Origin: an uncultured Granulosicoccaceae bacterium
Lineage (GTDB): Bacteria > Pseudomonadota > Gammaproteobacteria > Granulosicoccales > Granulosicoccaceae
Direction: 5' to 3'
Assembly (NCBI GenBank): GCA_937927895.1
Contig: CALGKA010000102.1
Span: forward strand, 1-62,476
Length of the DNA: 62,476 nucleotides
Part shown: piece after piece, positions 1-62,476 of the stretch
How positions within the stretch are numbered: the first letter of the stretch is position 1
How the letters are laid out: each line of letters starts with the position of its first letter
The notes under the pieces: generated by a model
The model's database searches: none
The model's input: only the letters and a program-made list of their open reading frames with translations
Told to the model about the DNA's origin: nothing
Translations under genes and position numbers: made by a program

Positions 1-378
1 GAGCGTAGAGGATGCGACTACCACACCATCTACAGAATATTGCTTCAGCATGTTAACTGAGTGCTGCGGATCTGTTTCGTCACTGAGATTTACCAGCAAC
101 GGACGCAAACCGCGTTCCTGTAATCCTCGTGTGAATCGATCAAAAACCTCAAGGAAAATAGGATTGTGAAAGTTATTCGAAACGAGTCCGATCAGGCGGG
201 TCCTGCCGGTAGTAAGGCTGGAAGCCAGTGCGTTAGGCGTATAGCCCAGTTCAGTAGCGGCTTTCTCCACTTTCGCGCGCATCGAATCTGATACAGATGC
301 GCCGTGCGTAAATGTACGCGAAACAGCAGAGCAGGAAACCCCGGCTTTTTTCGCGACATCTTTAAGTGTTACCGGCAT
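1..378 (-). CDS. LacI-family transcriptional regulator (N-terminal part, cut by window edge)
   Basis: The first 126 codons are present; the gene runs off the left edge. The N-terminus MPVTLKDVAKKAGVSCSAVS is a typical LacI helix-turn-helix, followed by the hinge-helix region ending PNALASSL and the start of the periplasmic-binding-like sensor domain (RLIGLVSNNFHNPIF). Family members bind palindromic operators and respond to sugars or nucleosides. It lies downstream of the secreted lyase gene on the same strand, so control of polysaccharide or sugar use is a reasonable inference, but the ligand cannot be read from this fragment. The ATG at 376-378 is the natural start because the HTH begins at once. 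Confidence 0.93.
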   Translation of the reverse strand, partial: MPVTLKDVAKKAGVSCSAVSRTFTHGASVSDSMRAKVEKAATELGYTPNALASSLTTGRTRLIGLVSNNFHNPIFLEVFDRFTRGLQERGLRPLLVNLSDETDPQHSVNMLKQYSVDGVVVASSTL

Positions 379-397
379 GACTGCTTAGCTAGTGGCT

Positions 398-542
398 GTC
401 CATAAACAACGCTATTGCGGACCACCCAGGACACGTGATCTTTCGCCGACCCTATATAGTTATTTAGAATGACTAAACGCCTATATAGGGTATGCAAAAT
501 TTCACGCACCTGAATGATCCTCGCTACGCACTGTTTATGGAC
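398..542. repeat. Nested inverted-repeat element between lyase gene and lacI-type gene
   Basis: Outer 11-bp inverted repeats GTCCATAAACA (398-408) and TGTTTATGGAC (532-542) enclose inner 11-bp inverted repeats ACCCTATATAG (449-459) and CTATATAGGGT (481-491). The whole 145 bp could fold into a long interrupted hairpin. It fills the gap between the lyase stop (553) and the regulator start (378). It may be a MITE-like insertion, or a terminator plus operator for the regulator gene. Confidence 0.6.
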
Positions 543-552
543 GGAAACTAAA

Positions 553-2148
<1,596 letters not shown>

Positions 2149-2495
2149 TTTCCCCTAATTGGCGGATTTCTCTGTTCTTAACGGCTTTCGCTGTCAAATA
2201 ATTATTGCGAATGTGAGTCCTTTGAGAGTCGTTTGTGCCGATTTGTGTGTTACTTGGTGCTAGGTGTCGGCTAAAGCTTTAGGGTAATAATTCCCAGCGA
2301 ATACCTTTAAGTCAGGATATTAGTGACAGTTTGGGCAGTTTATTGCATCTGAGTGTCCCTCAGAAGCATATAACGATATAAAGATATCTTTATTATTGCA
2401 GTCCAATTATAATCCGAAAATTGAGCTTCGAACTCGTGTTGCGCGTGTCTGTAGCTAAATCCATCGTCTAAATTCCAGCAGAGACCTAACCATCC
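2149..2495 (+). promoter_or_regulatory. metK upstream region: promoter with overlapping palindromic operator
   Basis: The 347-bp gap between the divergent lyase and metK genes holds a perfect 16-bp palindrome ATAAAGATATCTTTAT at 2378-2393 and a consensus -10 box TATAAT at 2408-2413. The -35 position (about 2385-2390) falls inside the palindrome, so a bound protein would block RNA polymerase. From memory this resembles operators of SahR, an ArsR-family repressor sensing S-adenosylhomocysteine and controlling methyl-cycle genes in Proteobacteria; that assignment is inference. I saw no SAM or SAH riboswitch in the leader. Confidence 0.7.
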
Positions 2496-3659
2496 ATGAC
2501 TAAGGAACACATTTTTACCTCAGAATCAGTTTCCGAGGGGCATCCAGACAAAATGTCTGATCAGGTGTCAGACGCGATACTTGATGCCATTCTTGCAGAA
2601 GACAAAGATGCCCGTGTCGCCTGCGAGACTGTTTTCAAAACTGGCCTGGCGATGATCGCCGGTGAGATTACCACCACGGCCAAGCCAGACTATGAAAAAG
2701 TCATTCGCGAAACGATTCGTGAGATTGGTTACACCGATTCCGCCATGGGTTTTGATTGCGATACTTGTGCTGTTATGACTGCCATTGGTGTGCAGTCTCC
2801 TGATATTAATCAAGGTGTCGATCGTTCGCGCCCTGAAGATCAAGGTGCTGGTGACCAGGGTTTGATGTTTGGTTACGCGACTAATGAAACTGATGTGCTC
2901 ATGCCAGCCCCCATTACTTATGCGCACTTATTAGTTCAGAAACATGCCGAGTATCGTCGAGGTGGAGCTGATTGGTTACGACCTGATGCCAAGAGCCAGG
3001 TGAGCTTTAAGTATGTTGATGGAAAAATTGCCGGTATTGATGCCGTAGTTTTGTCTACACAGCATTCTGCAGAAACAAAACAAAGTGATTTAAAAGAAGC
3101 GATCATGGAAGAGGTGCTTAAGCCTATTCTTGAGCCAACCGGTTGGTTACACGCAGATACCAAGTATCACATTAATCCAACGGGTGCGTTTGTAATCGGT
3201 GGTCCAATGGGTGATGCAGGTTTAACGGGTCGTAAAATTATTGTTGATACCTACGGCGGTGCAGCGCGTCACGGTGGTGGTGCATTCTCAGGTAAAGATC
3301 CTTCAAAGGTTGACCGTTCGGCCGCCTATGCTGGTCGTTATGTTGCCAAGAATATTGTGGCTGCGGGTTTGGCTGATCGTTGTGAGATTCAAATTTCATA
3401 CGCTATTGGTGTCGCTGAGCCAACTTCAATTATGGTCGAGACATTTGGCACAGGTAAGCTTGATGATGAAAAGATCACAGCGCTAGTGCGTGAGCACTTT
3501 GATCTTCGTCCATACGGCATTTTGACCATGCTAGATCTTTTGAACGCCGACAAGATCAAGTACCGCAAGACAGCGGCGTACGGTCACTTTGGTCGCGAGA
3601 ACGAAGGCTTCACTTGGGAAAATACCGATAAAGCCGACGCGCTACGCAGCGCCGTCTAG
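2496..3659 (+). CDS. metK: S-adenosylmethionine synthetase
   Basis: 387 aa, the usual length. It makes S-adenosylmethionine from methionine and ATP in the cytoplasm. Family signatures visible are [11 protein letters not shown] near the N-terminus (ATP/Mg site), [12 protein letters not shown] near residue 120, and the glycine-rich [16 protein letters not shown] signature near residue 260 in the central domain. The downstream neighbour is ahcY, so the pair makes the methyl donor and recycles its product. Expression is probably set by the palindromic operator upstream. The start [12 protein letters not shown] matches family N-termini. Confidence 0.98.
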
Positions 3660-3670
3660 TAAAAACACGA

Positions 3671-3693
3671 TCTGCTGCTATACAAGCAGCAGA
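3671..3693 (+). promoter_or_regulatory. Stem-loop between metK and ahcY
   Basis: An 8-bp perfect stem TCTGCTGC / GCAGCAGA encloses a 7-nt loop (3679-3685). It has no T-tract, so it is more likely a processing or mRNA-stabilising hairpin than a terminator. Confidence 0.5.
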
Positions 3694-3730
3694 CAACTTA
3701 AATTAAATACTGAAGATATAGGAATAAACG

Positions 3731-5044
3731 ATGAGTGCAGAAGCAGCAGCCAACATGACAGGTGACTTCAAAGTCGCTGATATGTCTCTTGCAGAGTGGG
3801 GCCATAAAGAAATACGAATCGCTGAGTCAGAAATGCCTGGCTTGATGAAAATCCGTGAAGAATACAACGGTGCCAAGCCACTTGAAGGCGCGCGCATAGT
3901 TGGTTGTTTGCACATGACCATTCAAACGGCCGTGTTGATTGAAACGCTAGTGGCGCTTGGTGCTACCGTGCGTTGGTCTTCGTGCAACATATTCTCAACT
4001 CAAGACCAAGCGGCAGCTGCAATTGCAGATCAAGGCATTCCAGTATTTGCATGGAAAGGTGAGACTGAAGAAGAATTCTGGTGGTGTATTGAGCAAACAC
4101 TAGCAGGCCCAGATGGTTGGAAGCCAAACTTAATTCTTGATGACGGCGGTGATGTAACGCAGATCATCCATGAAAAGTATCCTGAAATGTTAGCAGACAT
4201 CAAAGGCTTGTCAGAAGAGACCACCACTGGAGTTCACCGTCTATATGAAATGGCGCGTGAAGGTAAGCTAAAGGTTCCTGCAATCAACGTAAATGATTCA
4301 GTAACTAAGTCTAAGTTCGACAACCTATACGGCTGCCGTGAGTCACTACTTGATGGTATCAAGCGTGCCACAGACGTAATGATCGCCGGTAAGATTTGTA
4401 TGGTACTTGGCTACGGTGACGTAGGTAAAGGCTGTGCACAAGCATTCCGTGGTATGGGCGCAACTGTATTGGTTTCAGAGATTGATCCGATCTGTGCATT
4501 GCAAGCGGCAATGGAAGGGCACCGTGTTGTGACTATGGATGAAGCTGCAGAAATGGCAGACATATTCGTAACCACAACCGGTAACGTTAATGTGATCACA
4601 CACGACCACATGGCAAAAATGAAAAACGAAGCGATCGTTTGTAATATCGGTCATTTCGACAACGAAATTGATGTAGCAAGCCTAAAGCAATACGAGTGGG
4701 ATAACGTAAAGCCACAAGTTGATCACGTGATCTTCCCGGACGGCAAGCGAATCACCCTTCTGGCAGAAGGCCGACTAGTAAACCTGGGTTGCGCCACAGG
4801 CCACCCAAGCTTTGTAATGTCAGCATCTTTCGCCAACCAGGTGCTAGCTCAAATCGAGCTATGGGAACGTGCAGATCAGTATGAAATTGGTGTACACGTA
4901 CTACCGAAAATTCTAGATGAGAAAGTAGCCAGACTACACCTGGACAAGATCGGTGCAAAACTAACCGAGCTTAATACAGAGCAAGCGAAGTACTTAGGAA
5001 TGGCAACCGAAGGCCCATACAAGCCATCGCATTACCGTTACTAG
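3731..5044 (+). CDS. ahcY: S-adenosylhomocysteine hydrolase
   Basis: 437 aa. It splits S-adenosylhomocysteine reversibly into homocysteine and adenosine using tightly bound NAD. Visible are the substrate-domain motif [10 protein letters not shown], the catalytic region [20 protein letters not shown] with the catalytic Lys/Asp, the Rossmann motif [18 protein letters not shown], and the family-typical C-terminus KPSHYRY that contributes to NAD binding in the neighbouring subunit. It sits 71 bp after metK on the same strand and is followed by a strong terminator, so metK-ahcY is probably a two-gene unit. Base use toward the 3' half is smoother and more A-ending than in metK, but nothing suggests transfer. 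Confidence 0.98.
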
Positions 5045-5070
5045 TTTTTACTTTGCAAGTAAGTAATTAA

Positions 5071-5103
5071 GGCTCCGAGTCGAAAGGCTCGGGGCCTTTT
5101 TTT
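5071..5103 (+). terminator. Intrinsic terminator after ahcY
   Basis: A 9-bp stem GGCTCCGAG / CTCGGGGCC (one G-T pair) at 5071-5079 and 5088-5096 is followed by seven T. Confidence 0.92.
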
Positions 5104-5179
5104 ATTAAAGTGATTAAGCTTTCTTTATGATAGGTAGTGATGTGGTTGAGTGTTCTATTGTGGGTTGGTTAATAGTTAG

Positions 5180-5463
5180 GCTTTATGGTTTTAAAGTCCC
5201 ACGCTAACGCTTGTGGGTTTCCTTAAAAGATAAAGAAAACGCGCAATGGTTTGGTGTGTGGTGGTGTTCTTTTTTGAGGTGAGATAAAAATTAAGCTTTA
5301 CGGTTTTAAAGTCCCACGCTAACGCTTGTGGGTTTCCTTAAAAGATAATGAAGACGCGCAATGGTTTGGTTTATGGTGGTGTTCTTTTTGAGGTGAGATA
5401 AAAATTAAACTTCACGGTTTCAAAGTCCCTCGCTTACGCTGGCGGGCTTCCTAAAAGATCAAA
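5180..5463. repeat. Tandem ~115-bp repeats with REP-like palindromic cores (2.5 copies)
   Basis: Units start at 5180, 5295 and 5409 (periods 115 and 114 bp); the third is partial and more diverged. Each unit carries a hairpin of the form CCCAC...GTGGG around GCTAACGC (5198-5217 in unit 1). The third unit's core, read on the - strand as GGAAGCCCGCCAGCGTAAGC, matches a copy near 13586, which points to a dispersed REP-like family. Confidence 0.8.
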
Positions 5464-5714
5464 AGATTAAAAAATGACAAACATGCTTAAGGTAAAGAGC
5501 ACGCTCTCGAATAAGTGAGTAAGCTTATAAATGAGTAGGCGTATTAGTCGGAAAATACATTCGGAATAACACCAGACACGAGCGCGTAACTTCCAAGTCC
5601 ACACCACTCCAACTGAGCGTTGCGAACCACCAGCCTTTAAGTTGCTCCAATCCAAAAAAACTTACGTAGAGTGCCGTCACTCACGAAGTGAATCTTTTAA
5701 CGCGCTTTTTGTTG
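5464..5714. other. Gap before the MITE-like element
   Basis: No convincing gene, RNA or motif is seen in this 250-bp part of the ahcY-miaB gap. The short reading frames here have no recognisable features. Confidence 0.5.
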
Positions 5715-5836
5715 TTTTTTGAAATCCTCTGGAGTGGGGTCAAAGCGCCATGGAAGGCGCTTTGAGCGCGGTGCACATGGATGTGCCCATAGTTGACAAC
5801 AATGCGCGCGACCCCACTCCAGAGGATTTCAAAAAA
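5715..5836. mobile_element. 122-bp MITE-like element with perfect 27-bp terminal inverted repeats
   Basis: Positions 5715-5741 and 5810-5836 are perfect reverse complements (core CTCTGGAGTGGGGTC). Inside lie two smaller palindromes: AAAGCGCC / GGCGCTTT (5742-5749, 5756-5763) and GCACAT / ATGTGC (5773-5786). It contains no reading frame of its own. Length and structure fit a non-autonomous transposable element or RAYT-type repeat; no target-site duplication is obvious. Confidence 0.75.
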
Positions 5837-5904
5837 TGGCGACAGCCACCCTTGGGCAACAAAGTAGCAAGAAGGCCTTTGCTTCCGTTTGGGCCTGTCC
5901 AAAT

Positions 5905-6097
5905 GAAGGCCGCCGGCAGGCATGAACAGCAAGTTAGCCGTCCGCAGGACAAGCCAAAGCGACAGCCGCCGGCAGGGCATACCACGCACGTAGCCACCGG
6001 CAGGGCCCATACCACGCACATAGCCGCCGGCAGGCATGCCACGCACGTAAGCCGTCCGCAGGACAAGTCAAAACGACAGCCGCCGGCAGGGCAATGA
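5905..6097. repeat. GC-rich short-repeat array with GCCGGC cores
   Basis: A 44-bp unit occurs at 5936-5979 and 6050-6093 with two differences. Between them a ~29-bp unit beginning GCC(G/A)CCGGCAGG and containing CCACGCACGTA recurs three times (from about 5966, 5993 and 6023). The GCCGGC palindrome recurs through the region. Six-frame readings give only low-complexity frames, so I treat it as non-coding. Confidence 0.7.
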
Positions 6098-6179
6098 AAG
6101 AAAAAAATGCGCGAAAGCACAAAAAACAACCAAAAAGCCCGCTGCTAAGCAAAAGCCGCCGGCCAGGCCTACAGGGTTA

Positions 6180-6209
6180 TTGGAACAAACCCAAGAAAAC
6201 AGGTATGCT
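6180..6209 (+). promoter_or_regulatory. Candidate sigma-70 promoter for the miaB operon
   Basis: -35 TTGGAA (6180-6185) and -10 TATGCT (6204-6209) with an 18-bp spacer, about 70 bp before the miaB start. Confidence 0.45.
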
Positions 6210-6277
6210 CGGCGATTCCGCAGATGCCCAAAAACACCCAAAGGGCAACTGCAATTACCTGAAAGATAAATCAATAA

Positions 6278-7630
6278 ATGCGACAAAAGGTTTTTGTCAA
6301 AACACACGGCTGTCAGATGAACGAGTACGACTCGGACAAAATGATAGACGTGCTTGACGAGCGGTTCGGCGTTGACTTAACAGACAACCCGGAAGATGCT
6401 GATATATTGCTGGTTAACACCTGCTCAATCCGTGAAAAAGCTCAAGAGAAAGTATTCTCTCAGCTTGGACGTTGGCGCCCTTATAAAGAGAAGCGCAAAG
6501 ACGTACTGATAGCTGTTGCTGGTTGTGTGGCAAGCCAGGAGGGTGCAGCACTGCAACAGCGCGCACCGTATGTAGATCTAGTCGTCGGGCCGCAAACTAT
6601 TCATCGCCTGGCAGATATGGTTGAAACCACGCGTCGTGAAAAACGCCCACTGGTTGATGTGAGCTTCCCTGCAATAGAAAAATTTGATCAACTGCCAGAG
6701 CCAAAGATGGACGGGCCAACGGCGTTTGTATCTATTATGGAAGGTTGCAGCAAGTACTGCAGTTTCTGTGTAGTGCCTTATACACGTGGTGAAGAAATCT
6801 CGCGTCCGTTTGATGATGTCATTGCAGAAGTCGCACAGCTTGCAGCAAAGGGTGTGCGTGAAGTTAACCTGCTGGGCCAGAACGTTAATGGCTATCGTGG
6901 TGATATGGATTACGACGGCAGCACTGAAGTCGCTGACCTCGCGTTATTAATTTCAGTTGTGGCAGCAATAGATGGAATTGAAAGAATTCGTTTTACGACT
7001 TCCCACCCAATTGAATTCGGTGATCGTCTAATTCAAGCTTATGCTGAAGTGCCAGAGCTTGCATCGTTTTTACACTTACCGGTGCAGTCTGGCTCTGATC
7101 GAGTACTTGCAGCAATGAAGCGCGGCCATACCGCCATTGAATATAAATCAAAAATTCGAAAGCTAAAAGAAGCGCGCCCCGGTATATCAATATCATCAGA
7201 CTTTATTATTGGTTTTCCCGGTGAGACAGATGCTGACTTTGATCAAACTATGTCGCTGATAAAAGACATAGGTTTTGATAACTCATTTAGTTTTATTTAC
7301 AGCGCCCGCCCTGGTACACCCGCTGCATCTATGGAGGATGACACTCCCACTGATGCTAAAAAAGCACGGCTTGCACTACTACAGAAAACGATCAACGAAC
7401 AAGCGGCAAAAATCAGTGAATCAATGGTTGGAAGTGTTCAACGCATATTGGTTGAACGACCTTCCACAAGAGATGAAACAGAAATGGCAGGGCGCACTGA
7501 AAATAATCGGGTGGTTAACTTTGCAGGTGACGCATCATTGATTGGAAAATTCGTTGATGTGACCATTACCGAAGCCAGACCCAACTCACTCCGTGGTGAA
7601 TTTTTAACCATTAATGATCCGTTACATTAA
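6278..7630 (+). CDS. miaB: tRNA-2-methylthio-N6-dimethylallyladenosine synthase
   Basis: 450 aa radical-SAM methylthiotransferase that adds a methylthio group to i6A37 of tRNAs reading U-starting codons. N-terminal UPF0004 domain begins [18 protein letters not shown], with three cysteines for the auxiliary iron-sulfur cluster (GCQMNE, NTCSIR, AGCVA). The radical-SAM motif is [15 protein letters not shown] near residue 155, and a C-terminal TRAM domain follows (about 380-445). It heads the conserved miaB-ybeZ-ybeY-corC-lnt order, 18 bp before ybeZ. Start ATG 6278 matches family N-termini. Confidence 0.97.
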
Positions 7631-7648
7631 ACAAGGAATTTCAAAAGC

Positions 7649-8623
7649 TTGGCTACCATAGAATTTAAGCTAAGCCCAGACGATAACAAGCGTCTGGCAA
7701 ATCTCTGTGGTCAATTTGACGAGCACTTACGACAAATAGAAGGGCGCCTTGAAGTTGAGTTGCATAATCGCGGGGGTAATTTCCGTGTCTCAGGTGATGA
7801 TAAAGTCGTAAAGAATGCAACTAGTGTTTTGCAGGGCTTGTATGATGCAACCGCAAAAGAATCACTCACTCCAGAAAAGATACATCTCTACTTGCAAGAA
7901 TCTAATCTCAGTGCTGACGATGAACAGTCAGAAAACAACGAGCGCAGCGGTGCGGATATCGTCACTCGCAATGTACGTATTCGCTGTCGCGGTAACAATC
8001 AGCAGTCATACGTTGATAGCATTCGTGAGTACGACTTAAGCTTCGGTATTGGTCCTGCGGGTACTGGTAAAACCTACCTTGCAGTGGCTTGCGCGGTGGA
8101 AGCGCTTGAACGCGAACAAGTGCGCCGCCTGGTATTGGTGCGTCCTGCGGTTGAAGCGGGCGAGCGACTGGGTTTTCTACCTGGTGATCTTACGCAAAAG
8201 GTTGATCCTTACTTACGGCCAATCTATGACGCACTCTATGAGTTTCTAGGGTTCGATAGAGTAGCCAAGTTAATAGAAAAAAATGTCATTGAAGTAGCAC
8301 CGCTTGCTTACATGCGCGGGCGTACGTTGAATCATTCGTGTGTGATCATGGATGAAGCGCAAAACACCACTGTTGAACAAATGAAAATGTTTTTAACCCG
8401 ACTTGGTTTTGGGTCAACCGCTATTGTCACCGGTGATGTAACGCAAATAGATTTACCTAAGCATGTGACCTCAGGACTCAAGCATGTTCGCGGTGTGCTT
8501 GATGGCGTAGAGGGAATTGGTTTCTGTGAATTTAAAGCGCGCGATGTTGTGCGTCACCCAATGGTTCAAAAAATAGTCACAGCCTATAACGTGGCTGAGA
8601 AAAAAGAAGCTTCAAGCGATTAA
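7649..8623 (+). CDS. ybeZ: PhoH-family ATPase YbeZ
   Basis: 324 aa with Walker A GPAGTGKTYLAVACAVEAL near residue 135 and Walker B CVIMDEAQNTTVEQMK near residue 230, the PhoH-type P-loop ATPase signatures. It acts with the adjacent YbeY in rRNA processing and ribosome quality control in other proteobacteria. The start is TTG at 7649, with AAGGAA about 11 bp upstream; no in-frame ATG sits near the conserved N-terminus. It is 31 bp before ybeY. Confidence 0.94.
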   Translation: MATIEFKLSPDDNKRLANLCGQFDEHLRQIEGRLEVELHNRGGNFRVSGDDKVVKNATSVLQGLYDATAKESLTPEKIHLYLQESNLSADDEQSENNERSGADIVTRNVRIRCRGNNQQSYVDSIREYDLSFGIGPAGTGKTYLAVACAVEALEREQVRRLVLVRPAVEAGERLGFLPGDLTQKVDPYLRPIYDALYEFLGFDRVAKLIEKNVIEVAPLAYMRGRTLNHSCVIMDEAQNTTVEQMKMFLTRLGFGSTAIVTGDVTQIDLPKHVTSGLKHVRGVLDGVEGIGFCEFKARDVVRHPMVQKIVTAYNVAEKKEASSD

Positions 8624-8654
8624 GTAGCTCAACTACCTTTACTTAGAAACACTT

Positions 8655-9149
8655 ATGCCGACGGTATGTGACCCCAATGAAGCAGACCCTTCTGTAGAGA
8701 TACAGTGGCAGGTAGCGGCGCATGAAAGTTATCCGTCAGACGCTGATATCAGATCCTGGGCCCGGGCGGCACTTCAAGAAGGCAATCGAGATTACGGTGT
8801 CACTATACGGGTTGTTGACCTGCAGGAAATCAAAGCCAGTAATTTGCAATGGCGTGGGATCGACAAGCCAACGAATGTATTGTCATTTGCGGCGGATTTT
8901 CCCGCAGAGGCCCAAATTCCCTATTTGGGTGATATATTAATATGCCCAGAAGTGCTTGAGCGCGAGAGTGCAGAGCAAAACAAAACCCTCAACGACCATT
9001 GGACACACATTGTTATACACGGTCTATTGCATCTACAGGGCTTTGACCATGAAAATGAACAAGAAGCTGACACAATGGAACAGCGAGAAAGGGAAATTCT
9101 GGCTACACTAGGTGTTGCAGACCCATATTTGCACGATCATCTAAGATGA
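8655..9149 (+). CDS. ybeY: Endoribonuclease YbeY (16S rRNA 3'-end maturation)
   Basis: 164 aa. The zinc-binding signature HxxxHxxxxxH appears as HGLLHLQGFDH near residue 122, and the conserved RGIDKPTNVLSFA loop precedes it. YbeY is a metal-dependent RNase for 16S rRNA maturation and late ribosome quality control. It follows the YbeZ partner gene and precedes corC, the standard order. Confidence 0.96.
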   Translation: MPTVCDPNEADPSVEIQWQVAAHESYPSDADIRSWARAALQEGNRDYGVTIRVVDLQEIKASNLQWRGIDKPTNVLSFAADFPAEAQIPYLGDILICPEVLERESAEQNKTLNDHWTHIVIHGLLHLQGFDHENEQEADTMEQREREILATLGVADPYLHDHLR

Positions 9150-9209
9150 ACGCAAGCCAGTCTGTTTGTGAAAACCTTAATTCAGTTACGCAGAGAGTAG
9201 AACCAATCA

Positions 9210-10061
9210 ATGGCCAATGAGCCTGTCGAGTCACCGAAGTCTTTGGTAGAACGTATACGCCATGCATTCAATGGCGATGACGAACCGCGCGATATCGAAG
9301 AGCTAAAGCTTGTGCTGCGAGAAGCTGCAGACCGCGATATCTTCAGCGATGACACCATGACCATGCTAGACGGCGTCTTTGATGTTGCCGCCATGCGCGT
9401 TAGAGACATCATGATTCCACGTGCACAGATGGAAGTAGTCGAAATAGACGAAAACCTCGATGAAATTCTGCCCACCATTATTGACAGTGGCCACTCGCGC
9501 TTTCCGGTTATCGGTGATAGCCGCGATGAAGTCATTGGTGTTTTGTTGGCCAAGGATTTATTGCGCTTTTCCCTGCCAGGTAAAAAAGAGGCGTTTGATC
9601 TTAAGTCTCTGATTCGCGAGCCGGTATTCACGCCGGAAAGTAAACGGTTAAATGTATTGCTCACAGAGTTCAGAGCCAACCACAATCACATGGCTATTGT
9701 GGTCGATGAATACGGTGGCGTTGCAGGCTTGGTCACAATCGAAGACGTACTCGAGGAAATAGTCGGTGAGATCGACGACGAGCACGATGCAGAAGAAGAT
9801 GCCAACATTAGAAAGCACGAGACCAGCGGCTACACCATAAAAGCGCTCACACCGATTGAAGAATTCAACGAGGAGCTTGGCGCTGATCTACCCGATGATG
9901 AATTCGATACTATTGGTGGGTTGGTTATGCAAAAGATCGGTCACATGCCGAATCCTGGTGAGCAAACACGGATTGATCGATTCCTAATAAAGGTGTTATC
10001 GGCAGAGTCACGCAGAATTCATCTGCTACAGGTCACCACAGAAGATGCTCCTGCCACCTAG
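9210..10061 (+). CDS. corC: CorC/YbeX-type CBS-domain protein (Mg/Co efflux accessory)
   Basis: 283 aa soluble protein: two CBS domains (about residues 60-185, with [10 protein letters not shown] and [24 protein letters not shown]) and a C-terminal CorC_HlyC transporter-associated domain (about 200-280). E. coli YbeX/CorC is linked to divalent-cation export and ribosome homeostasis. The acidic tract [12 protein letters not shown] is typical. It sits between ybeY and lnt. Confidence 0.94.
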
Positions 10062-10177
10062 GGTGATGCTATAAATACCTTTTTGTGGAATACTTTCACT
10101 TTTACGGCCCTTATTGTGCCCACTGTTTTTATAGGTAATGGGCGGTTGCTGTCCGGCGCTAGTCTCACAGGGTATAC

Positions 10178-11713
10178 GTGCAGCATTCATCTTCTACAGA
10201 TTCCGCATTGAAACAAAATACATTAATGCAAAACAAATGGCTGACCAGTATTGTCAGTTTGTTGTGTGGTGCTTTATCGGTGTTGTCGTTCGCACCTTTT
10301 GGTTGGTGGATCGTATTTCCATTCACCCTTGCCATACTATTTGTACTGCTCTTTAACGCCAATTCAAATTTCAATGGCTTCAGAGTCGGCTATTGTTTTG
10401 GTGTCGGCTTGTTCGGGGCAGGCGTGTATTGGGTCTACTTTAGTCTGCACTTGTTTGGCGGCGCTATTGCACCGTTAGCAGGTCTAGGCACATTTTTAAT
10501 AGTGCTTATATTGGCTTTTTTTCCCGCCTTTTTTGCTTTATTGTCGCAACGCTTTGCTAAGCATAATCTTTGGTTTCTGCTTACCGCACCTGCACTATGG
10601 TTGTTAATAGAGTGGTTTCGCAGTTGGTTTCTCACGGGGTTCCCGTGGTTAAGTGCGGGCTACTCCACTATACATTCGCCACTTGCCGGGTACGCGCCTG
10701 TCGGTGGTGTGTTTTTAAATTCATTGGTGCTTGTTTGTTGCAGCGGTTTCATTGCGTGGACTCTGCACAGCCGACGGGTTGCGCCTTTGTTAGTGAGCTG
10801 TGTTTGTATCGGTGCATTAGGCGCAGGCGGGTACTGGTTAAAATCTAAAGAGTGGACTCAAGCCATAGAAGGTCGCACAGTCAGTGTCACGATGGTGCAG
10901 GGCAATATTGCCCAAGAGCTTAAATTTCAGCCAAACTTAATTAAAGATTCTATCAATCTGTATTCAACGTTAAGTGAAACAGGTGCTGAGCTTATAGTGT
11001 GGCCGGAGAGTGCAATCCCAACGCTGTATTCTGATCTTGCAGAGTGGGAGCACGAGTTCGCGACGAGCATGCAAGCGGCGGGCTCTACAGTAATTAGTGG
11101 TGGCTTTATTAGCAATGATGATTTTTCAGAATACTTCAACGGCATCAAGGTTCTTAATGGCACGGAAGATCAAGTCTACGTAAAGCGTCACTTAGTGCCA
11201 TTTGGTGAGTACATACCTTTTCGAAGTGTGATCTCTTTGTTGTCGGAGCTGATCACAATTCCTATGTCTAACCTTTCACCCGGTACTGGTCCGGTGCGTC
11301 CGATTGAAGTGAATGGCGTAAATTACGGTATGTCGATTTGTTATGAAGATGCCTTCGGTGGTGAAATGCGCGTGCAGTTTCCTGCCGCTAATGTGCTTAT
11401 AAATGTTAGTAACGATGCATGGTTCGGGGATTCCTCCGCACCTCATCAACATCAGGAAATAGCCGCTATGCGCTCGCTTGAGTTTGGCCGTCCGATGTTG
11501 CGAGTCACCAATACCGGTGTGACCTCTTTGATTGATTATCGGGGGCACATTGTCTCTGAAGGGCCGCAGTTTGAAGCGTTAGCCATAGATGTAGAAGTTA
11601 CACCGCGCCAAGGCAGCACCCCGTACGTTAAAATAGGTGACTGGCTTGTAGTGGCGCTTGCAACCATCATGTTACTGATAGCATGGTTGTTAGGTCGGCA
11701 TAAACCTATATAG
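10178..11713 (+). CDS. lnt: Apolipoprotein N-acyltransferase
   Basis: 511 aa inner-membrane enzyme adding the third acyl chain to lipoproteins. Several N-terminal membrane spans (about residues 20-215) precede a nitrilase-like domain with the catalytic triad visible as Glu in VWPESAIP, Lys in VYVKRHLVPFGEYIPF and Cys in MSICYEDAFGG; one more span lies at the C-terminus (about 485-505). The start is uncertain: GTG 10178 as given, or ATG 10226 (MQNKWLTS), closer to the first span. It ends the miaB operon. The same window holds LolB, the outer-membrane lipoprotein receptor. Confidence 0.95.
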   Translation: MQHSSSTDSALKQNTLMQNKWLTSIVSLLCGALSVLSFAPFGWWIVFPFTLAILFVLLFNANSNFNGFRVGYCFGVGLFGAGVYWVYFSLHLFGGAIAPLAGLGTFLIVLILAFFPAFFALLSQRFAKHNLWFLLTAPALWLLIEWFRSWFLTGFPWLSAGYSTIHSPLAGYAPVGGVFLNSLVLVCCSGFIAWTLHSRRVAPLLVSCVCIGALGAGGYWLKSKEWTQAIEGRTVSVTMVQGNIAQELKFQPNLIKDSINLYSTLSETGAELIVWPESAIPTLYSDLAEWEHEFATSMQAAGSTVISGGFISNDDFSEYFNGIKVLNGTEDQVYVKRHLVPFGEYIPFRSVISLLSELITIPMSNLSPGTGPVRPIEVNGVNYGMSICYEDAFGGEMRVQFPAANVLINVSNDAWFGDSSAPHQHQEIAAMRSLEFGRPMLRVTNTGVTSLIDYRGHIVSEGPQFEALAIDVEVTPRQGSTPYVKIGDWLVVALATIMLLIAWLLGRHKPI

Positions 11714-11816
11714 CTTATTCGGCTGCGGCTTACGCGTAGTAATAGCGTAGAGGCGTAAGTGAAGACTGTTGTTGAAGGATTTTTAATTTTCACGTTAACT
11801 AAATAGATGGTGCTGC

Positions 11817-12962
11817 ATGACGCTAACTGCTAACTGGTCATATCCCACTTCCATTCGATTTGGCGCAGGACGCATTGCAGAGCTTGCAGAGGCGTGTAAG
11901 GCCTGTGGAATCAACAAGCCTTTGTTGGTAACCGATAAAGGCTTAGCTGGTATGGATATCACCAACCGGGCGCTGGATAACTTAGAGGCGGCTGGGCTTG
12001 GCCGACAACTCTTCTCTGATGTCGATTCCAACCCTAATGATATCAATGCTGAAGAGGGCTTGAAGCTTTATCGTGACGGTGGCTTTGATGGTGTTGTGGC
12101 TTTTGGTGGTGGTTCAGCGCTTGATCTTGGTAAGGTGCTGGCGTTTATGGTCGGACAGACTCGACCCTTGTGGGACTTTGAAGATATTGGCGATTGGTGG
12201 ACACGCGCTGATGCCGATGCAATTCACCCGGTGATCGCCGTGCCGACTACAGCTGGTACGGGTTCAGAAGTAGGGCGCGCCAGTGTCATTACTAATACTG
12301 CCAATCAAGAAAAGAAGATTATCTTCCATCCAAAGATGCTCCCTGCGATTGTTGTGTGTGATCCTGAGTTAACGCAGGGTATGCCGCCATTTTTAACCGC
12401 AGGAACGGGGCTCGACGCATTTGCGCATTGTGTTGAAGCCTATAGCTCGCCGCACTATCACCCCATGAGCCAAGGCATGGCGCTTGAGGGAATGCGCCTG
12501 GTTAAAGAGTACCTTCCATCAGCCTATAGCAATGGCAACAATTTAGAAGCGCGAGCACATATGATGTCTGCAGCCATAATGGGGGCGACAGCCTTTCAAA
12601 AAGGCTTGGGTGCCATACACGCGCTTTCGCACCCGATAGGGGCGGTGCATGCCACTCATCATGGCACCACCAATGCGGTATGCATGCCGGCGGTTCTACA
12701 GTTTAATAAATCGGCTATTCAGCCAGTATTTGATCAGGCTGCAGCTTTTCTGAATATAGAAGGTGGGTATGAAGGATTTTGCCACTATGTTAATGAGCTA
12801 AATCAGTCTATGAATATACCAAAGACTCTGACCGAGCTTGGGGTAGAGAATCCGGACCTTGATAGCCTGACTCAATCTGCGCTGCGCGATCCTAGTGTGG
12901 GGGGTAATCCGGTTGCCATGAATTATGATAATACCTATAAACTTTTTGAGAGTTTGGTGTAG
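11817..12962 (+). CDS. Iron-containing alcohol dehydrogenase
   Basis: 381 aa group III (Fe-ADH) dehydrogenase. The NAD-binding motif GGGSALDLGKVLAFM (near 100), TTAGTGSEVGRASVI, and the metal-site region GTGLDAFAHCVEAYSS with HALSHPIGAVHATHHGTTNA supply the Asp/His ligands expected for the divalent metal. Substrate is unknown; paralogs act on ethanol, butanol, 1,3-propanediol or lactaldehyde. It stands alone, 103 bp after lnt, with no operon partner pointing to a pathway. Confidence 0.93.
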   Translation: MTLTANWSYPTSIRFGAGRIAELAEACKACGINKPLLVTDKGLAGMDITNRALDNLEAAGLGRQLFSDVDSNPNDINAEEGLKLYRDGGFDGVVAFGGGSALDLGKVLAFMVGQTRPLWDFEDIGDWWTRADADAIHPVIAVPTTAGTGSEVGRASVITNTANQEKKIIFHPKMLPAIVVCDPELTQGMPPFLTAGTGLDAFAHCVEAYSSPHYHPMSQGMALEGMRLVKEYLPSAYSNGNNLEARAHMMSAAIMGATAFQKGLGAIHALSHPIGAVHATHHGTTNAVCMPAVLQFNKSAIQPVFDQAAAFLNIEGGYEGFCHYVNELNQSMNIPKTLTELGVENPDLDSLTQSALRDPSVGGNPVAMNYDNTYKLFESLV

Positions 12963-13044
12963 ATTGTCAATGGGTACTCGCTAGCTTCACCATGCAGCGA
13001 GCTATGAAATTGGCTTTTCTATTGACCGGTTAGAATTAAACTTT

Positions 13045-13104
13045 AGAATAAGCAATACCAGAACAAGCAATTCCAGAACAAGCTATACCAGAATAAGTAA
13101 TAAC
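13045..13104. repeat. Four tandem 15-bp repeats upstream of gcvH
   Basis: Imperfect units at 13045, 13060, 13075 and 13090 with consensus AGAACAAGCAATACC, ending 38 bp before the gcvH start. Copy number might affect the leader. Confidence 0.8.
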
Positions 13105-13142
13105 TGATTAGCAGTTAAGTATATAAGCAGGAGCCTAACGCT

Positions 13143-13541
13143 TTGAACACACCAAATGATCTGTACTACGCTGAATCGCATGAATGGGTGCGCCTAAATG
13201 ACGATGGAACCGTCACTGTCGGTATTACCGATCACGCCCAAGAGCAACTTGGTGATTTGGTTTTTGTAGAGACACCAGAGATTGATTTAACAGTCAGTGC
13301 CAAAGATGCAGTGGCCGTGGTTGAGTCTGTCAAAGCAGCTTCCGATATCTACGCACCAATACATGGCAAGATCGTAGACACTAATGGCGCATTAGCCGAT
13401 GAGCCCGAGTTAGTCAACACCGACCCCTACAATGAAGGTTGGTTATTCACCATGCAGCCTGAGCACGCCACCGAGATTGAAGAGCTAATGGATGATGAAG
13501 CCTATGAATCTTTTGTGGCATCGTCAGAGAGTGATATGTAA
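13143..13541 (+). CDS. gcvH: Glycine cleavage system H protein
   Basis: 132 aa. It carries the lipoyl arm that shuttles the aminomethyl group among the P, T and L proteins. The lipoylation site is the Lys in [14 protein letters not shown], and the fold signatures [14 protein letters not shown] and [17 protein letters not shown] sequence (here [13 protein letters not shown]) are present. The start is TTG 13143, supported by CAGGAG about 10 bp upstream. No gcvT or gcvP lies in the window, so this H gene is unlinked from the rest of the complex here. Confidence 0.96.
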
Positions 13542-13585
13542 GTGTTGTAGCAAGCCCGGTTCAGTGCGTGAAAGCCTCGCTCGTA

Positions 13586-13612
13586 GGAAGCCCTTAAGCG
13601 TAAGCGAGGAGC
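13586..13612. repeat. REP-like element related to the 5.2-5.5 kb repeats
   Basis: GGAAGCCCTTAAGCGTAAGC followed by GAGGAGC resembles the reverse complement of the 5.43-kb repeat core at most positions. With CCTCGCT upstream (13574-13580) it can form a hairpin between the convergent gcvH and ppx genes. Confidence 0.55.
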
Positions 13613-13722
13613 TCTGTGCCGCGATGATTAACAGCCTTCAATCTTTAAAAAGAAATCAGTTGTCCGTGTTTGCAGTAGACACAAATATACATAAAAAACA
13701 CTACTGGCAAATACCCGCAAAG

Positions 13723-15303
13723 CTACGAATCCGCTTGCACCCTTAAGTGAAACCCAACGTTCCCCAAAGTAGCAATTTCATCTTCAAGCTCAGCACGCGT
13801 AAGTGGGTGCTGCTCTAACCAGTCAGCTGAGATATTAAGTGTAATAACACTGTCGGTTGGCGTTATAGATACCGGCGGTATGGCACCTGAATATCGGGTC
13901 CGGTGAAGTAGCGTTGCTAATCGTAACAATACCAGTAAACGGTAGTAGCGCGATTGTTCAGACTTACGCATAGTTTGCACCACTGTTTTATCGATCTTTC
14001 TACGATGGTTGCGTACCAGTGCTGCGATAAATTCTTGATCGTTCCGTGAAAAGCCAAGCATGTCTGCATGGCGTAACAGGTAGTCGCCATGCTTATGGTA
14101 CTGAACATGAGCGACTGATAAGCCTACTTCGTGTAGGTGGCAGGCGGAACGCAGCGTTCCCCAATCGCGTTTGGGGTCTAGATTCCATTGCTTTATAGCG
14201 GATAAAAACATGAGTTCTGCAGTACCGAACACACGCGCTGCCTGGTCTGTATCGACTTGAAAGCGGCGTTGCATGTCGTCTACAGCGTTGCGTCTTACAT
14301 GGTCGTTGAGTGAGTCACCGGCCAGATCAATAATGACACCTTCGCGCAGGGCTGCGTGTGATACCTGCATGTGTTTTATATTGAATGATTGAAACGCTGC
14401 CATCAAAACGGACAGCCCGCCAAGAATAACCGCTTTGCGATCTTCACTAACGGATGAGATATCATTTAGAAGGTCAGGGCCTTTTTTGCAGATCTTTTCA
14501 ATCAGTGCTTCCAGGCCTTCACGGCTAATGCCGTTTGCTGCTGGGTTTAATGATTGCAATATTCTTTCGGTGGCTTTTATGGTGCCACTGGAACCGACGC
14601 AAAGCTCCCAGTTATGTTTTAAGTACTCAGGCACAATGGCTTGAGCCTCAAGGCACCCTTGAGCGATGGCTTTATCAAATTGTTTGTGCACTTTTTTGCT
14701 GTTATCAAACCACCTTGTGTTAGCACTTACACAGCCCATGTTAACGCTTTCCATAATGTGCGCTGAAGTGCCGCTGCCTGCTATAAATTCGGTACTTCCA
14801 CCACCGATATCAATGACGAGTCGTTTTTTATCATCGCGTACACCGTATGTCACACCGGTATAAATTAGTCGTGCTTCTTCGCGCCCTGAGATAATCTCTA
14901 TAGGTACGCCTAGGGTTTCAACAGCGGCGGTATTAATTTCGCTAGCGTTACGTGCCCGGCGTAGCGTGTTGGTGCCAACAGCGCGTACCTGGTGCGGTGG
15001 TACATCGCGCAATCTTTCACTAAACATAGATAGGCATTCGAGAGCGCGCTTCATAGTACTGGGTGTTATATTGTTTTTCTTATCCAGGCCTGCTCCAAGG
15101 CGCACGGGTTCCCGTAGCTTATCAATCAACTTTATGTGCGCGCCGGTAGAGTTTGCGACCGCCATATGAAAGCTGTTTGAGCCAAGGTCGATCGCTGCAA
15201 AGGTTTTATCTGCTGTGATCTCCGGGCCTTGATGGTCGCTAGTTGAGCCCATATTTGAGTTCATATTTGAGTTATCTGCGGCAGCGGTGTGCTCCTTGCT
15301 CAT
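13723..15303 (-). CDS. ppx: Exopolyphosphatase / pppGpp phosphohydrolase (Ppx/GppA family)
   Basis: 526 aa. The ASKHA-type N-terminal domain shows FAAIDLGSNSFHMAVA (phosphate loop 1), VDIGGGSTEFI (written here as LVIDIGGGSTEFIAG) and GSSGTIKA; the C-terminal HD-like domain (about 330-526) includes HLHEVGLSVAHVQYHKHGDYLL. It degrades polyphosphate or pppGpp. Ppx and GppA are hard to tell apart from sequence alone. It overlaps prmC by 4 bp (ATGA), so it is translationally coupled in the hemA-prfA-prmC-ppx order. Confidence 0.93.
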   Translation of the reverse strand: MSKEHTAAADNSNMNSNMGSTSDHQGPEITADKTFAAIDLGSNSFHMAVANSTGAHIKLIDKLREPVRLGAGLDKKNNITPSTMKRALECLSMFSERLRDVPPHQVRAVGTNTLRRARNASEINTAAVETLGVPIEIISGREEARLIYTGVTYGVRDDKKRLVIDIGGGSTEFIAGSGTSAHIMESVNMGCVSANTRWFDNSKKVHKQFDKAIAQGCLEAQAIVPEYLKHNWELCVGSSGTIKATERILQSLNPAANGISREGLEALIEKICKKGPDLLNDISSVSEDRKAVILGGLSVLMAAFQSFNIKHMQVSHAALREGVIIDLAGDSLNDHVRRNAVDDMQRRFQVDTDQAARVFGTAELMFLSAIKQWNLDPKRDWGTLRSACHLHEVGLSVAHVQYHKHGDYLLRHADMLGFSRNDQEFIAALVRNHRRKIDKTVVQTMRKSEQSRYYRLLVLLRLATLLHRTRYSGAIPPVSITPTDSVITLNISADWLEQHPLTRAELEDEIATLGNVGFHLRVQADS

Positions 15304-16133
15304 GCTTTTTGCCCGAGCGTCACTCTGTCATTGTTGGCCAAATCTTTGATCGTTTCTACTTGGCTAAAGTGGTTTTCTAACATTAGTTCTCGGGTGCGTT
15401 GACCTTGCGTGTGTCCGTGTTCTATTAGTAGCCATCCATTACTTTGGAGATATTCCGGTGCTTCTTTAATAATAGCAGTGATATCAGCAAAGCCATTGTC
15501 ACATGATCGTAAGGCTTCAATTGGCTCAAATGGTAATCCGCCCCGGGCTAAGTGTGGGTCATCTGCTGCTATGTAGGGTGGGTTAGCGGCGATAGCCGCA
15601 AAAGATTGTACGGGTAATTGTTCGAACCAATTTGATTTAATTAGCTGCACGCGCGCGTTAAGGGTCTGTGCGTTTATTTTTGCCACTGCCATGGCGGCGC
15701 CACTGTATTCGACGGCAACCACATCAATGGCGGGTAATTCTTTTGCCACGCATATAGCAATTGCACCGCTACCGGTCCCAAGATCAAGAAAAGGGCCGGC
15801 GGTGCTATCGAGCTTGCTTAAGGCTAGCTCAACCATAAGTTCAGTGTCGGGTCTTGGTATGAGGGTGTCTGAAGTGACTTTAAATGTGTGTGACCAAAAC
15901 TCTTTTTCACCCGTTAAGTAGGCGAGTGGCTCACCTTGCAGTCTGCGCTTGAGTAGTTGGTCAAATTTGAATTCTTGTTGTGCGGTGACTTCAGATTCAG
16001 GCCAAGTGTATAAATATTCGCGAGGCTTATCTATGCAGTGGCTGAGTAGCAGTTCGGTATCAAGTCTGGCACTTTCAGAGATGCCCTTAAGTTTTTCTGT
16101 TGTGCGTTGTAATAAGGTGGCTATGGTTGGCAT
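15300..16133 (-). CDS. prmC: Release factor glutamine N5-methyltransferase
   Basis: 277 aa from ATG 16133 (MPTIATLLQ), the start that matches the family; an upstream TTG at 16184 would add 17 unconserved residues. PrmC methylates the Gln of the GGQ motif in RF1 and RF2. Seen: SAM motif FLDLGTGSGAIAICVAKE and the catalytic NPPY in AIAANPPYIAADDPHL. Its substrate gene prfA lies directly upstream, and ppx overlaps downstream. Confidence 0.95.
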   Translation of the reverse strand: MPTIATLLQRTTEKLKGISESARLDTELLLSHCIDKPREYLYTWPESEVTAQQEFKFDQLLKRRLQGEPLAYLTGEKEFWSHTFKVTSDTLIPRPDTELMVELALSKLDSTAGPFLDLGTGSGAIAICVAKELPAIDVVAVEYSGAAMAVAKINAQTLNARVQLIKSNWFEQLPVQSFAAIAANPPYIAADDPHLARGGLPFEPIEALRSCDNGFADITAIIKEAPEYLQSNGWLLIEHGHTQGQRTRELMLENHFSQVETIKDLANNDRVTLGQKA

Positions 16134-16190
16134 ATCTTGAGTGTTAGTAAACTGTAGATGTGCGCTTAACCGCGTGCGTAACAAAGTGAA

Positions 16191-17276
16191 TTAATCTTCA
16201 CTCATTTCAGCCAATAGATCTGCCTGGTGTTCAGCGAGTAGCGGGTCAACTACCTGTTCCATAGAGCCTGTCATTATTTCATCTAGCTTATAAAGCGTTA
16301 AGTTAATGCGATGATCTGTGACTCTGCCTTGTGGGTAGTTGTAGGTTCTTATTCGCTCGGAGCGATCGCCGCTACCGACTTGCAAGCGTCGTGTTTCTGT
16401 TTCTGCAGCTTGGCGCTTTTCGATTTCATCGCTCATAAGGCGTGCTTGAAGTAGTGACATGGCACGCGCGCGGTTTTTATGTTGCGAGCGTTGATCTTGG
16501 CATTCCACCACTAAGCCTGTTGGAATGTGGGTCAGTCTAATAGCCGAGTCAGTTTTATTGATGTGCTGACCGCCAGCACCACTTGCACGAAAAGTATCAA
16601 CGCGTAAATCTGCAGAATTAATTTCTATTTCTTCAACTGCCTCGACCTCAGGCAGCACCGCAACAGTGGCGGCCGAAGTATGTACACGACCTTGTGATTC
16701 GGTCTCTGGTACTCGCTGCACCCGGTGTGCGCCTGATTCAAATTTTAATTTTGAGAACACACCGTTGCCGATAAGCCTTGCGACAATCTCTTTGTAACCG
16801 CCGTGATCTCCATCGCGTTGGTTAATAAGTTCTACTTGCCATCCTTGGGTGTCTGCAAAGCGCGAATACATTTTGTATAAATCGCCTGCAAAAATAGCTG
16901 CTTCATCACCACCGGTGCCGGCGCGTATTTCTAAAAATACGTTGTTTGCGTCTCTTGGGTCGGTCGGTAGCAGAAGCTTTTGCAGTTCAATTTCAAGTGC
17001 TTCAATTTGTTTTTCAGCGCTGGCGATTTCTTCTTGTGCCATGTCACGCATGTCAGGGTCTGAATCGTTGGCCATCTCTTTAGCGCTTTCAAGATCGCCA
17101 CTGGCAGCGCTGAAGTCACTGTAGGCTTTTACAACGGGCTCTAGCTGTGAGTACTCGCGTGAAAGATCGCGGAAGCGGTTTTGATCTGAGATGGTGTCAG
17201 GGTCACCCAGTAACGCGGATATTTCTTCGTGGCGTTCTGTTAAGCCGTCGAGTTTTGTTTTTATAGATTCTTTCAC
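16191..17276 (-). CDS. prfA: Peptide chain release factor 1
   Basis: 361 aa, standard length. Domain 2 carries the PxT codon-recognition tripeptide as PET in [20 protein letters not shown], and domain 3 the catalytic GGQ in [20 protein letters not shown], the Gln being PrmC's methylation target. It terminates at UAA and UAG. It lies 11 bp after hemA, the classic hemA-prfA-prmC order. Confidence 0.98.
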
Positions 17277-17287
17277 GGGTCTTGGGC

Positions 17288-18616
17288 TTACTCTGAGTCT
17301 TTATTAGGTTGTGCATCAATAGGCGGGCTGCTGTTCTTTTTTGCCTGCTGTGAGTTTGCTTCTTTATTGTTGAGGTTAAACAGCGCGCGAGTAGCCTCCG
17401 CAATTTGATTGTCACCCGCTTCACTGGCCAGTCTTAGCTGTTCAGAGGGCGCGTGTAACAATTTATTGGTAAACGTTCGTGCGAAGTATTGTAACGCTTT
17501 CTCGGGATCGTCGCCTTTCTTAAGCATGGCCATGGCCTCGTTGAGGGTGGTTTGCTGAAGGGATGCCGTGTGCGAGCGTAAGTCGCTAATAGTGGCGCCT
17601 GCATTCAGGCCGCGGATCTTTTGCATAAAGCTGTTGGCTTGATGCTCTATTATATGCTCCGCTTTAATGGCGGCCTGTTGGCGTGCCTGAAGGCCTTGAT
17701 CGATAATCTCTTTAAGGTTATCGACGGTGTATAAAAATACGTCGCTCAGTTCACTTACCTGTGGCTCTATATCACGCGGTACTGCAATGTCTATCATTGC
17801 CATCGGTCGATGCCGTCTTGCTTTAAGGGCCGCCTCCACAGCACCTTTGCCCAGTATTGGCAATTGTGATGCAGTGGATGAAATAGTGATATCTGCCCCT
17901 GCCAGGCGTGCGGGTATGTCTGCAAGGCTGATCACTTCACTGCCAAAGCGTTCAGCCAAACGCTCAGCGCGTAGGGCGGTTCTGTTGGCAATAATGGTTT
18001 TACCGATACCGCTTGCATGTAAATGTTGCAATGTTAGTTCGACAGTTTCACCTGCGCCGATTAAAAGAGCAGTGTGATCGTATAGGTCGCCAAATATTTG
18101 CTTGGCCAACGATACCGCCGCAAACGCCACCGATACCGGGCTCTCACCAATTTCTGTATCAGTACGTACTTGTTTGGCAACACTGAACGCCGATTGGAAT
18201 AGCAGGGTCAGGTTACGCCCGACTGTGCCGGATTCTCCGGCCTCGCGGAACGCTTGCTTGATCTGGCCAAGAATTTGCGGCTCACCTAGAATCATGGAAT
18301 CCAGACCGCTGCAAACACGCATTAAGTGTTGCGCTGCGTCACGATCATAATGGGTAAATAAAAACGGCGAAAACGATTCTTGTGGCGCTTGGTGGTAGTC
18401 GTGAAGCCAGCTTACTACCTCGTGGGTTTTATCCTTGTGCATACCGCAGTAAATTTCAGTACGGTTGCAGGTAGACACAATGGTCGCTTCCGGCACATGC
18501 AGGTCTGTGCGCATTTGGCGCAAAGCGTCGGTAATTGATTCAGGGGCAAAGGTAATCCTTTCCCTGATATCAACGGGCGCAGTGAGATGATTGAGGCCGA
18601 CGGCTAGCAGTGACAT
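17288..18616 (-). CDS. hemA: Glutamyl-tRNA reductase
   Basis: 442 aa. First committed step of C5-pathway tetrapyrrole synthesis: reduces Glu-tRNA with NADPH. Seen: [15 protein letters not shown] at the N-terminus, catalytic Cys in [27 protein letters not shown], the NADPH domain around [13 protein letters not shown], and a C-terminal dimerisation helix. The Ser/Gln/Asn-rich tail after residue 415 looks variable. It begins an operon on the - strand, divergent from the TPR gene at 18814. Confidence 0.97.
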
Positions 18617-18813
18617 TGTGCAGATGGTAGCAAATTATGCATTTGATTCGCTGAGATGTGTTTTCCGAGTCTTGAAAAAAAGGCGTAAATAAAGATTTCC
18701 AGGGTGGTATAGCAGCTCATGCGACTCGCATTGGCAGTATTCCAGTACAATTTGCGCAGTTATTGGCCGCAAAGTTGCGCAAAGCAGTCAGGTTATTATA
18801 GGTTGGTTATTGA

Positions 18814-20577
18814 TTGGACACTACGAGTAGCAAAAACATTGTGAAAACAATTACTTTTTCCGCCCTTTTGAGTGCCGCCCTCGGTGCCTGTAGCACGGCC
18901 ACGGTTGCGCAAATCGAGGGCAGTTCAATGACCGAAGAGCTGCCGGCAGAGGTAGCGACTCGTCGTTACGCTCAGCAGTTGAGCATGAGCGAAGAATCGG
19001 ATTTATTGTTCAATATATTATCAGCAGAAATGGCCGGTCGCCGCGGATTAGTCGGGATCGCCTCAAAAAACTACTTTGAAGCTGCCACTGCCACCGATGA
19101 CCCGCGAGTCACCGAGCGAGCAGTAAAGCTCGCGCTAGTGGGCAGAGACTGGCAACTTGCAGATCTAGCCTCGGCTCGTTGGGTTCAGCTTGCGCCCGAA
19201 AATGTAGAGGCCTGGCAATACCGCGCGCAATCATCTATGCAGCAAAAAGATATCGAAACTGCCTCGGCCGCGATGGAGCAGGTGGTGACCTTGTCTGATG
19301 GCGAACCCGGTGAAGTGATACCGTCTCTGGTTGATTCTATTTTGCGTCAGTCCGATGCAGAGATGGGATCAGAGTTGCTTCAGAAACTGGCAGACAGATT
19401 CCCTGGTAGTGCTGATGCTCATTATGGTATTGGCCGATTTGCCATGTCTAAAGGTGAGCGCGATCTAGCTCTCGAAGCGTTTGAACGCGCGCTTGTAATT
19501 GATCCGAACAACGTTGATACCTTGTTATCAATGGCACGTTTAAAGCTGATTGCCGGTGAAGGTGATGCCGCCCTTGAACCGATTGTCGCTTATATCGATC
19601 GCACACCAGATGACTTAAGCGCGCAGCTTGGTTATGCACGGTTGCTAATTGATAGTGGCAAAGTTGACCGTGCAGCTGATCACTTAGATGTGGTTGCCAG
19701 GCAGTTTCCAACCGATGCCGACGCGTTGTATACCATTGGCTTACTGGCGCTAGATATAAAACGTGTGAATAGCGCTGAATCGTATTTAGAAACAGTAGTG
19801 TCATTAGATAAATACCAGGATGACGCCTACTACTATTTGGGTCGTATCTCTGATAGCCGTCGTGATTATCAGCAAGCGATATTGCGTTATCAGGGTGTGC
19901 AGGCAGGTGATAACTTTTTTGATGCGCAAATCAGAGCAGCAGAGTTATATGGATTGGTCGGCGATATAGACAACAGCCGTAAGTTGTTCGCAACGCTTAG
20001 AACCTACACCGATGATAAATCTCTGCAAATAGAGATGATCAATTCTGAAAGCAGAATGTTAAACGTTAATGATAAGTATGAAGAATCGCTGCAAGTCTTA
20101 ACCGGTGGTCTTGATCAATACCAAAACGATCCAAAGCTTTTGTATTCTCGTGCACTGGTAGCAGAGCGCTTAGATCAACAGGAACTCTTTGAATCAGATT
20201 TAAAAACAGTGATCGAGGTACAACCCGATAACGGCTATGCCATGAATGCATTAGGCTACTTTTTAGCGGACCGCAATGAGCGCCTGGATGAGGCAGAAAA
20301 GTACTTAAAACGCGCGTATGAACTGCATCCGGAGGATGCAGCCATTACTGATAGTCTGGGTTGGTTGTACTATCGTCAAGCTCGATTTGAAGAGTCTATA
20401 GAGCTACTCCAGAAGGCTTATGCGTTAATGCCAGACTCAGAGATTGCAGCCCACCTTGGAGAGGTTCTGTGGGTCTCTGGTGATCAAAGCAAAGCAACAC
20501 AGGTTTGGGAAGAAGCGCTTCGTGAAGCACCTGACGACGATCTCCTAAACACCGTTATGAAAAAATACATTCGTTGA
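18814..20577 (+). CDS. TPR-repeat lipoprotein
   Basis: 587 aa. A short signal peptide ends in lipobox LGAC, with Cys at residue 26 of this frame, so it is probably an outer-membrane lipoprotein. The rest is tetratricopeptide repeats, clear around 205-310 (HYGIGRFAMSKGERDLALEAFERAL) and 470-575 (AITDSLGWLYYRQARFEESIELLQKAY). Start uncertain: TTG 18814 or GTG 18841 (MKTITFSALL), the latter giving a tidier signal. The stop overlaps the lolB start by 4 bp, suggesting co-translation and a role in envelope assembly. Similar TPR genes precede lolB in other gammaproteobacteria; function unknown. Confidence 0.85.
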   Translation: MDTTSSKNIVKTITFSALLSAALGACSTATVAQIEGSSMTEELPAEVATRRYAQQLSMSEESDLLFNILSAEMAGRRGLVGIASKNYFEAATATDDPRVTERAVKLALVGRDWQLADLASARWVQLAPENVEAWQYRAQSSMQQKDIETASAAMEQVVTLSDGEPGEVIPSLVDSILRQSDAEMGSELLQKLADRFPGSADAHYGIGRFAMSKGERDLALEAFERALVIDPNNVDTLLSMARLKLIAGEGDAALEPIVAYIDRTPDDLSAQLGYARLLIDSGKVDRAADHLDVVARQFPTDADALYTIGLLALDIKRVNSAESYLETVVSLDKYQDDAYYYLGRISDSRRDYQQAILRYQGVQAGDNFFDAQIRAAELYGLVGDIDNSRKLFATLRTYTDDKSLQIEMINSESRMLNVNDKYEESLQVLTGGLDQYQNDPKLLYSRALVAERLDQQELFESDLKTVIEVQPDNGYAMNALGYFLADRNERLDEAEKYLKRAYELHPEDAAITDSLGWLYYRQARFEESIELLQKAYALMPDSEIAAHLGEVLWVSGDQSKATQVWEEALREAPDDDLLNTVMKKYIR

Positions 20578-21248
20578 AGATTAAACCGTACGTGTTAAAA
20601 AAAATAGTTCTACTGGCTGTGCTGCTAAGTGTCGCTGCCTGCAGCAATGTAAAGCCTACGGAAGAAACAATGGTGTCTACCGCCACCATAGCTGAGCGCG
20701 AAGCCAGGCTTGCGGCATTTTCACCTTGGCGCGCGCTCGGTTCCATAGCGGTTGAATCTGAAAAACAGGGTAAGTTTAATGCGTCTTTTTCATGGGAAAC
20801 TAATTCGCAAGGCTATGACATAAAACTCTTCGGACCACTGGGTGTGCAAGCGTTTCATTTGATTGAAAATAACACTGGAGCGCAGCTAATTGATCGCAAA
20901 GGTCAAGTCAGCGGAGACACCGCAGATCAACTCCTTAACGCTGTTTTGGGTGTGCCGGTACCTATTAGCAAAATGCAAACATGGGCCGTAGGATTACCAG
21001 GCAACGCGATTCAAATCCAACGGGATAACATGGGTAGGATTAGCAGCATGGTAGTGGCTGAAAATGAAAGCTTTAAATGGAATGTTGATTTTAAGCACTA
21101 TACCAACGTAGATGGTCTTGATTTACCAAAGGCAGTTCATGTTGATAGTGACGATATCCAAATAAGGCTATCGTTTAAAAAATGGCTGCGCACCGGGGCT
21201 ACCAATAACAACAATAACCGACTCGTTATTCCGGGTATTGACACATAG
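20574..21248 (+). CDS. lolB: Outer-membrane lipoprotein receptor LolB
   Basis: 224 aa, start TTG overlapping the previous stop (TTGA). The signal peptide ends in SVAACSN, with the lipidated Cys near residue 23. LolB accepts lipoproteins from LolA and inserts them into the outer membrane; the WRALGSIAVESEKQGKFNASFSW-type opening strand region (here split by variable residues) and TWAVGLPGNAIQIQRD match the family. lolB-ispE-tRNA-prs is the usual gammaproteobacterial order. Confidence 0.93.
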   Translation: MKIKPYVLKKIVLLAVLLSVAACSNVKPTEETMVSTATIAEREARLAAFSPWRALGSIAVESEKQGKFNASFSWETNSQGYDIKLFGPLGVQAFHLIENNTGAQLIDRKGQVSGDTADQLLNAVLGVPVPISKMQTWAVGLPGNAIQIQRDNMGRISSMVVAENESFKWNVDFKHYTNVDGLDLPKAVHVDSDDIQIRLSFKKWLRTGATNNNNNRLVIPGIDT

Positions 21249-21291
21249 TGTCAATACATAAAATCTATCCAAGAACGTAAGTCAAGATCGC

Positions 21292-22173
21292 TTGAACATT
21301 ACCTCGAATCGAAAGTGGCTGGCGCCGGCGAAGCTTAATCTGTTTTTACACATAGTTGGCCGTCGCGCCGATGGCTACCATTTACTGCAAACCGTATTTC
21401 AGCTGCTCGACTACGGTGATGAGCTGTCGTTTGACATAAACCAATCGGGCGCTGTTGGCCTGGATATCCCCATGGCGAGCGTGCCCGATGCAGACAACCT
21501 GATAGTCAAAGCCGCCAAACTGCTGCAAACTGAAACGGGTTGCAGTATGGGTGCTGAAATCAGCATTGAAAAAAAATTGCCGATGGGCGGTGGTCTTGGT
21601 GGCGGAAGTTCCGATGCAGCAACAACACTTGTGGCCTTAAATAATCTTTGGCAAACCGGACTTTCAACTGATCATTTGGCAGATCTTGGCCTCAAACTGG
21701 GCGCAGACGTGCCAGTTTTCGTTCGTGGCCAGTCTTCGTGGGCAGAAGGTGTCGGTGAGACGTTGCAAGCTATGTCATTGCCAGAGCAACATTTTTTGGT
21801 GCTAAACCCCCAGGTTGAGGTCAGTACGGCAGCTTTGTTCTCGCATTCGCAATTGACACGTGATTGTGCAGCAATCACAATACGCGGCTTCCACAGCGGT
21901 GTTGTGTTGAGCAACGTGTTTCAGCCGTTGGTTTGTGAGCTTTACCCGCCAGTTGCTGCGGCACTAGAATCTCTGTCAAAAGCGGCGGTTCAATGTGATG
22001 TCAAAAACAACAAAGGCGAAGTAAGGCAAGCAAGAATGACTGGCACTGGAGCGTGTGTGTTCCTTGCTTGCGATACCAAAGCACAGGCACAAAAAGTGCT
22101 TTCTGCTTTGCCCGCAACGGCTGATTGTTTTATTGCCAGGGGTGTTGATCGATCAGGTTTGTTTGATCAATAG
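21292..22173 (+). CDS. ispE: 4-diphosphocytidyl-2-C-methyl-D-erythritol kinase
   Basis: 293 aa GHMP kinase of the MEP isoprenoid pathway. Signatures: LAPAKLNLFLHIVGRRADGYH at the N-terminus with catalytic Lys/Asp region, and the ATP loop PMGGGLGGGSSDAATTLVAL near 100; GADVPVFVRGQSSWAEGVGE is also typical. The start TTG 21292 directly precedes the conserved segment. It lies 43 bp after lolB and 39 bp before tRNA-Gln. Confidence 0.97.
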   Translation: MNITSNRKWLAPAKLNLFLHIVGRRADGYHLLQTVFQLLDYGDELSFDINQSGAVGLDIPMASVPDADNLIVKAAKLLQTETGCSMGAEISIEKKLPMGGGLGGGSSDAATTLVALNNLWQTGLSTDHLADLGLKLGADVPVFVRGQSSWAEGVGETLQAMSLPEQHFLVLNPQVEVSTAALFSHSQLTRDCAAITIRGFHSGVVLSNVFQPLVCELYPPVAAALESLSKAAVQCDVKNNKGEVRQARMTGTGACVFLACDTKAQAQKVLSALPATADCFIARGVDRSGLFDQ

Positions 22174-22212
22174 CGTTTAGGTGCTGTGGAAAGATAGTAA
22201 AGTTAGTCCGAA

Positions 22213-22288
22213 TGGGGTGTGGCCAAGTGGTTAAGGCACCGGGTTTTGATCTCGGCATTCGTAGGTTCGAATCCTACCACCCCAGCCA
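22213..22288 (+). tRNA. tRNA-Gln (anticodon TTG), CCA encoded
   Basis: Acceptor TGGGGTG / CACCCCA (22213-22219, 22278-22284), discriminator G22285 and encoded CCA 22286-22288. The anticodon loop TTTTGAT gives TTG (reads CAA/CAG), and the T-arm contains GTTCGAATC. A tRNA-Gln between ispE and prs is a common gammaproteobacterial arrangement. Confidence 0.97.
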
Positions 22289-22355
22289 TCTTTTATAAGA
22301 TGGTCCATTTTGGATGGTCAGCGACAACCAAATTCATACAGCTAGGCGGGTAGCA

Positions 22356-23309
22356 GTGTCTGAATCTAACATGATGGTGTTTTCGGGCAATGCTAATCTA
22401 GCATTGGCAAAAAAAATCGCAGATCAGCTGCGTATTCCACTCGGTAGAGCCACCGTCTCTGAATTTTCAGACAGTGAGACTGCTGTAGAAATTCTAGAAA
22501 ATGTTCGCGGTCGCGATATTTTCCTTATTCAAACTACCTGTAATCCAGCTAATCACAATGTGATGGAAATGCTGATCATGGTAGATGCATTCCGCCGCGC
22601 ATCGGTTGATCGAATTACCGCCGTGATGCCGTACTTTGGCTATGCACGCCAGGACCGACGTGTGCGTTCAGCTAGAGTCGCCATATCAGCCAAGCTGGTG
22701 GCGAACATGATCACTATAGCCGGTGTTGATCGGGTGTTAACCGTTGATGTTCACGCTGAGCAAATTCAAGGCTTTTTTGATATTCCGGTAGACAACGTCT
22801 ATGCGTCACCAGTGTTAATGGGTGATATCTGGAGACAAAAACACCAAAATCTGATTGTTGTATCCCCTGATGTTGGTGGTGTAGTGCGCGCAAGAGCCGT
22901 TGCAAAACAACTGGATGACGCCGATCTTGCGATCATTGATAAGCGTCGACCGCAAGCCAATGAAGCACAAGTAATGCATATCATTGGTGATGTCAGTGGT
23001 AAAACCTGCGTCATTATTGATGACATGGTCGATACCGCTGGCACACTATGCAAAGCAGCGGAAGCATTAAAGCAGCACGGTGCCATTAAGGTAGTTGCCT
23101 ATGCCACGCACCCTGTACTGTCGGGTAAGGCGCTTGAAAATCTTACTGCATCTGAAGTGGATGAGCTCGTAATCACCGACACCATTCCGCTATCTGAAGA
23201 GGCAGCCAACTGTCCTAAGATTCGTCAGTTGTCGGTTTCAAACATGCTGGCTGAGACCATTCGCCGAATTCACGAAGAGGAATCGGTTAGCTCCATTTAT
23301 ATGGACTAA
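22356..23309 (+). CDS. prs: Ribose-phosphate pyrophosphokinase
   Basis: 317 aa from GTG 22356 ([13 protein letters not shown]). The frame extends to ATG 22314, but that lies almost on the tRNA and the extra residues are not family-like; ATG 22371 is also possible. It makes PRPP for nucleotide, His and Trp synthesis. Seen: ATP loop [17 protein letters not shown], the Mg site [16 protein letters not shown] and the PRPP loop [17 protein letters not shown]. Confidence 0.97.
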
Positions 23310-23506
23310 CAATCCGGCTGCCCAAACAGGGCGGTTTCCGCACCCGGAAAACACCAAAAGCCTTTTATTCGCTTGGCCTTTCAGGGCTTATTTCCTGTGG
23401 CGGTTAGTTAAATCCCTGTTATACTGTTCGGCTGGGAGTGTTTTGGTCGCGAAACGCTCTTTTAGCTGTTTAATTAATATGGCCACAGGCCTTTAAAGGA
23501 TTCTCA

Positions 23507-24190
23507 ATGAGCAACGATTTCACATTGAGCGCGGAAATACGCAGCGACTATGGTAAAGGTGCGAGCCGCCGTCTGCGTAGAACAAATAAATTTCCGGGCA
23601 TTATTTACGGTGGTGGTGGTAATCCCACACCATTAACACTCGATCACAACGAAGTATTAAACCACTTCCAGAACGAGGCATTTTTCTCGCACATTTTAAC
23701 TTTGAAAGTTGAAGGTGGTGGTGAAGAACGTGCGATTATCAAAGATATCCAGCGTCATCCATACAAGCAAATTGTTTTGCACATGGATTTTCAGCGTGTC
23801 TTAATGAACGAGGCCATTTCGGTTCGTGTGCCGCTTCACTACGTCAATGAAGATACCTGCCATGGTGTCAAGATTGAAGGTGGCGCGATCAACAAGATCG
23901 AAAACGATATCGGTATTAGCTGTTTGCCTGGTGATTTACCAGAGTACATTGAAGTTGATCTTGCAGAGCTTAAGCTCGGTGAAACCTTGCACTTGTCAGA
24001 TGTGAAGCTTCCTGAAGGCTCAACTGCAACTGACTACACTGAAGGCGATGATGATCAAAACCGCGCCATTGTTGCGGTGTTCCAGCCACGTGCAGCTGCT
24101 GAAGAGTCTGAAGAAGAAGATGCAACTTCAGAGGAAGGTGGAGATGCTCCAGCGGACGATAAGCCTGCTGATGAAGGTGGTGAGTCCTAA
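23507..24190 (+). CDS. rplY: Large ribosomal subunit protein L25 (Ctc/TL5 long form)
   Basis: 227 aa: an N-terminal 5S-rRNA-binding L25 domain (FTLSAEIRSDYGKGASRRLR, FPGIIYGGG) and a C-terminal TL5/Ctc beta domain (about 100-190), then a low-complexity acidic tail (EESEEEDATSEEGGDAPADD). Long Ctc-type proteins are usual outside enterics. It is followed 33 bp later by pth. Confidence 0.95.
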   Translation: MSNDFTLSAEIRSDYGKGASRRLRRTNKFPGIIYGGGGNPTPLTLDHNEVLNHFQNEAFFSHILTLKVEGGGEERAIIKDIQRHPYKQIVLHMDFQRVLMNEAISVRVPLHYVNEDTCHGVKIEGGAINKIENDIGISCLPGDLPEYIEVDLAELKLGETLHLSDVKLPEGSTATDYTEGDDDQNRAIVAVFQPRAAAEESEEEDATSEEGGDAPADDKPADEGGES

Positions 24191-24223
24191 CGGCCACTAC
24201 CGTTTGGGCAGACGTTTACCATT

Positions 24224-24799
24224 GTGTGTGCTATTAAGTTGATTGTCGGGCTCGGTAACCCGGGCTCAAAGTACGATGAAACCCGACATAACGCGGGTTT
24301 CTTTTTACTTGATGAACTAGCCAGAAGCTATTCAACTAACTTTGCACCTGAAAAAAAATTTCAAGGTGAGGTAGCACGAGCAACTATCAGCAACTGCGAT
24401 GTGCGGTTGCTGAAGCCAACCACTTATATGAACCTAAGTGGTGAATCAGTACAGGCGGTCGCGAGCTTTTTTCGTATAGAGCCTGAACAGATTCTGGTAG
24501 CGCATGATGAGCTTGATATCCCGCCGGGTGCCGTAAAGCTTAAACAAGGCGGTGGTCACGGTGGCCATAATGGCTTACGCGATATTATTAATCACATAGG
24601 TCGTGATTTCTGGCGTGTAAGGCTTGGCATAGGTCATCCGGGTAATGCAAAGCAAGTGGTTAACTTTGTACTGCAGCGCGCGCCAAAGTCAGAAACCGAT
24701 TTACTGCAAATTAGTATTGATGATGTGGTTCGGGAAATTCCCGATATTGTCTCAGGTGAAATGGAAAAAGCTACCAAGAACCTGCATACCAAAAAATAG
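24224..24799 (+). CDS. pth: Peptidyl-tRNA hydrolase
   Basis: 191 aa. Recycles peptidyl-tRNA released from stalled ribosomes. Catalytic His in YDETRHNAGFFLLDELA and Asp in LVAHDELDIPPG; GLRDIINHIGRDFWRVRLGI is also family-specific. The start GTG 24224 gives MCAIKLIVGLGNPGSKYDE. It lies between rplY and ychF, a conserved trio. Confidence 0.97.
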   Translation: MCAIKLIVGLGNPGSKYDETRHNAGFFLLDELARSYSTNFAPEKKFQGEVARATISNCDVRLLKPTTYMNLSGESVQAVASFFRIEPEQILVAHDELDIPPGAVKLKQGGGHGGHNGLRDIINHIGRDFWRVRLGIGHPGNAKQVVNFVLQRAPKSETDLLQISIDDVVREIPDIVSGEMEKATKNLHTKK

Positions 24800-24845
24800 A
24801 ATAGCCTTAACAGGCTTATTCTTGTCAAAAAATTAGGCAAAAAAC

Positions 24846-25937
24846 ATGGGATTTAAATGCGGCATAGTAGGTCTTCCAAACGTAGGGAAGTCGACGCTAT
24901 TCAATGCCCTGACCAAGGCTGAGATTGCAGCGGAAAATTATCCGTTCTGCACCATCGAGCCGAACGTTGGCATTGTTCCAGTTCCAGATCCTCGGTTAGA
25001 AACGCTTTCAGCAATTGTTAACCCGGAAAAGATCCTACCCACGACAATGGAATTTGTTGATATCGCGGGTTTAGTAGAAGGTGCATCTAAAGGCGAGGGC
25101 TTAGGCAATAAGTTTCTGGCCAACATTCGCGAGACTGATGCCATAGCGCATGTGGTGCGTTGCTTCAGCGATGACGATGTCGTCCATGTATCCGGTAAGG
25201 TTGATCCCATCTCTGACATTGAAGTGATCAACACTGAGCTTATGCTTGCCGATATGGACTCCGCAGAAAAAGCGCTGCACAGAGTAGCTAAAAATGCCAA
25301 GTCAGGTGATAAACAAGCAATTGCTGAAAAAGCCTTGGTAGAAAAAATAATTGCTCATGTTGATGCGGGCAAGCCTGTAAGAAGCATGGACTTAAGTGAT
25401 ACCGAAAAAGGCATAGTGAAGCTTCTGCATCTACTTACCTCTAAACCTGTGATGTACATAGCCAACGTTGATGAAGAAGGTTTTGAACTCAACCCTCGAC
25501 TAAAGAGCGTACAGGAATATGCCGCAGCTGAAGGTTCGGTGGTAGTGGCTGTGTGTGCCGCGATTGAATCTGAGATCGCACTGCTGGAAGAAGCTGATAA
25601 AAAAGAGTTTCTGACAGAGCTTGGCCTTGACGAGCCGGGTCTTAACCGCGTGATCAGAGGTGGCTATGAATTACTAGGCTTACAGACCTTTTTCACAGCC
25701 GGTGAGAAAGAAGTCCGCGCCTGGACAGTCAAACAAGGCGCAACAGCCCCCAACGGTGCCGGTCGGATCCACACTGATTTTGAAAAAGGATTTATCCGTG
25801 CAGAAGTTGTATCCTACGGCGACTTTATCGAGTTTCAAGGTGAGCAGGGGGCCAAAGATGCAGGAAAATGGCGCCTGGAGGGCAAGGAATACCTAATGAA
25901 CGAAGGTGATGTTGTCCACTTTCGCTTCAATGTTTGA
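24846..25937 (+). CDS. ychF: Ribosome-binding ATPase YchF
   Basis: 363 aa Obg-family P-loop protein, preferring ATP. G1 is [16 protein letters not shown]3 [20 protein letters not shown], and the atypical NxxE nucleotide motif appears as IANVDEEGF; a C-terminal TGS domain (about 275-363) ends FRFNV. It binds the ribosome and affects translation under stress. The start ATG 24846 is unambiguous. Confidence 0.97.
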
Positions 25938-26015
25938 TTATTACTTTTCAAATCCCTGAAACCGTACGCTTGACAGTTATGAAGCAACTATCCAGAATAC
26001 GCGATTACCTTTTAT

Positions 26016-26092
26016 GGTCATGTAGCTCAGTTGGTTAGAGCACAGCATTCATAATGCTGGGGTCGGTGGTTCAAGTCCACCCATGACCACCA
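26016..26092 (+). tRNA. tRNA-Met (anticodon CAT), CCA encoded; integration site of the genomic island
   Basis: Acceptor GGTCATG / CATGACC (26016-26022, 26082-26088), discriminator A26089, CCA 26090-26092. Anticodon stem CAGCA / TGCTG with loop TTCATAA gives CAT. The first acceptor pair is matched (G-C), unlike initiator tRNA, so this is elongator Met, or Ile2 if the C is lysidinylated. The 3' part (from T26070) is repeated at 34693-34718. Confidence 0.95.
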
Positions 26093-26095
26093 TAT
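26070..26095 (+). repeat. attL (tRNA-Met side)
   Basis: The 26-bp repeat starts in the T-loop and extends through CCA plus TAT. It is identical to 34693-34718 and differs on both flanks. Confidence 0.93.
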
Positions 26096-26105
26096 AAACA
26101 TCTGA

Positions 26106-26129
26106 GGCCGTCCGTTGACGGCCTTTTTT
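26106..26129 (+). terminator. Terminator after tRNA-Met (element-borne copy)
   Basis: Stem GGCCGTC / GACGGCC, loop CGTT, then six T. It lies inside the island, and a near-identical terminator follows attR at 34729. Confidence 0.92.
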
Positions 26130-26213
26130 GTGTCTGGAATAAAGCAAAACAACGGTTTATCGTTCTTTTCGGTGCTTTGTAATTCATGACTGTTCGTTGA
26201 CAGTGGCTTAATG

Positions 26214-26276
26214 TGTGGGTACTAATGCGGGGTACCCACAGAAATCCAAGCTCAAATTCAACCAGGTACCCACAGA
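26214..26276. promoter_or_regulatory. Probable integrase arm-binding sites overlapping the integrase ribosome site
   Basis: TGTGGGTAC (26214-26222) and GTACCCACA (26232-26240) form an inverted repeat. A further direct copy GGTACCCACAGA (26265-26276) abuts the integrase ATG at 26277. GTGGGTACC-type copies recur near the right end (34616-34626, 34644-34651). These look like integrase or excisionase arm sites and could give autorepression. Confidence 0.65.
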
Positions 26277-27500
26277 ATGAAGCTTAGTGACAGTTCAATA
26301 AAAACCCTCAAACCTAAAGACAAGCCGTTCAAGCTGTTTGATGGAGAGGGCTTGTTCTTACTGGTGAAGCCTAACGGTAGCCGCTATTGGCGTTTGTCTT
26401 ATCGGCAATCAGGTAAGTCGAAAACACTCGCAATTGGTGTGTATCCGCAGGTCACCTTGAAAGAGGCCCGGGTGGCAAAGAATGCTGCACGCAAACTAAT
26501 TGCGCAGGCCATTGATCCTGTTGCCCATCGTAAAGCTGCCGTGGCTGCAGAGCAGGCTAGGGCGATTACCTTGGAGATTGCTGCAAGGGAGTGGTTAGCG
26601 CTTAAACAACCAGAGTGGGTGCCGGAGCACTACAGCAAGGTGGTCAGCCGGATTGAGCGTCATTTGTTGCCGTATCTCGGAAAACGTTTACTTGGTGACA
26701 TTGAAGCGCATGAGATCCTGACTTGCTTGGAACGTGTGGTTGCAAAAGGTCATGTTGAAACTGCGCATAGGGTGCGGAGCTTGTGTGGTCAAATCTTCCG
26801 ATTTGGTGTGGTTAAACGTTGGGTGAAGTCAGACCCTTGTCGTGATCTGGATGGCGCGTTGCCAAGTTATAAACGTAAAGCCAATCACTTTGCAGCGGTG
26901 GAGACACCGGAATCCTTTGGTGATCTGTTGCGAGCGATAGACGGCTACACAGGAACCGCACCGGTGATTGCAGCACTCAAACTTGCACCACTGCTCTTTA
27001 TTCGACCTGGTGAGCTGCGGCGTATGGAGTGGGCGCATGTCGATCTAGAAGCTGGGCAATGGCGATTTATAGTTTCAAAGGTTGGTCGGGAATTGATTGT
27101 CCCTCTAGCGAGCCAGGCGGTGTCGATACTGCGCGACTTGCAAATGTTGACTGGTAGCGGTCGGTTTGCGTTTCCAAACCTGAGAACGCCGAACGGCAGC
27201 CGGTGTATGTCAGAGGGGGCTATTCTTAATGCGCTAAAGGCGCTTGGGTATTCAGGTGATGAACAGACCGGTCACGGATTCAGGGCGATTGCCCGGACTA
27301 TGCTTGATGAACAACTAGGTATTCGTGTGGACTACATCGAGGCGCAGCTATCCCATGATGTGAAAGACGTTAACGGGCGCGCCTATAACCGTACGACATT
27401 CTTACCAGAGCGCACGCAGATGATGCAGGCATGGGCCGACTACTGCGAACGGCTGCGGGATGGTGCTGACGTTGTAGAGTTGGGTGCGGTGCGTCGGTGA
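26277..27500 (+). CDS. Tyrosine integrase (P4-type, DUF4102 arm-binding domain)
   Basis: 407 aa. The N-terminal DUF4102 arm-binding domain (about 1-90) opens with LSDSSIKTLKPKDKPFKLFDG, then come a core-binding domain and a catalytic domain (about 210-385) with Arg in RPGELRRMEWAHVDL, HxxR in GHGFRAIARTMLDE and the nucleophile Tyr in GRAYNRTTFLPER. It inserts the island into the tRNA-Met 3' end. GTACCCACA repeats cover its 5' untranslated region. It overlaps the next gene by 4 bp (GTGA). Confidence 0.96.
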   Translation: MKLSDSSIKTLKPKDKPFKLFDGEGLFLLVKPNGSRYWRLSYRQSGKSKTLAIGVYPQVTLKEARVAKNAARKLIAQAIDPVAHRKAAVAAEQARAITLEIAAREWLALKQPEWVPEHYSKVVSRIERHLLPYLGKRLLGDIEAHEILTCLERVVAKGHVETAHRVRSLCGQIFRFGVVKRWVKSDPCRDLDGALPSYKRKANHFAAVETPESFGDLLRAIDGYTGTAPVIAALKLAPLLFIRPGELRRMEWAHVDLEAGQWRFIVSKVGRELIVPLASQAVSILRDLQMLTGSGRFAFPNLRTPNGSRCMSEGAILNALKALGYSGDEQTGHGFRAIARTMLDEQLGIRVDYIEAQLSHDVKDVNGRAYNRTTFLPERTQMMQAWADYCERLRDGADVVELGAVRR

Positions 27501-28126
27501 GTGATTGTGAGGTGGAATCTTTCTCCAGTCATCTGATCGAAGAGGCTGATCAGTGGGAGCTCGGTATCAGGAACTTAGCTTCTGGTGAGTTTGAGCCCGA
27601 GTACTTTGAGTGCGTGGCTGATTATGCAGCCCGATTGCGTAAAATTGCACGAAAAGTTACACCCGAAAATATCGAGCTGATTCGTGAAACTTATCAGGTA
27701 ACTCATGAGTTGGCTTGCAATTCAATCTGGCATCTGCAGAGATCTATACACAGCAAGCAGAGGCCAAAAAGACCAATTTCAGGAAAGCATGAACACGCTT
27801 ATGAATTGTTGTGGTGGTTTGTGTTTGATTATCCGGATCCGGTGACCAAGCAGAATATAGGCAGCTTGCTTGAAAAGTTCGAGAACGATGAGTGTCTAGC
27901 AATCAATCCAGATAATCCGGCTGATCCTGACTACACGGCGGAGCTACCAGCCAGGCGTGAGACGATAAAGACCAATTGGCTTGGTAAGATTCAATTTGAA
28001 GTTTCAGTTGCTCGCAGCTTTCTCGACAAAACTGAAGATCTAGAACTAGCAATTGCTAACGCTAGAAAAATGTTTGATGCAGAAAAGCGCAGCGCTTTTT
28101 TACAAAAGCGAAAAGCAATAGAGTAG
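27497..28126 (+). CDS. Unknown island protein, coupled to integrase
   Basis: 209 aa, GTG start overlapping the integrase stop. It is acidic, soluble and mostly helical by composition, without a signal peptide or membrane segment. A hydrophobic aromatic patch (HAYELLWWFVFDYPDPVT) lies near residue 105, and the C-terminal 45 residues look like a long charged helix. I recognise no family. The overlap suggests it is made with the integrase, so a role in integration, excision or its control is possible. Confidence 0.75.
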   Translation: MSDCEVESFSSHLIEEADQWELGIRNLASGEFEPEYFECVADYAARLRKIARKVTPENIELIRETYQVTHELACNSIWHLQRSIHSKQRPKRPISGKHEHAYELLWWFVFDYPDPVTKQNIGSLLEKFENDECLAINPDNPADPDYTAELPARRETIKTNWLGKIQFEVSVARSFLDKTEDLELAIANARKMFDAEKRSAFLQKRKAIE

Positions 28127-28141
28127 TTGCCACACGATAAA

Positions 28142-28161
28142 GGTTCCAAAACAACGGAACC
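28142..28161. promoter_or_regulatory. Inverted repeat before the AlpA-like gene
   Basis: GGTTCC (28142-28147) and GGAACC (28156-28161) with an 8-bp spacer end 6 bp before the GTG start at 28168. It could be an operator or an RNA hairpin limiting translation. Confidence 0.5.
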
Positions 28162-28167
28162 AAACAA

Positions 28168-28392
28168 GTGCAAACAAACCAGCCAGACAGATTGCTCAGG
28201 ATCGAGGAGATCATCACCGGTAAGTCGCGATTAATTCCTTTATCGCGCACAGCGTTTTACGCAGCGATTAATAGGGGTGAATTACCCAAACCAAAAAAAA
28301 TAGGAAGAACCAGTGTATGGCCTGAATCTGAATTGCGGGCGGCTATCGCAGCGCTACCGGGTGGTGGTTCTGCGGAGGTGTCAGTATCGTGA
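28168..28392 (+). CDS. AlpA-family DNA-binding regulator (excisionase-like)
   Basis: 74 aa. The sequence RLLRIEEIITGKSRLIPLSRTAFYAAINRGELPKPKKIG, here given in pieces only by position (about 8-47), is a MerR-like winged helix of the AlpA type: the helix around LSRTAFYAAI and the basic wing LPKPKKIGRTSVWPESEL. In P4-type islands such proteins activate integrase or act as excision factors. Start is GTG 28168. It overlaps the KilA-N gene by 4 bp. Confidence 0.88.
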   Translation: MQTNQPDRLLRIEEIITGKSRLIPLSRTAFYAAINRGELPKPKKIGRTSVWPESELRAAIAALPGGGSAEVSVS

Positions 28393-29204
28393 GCGATCAT
28401 CTAAAACGTAGGCATAAAAAAACCCCGTTTGCCCGGGGTTCTTCACACGCAGATATTGCCAAGTCACCGTTCCAAGCAACTGACGACAAAAGTATATCAC
28501 CCGTTGTTATTGCAGGAATAGAGATCCAACGCGATGAACGTAATCGGTATCGGTTGAATGACCTGCACCGACTTAGTGGCGCTGCCGGTTCAAAAAAGCC
28601 GAGTCGGTGGCTAGCAAATGACGGCACTAGAGACCTTGTTGCAACATGCGAAACGACGGTTCTATGCCAAAGTACAAAAAAGGACTTTGGTGCTGTGCAT
28701 ACTCTTCGAGGTGGCAAGTCCCCTGGCATTTATGCACATGAGCTTTTGGCAGTTTCTTACGCTGGTTACTTAAGTCCAGTATTTCAATTAGCAGTCAATC
28801 AAGCTTTCCTCGACTTGCGTGCAACTTCGACACCGCAATCACTACCAGAAGCGTTAAGGCTGGCTGCTGATCTGGCGGAACGCAATAAAGACCTGCAGCT
28901 GTCCCATGATGCACTTAATCAACTGACCAGTGCTTCAGGCGCTTTCACCGCAACTCAAGCTGCAAAGTCATTACAGATTCAGCCGAAACGATTGTTCTTA
29001 TGGCTCGATAAAGAAAAGTGGATCTATCGCGGTGGTAGTAGTGCCTGGACGGCTTACCAGTCACGCATTGAATCTGGCCACCTAGTGCAACGAGTGCGAA
29101 ACATTCAGGTTGATGAACACACGTATAAGTCCGTACAGCAGGTGCTGATAACTTCAAAAGGCTTAGCGGCGATCGCGCTCGAGCTCCAAGCTGGGGCGGT
29201 CTAA
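28389..29204 (+). CDS. KilA-N domain antirepressor-like protein
   Basis: 271 aa. The KilA-N domain (about 40-150) includes YRLNDLHRLSGAAGSKKPSRW and GIYAHELLAVSYAGYLSPVF; a C-terminal phage-antirepressor-like DNA-binding segment (about 185-265) follows, with TATQAAKSLQIQPKRLFLWL and GLAAIALEL. Such proteins relieve phage repressors or control lysogeny-like switches. It starts GTG 28389 inside the AlpA-like stop. The first 18 codons contain a stem-loop that works as an intrinsic terminator on the - strand. Confidence 0.88.
   Translation: MSDHLKRRHKKTPFARGSSHADIAKSPFQATDDKSISPVVIAGIEIQRDERNRYRLNDLHRLSGAAGSKKPSRWLANDGTRDLVATCETTVLCQSTKKDFGAVHTLRGGKSPGIYAHELLAVSYAGYLSPVFQLAVNQAFLDLRATSTPQSLPEALRLAADLAERNKDLQLSHDALNQLTSASGAFTATQAAKSLQIQPKRLFLWLDKEKWIYRGGSSAWTAYQSRIESGHLVQRVRNIQVDEHTYKSVQQVLITSKGLAAIALELQAGAV
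28414..28440 (-). terminator. Antisense-strand intrinsic terminator inside the KilA-N gene start
   Basis: Read on the - strand: stem AACCCCG (complement of 28434-28440), loop of 6, stem CGGGGTT (complement of 28421-28427), then a T-run (A-run 28415-28422 on +). No - strand gene ends here, so it may end an antisense RNA against the KilA-N mRNA start. Confidence 0.6.
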
Positions 29205-29207
29205 TGT

Positions 29208-29633
29208 ATGGACAAGAACCACAGGCGCAACTCACGCCAACCAGCAAGCCGGTACACGCCGTTTTTCCACGAGATGCCAATGACACCTGCATGGGCAAAG
29301 TTAAGCGGTACAGCAGCAAAAGTCATGATTGTGCTACTTGCACAGATCCGGATGAAGCCAACGAAGAACGGTTCCCCGCAGGCGGTAAACAATGGCGACT
29401 TATCCGCGGGCCCAATGATGATGGAGAAGTTCGGAGGGCCAAGCAAGAACGCTGTTACGAAAGCCCTGAAGGAACTAAAGGCCGGTGGTTTTATAGTTCA
29501 GACTGCGCAACGGAGAGGAGGCAATCAACCGCACTTATGGGCGGTGACGTGTTTCCCAATCTCAGAAATAAAAGACAAGGGATACATAAAACCAACAATG
29601 AAAGCTTCGCGAGACTATCTCGAGGAAAGTTAA
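29208..29633 (+). CDS. Winged-helix protein, candidate replication initiator
   Basis: 141 aa, ATG 29208, four bp after the KilA-N stop. The central region (about 28-110) reads as a winged helix: WAKLSGTAAKVMIVLLAQI, then SAGPMMMEKFGGPSKNAVTKALKELKAGGFIVQTA with a recognition helix and a wing (RRGGNQPHLWAV). This is the fold of many phage and plasmid replication initiators. Iteron-like repeats begin 3 bp after its stop. Function is inference; a plain transcription regulator is the alternative. Confidence 0.75.
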   Translation: MDKNHRRNSRQPASRYTPFFHEMPMTPAWAKLSGTAAKVMIVLLAQIRMKPTKNGSPQAVNNGDLSAGPMMMEKFGGPSKNAVTKALKELKAGGFIVQTAQRRGGNQPHLWAVTCFPISEIKDKGYIKPTMKASRDYLEES

Positions 29634-29635
29634 AA

Positions 29636-29723
29636 TGGTGTCCCTTGTTGTGGGAATTGGTGTCCCTTGTTGTGGGACTAAAGGCACTATTCCAGCAGTG
29701 GTATCCCTCATTAAGGGACACCA
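29636..29723. repeat. Iteron-like repeats (two direct, one inverted)
   Basis: The 20-bp TGGTGTCCCTTGTTGTGGGA occurs at 29636-29655 and 29658-29677 (22-bp period). A third related copy lies inverted at 29702-29723, ending AAGGGACACCA. Each has TCCC...GGGA dyad symmetry. They directly follow the winged-helix gene and suit its binding site or a replication origin. Confidence 0.75.
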
Positions 29724-30172
29724 GCACCCTATTTTCACTATGTTGGAGTCACACGAACAGGGACCCTTTATAAATTTACCAAGGGGTTATAGGAAAGTCA
29801 TTGTCTACACCAAGCCAATAACTAAGTTACATGGAAATCTATATTGTATTTACTAGGGTAACTCTGCATCGCAGACAACAAGCGTAGCGCGTTAGTTTAT
29901 GGGAATAACGAGAAGCTGAGACAATGCCAAGAGATTAACCGTCATTGATAATACTGATGTAGCGCCACCAGTGATTGTAAGTAACTGATAAAGCTCCCAG
30001 AAAAGCCAAGGTACTTTAAGAGGGTTCGCCATACTGTCGAGGGGGTTTCGCCCAAGGGTCTAGATATATATAGCGCCGGGGCTGGTGCTGTTTCGTAAGT
30101 TTTACATCGGTCGTATTTTCAACCACCTTGTTTTATAGGGTTTTTGGTATTTGAATATGCGTTGTTAGTCTG
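29724..30172. other. Gene-free region downstream of iteron-like repeats
   Basis: About 450 bp without a convincing gene. A short frame at 29635-29856 reads through the repeats and looks accidental. GC-poor stretches (29765-29860, 30105-30165) beside the repeats would suit a duplex-unwinding region of an origin, but no DnaA box was identified with confidence. Confidence 0.45.
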
Positions 30173-30559
30173 TTGCAGGGATCAGCTTTCAAAGGCATGT
30201 ACAATTCTTACAATATGATCGACTTATCCAATGCGTACGAAAGCGACCACCCACCCACAAAGCGCGGGCGAAAGTTTATTTACTTCCCATCCGGATTAAA
30301 CCGTAAACAAGTTGCTGATCGTCTTGGCATCGGTGCACAAACTGTCGCGAAGTGGTGCCATGGCTTGAGAATTACGGCCAGCAAAAAGGATTGTTTTTTA
30401 GAGTTCGCGGGCTTTGCATCTGAAGCAGAATTTCGCGATTGGATTCAACAACCGATTCAACCAGGTAAACAAGTAATAGCAAGCGCATCTAAGGCCCACG
30501 ATAAGTTTCAAACTGAAGCACTAACCAACCACTACCCCAAAGGCTGGGGTTCAATTTAA
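30173..30559 (+). CDS. Small HTH protein, unknown role
   Basis: Up to 128 aa. Starts possible at TTG 30173, ATG 30197 (after AAAGG) or ATG 30215. A helix-turn-helix is visible at GLNRKQVADRLGIGAQTVAKW (split by a Gly at the turn, about residues 43-63), preceded by a basic patch KRGRKF. No other domain is recognised. It lies alone between the iteron region and a hairpin-rich region, so it may regulate replication or the downstream operon. Confidence 0.65.
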   Translation: MQGSAFKGMYNSYNMIDLSNAYESDHPPTKRGRKFIYFPSGLNRKQVADRLGIGAQTVAKWCHGLRITASKKDCFLEFAGFASEAEFRDWIQQPIQPGKQVIASASKAHDKFQTEALTNHYPKGWGSI

Positions 30560-30777
30560 AGGATCAAGGCGAATGTCAAAACATGAATCAGAGGCTCTAA
30601 TTGAGTCTGACTCAAAAGGGTTTGATATAACCAAATAACACTGCGGTAATGATCAAGGGTGGTGTCCGAGGTGAGAATTTGCAACCACCAGGTAATCGTT
30701 ATAGGGTGGTTCGCACCAACCAGATGGTTCGAAGCATCTGGTTGGCACTTCAACATCAGACCCTAGGAGGTCCAACG
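30560..30777. promoter_or_regulatory. Hairpin-rich leader upstream of the 30778 gene
   Basis: Two inverted repeats occur: AACCACC / GGTGGTT (about 30683-30689, 30705-30711) and CCAACCAGATG / CATCTGGTTGG (30716-30726, 30735-30745, 8-nt loop). A perfect AGGAGGT ribosome site follows at about 30765. Could be a structured leader RNA, an operator, or an oriT-like nic region. Confidence 0.5.
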
Positions 30778-31107
30778 ATGCACAATGATTCTAGCGCAAT
30801 AGCTCCCGCTCATAGTCCATTTAATGCCGAAACTGAAGCGGCATACCGTTTTGCTGTCATTCGAGACATCACACAAAGGGTGCTAGCTACATCCGATGAT
30901 CTTGGGATAGGTGAACTAGGAACGGTTCTCGATCTTTCAGGAGACGAGTTTAAGGACAATTTCCCCGCCATAGAGTGCCTGTATATTGCAGCGGACATGC
31001 TTATCAAAGAAGGCCTAGGCCCAGACCATGAAGCGATGGAGCATATTGCAGCAGCCTTTTTACATTTGACCAACAGAAAGCTTTTCGCTGAGGTGTCAAA
31101 TGGGTAG
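30778..31107 (+). CDS. Unknown island protein
   Basis: 109 aa from ATG 30778, preceded by a perfect Shine-Dalgarno AGGAGGT; the frame stays open upstream to 30649, but that part overlaps the hairpins. It is acidic and helical (TEAAYRFAVIRDITQRVLA, AIECLYIAADMLIKEGLGPD) with no membrane segment or signal. Composition resembles small regulatory or accessory proteins of integrative elements; no family recognised. It overlaps the next gene by 8 bp. Confidence 0.75.
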   Translation: MHNDSSAIAPAHSPFNAETEAAYRFAVIRDITQRVLATSDDLGIGELGTVLDLSGDEFKDNFPAIECLYIAADMLIKEGLGPDHEAMEHIAAAFLHLTNRKLFAEVSNG

Positions 31108-31378
31108 TAAAAAAGAGCTCGTAGAGCGATTAGATACACTCATCAGCTTATTGGAAGCACGCCACAGTGAGCCCGAACTGCTACGCGCTAAAGTAACGAT
31201 CGAGGACATAGCCAATAACTTGCAGGTGTCCAAATCAACAGCGAAGCGCTACACAGATGACAAGAAGTTTCCCGCGCCTTGTAAAGGTGCTACATACAGA
31301 GTGGGAAACCAATTCAGAGAAACGGACAAGCGATGGTTTACGGATGAGGTGAACGCCTGGTTCAACCGCATCAGGTAA
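31100..31378 (+). CDS. Small DNA-binding (excisionase/HTH-like) protein
   Basis: 92 aa. Residues about 30-92 read as an AlpA/MerR-like HTH: VTIEDIANNLQVSKSTAKRY then DKKFPAPCKG and a C-terminal segment (RWFTDEVNAWFNRIR). The N-terminal KELVERLDTLISLLEARHSE is a helix, perhaps for dimerisation. It overlaps the upstream gene by 8 bp, so the two are probably co-translated. It may be a second recombination directionality factor or an operon regulator. Confidence 0.75.
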   Translation: MGSKKELVERLDTLISLLEARHSEPELLRAKVTIEDIANNLQVSKSTAKRYTDDKKFPAPCKGATYRVGNQFRETDKRWFTDEVNAWFNRIR

Positions 31379-31395
31379 TGCAAGGCTAAGGCAAT

Positions 31396-31470
31396 TTATT
31401 CTGTAAAGCCGTAGCCCTTGGGGGTGTTAAACCATTTGACGGTGCCGATTGTTTTAGTTGAATTGCTCAC
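31396..31470 (-). pseudogene. N-terminal fragment of a cold-shock protein gene (inverted)
   Basis: On the - strand, GTG at 31468-31470 opens a 24-codon frame SNSTKTIGTVKWFNTPKGYG plus FTE, then stop. GTVKWFN..KGYGF is the first strand and RNP1 motif of a CspA-type cold-shock domain. The rest of the domain lies on the + strand at 31503-31661. It is a broken half gene. Confidence 0.85.
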
Positions 31471-31483
31471 TGCATTACCTCTA

Positions 31484-31509
31484 CTTCGTTTACAACGTTG
31501 TTAACGAAG
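31484..31509. repeat. 26-bp near-perfect palindrome at the cold-shock gene breakpoint
   Basis: CTTCGTT / AACGAAG arms flank the self-complementary ACAACGTTGT, with only a T-T mismatch between them. It sits exactly at the right-hand breakpoint of the inverted cold-shock gene. Confidence 0.7.
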
Positions 31510-31661
31510 CTGGGGATGATGTGATGGTTCACTATCGCTCAATCCAAATGGACGGCTTCAAGAACCTGCACGAAGGCCAGCACGTCGAGTTCATTCAGAC
31601 TAAAAGCGAGAAAGGTTGGCAGGCTGCAGAGGTGGAAGTGATCGAGCCTTCCATGGCCTAA
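31503..31661 (+). pseudogene. C-terminal part of a cold-shock protein gene
   Basis: In the frame open from 31458, the segment NEAGDDVMVHYRSIQMDGFK followed by NLHEGQHVEF and GWQAAEVEVIEP is the RNP2 motif and last strands of a cold-shock domain. It continues precisely where the - strand fragment (31396-31470) stops. The N-terminal residues encoded before 31503 (MNCSLHYLYFVYN) are not cold-shock-like. Restored by inversion, the two would give about 75 residues, the normal Csp length. Confidence 0.85.
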
Positions 31662-31770
31662 ACCGTCGGCTAAAACGGTGGGCAGAGTGAATTGGCGCAG
31701 CGTGGTTGCGCCGATTTGCAACATTTGGCTATACCAGCTGTCCAAACCAGTTAAGTTTATGAGCATTTCC

Positions 31771-31808
31771 TTGACAAACCACGGGACGGACCTATAAAGT
31801 TTATAGGT
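31771..31808 (+). promoter_or_regulatory. Near-consensus promoter with palindromic operator for the toxin/antitoxin-like pair
   Basis: -35 TTGACA (31771-31776), 16-bp spacer, -10 TATAAA (31793-31798). The -10 is embedded in the palindrome ACCTATAAAGTTTATAGGT (31790-31808). This is the layout of an autorepressed toxin-antitoxin promoter. Half-site-like sequences recur near 31832 and 32203. Confidence 0.8.
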
Positions 31809-31821
31809 CAGGAGCCGAAAA

Positions 31822-31845
31822 ATGCTTAAGTCCTATGACCGATAA
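31822..31845 (+). CDS. Seven-codon upstream ORF overlapping the toxin-like start
   Basis: ATG CTT AAG TCC TAT GAC CGA TAA encodes MLKSYDR. AGGAG (31810-31814) lies 7 bp before this ATG. Its stop lies 8 bp past the ATG (31835) of the DUF4258-like gene in a different frame, so ribosomes finishing it could reinitiate there, or it could lower toxin output. Translation is unproven. Confidence 0.5.
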   Translation: MLKSYDR

Positions 31846-32191
31846 ACTAGATCTCGTTCGCAAATCAGAAAAGGTCGAGATTCTTAACATAACGAAGCAA
31901 GATGCAGAGGGTTATTTGAAAGCTGCACTTGATGACGACCTGTTATTCATTTCTTCACATGCCCGTGACGAAATGGCTGACGATAATATCAATGAAATTC
32001 AAATTCGAGCAGTGCTGAAGCAGAATCGAATGGTCGAAGAACCGATACGGGATGCATACGGTCGGTGGAGCTGCAAATTTGAAGGAAGGCATTCTGGGCA
32101 AGGCATTGGTATACCTGTTGGTTTTGATACACGAGTGGATGGAACGATAGTTGTGATCATCACAGCGTTTACCCTGAACAACTATCGTTGA
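31835..32191 (+). CDS. DUF4258-like putative toxin
   Basis: 118 aa. FISSHARDEMADDNINEIQI followed by VLKQNRMVEEP and, after residue 75, RWSCKFEGRHSG then TIVVIITAF resemble DUF4258/RelE-BrnT-like small toxins: an initial SxHAxxxM helix and late beta strands. It has no good ribosome site of its own but overlaps a 7-codon uORF with a strong one. An HTH gene follows 45 bp later, the toxin-first order seen in higBA and mqsRA. Activity is inferred. Confidence 0.72.
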   Translation: MTDKLDLVRKSEKVEILNITKQDAEGYLKAALDDDLLFISSHARDEMADDNINEIQIRAVLKQNRMVEEPIRDAYGRWSCKFEGRHSGQGIGIPVGFDTRVDGTIVVIITAFTLNNYR

Positions 32192-32236
32192 TCCATTTTG
32201 AATACCTATAACTTATGACTAATATTTCCTTGTTTC

Positions 32237-32734
32237 ATGTCTTTGGAGGGACAAGCTGCTATGGATAATTACTACCACTATCGCGAAAGCGGTTTGAGCA
32301 ACATTTTCTTAAAGAATGGGTTTGATGTAATTGAAACTTCGTTCGGTAAGAGTGTTCGTATCCAACATGTCGAAGCGCTTCACGAAGCTATCGGGCTGTT
32401 CATAGTTAAATCATGCTCTCGTAGAATTGATGGTGAGATGCTTAAATTTCTGCGTACGCAACTTAATATGACTCAAAAAATTATGGGCGAAAGCTTATTT
32501 CTGCACGCAGATTCACAAACGGTTGCGAATTGGGAAAAGAGGAGGCTAGAAGCTATACCTGCACAAGCCGAAATCTTGCTGCGATCTTTTTATATGGAAG
32601 CTAAAAGTGGAACATCAACCCACGTAACTTCGCTACTTGAGAGATTCGCTGATGAAGACTGCGATAACTTTCACGCCCGAAGAATTGAGTTTAAGAATTT
32701 TGAGGGTGAGTGGCAGGAGCAACTCTGCGCTTGA
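32237..32734 (+). CDS. HTH protein, putative antitoxin
   Basis: 165 aa. The C-terminal half has an Xre-type HTH: GEMLKFLRTQLNMTQKIMGE then SQTVANWEKRR (about 82-118), and IPAQAEILLRSFYME typical of MqsA/HigA-like antitoxins. The N-terminal half carries no zinc-binding cysteine pairs, unlike MqsA. Likely partner of the DUF4258-like protein and repressor at the palindrome 31790-31808. ATG 32237 (TTTGGAGG overlaps codon 3-5) or ATG 32261 (MDNYYHY, after GGAGGG) may be the start; the latter has the better ribosome site. Confidence 0.72.
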   Translation: MSLEGQAAMDNYYHYRESGLSNIFLKNGFDVIETSFGKSVRIQHVEALHEAIGLFIVKSCSRRIDGEMLKFLRTQLNMTQKIMGESLFLHADSQTVANWEKRRLEAIPAQAEILLRSFYMEAKSGTSTHVTSLLERFADEDCDNFHARRIEFKNFEGEWQEQLCA

Positions 32735-32778
32735 GGGCGAGTGGCTGCAATGGCCTGATTATCGCCTACACTTGAAGA

Positions 32779-32805
32779 TAAGGCTATTGATTGCCGATAG
32801 CCTTA
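32779..32805 (+). terminator. Weak terminator or hairpin after the putative antitoxin gene
   Basis: Stem TAAGGCTAT / ATAGCCTTA (9 bp), loop of 9, followed only by TTG. It separates the toxin/antitoxin-like pair from the membrane-protein chain. Confidence 0.45.
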
Positions 32806-32815
32806 TTGACTCACA

Positions 32816-33106
32816 ATGAGTCGCCCCCCGGAGGTGCTACCAACACCAACCGGAGGACTTCAAATCATCAAACGTATGAGGAATGATGAAATGCAACACC
32901 ATGATACCGTGGGCAGCAGTCTCGCGCCCACTCAAAACACGCCTACCCTACCGAAGGCTAATAAGCCCGAAACCGTGCCACGGCGCACGATTGCCCTAGG
33001 GCAATCAGCAATCAAGCAGCGTAAAAAGACAATCGTAAACACTAGGGCAATCGCCCTGATTGCTGCGACCAACCACTTAGCAACTGTGCGGGGTGGCAAG
33101 TCATGA
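32816..33106 (+). CDS. Unknown basic protein, first of an overlapping gene chain
   Basis: 96 aa from ATG 32816, or 71 aa from ATG 32891 (MQHHDTVGSS), which has GAGGAA 7 bp upstream and is the better start. It is Thr/Pro-rich, and the C-terminal half is basic (PRRTIALGQSAIKQRKKTIV). No domain is recognised. Two palindromes lie inside the coding region (32989-33006, 33044-33057). The stop TGA overlaps the next ATG (ATGA). Confidence 0.65.
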   Translation: MSRPPEVLPTPTGGLQIIKRMRNDEMQHHDTVGSSLAPTQNTPTLPKANKPETVPRRTIALGQSAIKQRKKTIVNTRAIALIAATNHLATVRGGKS

Positions 33107-33231
33107 GTAACCCAAAGAACCGCACCACAGCGCCATTAGATACCGGCGAAGTAACCGCGCTAATTGTTACCGTTGTCTGCCTTGTTTTGGTGGTCCTGGT
33201 TATCGGGGGGCGCTATGAGTGGACTAGATAA
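33103..33231 (+). CDS. 42-aa single-span membrane protein
   Basis: MSNPKNRTTAPLDTGEVTAL leads into one hydrophobic span (about 17-37: IVTVVCLVLVVLVIGG) and a short RYEWTR tail. It starts in the ATGA overlap with the upstream gene, and its 3' end overlaps the next gene by 17 bp. The positive residues suggest no clear topology. Unknown; the size and form recall small phage coat-like or holin-like proteins. Confidence 0.65.
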   Translation: MSNPKNRTTAPLDTGEVTALIVTVVCLVLVVLVIGGRYEWTR

Positions 33232-33298
33232 AACCATCTTTGTGATGGTGATGACCGGTTTTGCCTGCCTGCTAGTAACCATGCTGGTGATGCTATGA
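33215..33298 (+). CDS. 27-aa single-span membrane peptide
   Basis: MSGLDKTIFVMVMTGFACLL continuing VTMLVML is almost entirely one membrane span. It overlaps both neighbours (17 bp upstream, 4 bp ATGA downstream), the best evidence that it is translated. Unknown function. Confidence 0.6.
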   Translation: MSGLDKTIFVMVMTGFACLLVTMLVML

Positions 33299-33564
33299 AT
33301 TTAATCGACTTGGAAGAAATAGACGACACCAGCGGCGAGCCTGAAAAGATCCCGCAACAACCACAGCGCCATTCCATAGTGCACAGCATTAATGACCTTG
33401 CGCGGCGTCATCCGATCCCGTTGGTATTGTTATCAGTAGCACCATGGATAGGGTTGTTTATCAACGCTGGAATAGCAGGCGGCTTGTGTGTCGGTGCCGG
33501 TCTTTACGTACTCGCCCAGGTTGTCGATCAGGCAGCAGATGAAGTGCTAGGGGAGGTCGAATAG
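33295..33564 (+). CDS. 89-aa membrane protein with a hydrophobic hairpin
   Basis: An acidic N-terminal 35 residues and a basic stretch (NDLARRHPIP) are followed by a hydrophobic region (about 43-78: LVLLSVAPWIGLFINAGIAG then GLCVGAGLYVLAQVV) that can form two spans, and an acidic tail. It starts by ATGA overlap, and its last base is the first of the next start. No family recognised. Confidence 0.65.
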   Translation: MNLIDLEEIDDTSGEPEKIPQQPQRHSIVHSINDLARRHPIPLVLLSVAPWIGLFINAGIAGGLCVGAGLYVLAQVVDQAADEVLGEVE

Positions 33565-34082
33565 TGGCTACCTTAGATATCGTTAGACCAACACAAAAAA
33601 GCGCACCACCAAAACCGAAAGTATCGGCAGCCTCAAAGATTGAGGGCATGGCCTATGCGGCATCGGGTATAGCAATGAGTTGCAGCTATGTGATGCTGAT
33701 TCAAATGCTCACTAATGCGTCAGTGTCATATGGTGGTCAGTTTATAACGTACCTATGGCCAGCGGCTTTACTTAGCGGGTCTTTCTGCATGGCTCGCATG
33801 TGGGGCCATTTCTATCAACGTTCAATGCCGAAAGGTATGGCCGTGATGGGTGCGGGCTTTTGTTTTCTAGAAGGTGTTTCAATCATGACCAGCTACTACA
33901 GTGCAATGCTGTCAGCCAGCGGCGGGGCAGTGATGGGAACTAAGCAGCAGCTATGGTGCTTACTGGTGGCGCTTACGTTGTCAGTCATTGCCCTGGTGCC
34001 GGCTATTGGTATTGAGATGATGAAAGGCCGGGAGAGCTCCGGAAAAAAGCCAGAGGCGGCGGCATTGCGGGTGGTCAAATGA
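33564..34082 (+). CDS. Unknown four-span membrane protein
   Basis: 172 aa, GTG start (1-bp overlap with the previous stop: TAGTG). The first 25 residues are soluble and basic, then four hydrophobic segments at about 28-50, 60-78, 90-110 and 130-152, and a charged tail. It contains SYVMLIQMLTNASVSYGGQF and AVMGAGFCFLEGVSIMTSYY. I do not recognise the family. It ends by ATGA overlap with 34079. Confidence 0.7.
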   Translation: MATLDIVRPTQKSAPPKPKVSAASKIEGMAYAASGIAMSCSYVMLIQMLTNASVSYGGQFITYLWPAALLSGSFCMARMWGHFYQRSMPKGMAVMGAGFCFLEGVSIMTSYYSAMLSASGGAVMGTKQQLWCLLVALTLSVIALVPAIGIEMMKGRESSGKKPEAAALRVVK

Positions 34083-34510
34083 TGTTATCAGCAATAGCTA
34101 GCCGCTTGAGTGGTGCGACTTTTCGCAAGTCAAAAAAGGTATCGAGCCAGCCGCAACGCGCATTCGTGGCTGAAACTGTGAAGCTTGAACCAGGGCCTGC
34201 GAGTATTGCCAATTTGCAGGGTATCCGTACACAAGCAGCCGAAGTGCTCAGCGTACCAGGAAAATCTGTTAAACCTGTGATACCTGATCGGGTACCGGGC
34301 AGCAAACGATCGAGTAACTTTCAGCGCAAGTATGCAGCAGCTATCAAAGCGATAGAAACCGGAGACATTCGACCAGAGGTTAAGCCAGTATCTTTAACGG
34401 TTGGCTGTAGCACTCGCACAGCGAGCTCAATACTCGCAAAGGCCGTTGATAGTGACGACAGGTTTAGTCGTGATAGTCGGGGGCGTGTTGCCTTTAAGGC
34501 TGTGGCTTGA
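34079..34510 (+). CDS. Unknown basic protein, last gene of the island
   Basis: 143 aa. The N-terminal half is basic and Ser/Pro-rich; the C-terminal 60 residues (from FQRKYAAAIKAIETGDIRPE) look like a winged helix with VGCSTRTASSILAKAVDSDD as the helix-turn-helix and RDSRGRVAFKAV as the wing. A DNA-binding role is therefore likely. It closes a chain of six overlapping genes and lies 182 bp before attR. Confidence 0.68.
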   Translation: MMLSAIASRLSGATFRKSKKVSSQPQRAFVAETVKLEPGPASIANLQGIRTQAAEVLSVPGKSVKPVIPDRVPGSKRSSNFQRKYAAAIKAIETGDIRPEVKPVSLTVGCSTRTASSILAKAVDSDDRFSRDSRGRVAFKAVA

Positions 34511-34692
34511 TGGTTTCGGGGCGGTGCAATGCCGCCCTGATCCCACACCGGCTTTCTTGAAATTCACGCAAGCCTATCGAGCAGGTAACTTCGAAAATGA
34601 GGGCATCGAATCAAAGTGTGGGTACCGGCGCAGGGTACCGGAGATACCCACGTGGAGTATTTCGCCATAATTTCAATTGATTAGGCCGTCTA
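34511..34692. promoter_or_regulatory. Right end of the island with integrase-type arm sites
   Basis: Contains GTGTGGGTACC (34616-34626), GGGTACC (34633-34639) and inverted ATACCCAC (34644-34651), matching the repeats before the integrase gene at the left end. No gene is seen. Confidence 0.6.
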
Positions 34693-34718
34693 TTCAAGTC
34701 CACCCATGACCACCATAT
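34693..34718 (+). repeat. attR
   Basis: A 26-bp copy of the tRNA-Met 3' end, identical to 26070-26095. It marks the distal boundary of the integrative element. Confidence 0.93.
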
Positions 34719-34728
34719 TAGAAATTAA

Positions 34729-34758
34729 GGCCGTCTTTCCAGACGGCCTTTTTTTTTG
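34729..34758 (+). terminator. Displaced native terminator of tRNA-Met
   Basis: Stem GGCCGTCT / AGACGGCC, loop TTCC, ten T. It is nearly the same hairpin as 26106-26129. Before integration this one probably terminated the tRNA-Met transcript. Confidence 0.9.
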
Positions 34759-35242
34759 GTTTGGCTTTTTGCATACGGCCACTTACGCTCTCCTTTCCGC
34801 TGCTGTGTCTGCTGACGATGCCTGTATGGAGCCTAGTCGTCGAAGCACTGTCTCTACGGTATTAATCGCCCAATTAGGATGCATCAGGGTAAGAAAAAGG
34901 CCGGACTCTATTATCAACGGAGTGATCGGTGTGTGTGATCAGTGGCGCTTAAATATTGACGTTGACTGCATTCTGGCACGAGATTTTGCCTCTGCCTTGT
35001 CCGTGGTAGTACGTGGTGAAGTGTTCTACTCCTCACTAATGCACGTTTATGCCTTTTTAAAATGCCACGCTGTTATTGTTTTAAATATTGTTTTAAGTTT
35101 TTAGGAATGCATAATTTTGGTACGCGAGTTGTAGCCCTCAATGCTCAGGCGCGACTTCCAGCTGTGGGTCTTTTCGATGTTATCGTTTACATAAAGACCG
35201 AAATTCAATTGCTGGTTGATCGCTTTGTCCGTTGCTTGGGAT
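34759..35242. other. Region between attR and the surface-assembly operon
   Basis: About 480 bp with no convincing gene; the frame 34706-35104 begins inside attR and codes no recognisable domain. The AT-rich stretch 35060-35110 probably holds the operon promoter, but I cannot fix -35 and -10 boxes. Confidence 0.5.
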
Positions 35243-37138
35243 ATGACATTGCTTCACTGGTTTTCCAGAACCTATAGATATGTATCGGTGCTTAGGCGAC
35301 TGATTGCGTTGCTGTGTCTAATGCTTGCAGGCTTCGCACCCGGCACCGCGTCGGCTGCCGTTTTCTCCGCTGATCTTGAAGTCCATCTGATCGAAGATGT
35401 CTCAACGACCTGGCAGACGGTAACGCTTACTAATAGTTACAGTAACGCGATACCGATTTGTAACTATAACCTTGTTTCATTTTCCGGTGCACACCCAAAT
35501 TACGATTATCCACCAGCGGCAGTGCGGATAAGAAACATAACAGCCAATTCGTTCGACCTTAGAATTCAAGGGTGGGAAGACTCCGCAGCTGTCGCGGGTG
35601 ATGTTCATTGTCTTGTCTCAGATGAAGGTGCCTTTACTCTACCTAACGGCACAAAATACGAAGCGCGCACCGTCGTTTCAGATAGAACCAGCGGTCAGTA
35701 CTCTACTGACGGTGGTTGGGATCAGGCAAACCTTGAAAACGTTAGTGCGGCCATAACACAGACCTATACCAATCACGTGGTGTTAGGGCAGGTTATTAGC
35801 TACAACGATAATCGCGCAAGTGTATTCCATACAACAGATTGTGAATCGCGGCGGAATGAGCCTTATCTTAGTGGCCATGCAGATGGCATATGTGTAGGTA
35901 AGCATATTGGTCAAATTACCGGGAGTAGAAATTCCGAAACGATAGGTTTTATAGTTGCTGAAGAAGGTAGCGGCACAGTTAGCAACATTGATTTTGAGCT
36001 CGCCAGAGGTGGCAACTCAATACGTGGAAACAATAACGCAAATACCGGCTATAGCTACGGGCTTTCTGCTGACTATTCCATTGGTGTTACATCGCAAGTG
36101 GGTGAAAACGGTGGCAATGGTTCGTGGTCTGTATTGTATGGAGCAGATCCGTTGCCTGCCAATCAAATAGTTTTAGCAGTAGACGAACAGACATTTGAAG
36201 GAGATACAACGCGAGGCCACACCGCAGAGATTGTTGACTACTGGGTCTTTGGAACAGCGCAACTAACACTGATTAAAGAAGTAGTGAATGATAACGGCGG
36301 TACAGCGCTTGTTACTGACTTTAAGCTTAGCGCTAACGGCCCTGCGAGTATTTCGGGTATTACCGGTGATCCTTCGATTACCGGGGCAACCGTTGGCCCT
36401 GGAGACTACAGCCTTCTTGAGGGCGGGCCAGCGGGGTATACCGGCACCTGGAGTTGCACTGACGGCACGCTGCTTGGCACAACGCTGACATTGAATACCG
36501 GTGATGATGCGATATGTACGCTCACTAACGACGATGTCTACATCCCACCACCTGATTCCTACCTGACGCTGGAAAAGAAAGTTATCAATGACGATGGCGG
36601 TACTGCTGTGGCCACTGATTTTCAACTTACATTTGACAATGGAACGGGAAGTAGCGGCACTGGGGCAATGGGTGATGCTGCCATTACAGCGGTAGTGGTA
36701 CCACCGGGTGATTACAAGCTAGGTGAGGCACAGGTAACAGGCTATACATTGCAAGAAATTTCATGTGATGGTTTGGACGCAGACGTTACCGATGGTCTGA
36801 CCATAGCAATAGGCGAAACCGTTACCTGTACCTTTGTGAATGATGACAACGGTGTTGATCTTGAAGTTGAAAAACGTGTTAGTGATCTTTCACCAAACGT
36901 CGGTGATGTTGTCACCTTCACTATAGACGTAACTAATAACGGCCCGGACATAGCCACTGATGTGAAAATCACCGATGTGGTTAAGCCCGGGTTTATTTAT
37001 GTAGCCGGTTCTATTACCGGCGGAAGTATCAGGGATGACACCGCGCCTTCAGGTGGTGGACTTGAATGGACAATTGCCAATATTGCAGTAGGTGTGACTG
37101 AATCATTGACATTCCAAACGACTGTATTGCCACCGTAG
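35243..37138 (+). CDS. P1: secreted protein with unknown N-terminal domain, two prealbumin-like repeats and an incomplete DUF11 domain (putative fibre tip)
   Basis: 631 aa from ATG 35243; TTG 35216 and GTG 35288 (VLRRLIALLCLMLAGF) are alternatives. The signal peptide ends ...GTASA. The N-terminal ~310 residues form a Cys-containing domain I cannot name (motifs SYNDNRASVFHTTDCESR, GICVGKHIGQI, GENGGNGSWSVLYGADPL, DYWVF). Two SpaA/prealbumin-like repeats follow (LTLIKEVVNDNGGTA..., LTLEKKVINDDGGTA...). The last ~95 residues are a DUF11-like domain (VDLEVEKRVSDLSPNVGDVV) that stops at LTFQTTVLPP, before the usual NTATV...NN...V strands. Those strands open the next protein. First gene of the operon; P2 starts 21 bp later. 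Confidence 0.82.
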   Translation: MTLLHWFSRTYRYVSVLRRLIALLCLMLAGFAPGTASAAVFSADLEVHLIEDVSTTWQTVTLTNSYSNAIPICNYNLVSFSGAHPNYDYPPAAVRIRNITANSFDLRIQGWEDSAAVAGDVHCLVSDEGAFTLPNGTKYEARTVVSDRTSGQYSTDGGWDQANLENVSAAITQTYTNHVVLGQVISYNDNRASVFHTTDCESRRNEPYLSGHADGICVGKHIGQITGSRNSETIGFIVAEEGSGTVSNIDFELARGGNSIRGNNNANTGYSYGLSADYSIGVTSQVGENGGNGSWSVLYGADPLPANQIVLAVDEQTFEGDTTRGHTAEIVDYWVFGTAQLTLIKEVVNDNGGTALVTDFKLSANGPASISGITGDPSITGATVGPGDYSLLEGGPAGYTGTWSCTDGTLLGTTLTLNTGDDAICTLTNDDVYIPPPDSYLTLEKKVINDDGGTAVATDFQLTFDNGTGSSGTGAMGDAAITAVVVPPGDYKLGEAQVTGYTLQEISCDGLDADVTDGLTIAIGETVTCTFVNDDNGVDLEVEKRVSDLSPNVGDVVTFTIDVTNNGPDIATDVKITDVVKPGFIYVAGSITGGSIRDDTAPSGGGLEWTIANIAVGVTESLTFQTTVLPP

Positions 37139-37159
37139 ATTCGGTATAGACAGGAAGCC

Positions 37160-40100
37160 TTGAGCTTTTGGTTGGATATTATGAATAAATATACACGTAA
37201 AAACTTAGCGCAACGTTTGAGATACTTCTTTTTTGAAAAGGAGTTTAGCGGACCAAGTCTGGGTGTCCTGGGTATTCTCTTTGTGCCTTTGGTGGCTTAC
37301 GCACAAACGCTTGCAGACTATGAAAATACTGCAACTGTTAGTGCATCATCAGATCAATTCGAAGCGGAGCTGTCAAACAATAGCAGCACTGTGCAAGTCA
37401 CACCGAACGCAGAGATCATATTGCTTAAGGAAGTCATCAATGATGATGGTGGTGCGCTTGTCATTGCAGACTTTGGGCTAACCACTAATGCAGGTGCTCT
37501 TGTTTGGGATGCGGGGTCTACGGTCGGCACTACCACTACCTATACCTCTGAAAAGATTTATATGGCGCCCGGCACGTACGCATTAGCAGAAGCAGATGTT
37601 AATGGTTATACGGAAGGATTGTGGGCTTGTTCTGATGGGGTTCTTAGCCGTAACGCTTTTGATGACGGAGAAATAACACTTGCGGCCGGTGAGTCGGCTA
37701 TTTGTACAATTAGCAATGATGACATTGCACCACAACTAACACTGACAAAAGTTATTGTTAATGATAACGGTGGTGATCTGACCGAAGTTGATTTTGATCT
37801 ATCAATAGACACCACTACAGTTACCAGTGGGATCGCTACCAGTGTGGCGGCGAATACAGCGTTTGTCATTAGTGAGAGTGATCTGCCCGGTTACACTGAA
37901 GGTACGTGGGCATGTGTTGATGCAAATTCACTAACGACAGGATTGCCAACTGCCGGTGCGTTTGATGGTGCCAAAATCAATCTGCATCCAGGTGCTGATG
38001 TTAATTGTGAAATCACCAACGACGACATAGCACCAACACTCGCGCTGGTTAAGAATCTAACCAACGATGATGGCGGTAGCCTTACCGCGGCGGATTTTGA
38101 TCTCTCTATAGACGGTACCGTGGTGGCTAGTAATACGCCGCAGACGGTTGACGCTAATGCGCCCATAAGTATTAGTGAACTTGCGGTGCCCGGGTATATC
38201 GCTGGTACCTGGTCGTGCATAGATAGTCAGTCACTAAGCACTGGACTGCCCACTGCGGGTACTGCTACCGGTGTAGATGTAACGCTTAAGCCGGGGTCCA
38301 TAGTAACTTGTGCAATTGACAACGATGACATTGCACCAACGTTAACGCTTGCAAAAACACTCACCAATGATAATGGTGGGGCGCTTGCCATTGATGATTT
38401 TGATATCTCAGTTGACGGCACAGAAGTGACCAACAACGCGGCTAATACTGTGGTTGCAAATGCCACTATTACCATCAGTGAACTAGATATTGATGGCTAC
38501 ACTGAGGGTGCATGGTCTTGTGTTGATGCTAATGGTATTGCAACTGGTCTTCCGACTGCAGGGGCTGCGACTAATACTGATTTAACACTTCCTCCCGGCT
38601 CTGACGTTACCTGTTCAATAACCAATGATGATGTAGCGCCTACATTAACGTTAACCAAAACAGTTGTTAATGATAACGGTGGTGCATTGGCATCAGCCGA
38701 CTTTGATCTGTCTATAGACGGCACACCAGTAGTTGACGGTACACCCAATGTGCTGTCAGCGGGTGTAGCGTACTCCATAAGTGAAATAGACAGCGGTGGC
38801 TACTCCGAAGGGACGTGGGCATGTACAGATTCAACCGGGCTTACCAAGTCACTACCAACGGCTGGAACGGCAACAGGTGCTAGTGTGACTTTAGCTGAAG
38901 GTGCAGAGGTTACCTGTTCAATAACCAATGATGATATCGCACCTACCCTGACGCTTGCTAAAACGGTGACGAATGATAACGGCGGTTTGCTAACGGTTGA
39001 TGACTTCGACATCTCTATAGATGGAACAGAGGTAACTGCAGGTGTCGCACAAACGGTGGTGGCCAATACCGACATTATCATTAGCGAACTTAATCTTGAT
39101 GGCTACACAGAAGGCACTTGGTCTTGTGTAGACAGCGCCGCTCAAACCACGACCTTACCAACTGCTGGTGCTGCGACTTCTACAACCGTTAATCTTGCCC
39201 CAGGTTCAGATGTTGTTTGTAGCATTACCAATGATGATGTCGCGCCGGGTCTGACACTGGTCAAAAACCTGGTGAACGATCATGGCGGTGATCTCACCGT
39301 TGCAGATTTTGAAATTTCTATAGACGGTACCGTGGTGCCGAACAATACGGCGCAGACAGTCGCTGCGAACACGGCTATCACTATTAGTGAGCTTGACCTT
39401 GACGGTTACACCGCGGGTACCTGGAGTTGTGCAGATGCAAACGGACTGACAACGACTTTACCCACTGCAGGTGTAGCAACTGGCACAACCTTAACGCTTG
39501 AGGTGGGATCAGCCGTGACCTGTGAGATCACCAATGACGATATTCAGCCAACCCTGTCCCTTGCGAAGACGGTGGTGAATGATAACGGTGGTGAGCTTGA
39601 TGTCACTGATTTTGATATTTCAATAGATGGCGCTGAAGTCGTAAGCGGGCAGGTAATGCCGGTTATGGCCAATACCGCAATCGCTATTAGTGAGTTAGAT
39701 GTTAATGGCTACACAGAAGGTTCATGGTCTTGTGTGGATGCAAACAGCCTGACTACAGGCTTACCCACAGCAGGGACCGCAACCGGTGAAACCCTGACAT
39801 TGGCACCGGGCTCAGCAGTTGAATGTACTATTGTTAATAACGATATTCCGCCAACTCTTACACTAGTTAAAACGCTTAACAATAATGCTGGTGGCACGAT
39901 GACTATTGCAGACTTCGACATATCAGTTGATGGAGTTGAAGTAACCAGCGGTGTGGCTACACCAGTACTTGCCAATGCAGCGATAGAAATTTCAGAGCTT
40001 GATTTGCCTGGCTATACCGAAGGCAACTGGTCGTGTGTTGATGCGAACGCTCTAACTACGGGTCTGCCGACAGCGGGTGCTGCAACCAGTACTACTCTCG

Positions 40101-41953
40101 AGCTTGAAGTGGGGGCTGAGGTTACGTGTTCGATTACCAATGTTGATATCGCGCCGACATTAACGCTGACTAAAACACTGATAAACAACCATGGCGGTGA
40201 TAAAACTATTGCCGACTTCGATATATCTATCGACAGTACAGAAGTCACCAGTGGTGTTGCGAATATAGTTTCAGCTAACACTGATATAGCAATCAGTGAG
40301 CTGGTTATACCAGGCTATGCGCAAGGTAGCTGGGCATGTACTGATTCAACTGGACTAACAAAAACACTACCTACTGCGGGTGATGCAGCAGGTACTACCC
40401 TTAACCTTGAAGAGGGTTCTGAGGTTGAATGTGTTATCACTAATGATGATATCGAGCCCACGCTCACGCTTGCTAAAACACTCATCAATGACAATGGCGG
40501 TGCGCTAACAATTGATGATTTTGATATCTCAATGGATGGTACGGAGGTACCAAGTGGTGTGGCGCAAGCGGTCACTGCCAATTCGACAATTGAAATCGGT
40601 GAATTGATAGCTCCCGGCTATACGGAAGGTGTGTGGTCTTGTGTTGACGCCAATGGCATTACCACCACACTGCCGAGCGCTGGCGCTGCAACATCGACAA
40701 GTCTTACTGTTCTTCCGGGCTCTGATGTAACGTGTTCAATTACCAATGACGATATCCCACCGCAACTAACCTTGATCACAAATGTGATCAATGATAACGG
40801 CGGGATACTTACCCCTGCAGATTTTGCATTGACCTACGGTGGAATCGCGACAGCCAGTGCGATAGCCAATATTGTGTCAGCCAATACTCTCATTAATATT
40901 GCAGAGCCTGATCTCCCCGGGTACACGGAAGGCGTTTGGGTATGTACTGATGCTAACAATCTAACCAGCGGTTTGCTTACCGGCGGTATTGCAACAGGTG
41001 ATAACGTGACACTTGCACCTGGTGCAGATGTAACCTGTGTGATCACCAATGACGATATCGCGCCACAACTGACTCTGGTTAAAACGCTTGTCAACGATAA
41101 CGGTGGTGATCTCACTATTGATGACTTTGATATTTCAGTAGATGCTACCGAAGTGCCAAGTGGCACTCCACAGACAGTGACTGCTAATACTGCTGTTGCG
41201 ATTTCGGAGCTTGAGCCTGACGGTTACATAGCGGGCACGTGGGCCTGTACTGATGCAAATAGTTTAACTACCGGCCTGCCAACAGCGGGCGCCGCAAGTG
41301 GCGAATCTATAACACTTGCATCAGGTGCTGATGTCACTTGTGAGATTACCAACGACGACCTTGCACCGACACTTACATTAACCAAGATAGTGGTTAATGA
41401 CAACGGTGGCGACCAGACTATTGAAGATTTTGAAATATCTATTGATGGTGCTCCAGTTACCAGTGGTGCGCCGAATATTATTACGGCGAATACACCGCTT
41501 ACTATATCGGAGCTTGATCTTCCAGCTTATGCCGAAGGCACGTGGTCATGTACAGATGCCAATAGTCTGACCACTGGCTTGCCAACTGCTGGTGATGCAA
41601 CGGGCACCACGGTAACGGTGAAGCAAGGTTCAGATGTTACCTGTGAGATTACTAATAACGATCTAGGAATAGACTTGGCGATTGCCAAAGTGGTTAGTAA
41701 TACAACGCCGAATATAGGCGACACCATTACTTTTACGTTGACTATAACCAATGCCGGACCAGACATTGCAACTGACGCGACCGTTAACGATGTTGTATTA
41801 CCAGGCTTTACCTACGTAGCGGGTTCTATAGCCGGTGGAACATCTAGTGATGATACGGATCCTGCCGGTGCAGGTCTTAGCTGGAATCTGGCAAGTGTGC
41901 CTGTTGGCACACCTGTTACCTTGTCTTTTGATGTTGTGGTTAATGCGCCTTGA
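37160..41953 (+). CDS. P2: giant repeat protein, 14 prealbumin-like repeats (putative fibre stalk)
   Basis: 1597 aa, TTG start with AGGAAG upstream. The signal peptide ends VAYA. The mature N-terminus QTLADYENTATVSASSDQFE then AELSNNSSTVQV is the end of a DUF11 domain without its beginning. Fourteen ~98-residue repeats follow (first one longer and diverged), with pattern LTLxKTLxNDNGG...DFDIS.DGT..ISELDxxGYTEGTWSC...VTCxITNDD. Two Cys per repeat could make a disulfide. The C-terminal ~95 residues are another DUF11 domain, ending VTLSFDVVVNAP and again lacking the last strands. The stop overlaps P3's start. No anchor or membrane segment: probably a secreted stalk. Confidence 0.88.
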   Translation: MSFWLDIMNKYTRKNLAQRLRYFFFEKEFSGPSLGVLGILFVPLVAYAQTLADYENTATVSASSDQFEAELSNNSSTVQVTPNAEIILLKEVINDDGGALVIADFGLTTNAGALVWDAGSTVGTTTTYTSEKIYMAPGTYALAEADVNGYTEGLWACSDGVLSRNAFDDGEITLAAGESAICTISNDDIAPQLTLTKVIVNDNGGDLTEVDFDLSIDTTTVTSGIATSVAANTAFVISESDLPGYTEGTWACVDANSLTTGLPTAGAFDGAKINLHPGADVNCEITNDDIAPTLALVKNLTNDDGGSLTAADFDLSIDGTVVASNTPQTVDANAPISISELAVPGYIAGTWSCIDSQSLSTGLPTAGTATGVDVTLKPGSIVTCAIDNDDIAPTLTLAKTLTNDNGGALAIDDFDISVDGTEVTNNAANTVVANATITISELDIDGYTEGAWSCVDANGIATGLPTAGAATNTDLTLPPGSDVTCSITNDDVAPTLTLTKTVVNDNGGALASADFDLSIDGTPVVDGTPNVLSAGVAYSISEIDSGGYSEGTWACTDSTGLTKSLPTAGTATGASVTLAEGAEVTCSITNDDIAPTLTLAKTVTNDNGGLLTVDDFDISIDGTEVTAGVAQTVVANTDIIISELNLDGYTEGTWSCVDSAAQTTTLPTAGAATSTTVNLAPGSDVVCSITNDDVAPGLTLVKNLVNDHGGDLTVADFEISIDGTVVPNNTAQTVAANTAITISELDLDGYTAGTWSCADANGLTTTLPTAGVATGTTLTLEVGSAVTCEITNDDIQPTLSLAKTVVNDNGGELDVTDFDISIDGAEVVSGQVMPVMANTAIAISELDVNGYTEGSWSCVDANSLTTGLPTAGTATGETLTLAPGSAVECTIVNNDIPPTLTLVKTLNNNAGGTMTIADFDISVDGVEVTSGVATPVLANAAIEISELDLPGYTEGNWSCVDANALTTGLPTAGAATSTTLELEVGAEVTCSITNVDIAPTLTLTKTLINNHGGDKTIADFDISIDSTEVTSGVANIVSANTDIAISELVIPGYAQGSWACTDSTGLTKTLPTAGDAAGTTLNLEEGSEVECVITNDDIEPTLTLAKTLINDNGGALTIDDFDISMDGTEVPSGVAQAVTANSTIEIGELIAPGYTEGVWSCVDANGITTTLPSAGAATSTSLTVLPGSDVTCSITNDDIPPQLTLITNVINDNGGILTPADFALTYGGIATASAIANIVSANTLINIAEPDLPGYTEGVWVCTDANNLTSGLLTGGIATGDNVTLAPGADVTCVITNDDIAPQLTLVKTLVNDNGGDLTIDDFDISVDATEVPSGTPQTVTANTAVAISELEPDGYIAGTWACTDANSLTTGLPTAGAASGESITLASGADVTCEITNDDLAPTLTLTKIVVNDNGGDQTIEDFEISIDGAPVTSGAPNIITANTPLTISELDLPAYAEGTWSCTDANSLTTGLPTAGDATGTTVTVKQGSDVTCEITNNDLGIDLAIAKVVSNTTPNIGDTITFTLTITNAGPDIATDATVNDVVLPGFTYVAGSIAGGTSSDDTDPAGAGLSWNLASVPVGTPVTLSFDVVVNAP
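37400..41660 (+). repeat. Tandem ~300-bp coding repeats in P2
   Basis: Thirteen well-conserved plus one diverged unit, each starting near a CC(A/G)..CTnAC(A/G)CT codon block and ending ACC AAT GAT GAT. Codons vary between units, so amplification is old rather than recent. Confidence 0.85.
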
Positions 41954-44900
41954 TATTTAAATCCTTAATACGCTCACACTACCGACCATCACGGTTTCCA
42001 GGCGTGATGGTCGGGCTGTGCTGTGCGTTGATAATGGGCTCGGCACACTCTGCTGTAAACGGGATGACGCCTGTTGAGTTTACCAATACTGCCACGATAG
42101 CTCCGTCACCGAGTCAGTTTGAAAATAATCAGGCGAATAACACATCGTCTGTGGTGGTGTTGCCGAAAGCGTTTGAGATAAGTAAAACCGCAGATGTCTC
42201 TGCATTGTCTACACCCATTGCGGCTGGTGATCAGATCACCTATGTCATCACCGCGAGAAATCTCGGTTTGCTTGGGCTTACGAATGTCACTGTTAACGAT
42301 ACTATTGTTCCCGCAGCCAATGTGTCACTAATCAGCGGAGATACAAATACCGATCAGATACTAGATGCAAACGAACTCTGGACATGGCACGGCATCTACA
42401 CCGTGCCCCAATCGGATATTGACACCAACGGTGGTGGTGACGGCGATATAGATAACACCGTTACGGTTAGCACTGATGAACTACCACCGCTGACAGATTC
42501 CGTAGAAGTACCAGTAACACAAGAGCCTGCGTTTACGGTTGCAAAAGTTGTTGATCAAACGTCTATTGCTGCACCCTCAACGCTTAGCTATCAAATCAGT
42601 ATTACTAACACCGGTAACCAAACACTAAGTGCAGTGACACTGACTGATACATTGCCAGACGGCAGTGCAGCAACGCTTACCGGTCCAATAGCCGATATCG
42701 GTCAGGCAGGTTTGCTTGATCCCGGTGAAACCTGGGAGTACACATCAACGTTCGCTGCTAGTCAGGCAGATATTGATGCAGGCGCATTGTTGACTAACAG
42801 TGTCTCTGTGGTTGCGGCTGAGACCGGCACTGATGCCGAGGTAGCCACTGCTGAAACTGAAGTTCAGGCGACGCCTGAGTTTGTTGTGAGCAAGGTAGTT
42901 GATCAAGAAAATTTAACCGCGCCCGGTACGCTTGCCTACACCATTACTGTTGAAAATACCGGTAACGTATCTCTCACTGGTGTAACACCGGTTGATACTT
43001 TACCTGATGGAACAGCGGGTAGTTTAACAGGGCCGGTTGCTGATACTGGTGCTGCAGGTGTCTTAGATGTTGCTGAAACCTGGACCTACAACATTAGCTA
43101 TCCGGTTTCTCAGGCAATAATTGATACCGGTGCAACACAGATTAATACTGTTGAAGTAGTGAGTAATGAAACCGGTGATACACCTGTTAGTGATACCGCA
43201 AGTACTGAAATTGAAATCGAACCATCATTTACTATTGCTAAGTCTGTCGATAAGGCAACGGTGTCTGCGCCTGAATTGCTAAGCTATGCGGTTGTTCTGG
43301 AAAACACAGGTAATGTCACGCTGACAGATGTCGCCGTAAGTGATCAATTATCTAACGGCACGGCTTTAACGCTTGTAGGGCCTACAGCTGATGTTGGTAC
43401 AACTGGCGCGCTTGATGTCGGTGAGACATGGGAATATACGACCACCTACAGTGTTACTCAGAATGACATTGATTCAGGTATAGATCTCACCAATACCATT
43501 ACAGTAGATACTGCAGAGCTTGACCCGCAGGCAGATACAGCGGTAACGACTATCACCAGTGCACCTGATCTTGAAGTGACTAAGACAGTAGATCTGGCAT
43601 CTGTTAATGCGCCGGGCACGCTCAGCTATATTATTGAAGTGAGTAATACAGGCAATGTGAGCCTGAGTAATGTAACGCCTGTTGACACTCTGCCAGACGG
43701 AACAATAGCAACACTTGTCGGGCCCACTACAGATACAGGTGCTACTGATATTTTAGATGTGGGTGAAACATGGCAGTACACAACAGCGTATACCGTAAGC
43801 CAGACAGAAATAGATTTAGGTCAACCGCGTGACAACACCGTTGCAGTCACTACCGATGAAACAGGTGACGATCTATTCAGCGCTGTAGCGACCACAACAA
43901 TAGTCTCTGAACCAGGCTTCATGGTTGAAAAGAATGTAGATCAAACACAGATCACCGCACCTTCCACATTGAACTACAGCATTGTTGTTAGTAATACTGG
44001 CAACATAACGCTAAACAATGTCACCGTTGATGACACACTGCCAGACGGCACGCAAGCAGTATTAGCAGGCCCAACCGGTGACGTCGGCATTGCCGGTGCT
44101 TTAGATGTTGGTGAAGTATGGACCTACACCACCACATATGCGGCACTGCAAGATCATATTGATGTGGGTGTGGCGTTAGTGAATAGCGTGACCGTCTCAA
44201 CCGATGAAGCTGGCACTCATACAGACGCAGCGACCACCGATATTCAGCAAACACCGGGCATCGCGATTGTAAAGGCTGCAAACGAAACTGAATATACCAA
44301 AGCTGGTGACATCATTAACTATGCATTCCTGATAGAGAACACCGGTAACCTGTTGCTAAGCAATGTTGTGATCAGTGATCCAATTGCCGATGCAGGGTCC
44401 CTTCGTTGTCTGCCGCCGGGGCAGCCAACATCGGCGCAGCTTTCAAGTGGTCCTTTTGTATTGGCACCGGGTCAGCTGATGAACTGTACTGCACAGCGAA
44501 CCGTGACAGTGGCTGATGTACTAGCCACGCGTGTAGACAATCAAGCAACGGTCAGTTCAGAAGATCCACAGGGTAATGAAGTCGTTGCAGAGAGCGCGCT
44601 AATCAGTGTGCCAATGGTCATTATGCCGCCGGTCGCGACTGATAACAGCTTTAACTCGCCAGACAGTGGAGTGCCAGTGACGCTTGCGGGTGGTGCTGAT
44701 GATACTGACGTTAACGGTGATAAAGACATTGCTAGTGTATCGTTTACCAGTCCCGATGCACAAGATACCGATGCTGACGGTGACAAAGACTCGCTGATAG
44801 TTGCAGGCGAAGGTAGCTGGATAATTAATAACACCACAGGCAACGTCACCTTTACTCCAGAGGCGGGCTTCACTGCAGATCCGACACCGGTAACTTATAC

Positions 44901-47889
44901 CATCAGCGATCTTAGCGGGCAGGTATCAAATGTTGCGGTGTTGAGCATTAATTATCCTCAGACTGCACCAGTAGCGGAAGATGATCTGAAAGTGAATCCG
45001 GCGGTTCCATCTCCGACTAACCCGACTATCGTTAATGTGCTTGCCGACAACGGTAGCGGTATAGACTCTGACGCTGAAGATGATCTGCTAGTAAGCACAA
45101 TAGCTTTTGTTGATCCCAATGCTACCGACACAGATGGTGACGGCGATGCTGATAACGTAGTAGTGGTTGGTGAAGGTGTGTGGCAAATAGACAACGCCAC
45201 TGGTGATGTAACGTTTACTCCTGAAGCGGGGTTCTATGCAGACCCAACACCGGTTAACTACACGGTTTCTGATGCCAACGGTCTGGTTTCTAACGAAGCG
45301 ACGATTACAATTGACTACCCGCAAACAGCACCGCTTGCGGTTAATGATGAGCGGCTCAATCAGCCATTAGCGCAGCCTGTGACTGTATCTGTGCTTGAAA
45401 ATGATTCCGACCCTGAAGGTAACCTGGACTTAACAACCGTTGTGCTCATTGACCCTGTAACCGATGCGCCCGTCAGTGTGTTGCCAGTAGCAGGTGAGGG
45501 TGTATGGCGGGTTGATGCAGTATCCGGTGAAGTGACCTTCACACCAGATCCAGGGTTCATCACCAACCCTACGCCGGTTGAATATCTGGTTTCTGACTCC
45601 ACAGGTTTAGAATCAAACCGCGCCACAATCACTATAACGTTTGAACAGCCAGCAAGGCTTGCGGGCACTGTTTGGCTTGATGCAGACAGAGACGGTGAAA
45701 TAGATTCCAATGAAGAGCGCAAGTCTGGTTGGCAGCTGAAGCTGCTTGATGCAAACGGCAATGTAGTAGCGACTACAACCACAGATGCAGAAGGTAACTA
45801 CGTCTTTGAAGGGTTGGTGCCCGCAGAATATACCGTTGAATTCTACAATCAAAACGGCGTGTTTATGGACAGCGCACAGACAAACGGTACGTTGATCGCC
45901 GGTGAGACAATCGTGTTGCCGTTACCGGTTGATCCGAGTGGTGTTGTCTACGACAGTATTGCGCGTGTACCGGTAGAGGGTGTCACGCTAAATCTTGTGA
46001 ATGCAGCCGGGGTGTTGGTTGATACTTCCTGCCTTCGAGAGGAGCAACAGGGGCAGGTAACACTCGCAGACGGCTTGTATGCGTTTGATCTATACCCGGG
46101 TACACATGCATCTTGTGCTTTGACCGATATCTATAAAATTCAAATCGCTTCTGTGCCGGATGCTTTTCATCCTAATTTCTCATCGATCATTCGTCAGGAA
46201 GGTGCGGGCAGTTGCGGTAGTCCTGACATTGGATGTGCCGTGTCGGGTACATTTGATAGTGATCCGCTGGAATCCCGCTGTACAGTTGATGCGATCAGCG
46301 ATACCCGTGCCTGTGAGGTGCAGCCACAACCCGACGCACCGCAGCTGGGTGAAGATACTCGTTACTTTGTTGAGTTTGAAATTGCCTCAGGTGACCAGAA
46401 CGTGATCTTTAATCATATTCCACTTGATGCCAGAGCTAATGATGCGGAAATTCTGCTGACAAAAAGTGTTGATCAAAGAGAGACCTCGGTCGGCTCTTTG
46501 GTTCGCTACACCATTACCGCAGAGAACCTGAAACAGGTACCAGCATTTGCGATAGAAATAGTGGATACCCCGCCGGCAGGATTTACCTACGATCAAAGCA
46601 GCGTGCTACTGAGTCGTCGTGGAGCGGATGGTGAACTGAACACCATTGATGATGTCGTCACTCCACTTGCAGCGGTAATGAATGATGATCTAACGTTTAA
46701 TGCACTAGATCTTGAACCGGAAGAGTCCATACAAATCACCTACTTAATGAAAGTAGGTGCAGGTGTGATCAGTGGTAGTCATGTTAACCGTGTAGTGGCA
46801 AGTGGTCCGAACGGCGAGGCCAGTAATAGCTCTGTGGCAAGTGTTGAAGTAGTGGCTGATCCGGTACTGAGTCAGGCAACCCTGATAGGTAAGGTATTTG
46901 TTGATCGCGATCGCGACGGTATACAAGATTCAGCAGATGTTACTGATGTGCAGCTGAGCAGCGCTTACTACGGCACGATTGAACTACCGGATATACCAGC
47001 GCGCGATAGTGTCGAGGCTGATCCGCGGCACAGTGCTATTGTCATCAATATGCCACGCACGGCAGACAACACAATAGCTATTGCGACTCGTGAAGGCACG
47101 AGGATTAACATAGACCCTGACGGTGTTGTGACAGAAGCTCATATTGGTGAGCGTGCTCGCGGTACTACTGCTCAAGATCTACTCGTGTGTACAAGGTTTA
47201 CAACCGCAACTCCCACACTTAAAGATGGCTCCGTTGGCACAGAATCAGTTGAAGTGGTCGAGATTGTTCTGAGTAATCTTGGTATAAGTGAGCCGGGAAT
47301 TCCCGGTGCAAGACTCGCGACTGTTAGCGGTTTGTTAATACAGACAGACCGCTACGGGCGTTATCACGTGCCAGACGTAGACGCGGGCTCAATTGGTATA
47401 GGCCAGAACTACATTCTGAAAGTTGATCCGGCATCACTGGCCGACGGTGCGACCTTTACCACAGAAAACCCCTACGTACTAAGACTAGACAGTAACGCAC
47501 TTAATAAAATGAACTTCGGTGTCTTGTTGCCTGAATCTGCTGAGCGATTTGCAAATACCTGTGAGCCACAGATGGCCGCAGCGGTTGCTACCAAAATAGT
47601 AGAGGTAAAGTTAGGTTCCGTTTTCTTTGATACTGATGATGCATCTGTTAGAGACGATCAAAGAGGTGTTGTGGAAGATATTATCGACGCACTGCGAAAG
47701 TATGGTGGTGGTGAGATAACGATCAGCGCTAATACCGACAGTCGCGCATCATTTGAATACAACATAACACTTGCAGAGCGCAGAGCTACAACGATTCGTA
47801 ATGTAATTAGCCGGGCGTTGGGCGCTGAACTTATGGCCGACGTCACGGTAATGGTCGATCCGGCTGCATACCAGGAGTCTGATCAATGA
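41950..47889 (+). CDS. P3: giant secreted multidomain protein ending in an incomplete OmpA-like domain
   Basis: 1979 aa. TTG start in a 4-bp overlap with P2's stop (ATG 42007 is possible). The signal peptide ends SAHSA; the mature start PVEFTNTATIAPSPSQFENN then QANNTSSVVVLP is the end of a DUF11 domain. Seven DUF11/DUF7507-like repeats follow (about 65-880), then three cadherin-like blocks with DTDADGDKD or DTDGDGDAD calcium-type loops (about 890-1230), SdrD-B-like segments (LAGTVWLDADRDGEIDSNEE; LIGKVFVDRDRDGIQDSAD), another DUF11, and an OmpA_C-like domain (VFFDTDDASVRDDQRG, ERRATTIRNVI) that ends before the usual NRRV strand. P4 begins with that strand. Confidence 0.85.
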   Translation: MIFKSLIRSHYRPSRFPGVMVGLCCALIMGSAHSAVNGMTPVEFTNTATIAPSPSQFENNQANNTSSVVVLPKAFEISKTADVSALSTPIAAGDQITYVITARNLGLLGLTNVTVNDTIVPAANVSLISGDTNTDQILDANELWTWHGIYTVPQSDIDTNGGGDGDIDNTVTVSTDELPPLTDSVEVPVTQEPAFTVAKVVDQTSIAAPSTLSYQISITNTGNQTLSAVTLTDTLPDGSAATLTGPIADIGQAGLLDPGETWEYTSTFAASQADIDAGALLTNSVSVVAAETGTDAEVATAETEVQATPEFVVSKVVDQENLTAPGTLAYTITVENTGNVSLTGVTPVDTLPDGTAGSLTGPVADTGAAGVLDVAETWTYNISYPVSQAIIDTGATQINTVEVVSNETGDTPVSDTASTEIEIEPSFTIAKSVDKATVSAPELLSYAVVLENTGNVTLTDVAVSDQLSNGTALTLVGPTADVGTTGALDVGETWEYTTTYSVTQNDIDSGIDLTNTITVDTAELDPQADTAVTTITSAPDLEVTKTVDLASVNAPGTLSYIIEVSNTGNVSLSNVTPVDTLPDGTIATLVGPTTDTGATDILDVGETWQYTTAYTVSQTEIDLGQPRDNTVAVTTDETGDDLFSAVATTTIVSEPGFMVEKNVDQTQITAPSTLNYSIVVSNTGNITLNNVTVDDTLPDGTQAVLAGPTGDVGIAGALDVGEVWTYTTTYAALQDHIDVGVALVNSVTVSTDEAGTHTDAATTDIQQTPGIAIVKAANETEYTKAGDIINYAFLIENTGNLLLSNVVISDPIADAGSLRCLPPGQPTSAQLSSGPFVLAPGQLMNCTAQRTVTVADVLATRVDNQATVSSEDPQGNEVVAESALISVPMVIMPPVATDNSFNSPDSGVPVTLAGGADDTDVNGDKDIASVSFTSPDAQDTDADGDKDSLIVAGEGSWIINNTTGNVTFTPEAGFTADPTPVTYTISDLSGQVSNVAVLSINYPQTAPVAEDDLKVNPAVPSPTNPTIVNVLADNGSGIDSDAEDDLLVSTIAFVDPNATDTDGDGDADNVVVVGEGVWQIDNATGDVTFTPEAGFYADPTPVNYTVSDANGLVSNEATITIDYPQTAPLAVNDERLNQPLAQPVTVSVLENDSDPEGNLDLTTVVLIDPVTDAPVSVLPVAGEGVWRVDAVSGEVTFTPDPGFITNPTPVEYLVSDSTGLESNRATITITFEQPARLAGTVWLDADRDGEIDSNEERKSGWQLKLLDANGNVVATTTTDAEGNYVFEGLVPAEYTVEFYNQNGVFMDSAQTNGTLIAGETIVLPLPVDPSGVVYDSIARVPVEGVTLNLVNAAGVLVDTSCLREEQQGQVTLADGLYAFDLYPGTHASCALTDIYKIQIASVPDAFHPNFSSIIRQEGAGSCGSPDIGCAVSGTFDSDPLESRCTVDAISDTRACEVQPQPDAPQLGEDTRYFVEFEIASGDQNVIFNHIPLDARANDAEILLTKSVDQRETSVGSLVRYTITAENLKQVPAFAIEIVDTPPAGFTYDQSSVLLSRRGADGELNTIDDVVTPLAAVMNDDLTFNALDLEPEESIQITYLMKVGAGVISGSHVNRVVASGPNGEASNSSVASVEVVADPVLSQATLIGKVFVDRDRDGIQDSADVTDVQLSSAYYGTIELPDIPARDSVEADPRHSAIVINMPRTADNTIAIATREGTRINIDPDGVVTEAHIGERARGTTAQDLLVCTRFTTATPTLKDGSVGTESVEVVEIVLSNLGISEPGIPGARLATVSGLLIQTDRYGRYHVPDVDAGSIGIGQNYILKVDPASLADGATFTTENPYVLRLDSNALNKMNFGVLLPESAERFANTCEPQMAAAVATKIVEVKLGSVFFDTDDASVRDDQRGVVEDIIDALRKYGGGEITISANTDSRASFEYNITLAERRATTIRNVISRALGAELMADVTVMVDPAAYQESDQ

Positions 47890-50800
47890 AAATGAATTCA
47901 TTAAGTTGGTCTATAGCGCTGGTTCTGGCGGGCAGTGGTGTTATTGGCATGCAGTCTGACAGTGTTGCAGAAGCGGTAGATTGTGCTTCGGGTGAATGCG
48001 AAGCACAGGCACCGTACACGCTTAAAATAATCTCTCGCGGAGAGGGCGCACCTCAGGCTGCCAACCAAACGCCTGAGGGATTGCAGCAAAACCGAAGGGT
48101 TGATGTCAGTATTTCTAAAGAAGTCCCTGTCAAAGTGATTGATGCTTCGGCAAAGGCCGCCGGTGTTTCACTTGATGGTGACACGTTAATACAAACCGGT
48201 GGTGGCAAGTTCTGGATCTCGAGAGACCCAACGTCGTTGCAAAAAGTGTTAGGTGTGAAAGTGCCGTCTTCTGTAAAACTCACCGCTAACGGCGAGCTTG
48301 AGAATCCGGTAAAAATATCACTCGGTAGCAATTACGCCGCCTTCTTAGAGCGTTGGCAGTTGCGGGTATTGCCACAAGGTAGTGCACTTGATAGTGAGCC
48401 ACTATTTATAAAAGAAGGCAATCTGGCAGGTATGAAGTCGGTTATCGAATGGGATGCCACACTGGCATCGGGTGCGCAAATCAAGCCCGGTGATAAGTTC
48501 GATCTTGTACTTCGCGTTTATGATGCAGCAGGTAACTATGATCAGGCAGTCGCAAGAACTATTGAGTTTACATCTGCGCTAGAGAGCAATACAACAGCCA
48601 GTTCTGTACAGGCTATTGAAGATCTATCAATAAAAAGCCTTGCTGAAGTTGATGGCGATTACAGCGAAGGATTTGCAATTCAATCGGTAGCAGTCTCTGG
48701 TAGTACGGTGGTGCTTCGTGGAACTGAACTAACAGACGTTCAATCCGTAGAGGTAAACGGTGAAGAAGTCGCGCTAATTGCTGGCAGCGAATTTGTAGCA
48801 GAATACATTTTGCCACCAGGGCAGCACGACTTTGATATCAGTGCAGAACAAAAATCAGGTGACGTCATTAATCGACAGCTTGATGTAGAAGTGAAGCCCG
48901 GATACTTTTTTATAGTCGGTTTGGCTGATCTTACTGTTGGGGAAAACAAAGTCAGCGGTAGTATTGAACCGTTAGCAGTTGATGAGCATCATTATGGCGA
49001 CGATATCTTCGTTGATGGCCGCCTTGCGTTTTATCTAAAGGGTAAAGTCAAAGGTAAGTATTTACTGACTGCGCAAATGGATACCGGCACCGAAGATGTA
49101 TCAAAGCTATTTGATGACTTTCATCGCAAAGATGCACGCAGTGTATTTAGAAGAGTCGATCCGGATCAGTACTATCTGGTCTACGGTGATGATTCGACTA
49201 TAGTCGATGATACCGATAGCCAGGGTAAGCTTTATCTGCGCGTAGACTGGGATAACTCGCACGCGCTGTGGGGGAATTTTAATACCGCATTTAGTGGCAC
49301 TGAGTTCGCAGCATTTAATCGTAGTTTATATGGTGCACAGCTGCGCCATAGCAGTCTGGCAATGACAGAGCTTGGTGATCGTAAAACAGAAATATCTGCC
49401 TTTGTCTCAGAGGCGCAAACGGTTTTCCGGCATAACGAATTCGCTGGTACCGGTGGCAGTCTGTATTATCTGCGAGACCAGGATATCGTACTGGGCTCAG
49501 AGAAGGTCTGGGTTGAAGTCAGGCGTGATAACTCTGAACAAGTGTTGCAGAAAATGCCACTGGAACGCGGGCGCGACTATGAGATCGATGAATTCCAGGG
49601 GCGTATAATTCTTACCCGTCCATTATTAAGTGTATCTGCGCAGAACGGGCCATCGATTATTCGTGATGAGCCCGATATTGGTGATAACACTTTTCTAGTG
49701 GTTGATTATGAATATGTGCCAGCAGATTTTACCGGTGGTGATGCGACAGCGGGGGTGCGAGCCAAGCGTTGGATCAACAATCATGTGGCTATCGGTGGTA
49801 CCTGGGCACATGAAGATCGCGAGTCTGATGATTACGATGTTAAAGCGTTTGATGTCACTGTTAAAAAGTCTGATAACACTTATGTGCGGCTCGAAATGGC
49901 GCAAAGTGAATCAAAGCAGACAGCCGGGAGTTTTCAGTCTTCTGACGGCGGTCTGACATTCTCAGCTAATAATTCAGCATCAGACTCGGCATCGGGAAAT
50001 GCTGTCGGAATTGAAGCCAGAGTGTCTGCCAATGAAATTGTTGATCTGGATGTACCTGTTACGATTGCGGCATGGGCCAAAAAAAGGGAGGCAGGTTTTA
50101 ACTCAACCAGTTTAGATGATGGTATCGAAACTACAGACACTGGTGCTGAATTGGTGGCCGAAGTCAGTGAAGTGCTAGACCTCTCAGCGCGGGCCACTAA
50201 TCTGCAAAAAAGATTAGAAAGCAGTGAATCAGTTTATGCCTTGCAGGCAGACTATCGATATTCAGAAAGAACCATTGTCAGTGGTGAAGTAAGACATGTT
50301 AAAAATGAAGATCTAAGCAATGATACCGGAGAATCAGCGACCTTAGCTGCCGGTAGAGTTGCCGTCCAGGTTACAGACACACTTGAGGCTTATGGTATAG
50401 CGCAAGGTGTGCTGGAAAGTAGTGGCGATTATCAAAGTAATAGCTTGCTCACCGCAGGTGTCAGAGCGAAGCTAAATGACCGCATGAAAGTAAACGGTGA
50501 AATGAGCTCTGGTGATCGTGGCACCAATCTATTGTTAGGTGCAGAGCATACATTCAGCAACACCTATAGCGTTTACGCGAATATGAATTTCCTTAGTGAT
50601 CAGAGCGATTCCTTCGAGCGACTGATCACGTTAGGGCAGCGTAAGGCAATATCGAACAAGCTTAAAGTATACACAGAGCATCAGTTCAGCTCTGAAGATA
50701 CCCGCACGGGACTTACCAATACCTTTGGTTTGTCTAATACGTTTAATCGCTATGCTACCGGTACGCTGTCTTTCCAGTCATCGCGAATCGAAGATGAATC

Positions 50801-51539
50801 TGACGATATTACCGAACGCGATACGCTAACAGCCGGCCTTAGTTTTAAGCGACAAGAGAGCCGTCTTTCAACCAAGCTTGAATTTAGAAAAGACAAATCT
50901 GCAACAGTCGATACTGACCAGTGGGTCAGTGTGACAAGCATAGAGTATCGCTATTCACCTGCGCTCAGAGTTCAGGGGCGTTTAAATCATTCCGTAACGC
51001 AAGACAATGCATCGGTTGTAGGACTCGAAAACGCAATGTTCACAGAGGCGGGTCTTGGTTTTTCCTACAGACCAGTGTCGAATGATCGTTTGAATCTCCT
51101 CGGGCGCTACACTTACCTGCATGATCTGCCACCTCTGTCACAGAGTGATGACGCCGATAGTAGAGCATCCATAATTAGTTTAGAAAGCCTATACGAAGTT
51201 GGTAAGCGCTGGACAGTCGGCGGCAAGCTTGCGCATCGCGAAAGTGAAGTTCGTACGGCAAGACAAACAGGGGAATGGGTTGCTAACGACGCGAGTCTCG
51301 CTGCGGTCAGGCTGCGCTATAAGGCACCTTTTGGTGTTGATGCCATGGGTTCGTATCATTGGCTGAGCTCTGATGCTACCGACAGCGTACGTCATGGCGC
51401 GTTGTTGTCAGTCGGCCATAATGTTGGTAGTAATCTTCAGTTTTCTGTAGGTTATAACTTTACAGCCTTCGACGATAATCTGGCCAATGATGACTACGAC
51501 GTTAAAGGCTGGTTCTTTAATTTAGTGGGTAAGTATTAA
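47886..51539 (+). CDS. P4: outer-membrane beta-barrel protein starting with the end of an OmpA-like domain (putative anchor)
   Basis: 1217 aa; ATG in ATGA overlap with P3's stop, and AGGAG 9 bp upstream. Signal peptide about 1-30. Residues about 43-76 (YTLKIISRGEGAPQAANQTP then EGLQQNRRVDVSI) are the final strand and NRRV motif of an OmpA_C domain that P3 lacks. Next come Ig-like or extracellular/periplasmic domains (to about 330), then a long Gly/aromatic-alternating region (about 380-1217: DGRLAFYLKGKVKGKYLLTA ... FNLVGKY) typical of a large outer-membrane beta barrel with terminal Tyr. Last gene of the operon; likely the surface anchor. Confidence 0.85.
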   Translation: MKMNSLSWSIALVLAGSGVIGMQSDSVAEAVDCASGECEAQAPYTLKIISRGEGAPQAANQTPEGLQQNRRVDVSISKEVPVKVIDASAKAAGVSLDGDTLIQTGGGKFWISRDPTSLQKVLGVKVPSSVKLTANGELENPVKISLGSNYAAFLERWQLRVLPQGSALDSEPLFIKEGNLAGMKSVIEWDATLASGAQIKPGDKFDLVLRVYDAAGNYDQAVARTIEFTSALESNTTASSVQAIEDLSIKSLAEVDGDYSEGFAIQSVAVSGSTVVLRGTELTDVQSVEVNGEEVALIAGSEFVAEYILPPGQHDFDISAEQKSGDVINRQLDVEVKPGYFFIVGLADLTVGENKVSGSIEPLAVDEHHYGDDIFVDGRLAFYLKGKVKGKYLLTAQMDTGTEDVSKLFDDFHRKDARSVFRRVDPDQYYLVYGDDSTIVDDTDSQGKLYLRVDWDNSHALWGNFNTAFSGTEFAAFNRSLYGAQLRHSSLAMTELGDRKTEISAFVSEAQTVFRHNEFAGTGGSLYYLRDQDIVLGSEKVWVEVRRDNSEQVLQKMPLERGRDYEIDEFQGRIILTRPLLSVSAQNGPSIIRDEPDIGDNTFLVVDYEYVPADFTGGDATAGVRAKRWINNHVAIGGTWAHEDRESDDYDVKAFDVTVKKSDNTYVRLEMAQSESKQTAGSFQSSDGGLTFSANNSASDSASGNAVGIEARVSANEIVDLDVPVTIAAWAKKREAGFNSTSLDDGIETTDTGAELVAEVSEVLDLSARATNLQKRLESSESVYALQADYRYSERTIVSGEVRHVKNEDLSNDTGESATLAAGRVAVQVTDTLEAYGIAQGVLESSGDYQSNSLLTAGVRAKLNDRMKVNGEMSSGDRGTNLLLGAEHTFSNTYSVYANMNFLSDQSDSFERLITLGQRKAISNKLKVYTEHQFSSEDTRTGLTNTFGLSNTFNRYATGTLSFQSSRIEDESDDITERDTLTAGLSFKRQESRLSTKLEFRKDKSATVDTDQWVSVTSIEYRYSPALRVQGRLNHSVTQDNASVVGLENAMFTEAGLGFSYRPVSNDRLNLLGRYTYLHDLPPLSQSDDADSRASIISLESLYEVGKRWTVGGKLAHRESEVRTARQTGEWVANDASLAAVRLRYKAPFGVDAMGSYHWLSSDATDSVRHGALLSVGHNVGSNLQFSVGYNFTAFDDNLANDDYDVKGWFFNLVGKY

Positions 51540-51985
51540 CCTGCGCTGAGACTGAGCAAGCGCGTTTGTCCTGACTTGATTAGTGGGGCAAATGAAAGAG
51601 TAGCTATGAATGATTGAAATAATATTCTCCTGCTGTTAGCGCGATTAGGATCACGGCCAGCGACAAGTACTCGCGTTCCAGACGGATACTGCAAGTACTT
51701 AGGCGAAGTACTTAAGAGAGCCGCTATAAAGAATAACCGTAAGGTATTCAGCCGGAAATCCGGGGAAGACTTTCGCCGGGGGCAAGACTGCACATTGTGT
51801 AAAGAGCCAACTGAACTACACTCCAGCATCTAACATCAGGGCAATTTTCATTCTATAAATGAACGGTATGATATTTCTGCTTGCTGTTTGCTCATTTTTA
51901 ATCCATTATTAAATTGGGAATAATGTCCCAAAAGTATGAAATCAGTGATTAATCAATAGTTTGTGATCATCATGGAGATGAAATT
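51540..51985. other. Intergenic region before the DUF2330 gene
   Basis: About 445 bp without a supported gene; the - strand frame 51536-51829 has no recognisable domain. An inverted repeat TTGGGA / TCCCAA (51914-51919, 51926-51931) lies about 55 bp before the next start and may be an operator. No clear terminator follows P4. Confidence 0.5.
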
Positions 51986-53689
51986 ATGAAGGGTTTATGG
52001 CGCGGTGCTCTTGCCGCTTGTGTGTTATTAGCGGGCACGCTACCAGGCGTGGTATCAGCGTGTGGTGGGTTTTTCTGCCAAACCTTGCCTATCAATCAGG
52101 CAGCAGAGCAAATTGTGTTTCGTCAAGATGGCAGTCAAGTGACTGCGATGGTACAAATTCAGTTTGAAGGTAATGCTGAAGATTTTAGTTGGGTCGTACC
52201 AGTGCCTAATACACCGACATATGAGATCGGCAGCAATACCGCCTTTACTGATCTTGAGCGTGTTACGCGGCCGCAATTTATTTTACAAAGAACCGGTGAA
52301 CAGTGCGCGGTCCCGGAATTCCTCGCCTCACCAACTGCAGTGGCTGATAGTGCCGAAGGTGGAGATACAGGTGGTGGCGTAACAATAGAAAGCGTGCAAG
52401 ATGTCGGCGGTTATACCGTTACACTCATCAGTGGTACCAATGCAGACGCCGTGGCCCAGTGGTTAGTCGATAATAATTATGATTTAAACGATAAGGGTCG
52501 TGAATTACTCGCACCGTATGTCGAAGCGGGAATGAAGTTTGTGGCGGCGAAGCTACAGCAGAACAGGGGGCTTGGCAGTATTAAACCGCTTATAATGAAA
52601 TATCAAAGTGATAACCCCATGATCCCCATTCGCTTAACCGCAGTCGCGGCCCTTGAAGATATGGGTGTGTTGGTATGGGTGTTGGGCGATGCACGTGCAG
52701 TGCCTGAAAACTATTTGCATGTAACACCCAACTATACTCGTCTAGATTGGTTTTCAGGCTTTGGCAATAACGCTTATGCAAGTTATCAGGCATTGGTTAC
52801 TGAGGCTATGAATGAAGCCGGTGGGCAAGGCTTTGCCACTGACTATGCCGGGCGCTTTCCTAATCTTTTCGATAGCCTCACAAAGCCCGCTGATATCCAG
52901 GCGCAATTGGATCGACTAAATGGTTCTTCTGATGCAGAGTTTATAAGCTTGGTGCAAAACTTTATTGGCGACCCGGTAGTGGTAGATACCTTAACGAATG
53001 GCTTGCCACTCAGAGATGGTCAGTCTGCTAATCAGTATCGTGATCAAAACTTTCTAACCTCCAACTATACAGCTGCCGAATTATCGGCTGCGCGTTCAGC
53101 GGTTGATGCTGTGATACAAGCAGATGTCATAGATTCGTTGCAAACATCGCTCGATGTTCTTGGTGGTAATCGTTACATGACAAGGCTTTACACAACGTTG
53201 TCAGCTGATGAAATGACTCTAGACCCGGCGTTTGTGTACAACAGTGATATGGGGGATCAGCAGCTTGATCGCAATGCAACACTTAATTCGCAATGTATAG
53301 ACGATGAAAACCACTGGACCTTAAAACTAGGCGAGGGTACCGGCCGTACCGATGAAGTAGTTATTAATACCATTGGCCCGATCCCGTTTGTAGCACCTCT
53401 TATCCAACAAGATGCCAGTTGGAAACTTGAGGTCACGGCAGCTGCGGGGTTACCCGTAGTAGATACTCAGCGGGAGTTTCAAATAGCATCTTTCGGTTCA
53501 CCGGGTACTGGTATTACAGATAACACGACTGGTGGCACTGACGGTGATGGCAGCACAGATGGGTCTGGCGACACAGATGGGTCTGGCGACACAGATGGCT
53601 CTGGCAACAGCGGATCTTCAAGCGGTGGCGGTGGATCGCTGGGTTTATTTGTATTAGTAGTTATGGCTGCAGCCAGACGCCGGGCTTAA
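51986..53689 (+). CDS. DUF2330 protein with GlyGly-CTERM tail
   Basis: 567 aa. The signal peptide ends GVVSA, followed by CGGFFCQTLPINQAAEQIVF and QIQFEGNAEDFSWVVPVP, the conserved N-terminal region of DUF2330 proteins of unknown role. After residue 505 a Gly/Asp/Ser linker (DGSGDTDGSG repeats) leads to SSSGGGGSLGLFVLVVMAAA and an Arg-rich end, a GlyGly-CTERM rhombosortase signal. It is probably processed and released or attached at the cell surface like the lyase at 553-2148. AUG start with GGAG upstream. Confidence 0.88.
   Translation: MKGLWRGALAACVLLAGTLPGVVSACGGFFCQTLPINQAAEQIVFRQDGSQVTAMVQIQFEGNAEDFSWVVPVPNTPTYEIGSNTAFTDLERVTRPQFILQRTGEQCAVPEFLASPTAVADSAEGGDTGGGVTIESVQDVGGYTVTLISGTNADAVAQWLVDNNYDLNDKGRELLAPYVEAGMKFVAAKLQQNRGLGSIKPLIMKYQSDNPMIPIRLTAVAALEDMGVLVWVLGDARAVPENYLHVTPNYTRLDWFSGFGNNAYASYQALVTEAMNEAGGQGFATDYAGRFPNLFDSLTKPADIQAQLDRLNGSSDAEFISLVQNFIGDPVVVDTLTNGLPLRDGQSANQYRDQNFLTSNYTAAELSAARSAVDAVIQADVIDSLQTSLDVLGGNRYMTRLYTTLSADEMTLDPAFVYNSDMGDQQLDRNATLNSQCIDDENHWTLKLGEGTGRTDEVVINTIGPIPFVAPLIQQDASWKLEVTAAAGLPVVDTQREFQIASFGSPGTGITDNTTGGTDGDGSTDGSGDTDGSGDTDGSGNSGSSSGGGGSLGLFVLVVMAAARRRA
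53554..53607 (+). repeat. Three 18-bp tandem repeats in the DUF2330 linker
   Basis: CACAGATGGGTCTGGCGA occurs perfectly at 53554 and 53572, with a third copy (two changes) at 53590; it codes TDGSGD units. Confidence 0.9.
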
Positions 53690-53696
53690 ACGAAAT

Positions 53697-53723
53697 AACC
53701 TCTGGCACTTTGCCAGAGGTTTA
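53697..53723. terminator. Bidirectional terminator between convergent genes
   Basis: A 10-bp perfect stem AACCTCTGGC / GCCAGAGGTT with loop ACTTT. The T-run is short on both strands. It lies between the DUF2330 gene and the convergent hydrolase gene. Confidence 0.7.
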
Positions 53724-53771
53724 GGCCATCTGAAATTCACATGCACACTGATGCCGAAACAAGTCACACTG

Positions 53772-54884
53772 CTATTCCACGGTTTTCCACCACGTATCAT
53801 CAGGCACTTGTTCCACTGAGAATATTTCTCCTATTTTAGGAGTAGCGATTGTGACTCCTTGAAGCGCGGCCTCTTTGCTTGCCCGTTCAATCGGCTCTTC
53901 CCAGGTGTGAAACGCTAAATCAAATTTAGACCAATGAATGGGTACAAAAACTTTAGCGCGTAAATCCCTACTTGCCTGAACAGCCTGTTCGGGTGTCATG
54001 TGTATTTGCATCCAGTCTTTGCTATAGGCACCATTTTCAATGAAAGCAACATCAAAGGGTCCGAACTTCTCTCCGATTTTTTTTACTTCTTTAGAGTAGC
54101 CACCGTCACCGCTAAACCAGACCGTAAGCTCGGGCGACTTGATCACCCAGGAACCCCATAGAGTGGAAAACCGATTGGTAAATCCGCGGCCACTGAAGTG
54201 ACGTGACGGTGTAAAAGTGAAGTCGATACCATTGTGGTTGGTACTTTCGTACCAATCAAACTCTGTTATCTGTTGCTCGTCTATACCCCATCTTATTAAG
54301 TGTGCAGCGATCCCCAGTGGCACCAGAAAACGTGTGGTTTTATTGTTAAGTGCACCTATAGCCAAGTGATCCAGGTGATCGTAATGATCATGTGAAATCA
54401 GCACAACATCTATAACTGGTAGATCCTTAACAGTAATTGAGTGGCTAAGCGGAAAAGGATTACCAACCAGTGGTACCGGTGAAGCTCGGTTAAACACAGG
54501 GTCGGTCAAAATAAACTTGCCAGCTGAGTTATATAAAACAGTTGAGTGCCCGAGCCAGGCAAATTTACCATTGGTCAGCTCTGATAAATTCAGAGCAGCT
54601 GAAGGCAAAGGCTGTTGCGGGTTTTTGCCTGCAGGAGGAAAAAAGAAAGAGGCAAGAGACGTGGCGTGCTCTGGATCAGAGGTGTCAATAACGGTATCGG
54701 TTATATTTGAAAAACGCCCATCCTTGTAATAAACGGATGACTGAATTCTTGCCAGGGAAGCGCCGCTTGGCAGCGCACCGAAAGTAGGGGCCAAATAAAG
54801 AAACGCGACGATTGCCAACGATAGCAATAGCACAAGCGTAAATAGGGTTTTGATAATCGCTTTAATCCGGCGCATTGAGATCAT
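53772..54884 (-). CDS. Membrane-anchored metallo-beta-lactamase-fold hydrolase (UlaG/NAPE-PLD-like)
   Basis: 370 aa. An N-terminal span (about 12-33) anchors the protein, and the catalytic domain probably lies in the periplasm. The metal motif is HDHYDHLD in VVLISHDHYDHLDHLAIGAL, preceded by WLGHSTVLYNSAGKFILTDP and followed by WFSGDGGYSKE and FVPIHWSKFDLAFHTWEEP, as in UlaG or NAPE-PLD-like lactonase/phosphodiesterases. Substrate unknown. It stands alone, convergent with the DUF2330 gene and divergent from ugp. Confidence 0.88.
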   Translation of the reverse strand: MISMRRIKAIIKTLFTLVLLLSLAIVAFLYLAPTFGALPSGASLARIQSSVYYKDGRFSNITDTVIDTSDPEHATSLASFFFPPAGKNPQQPLPSAALNLSELTNGKFAWLGHSTVLYNSAGKFILTDPVFNRASPVPLVGNPFPLSHSITVKDLPVIDVVLISHDHYDHLDHLAIGALNNKTTRFLVPLGIAAHLIRWGIDEQQITEFDWYESTNHNGIDFTFTPSRHFSGRGFTNRFSTLWGSWVIKSPELTVWFSGDGGYSKEVKKIGEKFGPFDVAFIENGAYSKDWMQIHMTPEQAVQASRDLRAKVFVPIHWSKFDLAFHTWEEPIERASKEAALQGVTIATPKIGEIFSVEQVPDDTWWKTVE

Positions 54885-55252
54885 TCTTTATGGTCGGGGT
54901 GGTAGTGGGGCTGTGTATAACTAAAAGGGTGAAATCCTACAGGACTTGCTTGAATGCTGCTGTTTGCGGGCTAATGTGGAAAATACGGTTTTAACCTGAA
55001 GAATAGATATGCTTATCGTTTTAGTAGATGAGCAGTCGCGATGCCCGGCCCGTGGTTTTCGCTTGCCCTTTAGTTGACAATAAAACTACCCGTGTAAGAT
55101 ACTTTTCCTGAACTGAATTGTTTAGCTAACTGTGTTACGTTTCAAGTGGCTAGCGGACGGGGGTTCGCGGAAATTGTAATGCCTATTAAGAGGCCCAGGC
55201 AGCAGTGCTGCTGTTGTATTGCGCCTTCTTGTCATAAAAAGGAGAGAGGAAA
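54885..55252 (+). promoter_or_regulatory. ugp operon promoter region
   Basis: -35 TTGACA at 55074-55079 with -10 GATACT at 55098-55103 (18-bp spacer), or TAAGAT at 15 bp. The leader is ~150 nt and ends with GGAGAGAGG before ugpB. I found no clear Pho box. Nothing else is seen in this 368-bp gap. Confidence 0.55.
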
Positions 55253-56563
55253 ATGAAGATCAAATCCATATTGGCGGCAGCCGCCATTGGAATGGGCCTG
55301 ACTACTAACGTTTATGCTGCAACCGAAATTCAATGGTGGCACGCCTTTACGGGTCGTCTGGGTGAACTGCTTGATGAACAGGTTGAAAAATTCAACAGCT
55401 CGCAAAGTGACTATGTAGTAGTCGCGAGCTACAAGGGAAATTACTCCGAAACATTAAACGCCGGCATAGCAGCGTTTCGTGCTAAAGAACAACCGCATCT
55501 GCTAATGGTCTTTGAGGTTGGTACAGCCACCATGATGGGTGCCAAGGGTGCAATTAAACCAGTCTATGAAGTCATGGCGGCCGGTGACGCAGATTTTGAC
55601 CCTGATGCCTATCTTAGTGCGGTAAAGGGTTACTACACCACGCCAAAAGGGCAAATGTTGTCATTGCCGTACAATTCATCTACGCCTGTGATCTACGTCA
55701 ACAGAGATGCTTTCACTGCCGCAGGTGTTGATCCAGATACCGATATCAGTACGTGGGAAAATGTAGATGCGGTTTTAGCGAAACTTAAAGAGGGTGGTAG
55801 TGAATGCCCGTTGGTCACAGCGTGGCAAAGCTGGGTGCACTTAGAGAATTTTTCAGCCTATCACAACACTCCGTTTGCAACCCAGGACAACGGCTTCTCA
55901 GCACTTGATACAGAACTTGCTTTTAATGGTGAGCTACAAGTTAAACACCTTGATGCAATGAGCCAGTGGGCCAAAGACGGTAAGTTTATTTATACCGGTC
56001 GCCGTAACGAAAGTGGTGCTAATTTCCGTGCTGGTGACTGTGCGCTAATGACGGAATCATCTGCCGGCTATGCGGGTGTTAAAAAAGAAGCGCAGTTCGA
56101 ATTTGATATCCGACCACTTCCGTACTGGAAAGCAGCTTCCGGCGCTCCGCAAAACACCATCATTGGTGGTTCATCGTTGTGGGTAATGTCGGGTCACGAA
56201 GATGAAGAATATAAAGGTGTCGCTGAGTTACTAGCGTTCTTATCTACTTCAGATATTCAAGCAAAGTGGCATCAGGATACCGGCTACTTACCCATCACAA
56301 TGGCGGCTTATGAGCAGACCAAAGCCGAAGGCTTCTACGATAAAAACCCGGGCACTGACATTGCCATTATTCAAATGACTGGCAAAGCACCTACCGGAAA
56401 CTCAAAAGGCTTGCGTCTTGGTAGTTTTGATCAAATACGCGGGCTTATCGATGAAGAGCTTGAAGGTATTTGGGCGGGTGACAAAACAGCCCAAGAAGCA
56501 ATGGATAACGCCGTTGATCGTGGTAATAAATTGCTCCGTCGCTTTGAACAGGCGAATAAATAA
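55253..56563 (+). CDS. ugpB: Periplasmic glycerol-3-phosphate-binding protein
   Basis: 436 aa, close to E. coli UgpB. The signal peptide ends VYAA, and the mature protein begins TEIQWWHAFTGRLGELLDEQ. MLSLPYNSSTPVIYVNRDAF, TAWQSWVHLENFSAYHN and TIIGGSSLWVMSGHEDEEY are UgpB-like. It captures sn-glycerol-3-phosphate or its diesters and hands them to UgpAE. First gene of ugpBAEC; a strong intergenic hairpin follows, probably keeping binding-protein levels above permease levels. Confidence 0.95.
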   Translation: MKIKSILAAAAIGMGLTTNVYAATEIQWWHAFTGRLGELLDEQVEKFNSSQSDYVVVASYKGNYSETLNAGIAAFRAKEQPHLLMVFEVGTATMMGAKGAIKPVYEVMAAGDADFDPDAYLSAVKGYYTTPKGQMLSLPYNSSTPVIYVNRDAFTAAGVDPDTDISTWENVDAVLAKLKEGGSECPLVTAWQSWVHLENFSAYHNTPFATQDNGFSALDTELAFNGELQVKHLDAMSQWAKDGKFIYTGRRNESGANFRAGDCALMTESSAGYAGVKKEAQFEFDIRPLPYWKAASGAPQNTIIGGSSLWVMSGHEDEEYKGVAELLAFLSTSDIQAKWHQDTGYLPITMAAYEQTKAEGFYDKNPGTDIAIIQMTGKAPTGNSKGLRLGSFDQIRGLIDEELEGIWAGDKTAQEAMDNAVDRGNKLLRRFEQANK

Positions 56564-56579
56564 GAGCTAGAGTGTACGT

Positions 56580-56604
56580 GGCGGAGGTGGTCGACACCTC
56601 CGCC
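56580..56604 (+). promoter_or_regulatory. Stable hairpin between ugpB and ugpA
   Basis: A perfect 10-bp stem GGCGGAGGTG / CACCTCCGCC with loop GTCGA and no T-run. This is typical of mRNA-stabilising or attenuating hairpins after binding-protein genes. The 3' arm ends about 20 bp before ugpA. Confidence 0.7.
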
Positions 56605-56624
56605 GGGTATGTACATAGTCTGCT

Positions 56625-57506
56625 ATGGAAAAACGTGTAACGTTCAAGGGCTGGTGGCTACCGTTATTACTCATTACGCCGCAGGTCCTGGTCACTGTCA
56701 TATTCTTTTTCTGGCCAGCCGGTCAGGCGATCTATCAATCGGCTTTTATCCCGGATCCATTTGGATTGAAGTCTCAATTTGTCGGTTGGGGTAACTTTGA
56801 GTTCCTGTTTACCGACCCTTATTACCTTGCCTCTTTTAAAACAACCGCTCTTTTTTCGATAGCGGTTACTGTTGTCTCAATGAGCATAGCGCTGTGGTTG
56901 GCTCTAATGGCTGATCGCATTATTAAGGGCGCCGGTACTTATAGAACTCTGCTTATTTGGCCCTATGCAGTCGCACCTGCTATAGCGGGTGTGTTGTGGT
57001 TGTTTATGTTTAACCCGCGTATAGGAGTAGTCAGTTGGTACTTAGATAAAATAGGCTATGACTGGAACCACGTATTAAATTCTAATGAAGCAATGTTGCT
57101 GGTGGTGTTGGCCTCTGCATGGTCCAGAATCAGTTATAACTTTCTGTTCTTTTTAGCAGGCTTGCAGTCAATACCGAAAAGTCTTGTTGAGGCCGCGGCC
57201 ATGGATGGAGCAGGCTTTTGGTATCGCTTTAGAACCATTGTGTTTCCGCTCTTATCGCCCACCACGTTCTTTCTATTAGTGGTCAATATTGTCTATGCGT
57301 TTTTTGAAACCTTTGGCGTTATCCATACCATTACCGGTGGTGGCCCGCAGCAAGCAACCAATATTATGGTGTACAAGGTGTATAGCGATGGTTTTGTCGG
57401 GCAGGATTTAGGTTCGTCTGCTGCGCAGTCAGTGGTGCTGTTGTTTGTCGTGGGTATTCTTACGATTCTACAGTTTCGCTATATTGAAAAGAAGGTGCAC
57501 TACTGA
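56625..57506 (+). CDS. ugpA: Glycerol-3-phosphate ABC transporter permease UgpA
   Basis: 293 aa, six predicted spans. The EAA loop ([20 protein letters not shown]) contacts the UgpC ATPase. The sequence [20 protein letters not shown] is family-typical. It forms the inner-membrane channel with UgpE. Its stop overlaps the ugpE start by one base (TGATG). Confidence 0.95.
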
Positions 57507-58351
57507 TGTCGAGCATGGTGGAGCGCAATGGCGTGGGAACCGTTATTTCACATGTCGGTTTAATCATTGGTATTGCGATTGTGTGCTTTCCGATTTATCT
57601 CGCCATAATAGCCTCGACAGTTGAACAGCAAGATATTGTCTCACCACCATTGCCATTGCTGCCGGGCGGTCACTTTATAGAAAACTATAAAGAGGCGTTG
57701 TTATCGGGTGTGAATATTCCCGTTTGGCGTATGTTGCTTAACTCGACGATTATGGCTATGGGCATAGCGATAGGTAAGATTGTAATCTCGTTGTTGTCGG
57801 CTTTTGCGATTGTGTATTTTAAATTTCCACTACGAACCTTTTTCTTTTGGATGATCTTTTTAACGCTGATGCTGCCAGTAGAGGTGCGAATAGTGCCAAC
57901 CTTTGAGGTAATAGCGAATTTTGGCATGTTGAACAGCTATACGGGGCTGATTCTTCCACTGATTGCCTCGGCCACAGCGACCTTCTTATTCAGGCAATTC
58001 TTTATGACGGTGCCTGATGAAATAGCAGAGGCGGCACGGGTTGATGGTGCTAAGCCAATGCGCTTTTTCATCGATATTTTGCTACCAATGTCGCGAACCA
58101 ATATTGCAGCGTTATTTGTTATTTTGTTTATCTATGGTTGGAACCAATACTTGTGGCCTTTATTAATAACAACAGACCCTGAGATGAACACCATTGTCAT
58201 GGGCATTAAACAGATGTTTCCATCAGGCGATGATCTAGCCAACTGGCCCGTCATTATGGCCACGGCTATTCTTGCGATGTTACCACCGGTTTTGGTGGTG
58301 GTATTAATGCAAAACCTCTTTATAAAAGGTCTGGTAGATGCAGAAAAGTAA
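57506..58351 (+). CDS. ugpE: Glycerol-3-phosphate ABC transporter permease UgpE
   Basis: 281 aa, six predicted spans. EAA loop: [40 protein letters not shown] and [20 protein letters not shown] are typical of UgpE. It pairs with UgpA; translational coupling by TGATG. It is 60 bp before ugpC. Confidence 0.95.
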
Positions 58352-58411
58352 TGCAATAACTAAAGTAAGTATGCGTCTTTTTGTGGCTACTGGCGGGTAA
58401 CGGGTTTTTCA

Positions 58412-59479
58412 ATGGCAAATATTAGCTTAAAAAACGTTAAAAAAACCTACGGCAAAACACCTGTTATTCATGGTGTCAGTGTAGATATTCACAATGGCGA
58501 ATTCATTGTGATTGTCGGGCCATCTGGTTGCGGAAAATCCACGCTGCTAAGAATGATCGCGGGCCTTGAAGATATCACCGAAGGCGATGTCTGCATTGAT
58601 GGCAAGGTTGTCAACAAACTTGAGCCGATGGATCGAAATATCGCGATGGTGTTTCAAAACTACGCCTTGTATCCACACATGAGTGTGTTTGACAACATCG
58701 CCTATAGTTTGAAAATATCGAAGATTCCCAAGGCACAAATAAAGCAACAAGTAGAAGAAACTGCAGAGCTATTGCAGCTCAGTGAGCTACTACAGCGCAA
58801 GCCGCGCCAACTCTCTGGTGGGCAGCGTCAAAGGGTGGCCATGGGCCGCGCGATCGTGCGCCGGCCGTCTATTTTTCTCTTTGATGAGCCGTTATCAAAC
58901 CTTGATGCAAAGCTTAGAGTGCAAATGCGTTTAGAAATAAAACGCCTGCAACAGCAACTTGGTATTACTTCGGTATTTGTAACCCATGACCAGGTAGAAG
59001 CAATGACACTTGGCGATAGACTAATGGTGCTTAACGGTGGTCGGGTAGAGCAGTTTGGAACACCGGTAGAGCTTTACCAAAATCCAAGAACCATTTTTGT
59101 TGCACAGTTTATTGGTAGCCCTTCGATGAATATCGTGCCGCTTACCATCCACGAGAATCAAGCGATACTCGCAAGCGGCGAAGCACTGTATTATGCAGCC
59201 CCTATACCCGGTAACAAAAAAGAGATGTGCTTAGGTATTCGCCCTGAGCATATTGAGCTGGATCAAAGTAGTGAGATTAGATTATCAATAGACATGACCG
59301 AACAGCTCGGTGCGAACACATTGGTGCATGGAGTCTTGCACGGCTCAGATGTGCCACTGGTAGTGAGTTTGCCAGGGCTGCACTCATTGCAGTCTCTCGA
59401 TCAGTCTATAGGGATACGGTTTCAGCCAGAGCATTGCCATTGGTTTGAGGCAGCGTCGGGTATTGCTGTTGGTGCATAG
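58412..59479 (+). CDS. ugpC: Glycerol-3-phosphate ABC transporter ATP-binding protein UgpC
   Basis: 355 aa. Walker A GPSGCGKSTLLRMIAG, Q-loop MVFQNYALYPHMSV, signature LSGGQRQRVAMGRAIVR, Walker B IFLFDEPLSNLDAKLR, switch His in VFVTHDQVEAMTLGDR. The C-terminal TOBE-like domain (about 235-350) has GIRPEHIEL. It powers UgpAE. Last gene of the operon; no ugpQ phosphodiesterase gene follows here. Confidence 0.94.
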   Translation: MANISLKNVKKTYGKTPVIHGVSVDIHNGEFIVIVGPSGCGKSTLLRMIAGLEDITEGDVCIDGKVVNKLEPMDRNIAMVFQNYALYPHMSVFDNIAYSLKISKIPKAQIKQQVEETAELLQLSELLQRKPRQLSGGQRQRVAMGRAIVRRPSIFLFDEPLSNLDAKLRVQMRLEIKRLQQQLGITSVFVTHDQVEAMTLGDRLMVLNGGRVEQFGTPVELYQNPRTIFVAQFIGSPSMNIVPLTIHENQAILASGEALYYAAPIPGNKKEMCLGIRPEHIELDQSSEIRLSIDMTEQLGANTLVHGVLHGSDVPLVVSLPGLHSLQSLDQSIGIRFQPEHCHWFEAASGIAVGA

Positions 59480-59480
59480 A

Positions 59481-59651
59481 CGCTAAGCGCCTGTCCGAGA
59501 ATGAATGATCTACTGCGAAAGCGGTCTTTTGGCCAGCTGTCTCGATCGATTTCGTTAAATATGAATGACTATTCGCCTCAATCGATCGAAATATCTGACT
59601 CAAAATCTCCCTTTTTTGCTACGACCCTCATTCTCAGACAGGCACCTGGCG
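59481..59651. repeat. Element with ~24-bp imperfect terminal inverted repeats between ugpC and the LLM gene
   Basis: Left end GCCTGTCCGAGAATGA (59489-59504) and right end TCATTCTCAGACAGGC (59628-59643) pair at 15 of 16 positions; similarity extends weakly outward to 59481 and 59651. Inside, CGATCGATT and AATCGATCG form a second inverted repeat around 59543-59588. It may be a MITE or a long bidirectional terminator for convergent genes. Confidence 0.65.
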
Positions 59652-59660
59652 TCTAACTAT

Positions 59661-60611
59661 TTATATGGCTGCCGGAAACTCCGGGATCACGTAAGTGCCT
59701 AGTTCATCTAGTACCTCTTCAACTGGCCTTGTTGAAAACCTAATATTGAATGTCACATGATTCACGCCAATCTCACGCAGAGCTTGTAAGTGTTCTATAA
59801 GTTGATTCCTACCCAATCTATAACCCAGGTGGATATTCTGCGGCGCGGCATCTGGATCTTCTGTTAGATCGACATATAAAGACTGTGAGAATGGTTTCCA
59901 GCTTTGTGATGTTTTATCTAGAGCCTCATTCCATTGCGCAAGTGTGGTGCGTTGTTGTGCGACAGGCCTTGGGTACATCAGCCAACCGGTGGCGTGTTCT
60001 GCTATCCACGCTAACGATTGTCGGCTATTACCCGTCACGAATAGCGGCAGATCACCGGTATAGCTCTTTGGCAGCAGATCGAGTTGTCGTGCCATTACTG
60101 CTTGTTGGTCATTCCAGTTGGCAGGGCGGTGGGTGTTCTGTTTAATAAATTCAAATGCATTTCTAAAGCGCTCGTCACGTGACTCAAAAGGCACGTTGTA
60201 AACATTGTACTCAACCGGTCTGTCACCAGTGGCGACTCCCATAATTAGTCTACCCTGTGATAATTGATCAACAGATGCCGCCGCTTTGGCCAGGTCAGTT
60301 GCTTGCCTCAACGGTAAAATAATCGAGCCGGTGCCCATTGCTATTGTTTTGGTATGGGCGGCAATAAAGCCTAGCCATACCCACGGATCATAGATTTGAC
60401 CTGCATCTCCAAATGTTGGATCAAGCAACGGCACATCGCGACACCAGACGGCAGCAAAGCCCAATGCTTCTGCCTTTTGGATCAACGCCACTTGGTTTTG
60501 CATAGTAGGGACAGGGCTTGTGTAGGCCTCAATCGGTACCCCTATACCTAAGCTAAGCTGCCCCTTGCGGTATACCGAGTGATATCCTTGGCCGTAATTG
60601 GGTTCATTCAT
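59661..60611 (-). CDS. Luciferase-like (LLM class) flavin-dependent oxidoreductase
   Basis: 316 aa TIM-barrel monooxygenase. Typical segments are AEALGFAAVWCRDVPLLDP, AHTKTIAMGTGSIILPLRQA, SQGRLIMGVATGDRPVEYN and the end NHVTFNIRFSTRPVEEVLDE, close to my memory of the BA3436-type luciferase-like subgroup. It needs FMNH2 or F420-like cofactor and oxygen; substrate unknown. It is convergent with ugpC across an inverted-repeat element and divergent from the DUF4166-like gene. Confidence 0.88.
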   Translation of the reverse strand: MNEPNYGQGYHSVYRKGQLSLGIGVPIEAYTSPVPTMQNQVALIQKAEALGFAAVWCRDVPLLDPTFGDAGQIYDPWVWLGFIAAHTKTIAMGTGSIILPLRQATDLAKAAASVDQLSQGRLIMGVATGDRPVEYNVYNVPFESRDERFRNAFEFIKQNTHRPANWNDQQAVMARQLDLLPKSYTGDLPLFVTGNSRQSLAWIAEHATGWLMYPRPVAQQRTTLAQWNEALDKTSQSWKPFSQSLYVDLTEDPDAAPQNIHLGYRLGRNQLIEHLQALREIGVNHVTFNIRFSTRPVEEVLDELGTYVIPEFPAAI

Positions 60612-60721
60612 AGCGCTTATTGTACAGTGAGTTGGTCAGAAAATTACCTGCGTAGTGCGAGTCGAATATCGACAAGTCTTTAGTCGACACGTAGCCACTC
60701 TAGCCGCCATACTAGCTGCCA

Positions 60722-60773
60722 TTCGAATTGCAATTCGAACCACCGTTCAGTCGTCGCCGCACTATAGTATGAT
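60722..60773 (+). promoter_or_regulatory. Divergent promoter region with perfect 18-bp palindrome
   Basis: TTCGAATTGCAATTCGAA at 60722-60739 is a perfect palindrome. A promoter TTCAGT (60746-60751), 16-bp spacer, TATGAT (60768-60773) lies just downstream. The palindrome sits upstream of the -35 box, suiting an activator site or an operator shared with the divergent LLM gene. Confidence 0.55.
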
Positions 60774-60820
60774 TACATCAATTAAGCATATTTTAGTGTG
60801 TTAGTGGATGAATCATGCCT

Positions 60821-60880
60821 AGTGAAAAACCTGCAAGTGAAAAACCTGCAAGTGAAAAACCAGCAAGTGAAAAACATGTC
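60821..60880 (+). repeat. Four tandem 15-bp repeats around the start of the DUF4166-like gene
   Basis: AGTGAAAAACCTGCA units at 60821, 60836, 60851 (one change) and 60866 (diverged). The last merges into the ATG TCT AGT GAA start, and the first follows ATG CCT AGT GAA at 60815, so the start region itself seems to be amplified. Confidence 0.85.
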
Positions 60881-61427
60881 TAGTGAAATAGTTAAAAACT
60901 GGTTTGCAGAACAATTTGAATATCTTGATCCATTGTTGCAACAGCTGCATTTAACGGGTGGCCAACTAGTAGGTGATGTAGAGATATCGTATGGGATTGG
61001 CTTAGCCCACATTATCGGTGCTAGATTTGCCCGTAAAATGAATTTGCCAGCTGCAGGGAAGCATCGTTTAACTGTTGACATCTCGCATAATCAACAGGCT
61101 TTGCTCTGGGGGCGAAGTTTTAACAATCAAACGCTTGTCTACTCAATATTCAAACCTGTAGGAACCATGGCTGACGGTTACTGGGTTGAAGAGACAGGCA
61201 ATTTATCAATGCAGCTTGCAGTTGAAATCAAAGATGCCGGGTGGTACTGGCGTTGTTTAAGCGTAAAGTATCGTGGTGTATCCATACCCTCTTGGTTGGT
61301 ACCGAAAACAACCGCTTATAAATTGGTAGAGGGTGGTAAATACCGATTTTACGTCGAAGTTTCATTGCCCCTTGTTGGGTCGTTGTTTTCCTATCAGGGT
61401 TTGTTGGAAAAATCTGCAGAATCTTAG
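60876..61427 (+). CDS. DUF4166-like protein of unknown function
   Basis: 183 aa from ATG 60876 (MSSEIVKNWFAEQFEYLDPL); the frame runs back to GTG 60798 but through the 15-bp repeats. Segments GDVEISYGIGLAHIIGARFA, GRSFNNQTLVYSIFKPVG and DGYWVEETGNLSMQLAVEI match my recollection of DUF4166, a beta-rich domain often next to or fused with short-chain or saccharopine dehydrogenase-like enzymes. No signal peptide. Its downstream neighbour is a Gfo/Idh oxidoreductase on the same strand. Confidence 0.78.
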   Translation: MSSEIVKNWFAEQFEYLDPLLQQLHLTGGQLVGDVEISYGIGLAHIIGARFARKMNLPAAGKHRLTVDISHNQQALLWGRSFNNQTLVYSIFKPVGTMADGYWVEETGNLSMQLAVEIKDAGWYWRCLSVKYRGVSIPSWLVPKTTAYKLVEGGKYRFYVEVSLPLVGSLFSYQGLLEKSAES

Positions 61428-61525
61428 CGAGATTAAATCAACAGTATCTGAGCGCCCGGGAGTATCATTGGCTGTAAAGTAAGGCGTAAAAGTATTATTT
61501 ATAAATAAGGTTAAAGGGGATTAAA

Positions 61526-62476
61526 TTGTTTAGATTTGGAATATTGTCAACCGCGCAGATAGGCATAGAACATGTTATCCCTGCCATACAGGCATCTGAA
61601 AATTGTATTGTTGCAGCGATAGCATCACGCGATGCGAAAAAGGCTAAGAAGTTGGCCAGTCGTTTTGGTGCAGCATTAAGCTTCGGTTCGTATGATGAAA
61701 TGCTGGCATCAGATGAAATTGATGGCGTCTACATTCCGCTTCCCACCTCGCAGCATATTGAATGGTCTTTAAAAGCGGCTGCCGCAGGTAAGCATGTTCT
61801 GTGTGAAAAACCCATATCACTAAAAGCCAGTGAGATTAAATCGTTAATAAAAGCGCGTGATAAAAACAAGGTACTGGTATCTGAAGCGTTTATGGTTACC
61901 TATCATCCGCAATGGCTTAAGGTTCGTGAGTTAATAGCGAAGGGTGCTATAGGCGAGCTGCGCCAGGTTGATGCCGCGTTTACCTATTTTAATACTGACC
62001 CTGAAAATATGCGAAACATTGCGAAGCTTGGTGGCGGAGTAATACCTGATATTGCGGTTTATCCTATTGTGGCCACTCGTTTCGCAACCGGTTTGGAGCC
62101 CAAAAAACTACTAGCAGAAGTAGAGTTCGATCCAACGTTTAAAACCGATCGCTACGCCAATGTTCAAGCAAAGTTTGATGGTTTTGACATGAACTTTTAT
62201 GTATCTACGCAAATGGCGCTGCGGCAAAGCATCGTCTTTCATGGAGATAAGGGTTTTATAGATATATCTGCACCGTTTAATTCAAATCTATATGAAGGTG
62301 ATGAAGTGCGATTGCATAATAGTGGGCACAGTGAAACTAAGGTGTTTCGATATACGGGTGTAAATCAGTATCAGCTACAGGTAGAGGCTTTTGCGCGCGC
62401 GGCTGCTGGGCGTAAGCAGGAAGTGTTTTCGCTTGAAAGCTCTTATGCTAATCAAAGGGTGATTGATGGTATTTAT
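61526..62476 (+). CDS. Gfo/Idh/MocA-family oxidoreductase (5' part, cut by window edge)
   Basis: 317 codons are present and the frame is still open at the window end. TTG start with AAGGGG upstream; the N-terminus FRFGILSTAQIGIEHVIPAI is the NAD(P) Rossmann fold, and the catalytic Lys lies in GKHVLCEKPISLKASEIKSL (EKP motif). A C-terminal beta domain follows with GGGVIPDIAVYPIVATRFAT. These enzymes oxidise or reduce sugars, inositols or dihydrodiols; substrate unknown. Confidence 0.93.
   Translation, partial: MFRFGILSTAQIGIEHVIPAIQASENCIVAAIASRDAKKAKKLASRFGAALSFGSYDEMLASDEIDGVYIPLPTSQHIEWSLKAAAAGKHVLCEKPISLKASEIKSLIKARDKNKVLVSEAFMVTYHPQWLKVRELIAKGAIGELRQVDAAFTYFNTDPENMRNIAKLGGGVIPDIAVYPIVATRFATGLEPKKLLAEVEFDPTFKTDRYANVQAKFDGFDMNFYVSTQMALRQSIVFHGDKGFIDISAPFNSNLYEGDEVRLHNSGHSETKVFRYTGVNQYQLQVEAFARAAAGRKQEVFSLESSYANQRVIDGIY

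Follow-up and report, generated by a model that had tools for sequence, protein, structure and literature searches.

Within a 62,476-nucleotide stretch of gammaproteobacterial DNA (hereafter the window, taken at its full length), four consecutive genes of the forward strand, P1 to P4, likely encode one fibrillar adhesin made in four pieces, which are cut inside a domain at each gene border and would rejoin outside the cytoplasm and be covalently welded at the P1-P2 and P2-P3 joints; we put the probability of this reading at roughly two in three. Strand complementation between neighbouring proteins, the core of the original prediction, is well supported, as conserved split positions, complementary profile halves, an AlphaFold2 model and a relative with a fused OmpA-type domain all argue for it. 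What is new beyond that first reading is the isopeptide chemistry of the DUF11 domain and the distribution of its bond residues across the two halves.

Domains divided at the gene borders

An open reading frame check recovered the four genes where they had been predicted. P1, the predicted tip (35243..37138, starting at an ATG, with a possible TTG start at 35216), carries an apparent signal peptide, an N-terminal region with a weak resemblance to H-type lectins (10 of 30 sequences), two SpaA-type domains and a C-terminal acceptor, and its profile had no match among PDB sequences at E 0.01. P2, the predicted stalk (37160..41953), consists of an apparent signal peptide, a donor segment, 14 SpaA_2 domains and a C-terminal acceptor, and the Pfam count agrees with the 14-repeat stalk first proposed. 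P3, the predicted base (41950..47889), combines an apparent signal peptide and a donor with DUF7507/DUF11 repeats, CshA-type repeats, an SdrD_B domain and the first part of an OmpA-type domain, and overlaps by 4 bases with P4, the predicted outer-membrane barrel (47886..51539). Signal peptides were assigned by eye and with a hydropathy window, and no obvious lipobox was seen by eye at the four starts.

P1 and P2, ending in LTFQTTVLPP and LSFDVVVNAP, both stop in the middle of a DUF11 domain (PF01345), as had been read from their last residues. The P1 acceptor (36851..37135; residues 548-637) covers positions 1-84 of the 114-position profile with 71.8 bits and the P2 acceptor (41666..41950; residues 1505-1595) positions 1-85 with 62.9 bits, against a curated Pfam cut-off of 24.6. 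The missing strands were found where mature P2 and mature P3 begin: taken by itself, the P2 donor segment (37298..37414), predicted to complete the fold, matches positions 88-114 (E 0.0033), and the P3 donor segment (42058..42174) positions 87-114 (E 0.01), both below the Pfam cut-off because these segments are only 36 and 39 residues long. As a control, the acceptor profile was run against the organism's own genome, where P1 and P2 alone among 15 matches stop with no residue after the profile, the other 13 continuing for at least 115 residues or leaving the piece read. The truncation of the domain and its complement at the next start are therefore confirmed as a real sequence pattern, stronger than first reported.

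The original prediction had also proposed a search of homologous operons, in which the splits proved to fall at the same place. Among the 120 P1-set proteins listed of 235 found, 104 have an acceptor above 60 bits and 102 of these end at its last column with no residue after; the two others, P0158 and P0220, match the first half of the acceptor only and are taken for contig-end artefacts, though this is unproven. All 45 proteins with an acceptor above 60 bits among the 120 listed of 717 in the P2 set end in the same way, and 43 of them start with donor strands (above 25 bits), while P0260 and P0284 begin inside repeats. Filtering these listed matches below 80% identity leaves 64 of 102 P1 acceptors and 13 of 45 P2 acceptors. 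No donor was detected in the 120 listed proteins of the P1 set; at the tip of a chaperone-usher pilus, there is an acceptor and no donor.

All four genes are present in 13 relatives, and two more carry P1 to P3 as far as the contig end. The donor profile was matched in 14 of 57 genomes, own genome included, with exactly two donors in each positive genome; with so few positive genomes overall, and donors in only 6 of 14 within the own genus, the system is dispensable. Lysobacter-type genomes hold a tip/base version without P2. In these, 9/9 P3 genes whose signal peptide could be read begin with a donor, a count that leaves out contig-edge genes, genes with N-runs (L145, L157) or an unreadable signal peptide (L159, L163) and loci from which no P3 was obtained (L154, L160), and takes L148/L047, which are equal in length and probably one contig, once. 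Acceptor-ended open reading frames, whatever their place relative to P4, numbered 39 in 23 of 37 Lysobacter-type loci, the search profile having been built from 14 sequences of these same loci and some loci probably being duplicates (e.g. L043/L158); the lysine discussed below is visible in the printed starts of 37 of the 39.

The third split, at the P3/P4 border, concerns the OmpA-type domain. The P3 C-terminus (47623..47808) covers positions 1-64 of 98 in Pfam OmpA (PF00691) with 24.0 bits, slightly below the cut-off of 27.2, as well as positions 102-167 of 206 in a YiaD-type profile, 26-102 of 137 in TssL and 56-121 of 163 in YfiB. The P4 N-terminal segment, without any Pfam match by itself, covers the remaining ends of the same three profiles (YiaD-type 176-206 at 48021..48113, near the mature start; TssL 108-137; YfiB 129-162). 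All these matches lie below the curated cut-offs, values calibrated on whole proteins. L071, a fused relative, matches Pfam OmpA over 1-98 of 98 positions across the P3/P4 border (43.5 bits against 27.2), which supports the claim that P3 ends inside an OmpA-like fold and that P4 starts with its remainder. Both OmpA halves are degenerate in L055 and the P4 start is divergent in L054. A 2696-residue Lysobacter protein (P0301) starts like a donor and ends like P4; when it was searched by motif for the end of OmpA, the only place returned lay in its barrel part.

The rest of P4 includes a predicted barrel region (49236..51536) with 46 modelled strands, 40 of them of at least 8 residues, and P4 matched no Pfam family. 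In one structural comparison the best VIA rows for this barrel were FimD. By Foldseek, teneurin, BtuB and SprA rank first, hhalign gave no profile relation between P4 and FimD, and no usher family was matched, so that we rejected P4 as a true usher and keep the resemblance as a lead only. Relatives also carry a second barrel family (L083-L085).

Predicted isopeptide residues and the modelled joint

DUF11 corresponds to the CLIPPER domain, in which a lysine and an asparagine are joined by an isopeptide bond (PMC12617251). All three residues of this bond are present here and divided between two proteins: the acceptors hold the predicted bond lysine and the predicted catalytic aspartate (P1 Lys553, 36872-36874, and Asp587, 36974-36976; P2 Lys1510, 41687-41689, and Asp1544, 41789-41791), and the donors the predicted partner asparagine (P2 Asn56, 37325-37327; P3 Asn46, 42085-42087). 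Among the matches listed, the lysine and the aspartate are each kept in 104/104 P1 and 45/45 P2 homologues (149/149 together) and the asparagine in 43/43 P2-homologue donors; in a separate alignment (A4), it is kept in 30/30 donors. The bond residues coincide with the bonded residues of the CLIPPER crystal 9IFR, the donor asparagine being aligned by eye to Asn806 and the aligned aspartate being 749 by our chain count, printed as Asp-748 in PMC12617251. Since DUF11 domains form isopeptide bonds, and since each half contributes part of the residues needed, a covalent joint is probable, and joining P1 to P2 and P2 to P3 would probably weld the proteins in a natural equivalent of tag/catcher pairs.

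A non-covalent complementation, in which lysine, aspartate and asparagine would serve fold stability only and the fibre would be held as in chaperone-usher or type V pili, seems to us unlikely, with perhaps one chance in a handful. PMC12617251 does describe DUF11 domains that lack the isopeptide bond; against this stands the invariance of lysine and aspartate in 149 acceptors and of asparagine in 43 donors, among the matches listed, at positions bonded in 9IFR (the asparagine by eye).

The joint itself was modelled with AlphaFold2 as one read-through chain of the P1 end and the P2 start, an arrangement whose proximity helped the pairing, with a mean pLDDT of 82 (91-98 in the acceptor blocks except the last, 84-93 in the donor blocks). 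Single-domain PDB chains span this model from residue 1 or 2 to residues 185-188, with 106-121 aligned residues against the 95 of the acceptor, including 9ifr (116/123 at 2.6 Å) and 3idu (106/110 at 2.3 Å). Acceptor and donor together thus cover whole single-domain folds, and the P2 start is predicted to complete the fold of P1. Searched by sequence against the PDB (phmmer), the same read-through gave weak antibody matches only.

A proposed fibre and its rivals

Rejoining of the four pieces is predicted to take place outside the cytoplasm, since in both P2 and P3 the missing strands come after an apparent signal peptide and since P3 and P4 each carry a part of one OmpA-type domain. In the proposed fibre, the P2 start would complete the P1 acceptor and the P3 start the P2 acceptor, after which acceptor lysine and donor asparagine would form an isopeptide bond assisted by the acceptor aspartate, as in intact CLIPPER domains, giving covalent P1-P2 and P2-P3 welds without sortase. 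P1 would lie at the distal tip, P2 would form a stalk that varies in length, and P3 would serve as base, its OmpA part being completed by P4 and probably periplasmic; the fibre would consequently pass through or beside the P4 barrel and be held there, its N-to-C order following gene order. The own genome (G000, 92.6% complete) yielded no match to usher (PF00577) or PapD-type periplasmic chaperone (PF00345) families, for which the E. coli control was positive, nor to sortase (PF04203), for which three Gram-positive controls were positive.

The fixed-order, strand-complemented fibre originally proposed is well supported in its complementation, whereas its strict order, its place on the cell surface and the tip role of P1 stay predictions. 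Across 13 operons, without L055 (unknown bases in P1) and without L129 and L130 (added later), acceptor-donor distances correlated with a partial rho of 0.21-0.32 in all six pairs, favouring no pairing. The same halves and the same joint could indeed build a P2 homopolymer, each P2 donor entering the acceptor of another P2 while P1 caps the fibre and P3 ends it. This unlikely alternative draws on the presence of both halves in P2 alone, on the similarity of P1 and P2 acceptors within an operon (45-66% identity in 12 of 13 operons, the thirteenth being out of register), on the asparagine and NN retained by both donor kinds and on the self-joining logic that chaperone-usher pili generally follow. 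It fits less well with a P2 that is already a long rod, whose length varies with repeat number from 383 to 1597 residues across relatives while its ends stay unchanged, and with P1 to P4 genes that are close or overlapping, which suggests similar protein amounts. The heteromeric order P1-P2-P3-P4 is our preferred reading.

In a relative of the same genus, a single 5417-residue protein before P4 replaces the separate P1 to P3, so fission or fusion has probably happened. From this, the truncated domains might be seen as remnants of a fused ancestral adhesin, stable alone or bound elsewhere, with no interaction between the pieces; we consider this very unlikely, as exact ends and donor residues retained in 102/104 and 45/45 homologues, among the matches listed, and in two operon layouts are unexpected for leftovers. 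Finally, P1 and P2 share a frame in the window, one TAG and 21 bases apart, as would be expected of one long gene misread as four through a frameshift, stop or assembly artefact, but this arrangement is not conserved, each of the four pieces has a start and an apparent signal peptide of its own, the 4-base P3/P4 overlap occurs in 20/20 loci of the family, and the recurrence of these borders in independent genomes, where spacers and frames differ, refutes the artefact. Biological read-through of the TAG was likewise rejected, since four relatives (L052, L054, L055, L062) have P1 and P2 in different frames.

Relation to known systems and significance

Among the closest known systems are the single-chain CLIPPER fibrillar adhesins (9IFR; PMC12617251), which share the domain family, lysine, aspartate and asparagine at corresponding places, a stalk of repeats and an OmpA-like domain at the C-terminus. 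Their domain is intact and bonded inside a single chain, whereas here it is split over two proteins with apparent signal peptides. SpyTag/SpyCatcher-type pairs (PMC5487036, PMC6539128) likewise place the lysine and its partner on different pieces of an isopeptide domain, but were engineered from whole domains, in contrast to the natural split between genes found here. The archaeal thread Saci_0406, as described in PMC9715654, combines donor strand complementation with a proposed intermolecular isopeptide bond; unlike P1 to P4, it has one main subunit of another protein family, and its bond runs from the side chain of Asn57 to the amine at the N-terminus, on Asp24, of the subunit two places further along, whereas a Lys-Asn bond within the completed domain is predicted here. 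The initial statement that no described system of this kind was known has to be qualified in view of these threads, although their proteins and chemistry differ.

In chaperone-usher pili (type 1, FimA/FimD), an N-terminal extension also completes the Ig-like fold of the next subunit; the donor here consists of the last strands with their loop, PapD-type chaperone and usher contrast with the absence of family matches in the own genome, and P4 approaches FimD in one structural comparison and has no profile homology to it. The type V pili of Bacteroidota share subunit strand exchange, and are characterised by lipidated precursors and protease-triggered polymerisation (PMC9715654). Elsewhere, DUF11 appears as a repeat in a spore-fibre anchor (PMC11952670), and for an intermolecular bond that arises naturally and autocatalytically in a helical hairpin, PMC12617251 refers to Remaut, Sleutel and Sogues 2025. 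No isopeptide domain naturally divided over two secreted proteins was found in the titles and abstract starts of the open-licence literature, a scope outside which lie most subscription journals and bioRxiv.

We lean, by a little, towards a natural tag/catcher family of Gram-negative adhesins made as separate secreted proteins, with isopeptide Ig domains split at gene borders (lysine and aspartate on one protein, asparagine on the next), ordered self-welding without sortase, chaperone or usher, and an OmpA split associated with a giant outer-membrane barrel for export and anchoring. If true, bacteria would have arrived by evolution at the split-isopeptide principle otherwise known from protein engineering, and would use it outside the cytoplasm to assemble separate parts into mechanically robust fibres without a known assembly enzyme. 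This would also supply new encoded pairs for covalent coupling (P1/P2, P2/P3 and, from Lysobacter-type genomes, tip/base), and would suggest how adhesins exceeding 5,000 residues can be made as modules whose tips and stalk lengths can be exchanged.

Domains divided at the gene borders

P1 (predicted tip; 35243-37138, with a possible TTG start at 35216), P2 (predicted stalk of SpaA_2 repeats; 37160-41953), P3 (predicted base; 41950-47889) and P4 (predicted outer-membrane barrel; 47886-51539) are ORFs arranged head to tail on the + strand of contig C102, in a 4.55 Mb genome (G000) of 92.6% completeness. On the DUF11 profile (114 positions), P1 stops at position 84 and P2 at position 85, and the mature starts of P2 and P3, scored alone, correspond to positions 88-114 and 87-114, below the curated cut-off as expected at 36-39 residues. 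The truncated domains are hereafter called acceptors, and the missing strands donors. At the third border, the P3 end and the P4 start cover positions 102-167 and 176-206 of a YiaD-type profile (206), 26-102 and 108-137 of TssL (137), and 56-121 and 129-162 of YfiB (163), all below whole-protein cut-offs; the P4 N-terminal piece scored alone had no Pfam match. Judged from sequence, these complementary halves indicate that one domain is cut by each gene border, its missing part following an apparent signal peptide each time.

The P3 and P4 genes share 4 bases in 20/20 loci of the family, suggesting coupled translation, and outside the family a short gap can occur (e.g. 6 bases in locus L047). 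Downstream, a DUF2330 protein gene (51986-53689) encodes a glycine-rich stretch, a hydrophobic segment and a C-terminus rich in Arg, an arrangement reminiscent of C-terminal sorting tails, here without link to the fibre.

Conservation of the operon and of its cuts

P4 matches at E 0.001 were found in 49/143 genomes (its own included), many of them weak or partial, with identities of 46-78% over most of the length in 19 relatives; the nearest two named ones are Granulosicoccaceae metagenome bins (78% and 71%). All four genes are present in the stretches of 13 relatives (L052-L056, L058, L060-L064, L066 and L070), P2-P4 in L057, and P1-P3 in L129 and L130 before the contig ends. Across these operons P1 and P2 have the same stopping place, and the length of P2, counting that of the window, ranges from 383 to 1597 aa with both ends constant. 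Among the matches listed, the last acceptor column is the protein end, with 0 residues beyond, in 102/104 P1 homologues and 45/45 P2 homologues, which are not independent (64/102 and 13/45 acceptors left below 80% identity). The other two P1 homologues (P0158 and P0220) matched only half of the acceptor domain, probably as contig-end artefacts. As a control, the acceptor profile gave 15 matches in the genome itself, of which two (P1 and P2) finish at the stop and 13 do not.

The donor is present in 43/45 of the listed P2 homologues, the remaining two beginning within the repeats, and in 0/120 of the listed P1-set proteins. A donor profile search was positive in 14/57 genomes, each with exactly two sites on one contig, in P2 and P3; the 43 genomes without a match included 8/14 of the same genus. 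In L055, a second acceptor-ended protein with a different N-terminal region lies immediately 5' of P1 (6373-7932) and is possibly an alternative tip.

Natural fusions and a model of the P1-P2 joint

In L071, from the same family, P3-like and P4-like parts form a single 2249-aa chain with no signal peptide between them, and a complete Pfam OmpA domain (1-98 of 98, 43.5 bits, residues 990-1093) spans the junction, the P4-like part starting at 1067. In L067 (genome G007, same genus), one 5417-aa repeat protein (1622-17875), with 33% identity to P3 over its final part and weak likeness to P1 and P2, precedes a separate P4, and the OmpA domain is still split. Given these fused forms, the four pieces seem, by sequence, to act as parts of a single adhesin. 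In L055 (17621-18264) OmpA features are no longer recognisable in either half, a single case judged by eye that would fit co-evolution of the halves; in L054 the P4 start is divergent. A Lysobacter protein (P0301, 2696 aa) combines, in a single chain, a mature start resembling a donor with a barrel end resembling P4.

The P1-P2 joint was modelled as a 295-residue read-through chain (P1 end, TAG as Q, 7 codons, P2 residues 1-192) from 34 alignment rows, comprising 7 read-throughs (query included) and 27 unpaired pieces. Mean pLDDT was 82 and pTM 0.74, with 91-98 in the acceptor blocks, 76 in the last one and 84-93 in the donor region. Foldseek ranked multi-domain Gram-positive pilins top and 9ifr seventh. 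Model residues 1 or 2 to 185-188 (first and last aligned residue only) cover single-domain solved chains almost end to end, with 116/123 residues aligned for 9ifr, 106/110 for 3idu, 106/108 for 2kl6 and 119/130 for 1ayo. The acceptor accounts for just 95 residues, and the modelled linker is largely helical or unstructured; aligned residues beyond the acceptor must therefore, in this model, come mostly from the donor. Since a single chain favours proximity, the model supports rather than proves that the P2 start completes the P1 fold.

Predicted weld, order and alternative layouts

DUF11 was renamed CLIPPER after crystal 9IFR, described with a Lys715-Asn806 isopeptide bond and Asp748 as presumed catalyst (PMC12617251), which also lists SpaA_2, the P2 repeat domain, as a family with isopeptide residues. 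The acceptor profile aligns with 9IFR without gaps over 54 residues, which places Lys 8 opposite Lys715 and pairs Asp 42 with the Asp at position 44 of the chain (749 by our count, printed 748 in PMC12617251); Asn806, within NNVVNKVTAS, was matched by eye to the donor ADYENTATVSAS. Lys and Asn keep their positions in seven intact DUF11 repeats of the genome, of which six have the Asp and the seventh a Glu. Among the matches listed, every acceptor (149/149) carries both Lys and Asp, and Asn is found in 43/43 P2-homologue donors; it is also found in 30/30 donors of the donor alignment (A4). With these invariant residues divided between acceptor and donor, an isopeptide bond between two proteins would be expected once the halves meet.

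Searches of the genome for usher, PapD-type chaperone and sortase gave 0 matches, with positive controls. The closest system in principle is that of archaeal threads, described as combining donor strands with a proposed bond from Asn57 to the N-terminal amine (PMC9715654). P1 is predicted to be the tip from gene order, its lack of a donor and weak similarity to H-type lectin in 10/30 sequences. Acceptor-donor distances gave partial correlations of 0.21-0.32 for every pair (13 operons), which singles out no pairing, and P2 might join itself.

An additional long protein, mostly ~2000 aa and weakly similar to the P4 barrel, occurs in 25/48 family genomes (e.g. G006:C107, G030:C139 and G005:C65; L083-L085). 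In L033, a 239-aa ORF 3' of P4 (14516-15235) likewise ends in a truncated DUF11.

In the Lysobacter-type family, P4 is found at E 1e-60 in 33/119 genomes. Across 20 Lysobacter-type loci and genome G211, 9/9 P3 genes with a readable signal peptide start with an Asn-containing donor; acceptor-ended ORFs lie 3' of P4 in 7/20 Lysobacter-type loci, and 39 ORFs ending in an acceptor occur in 23/37 loci when related groups are included. Donors on P3 and acceptor-ended ORFs 3' of P4 thus point to two predicted layouts, tip-stalk-base-barrel and base-barrel-tip(s), and P2, which has a donor as well as an acceptor, seems to be an extender that was inserted.
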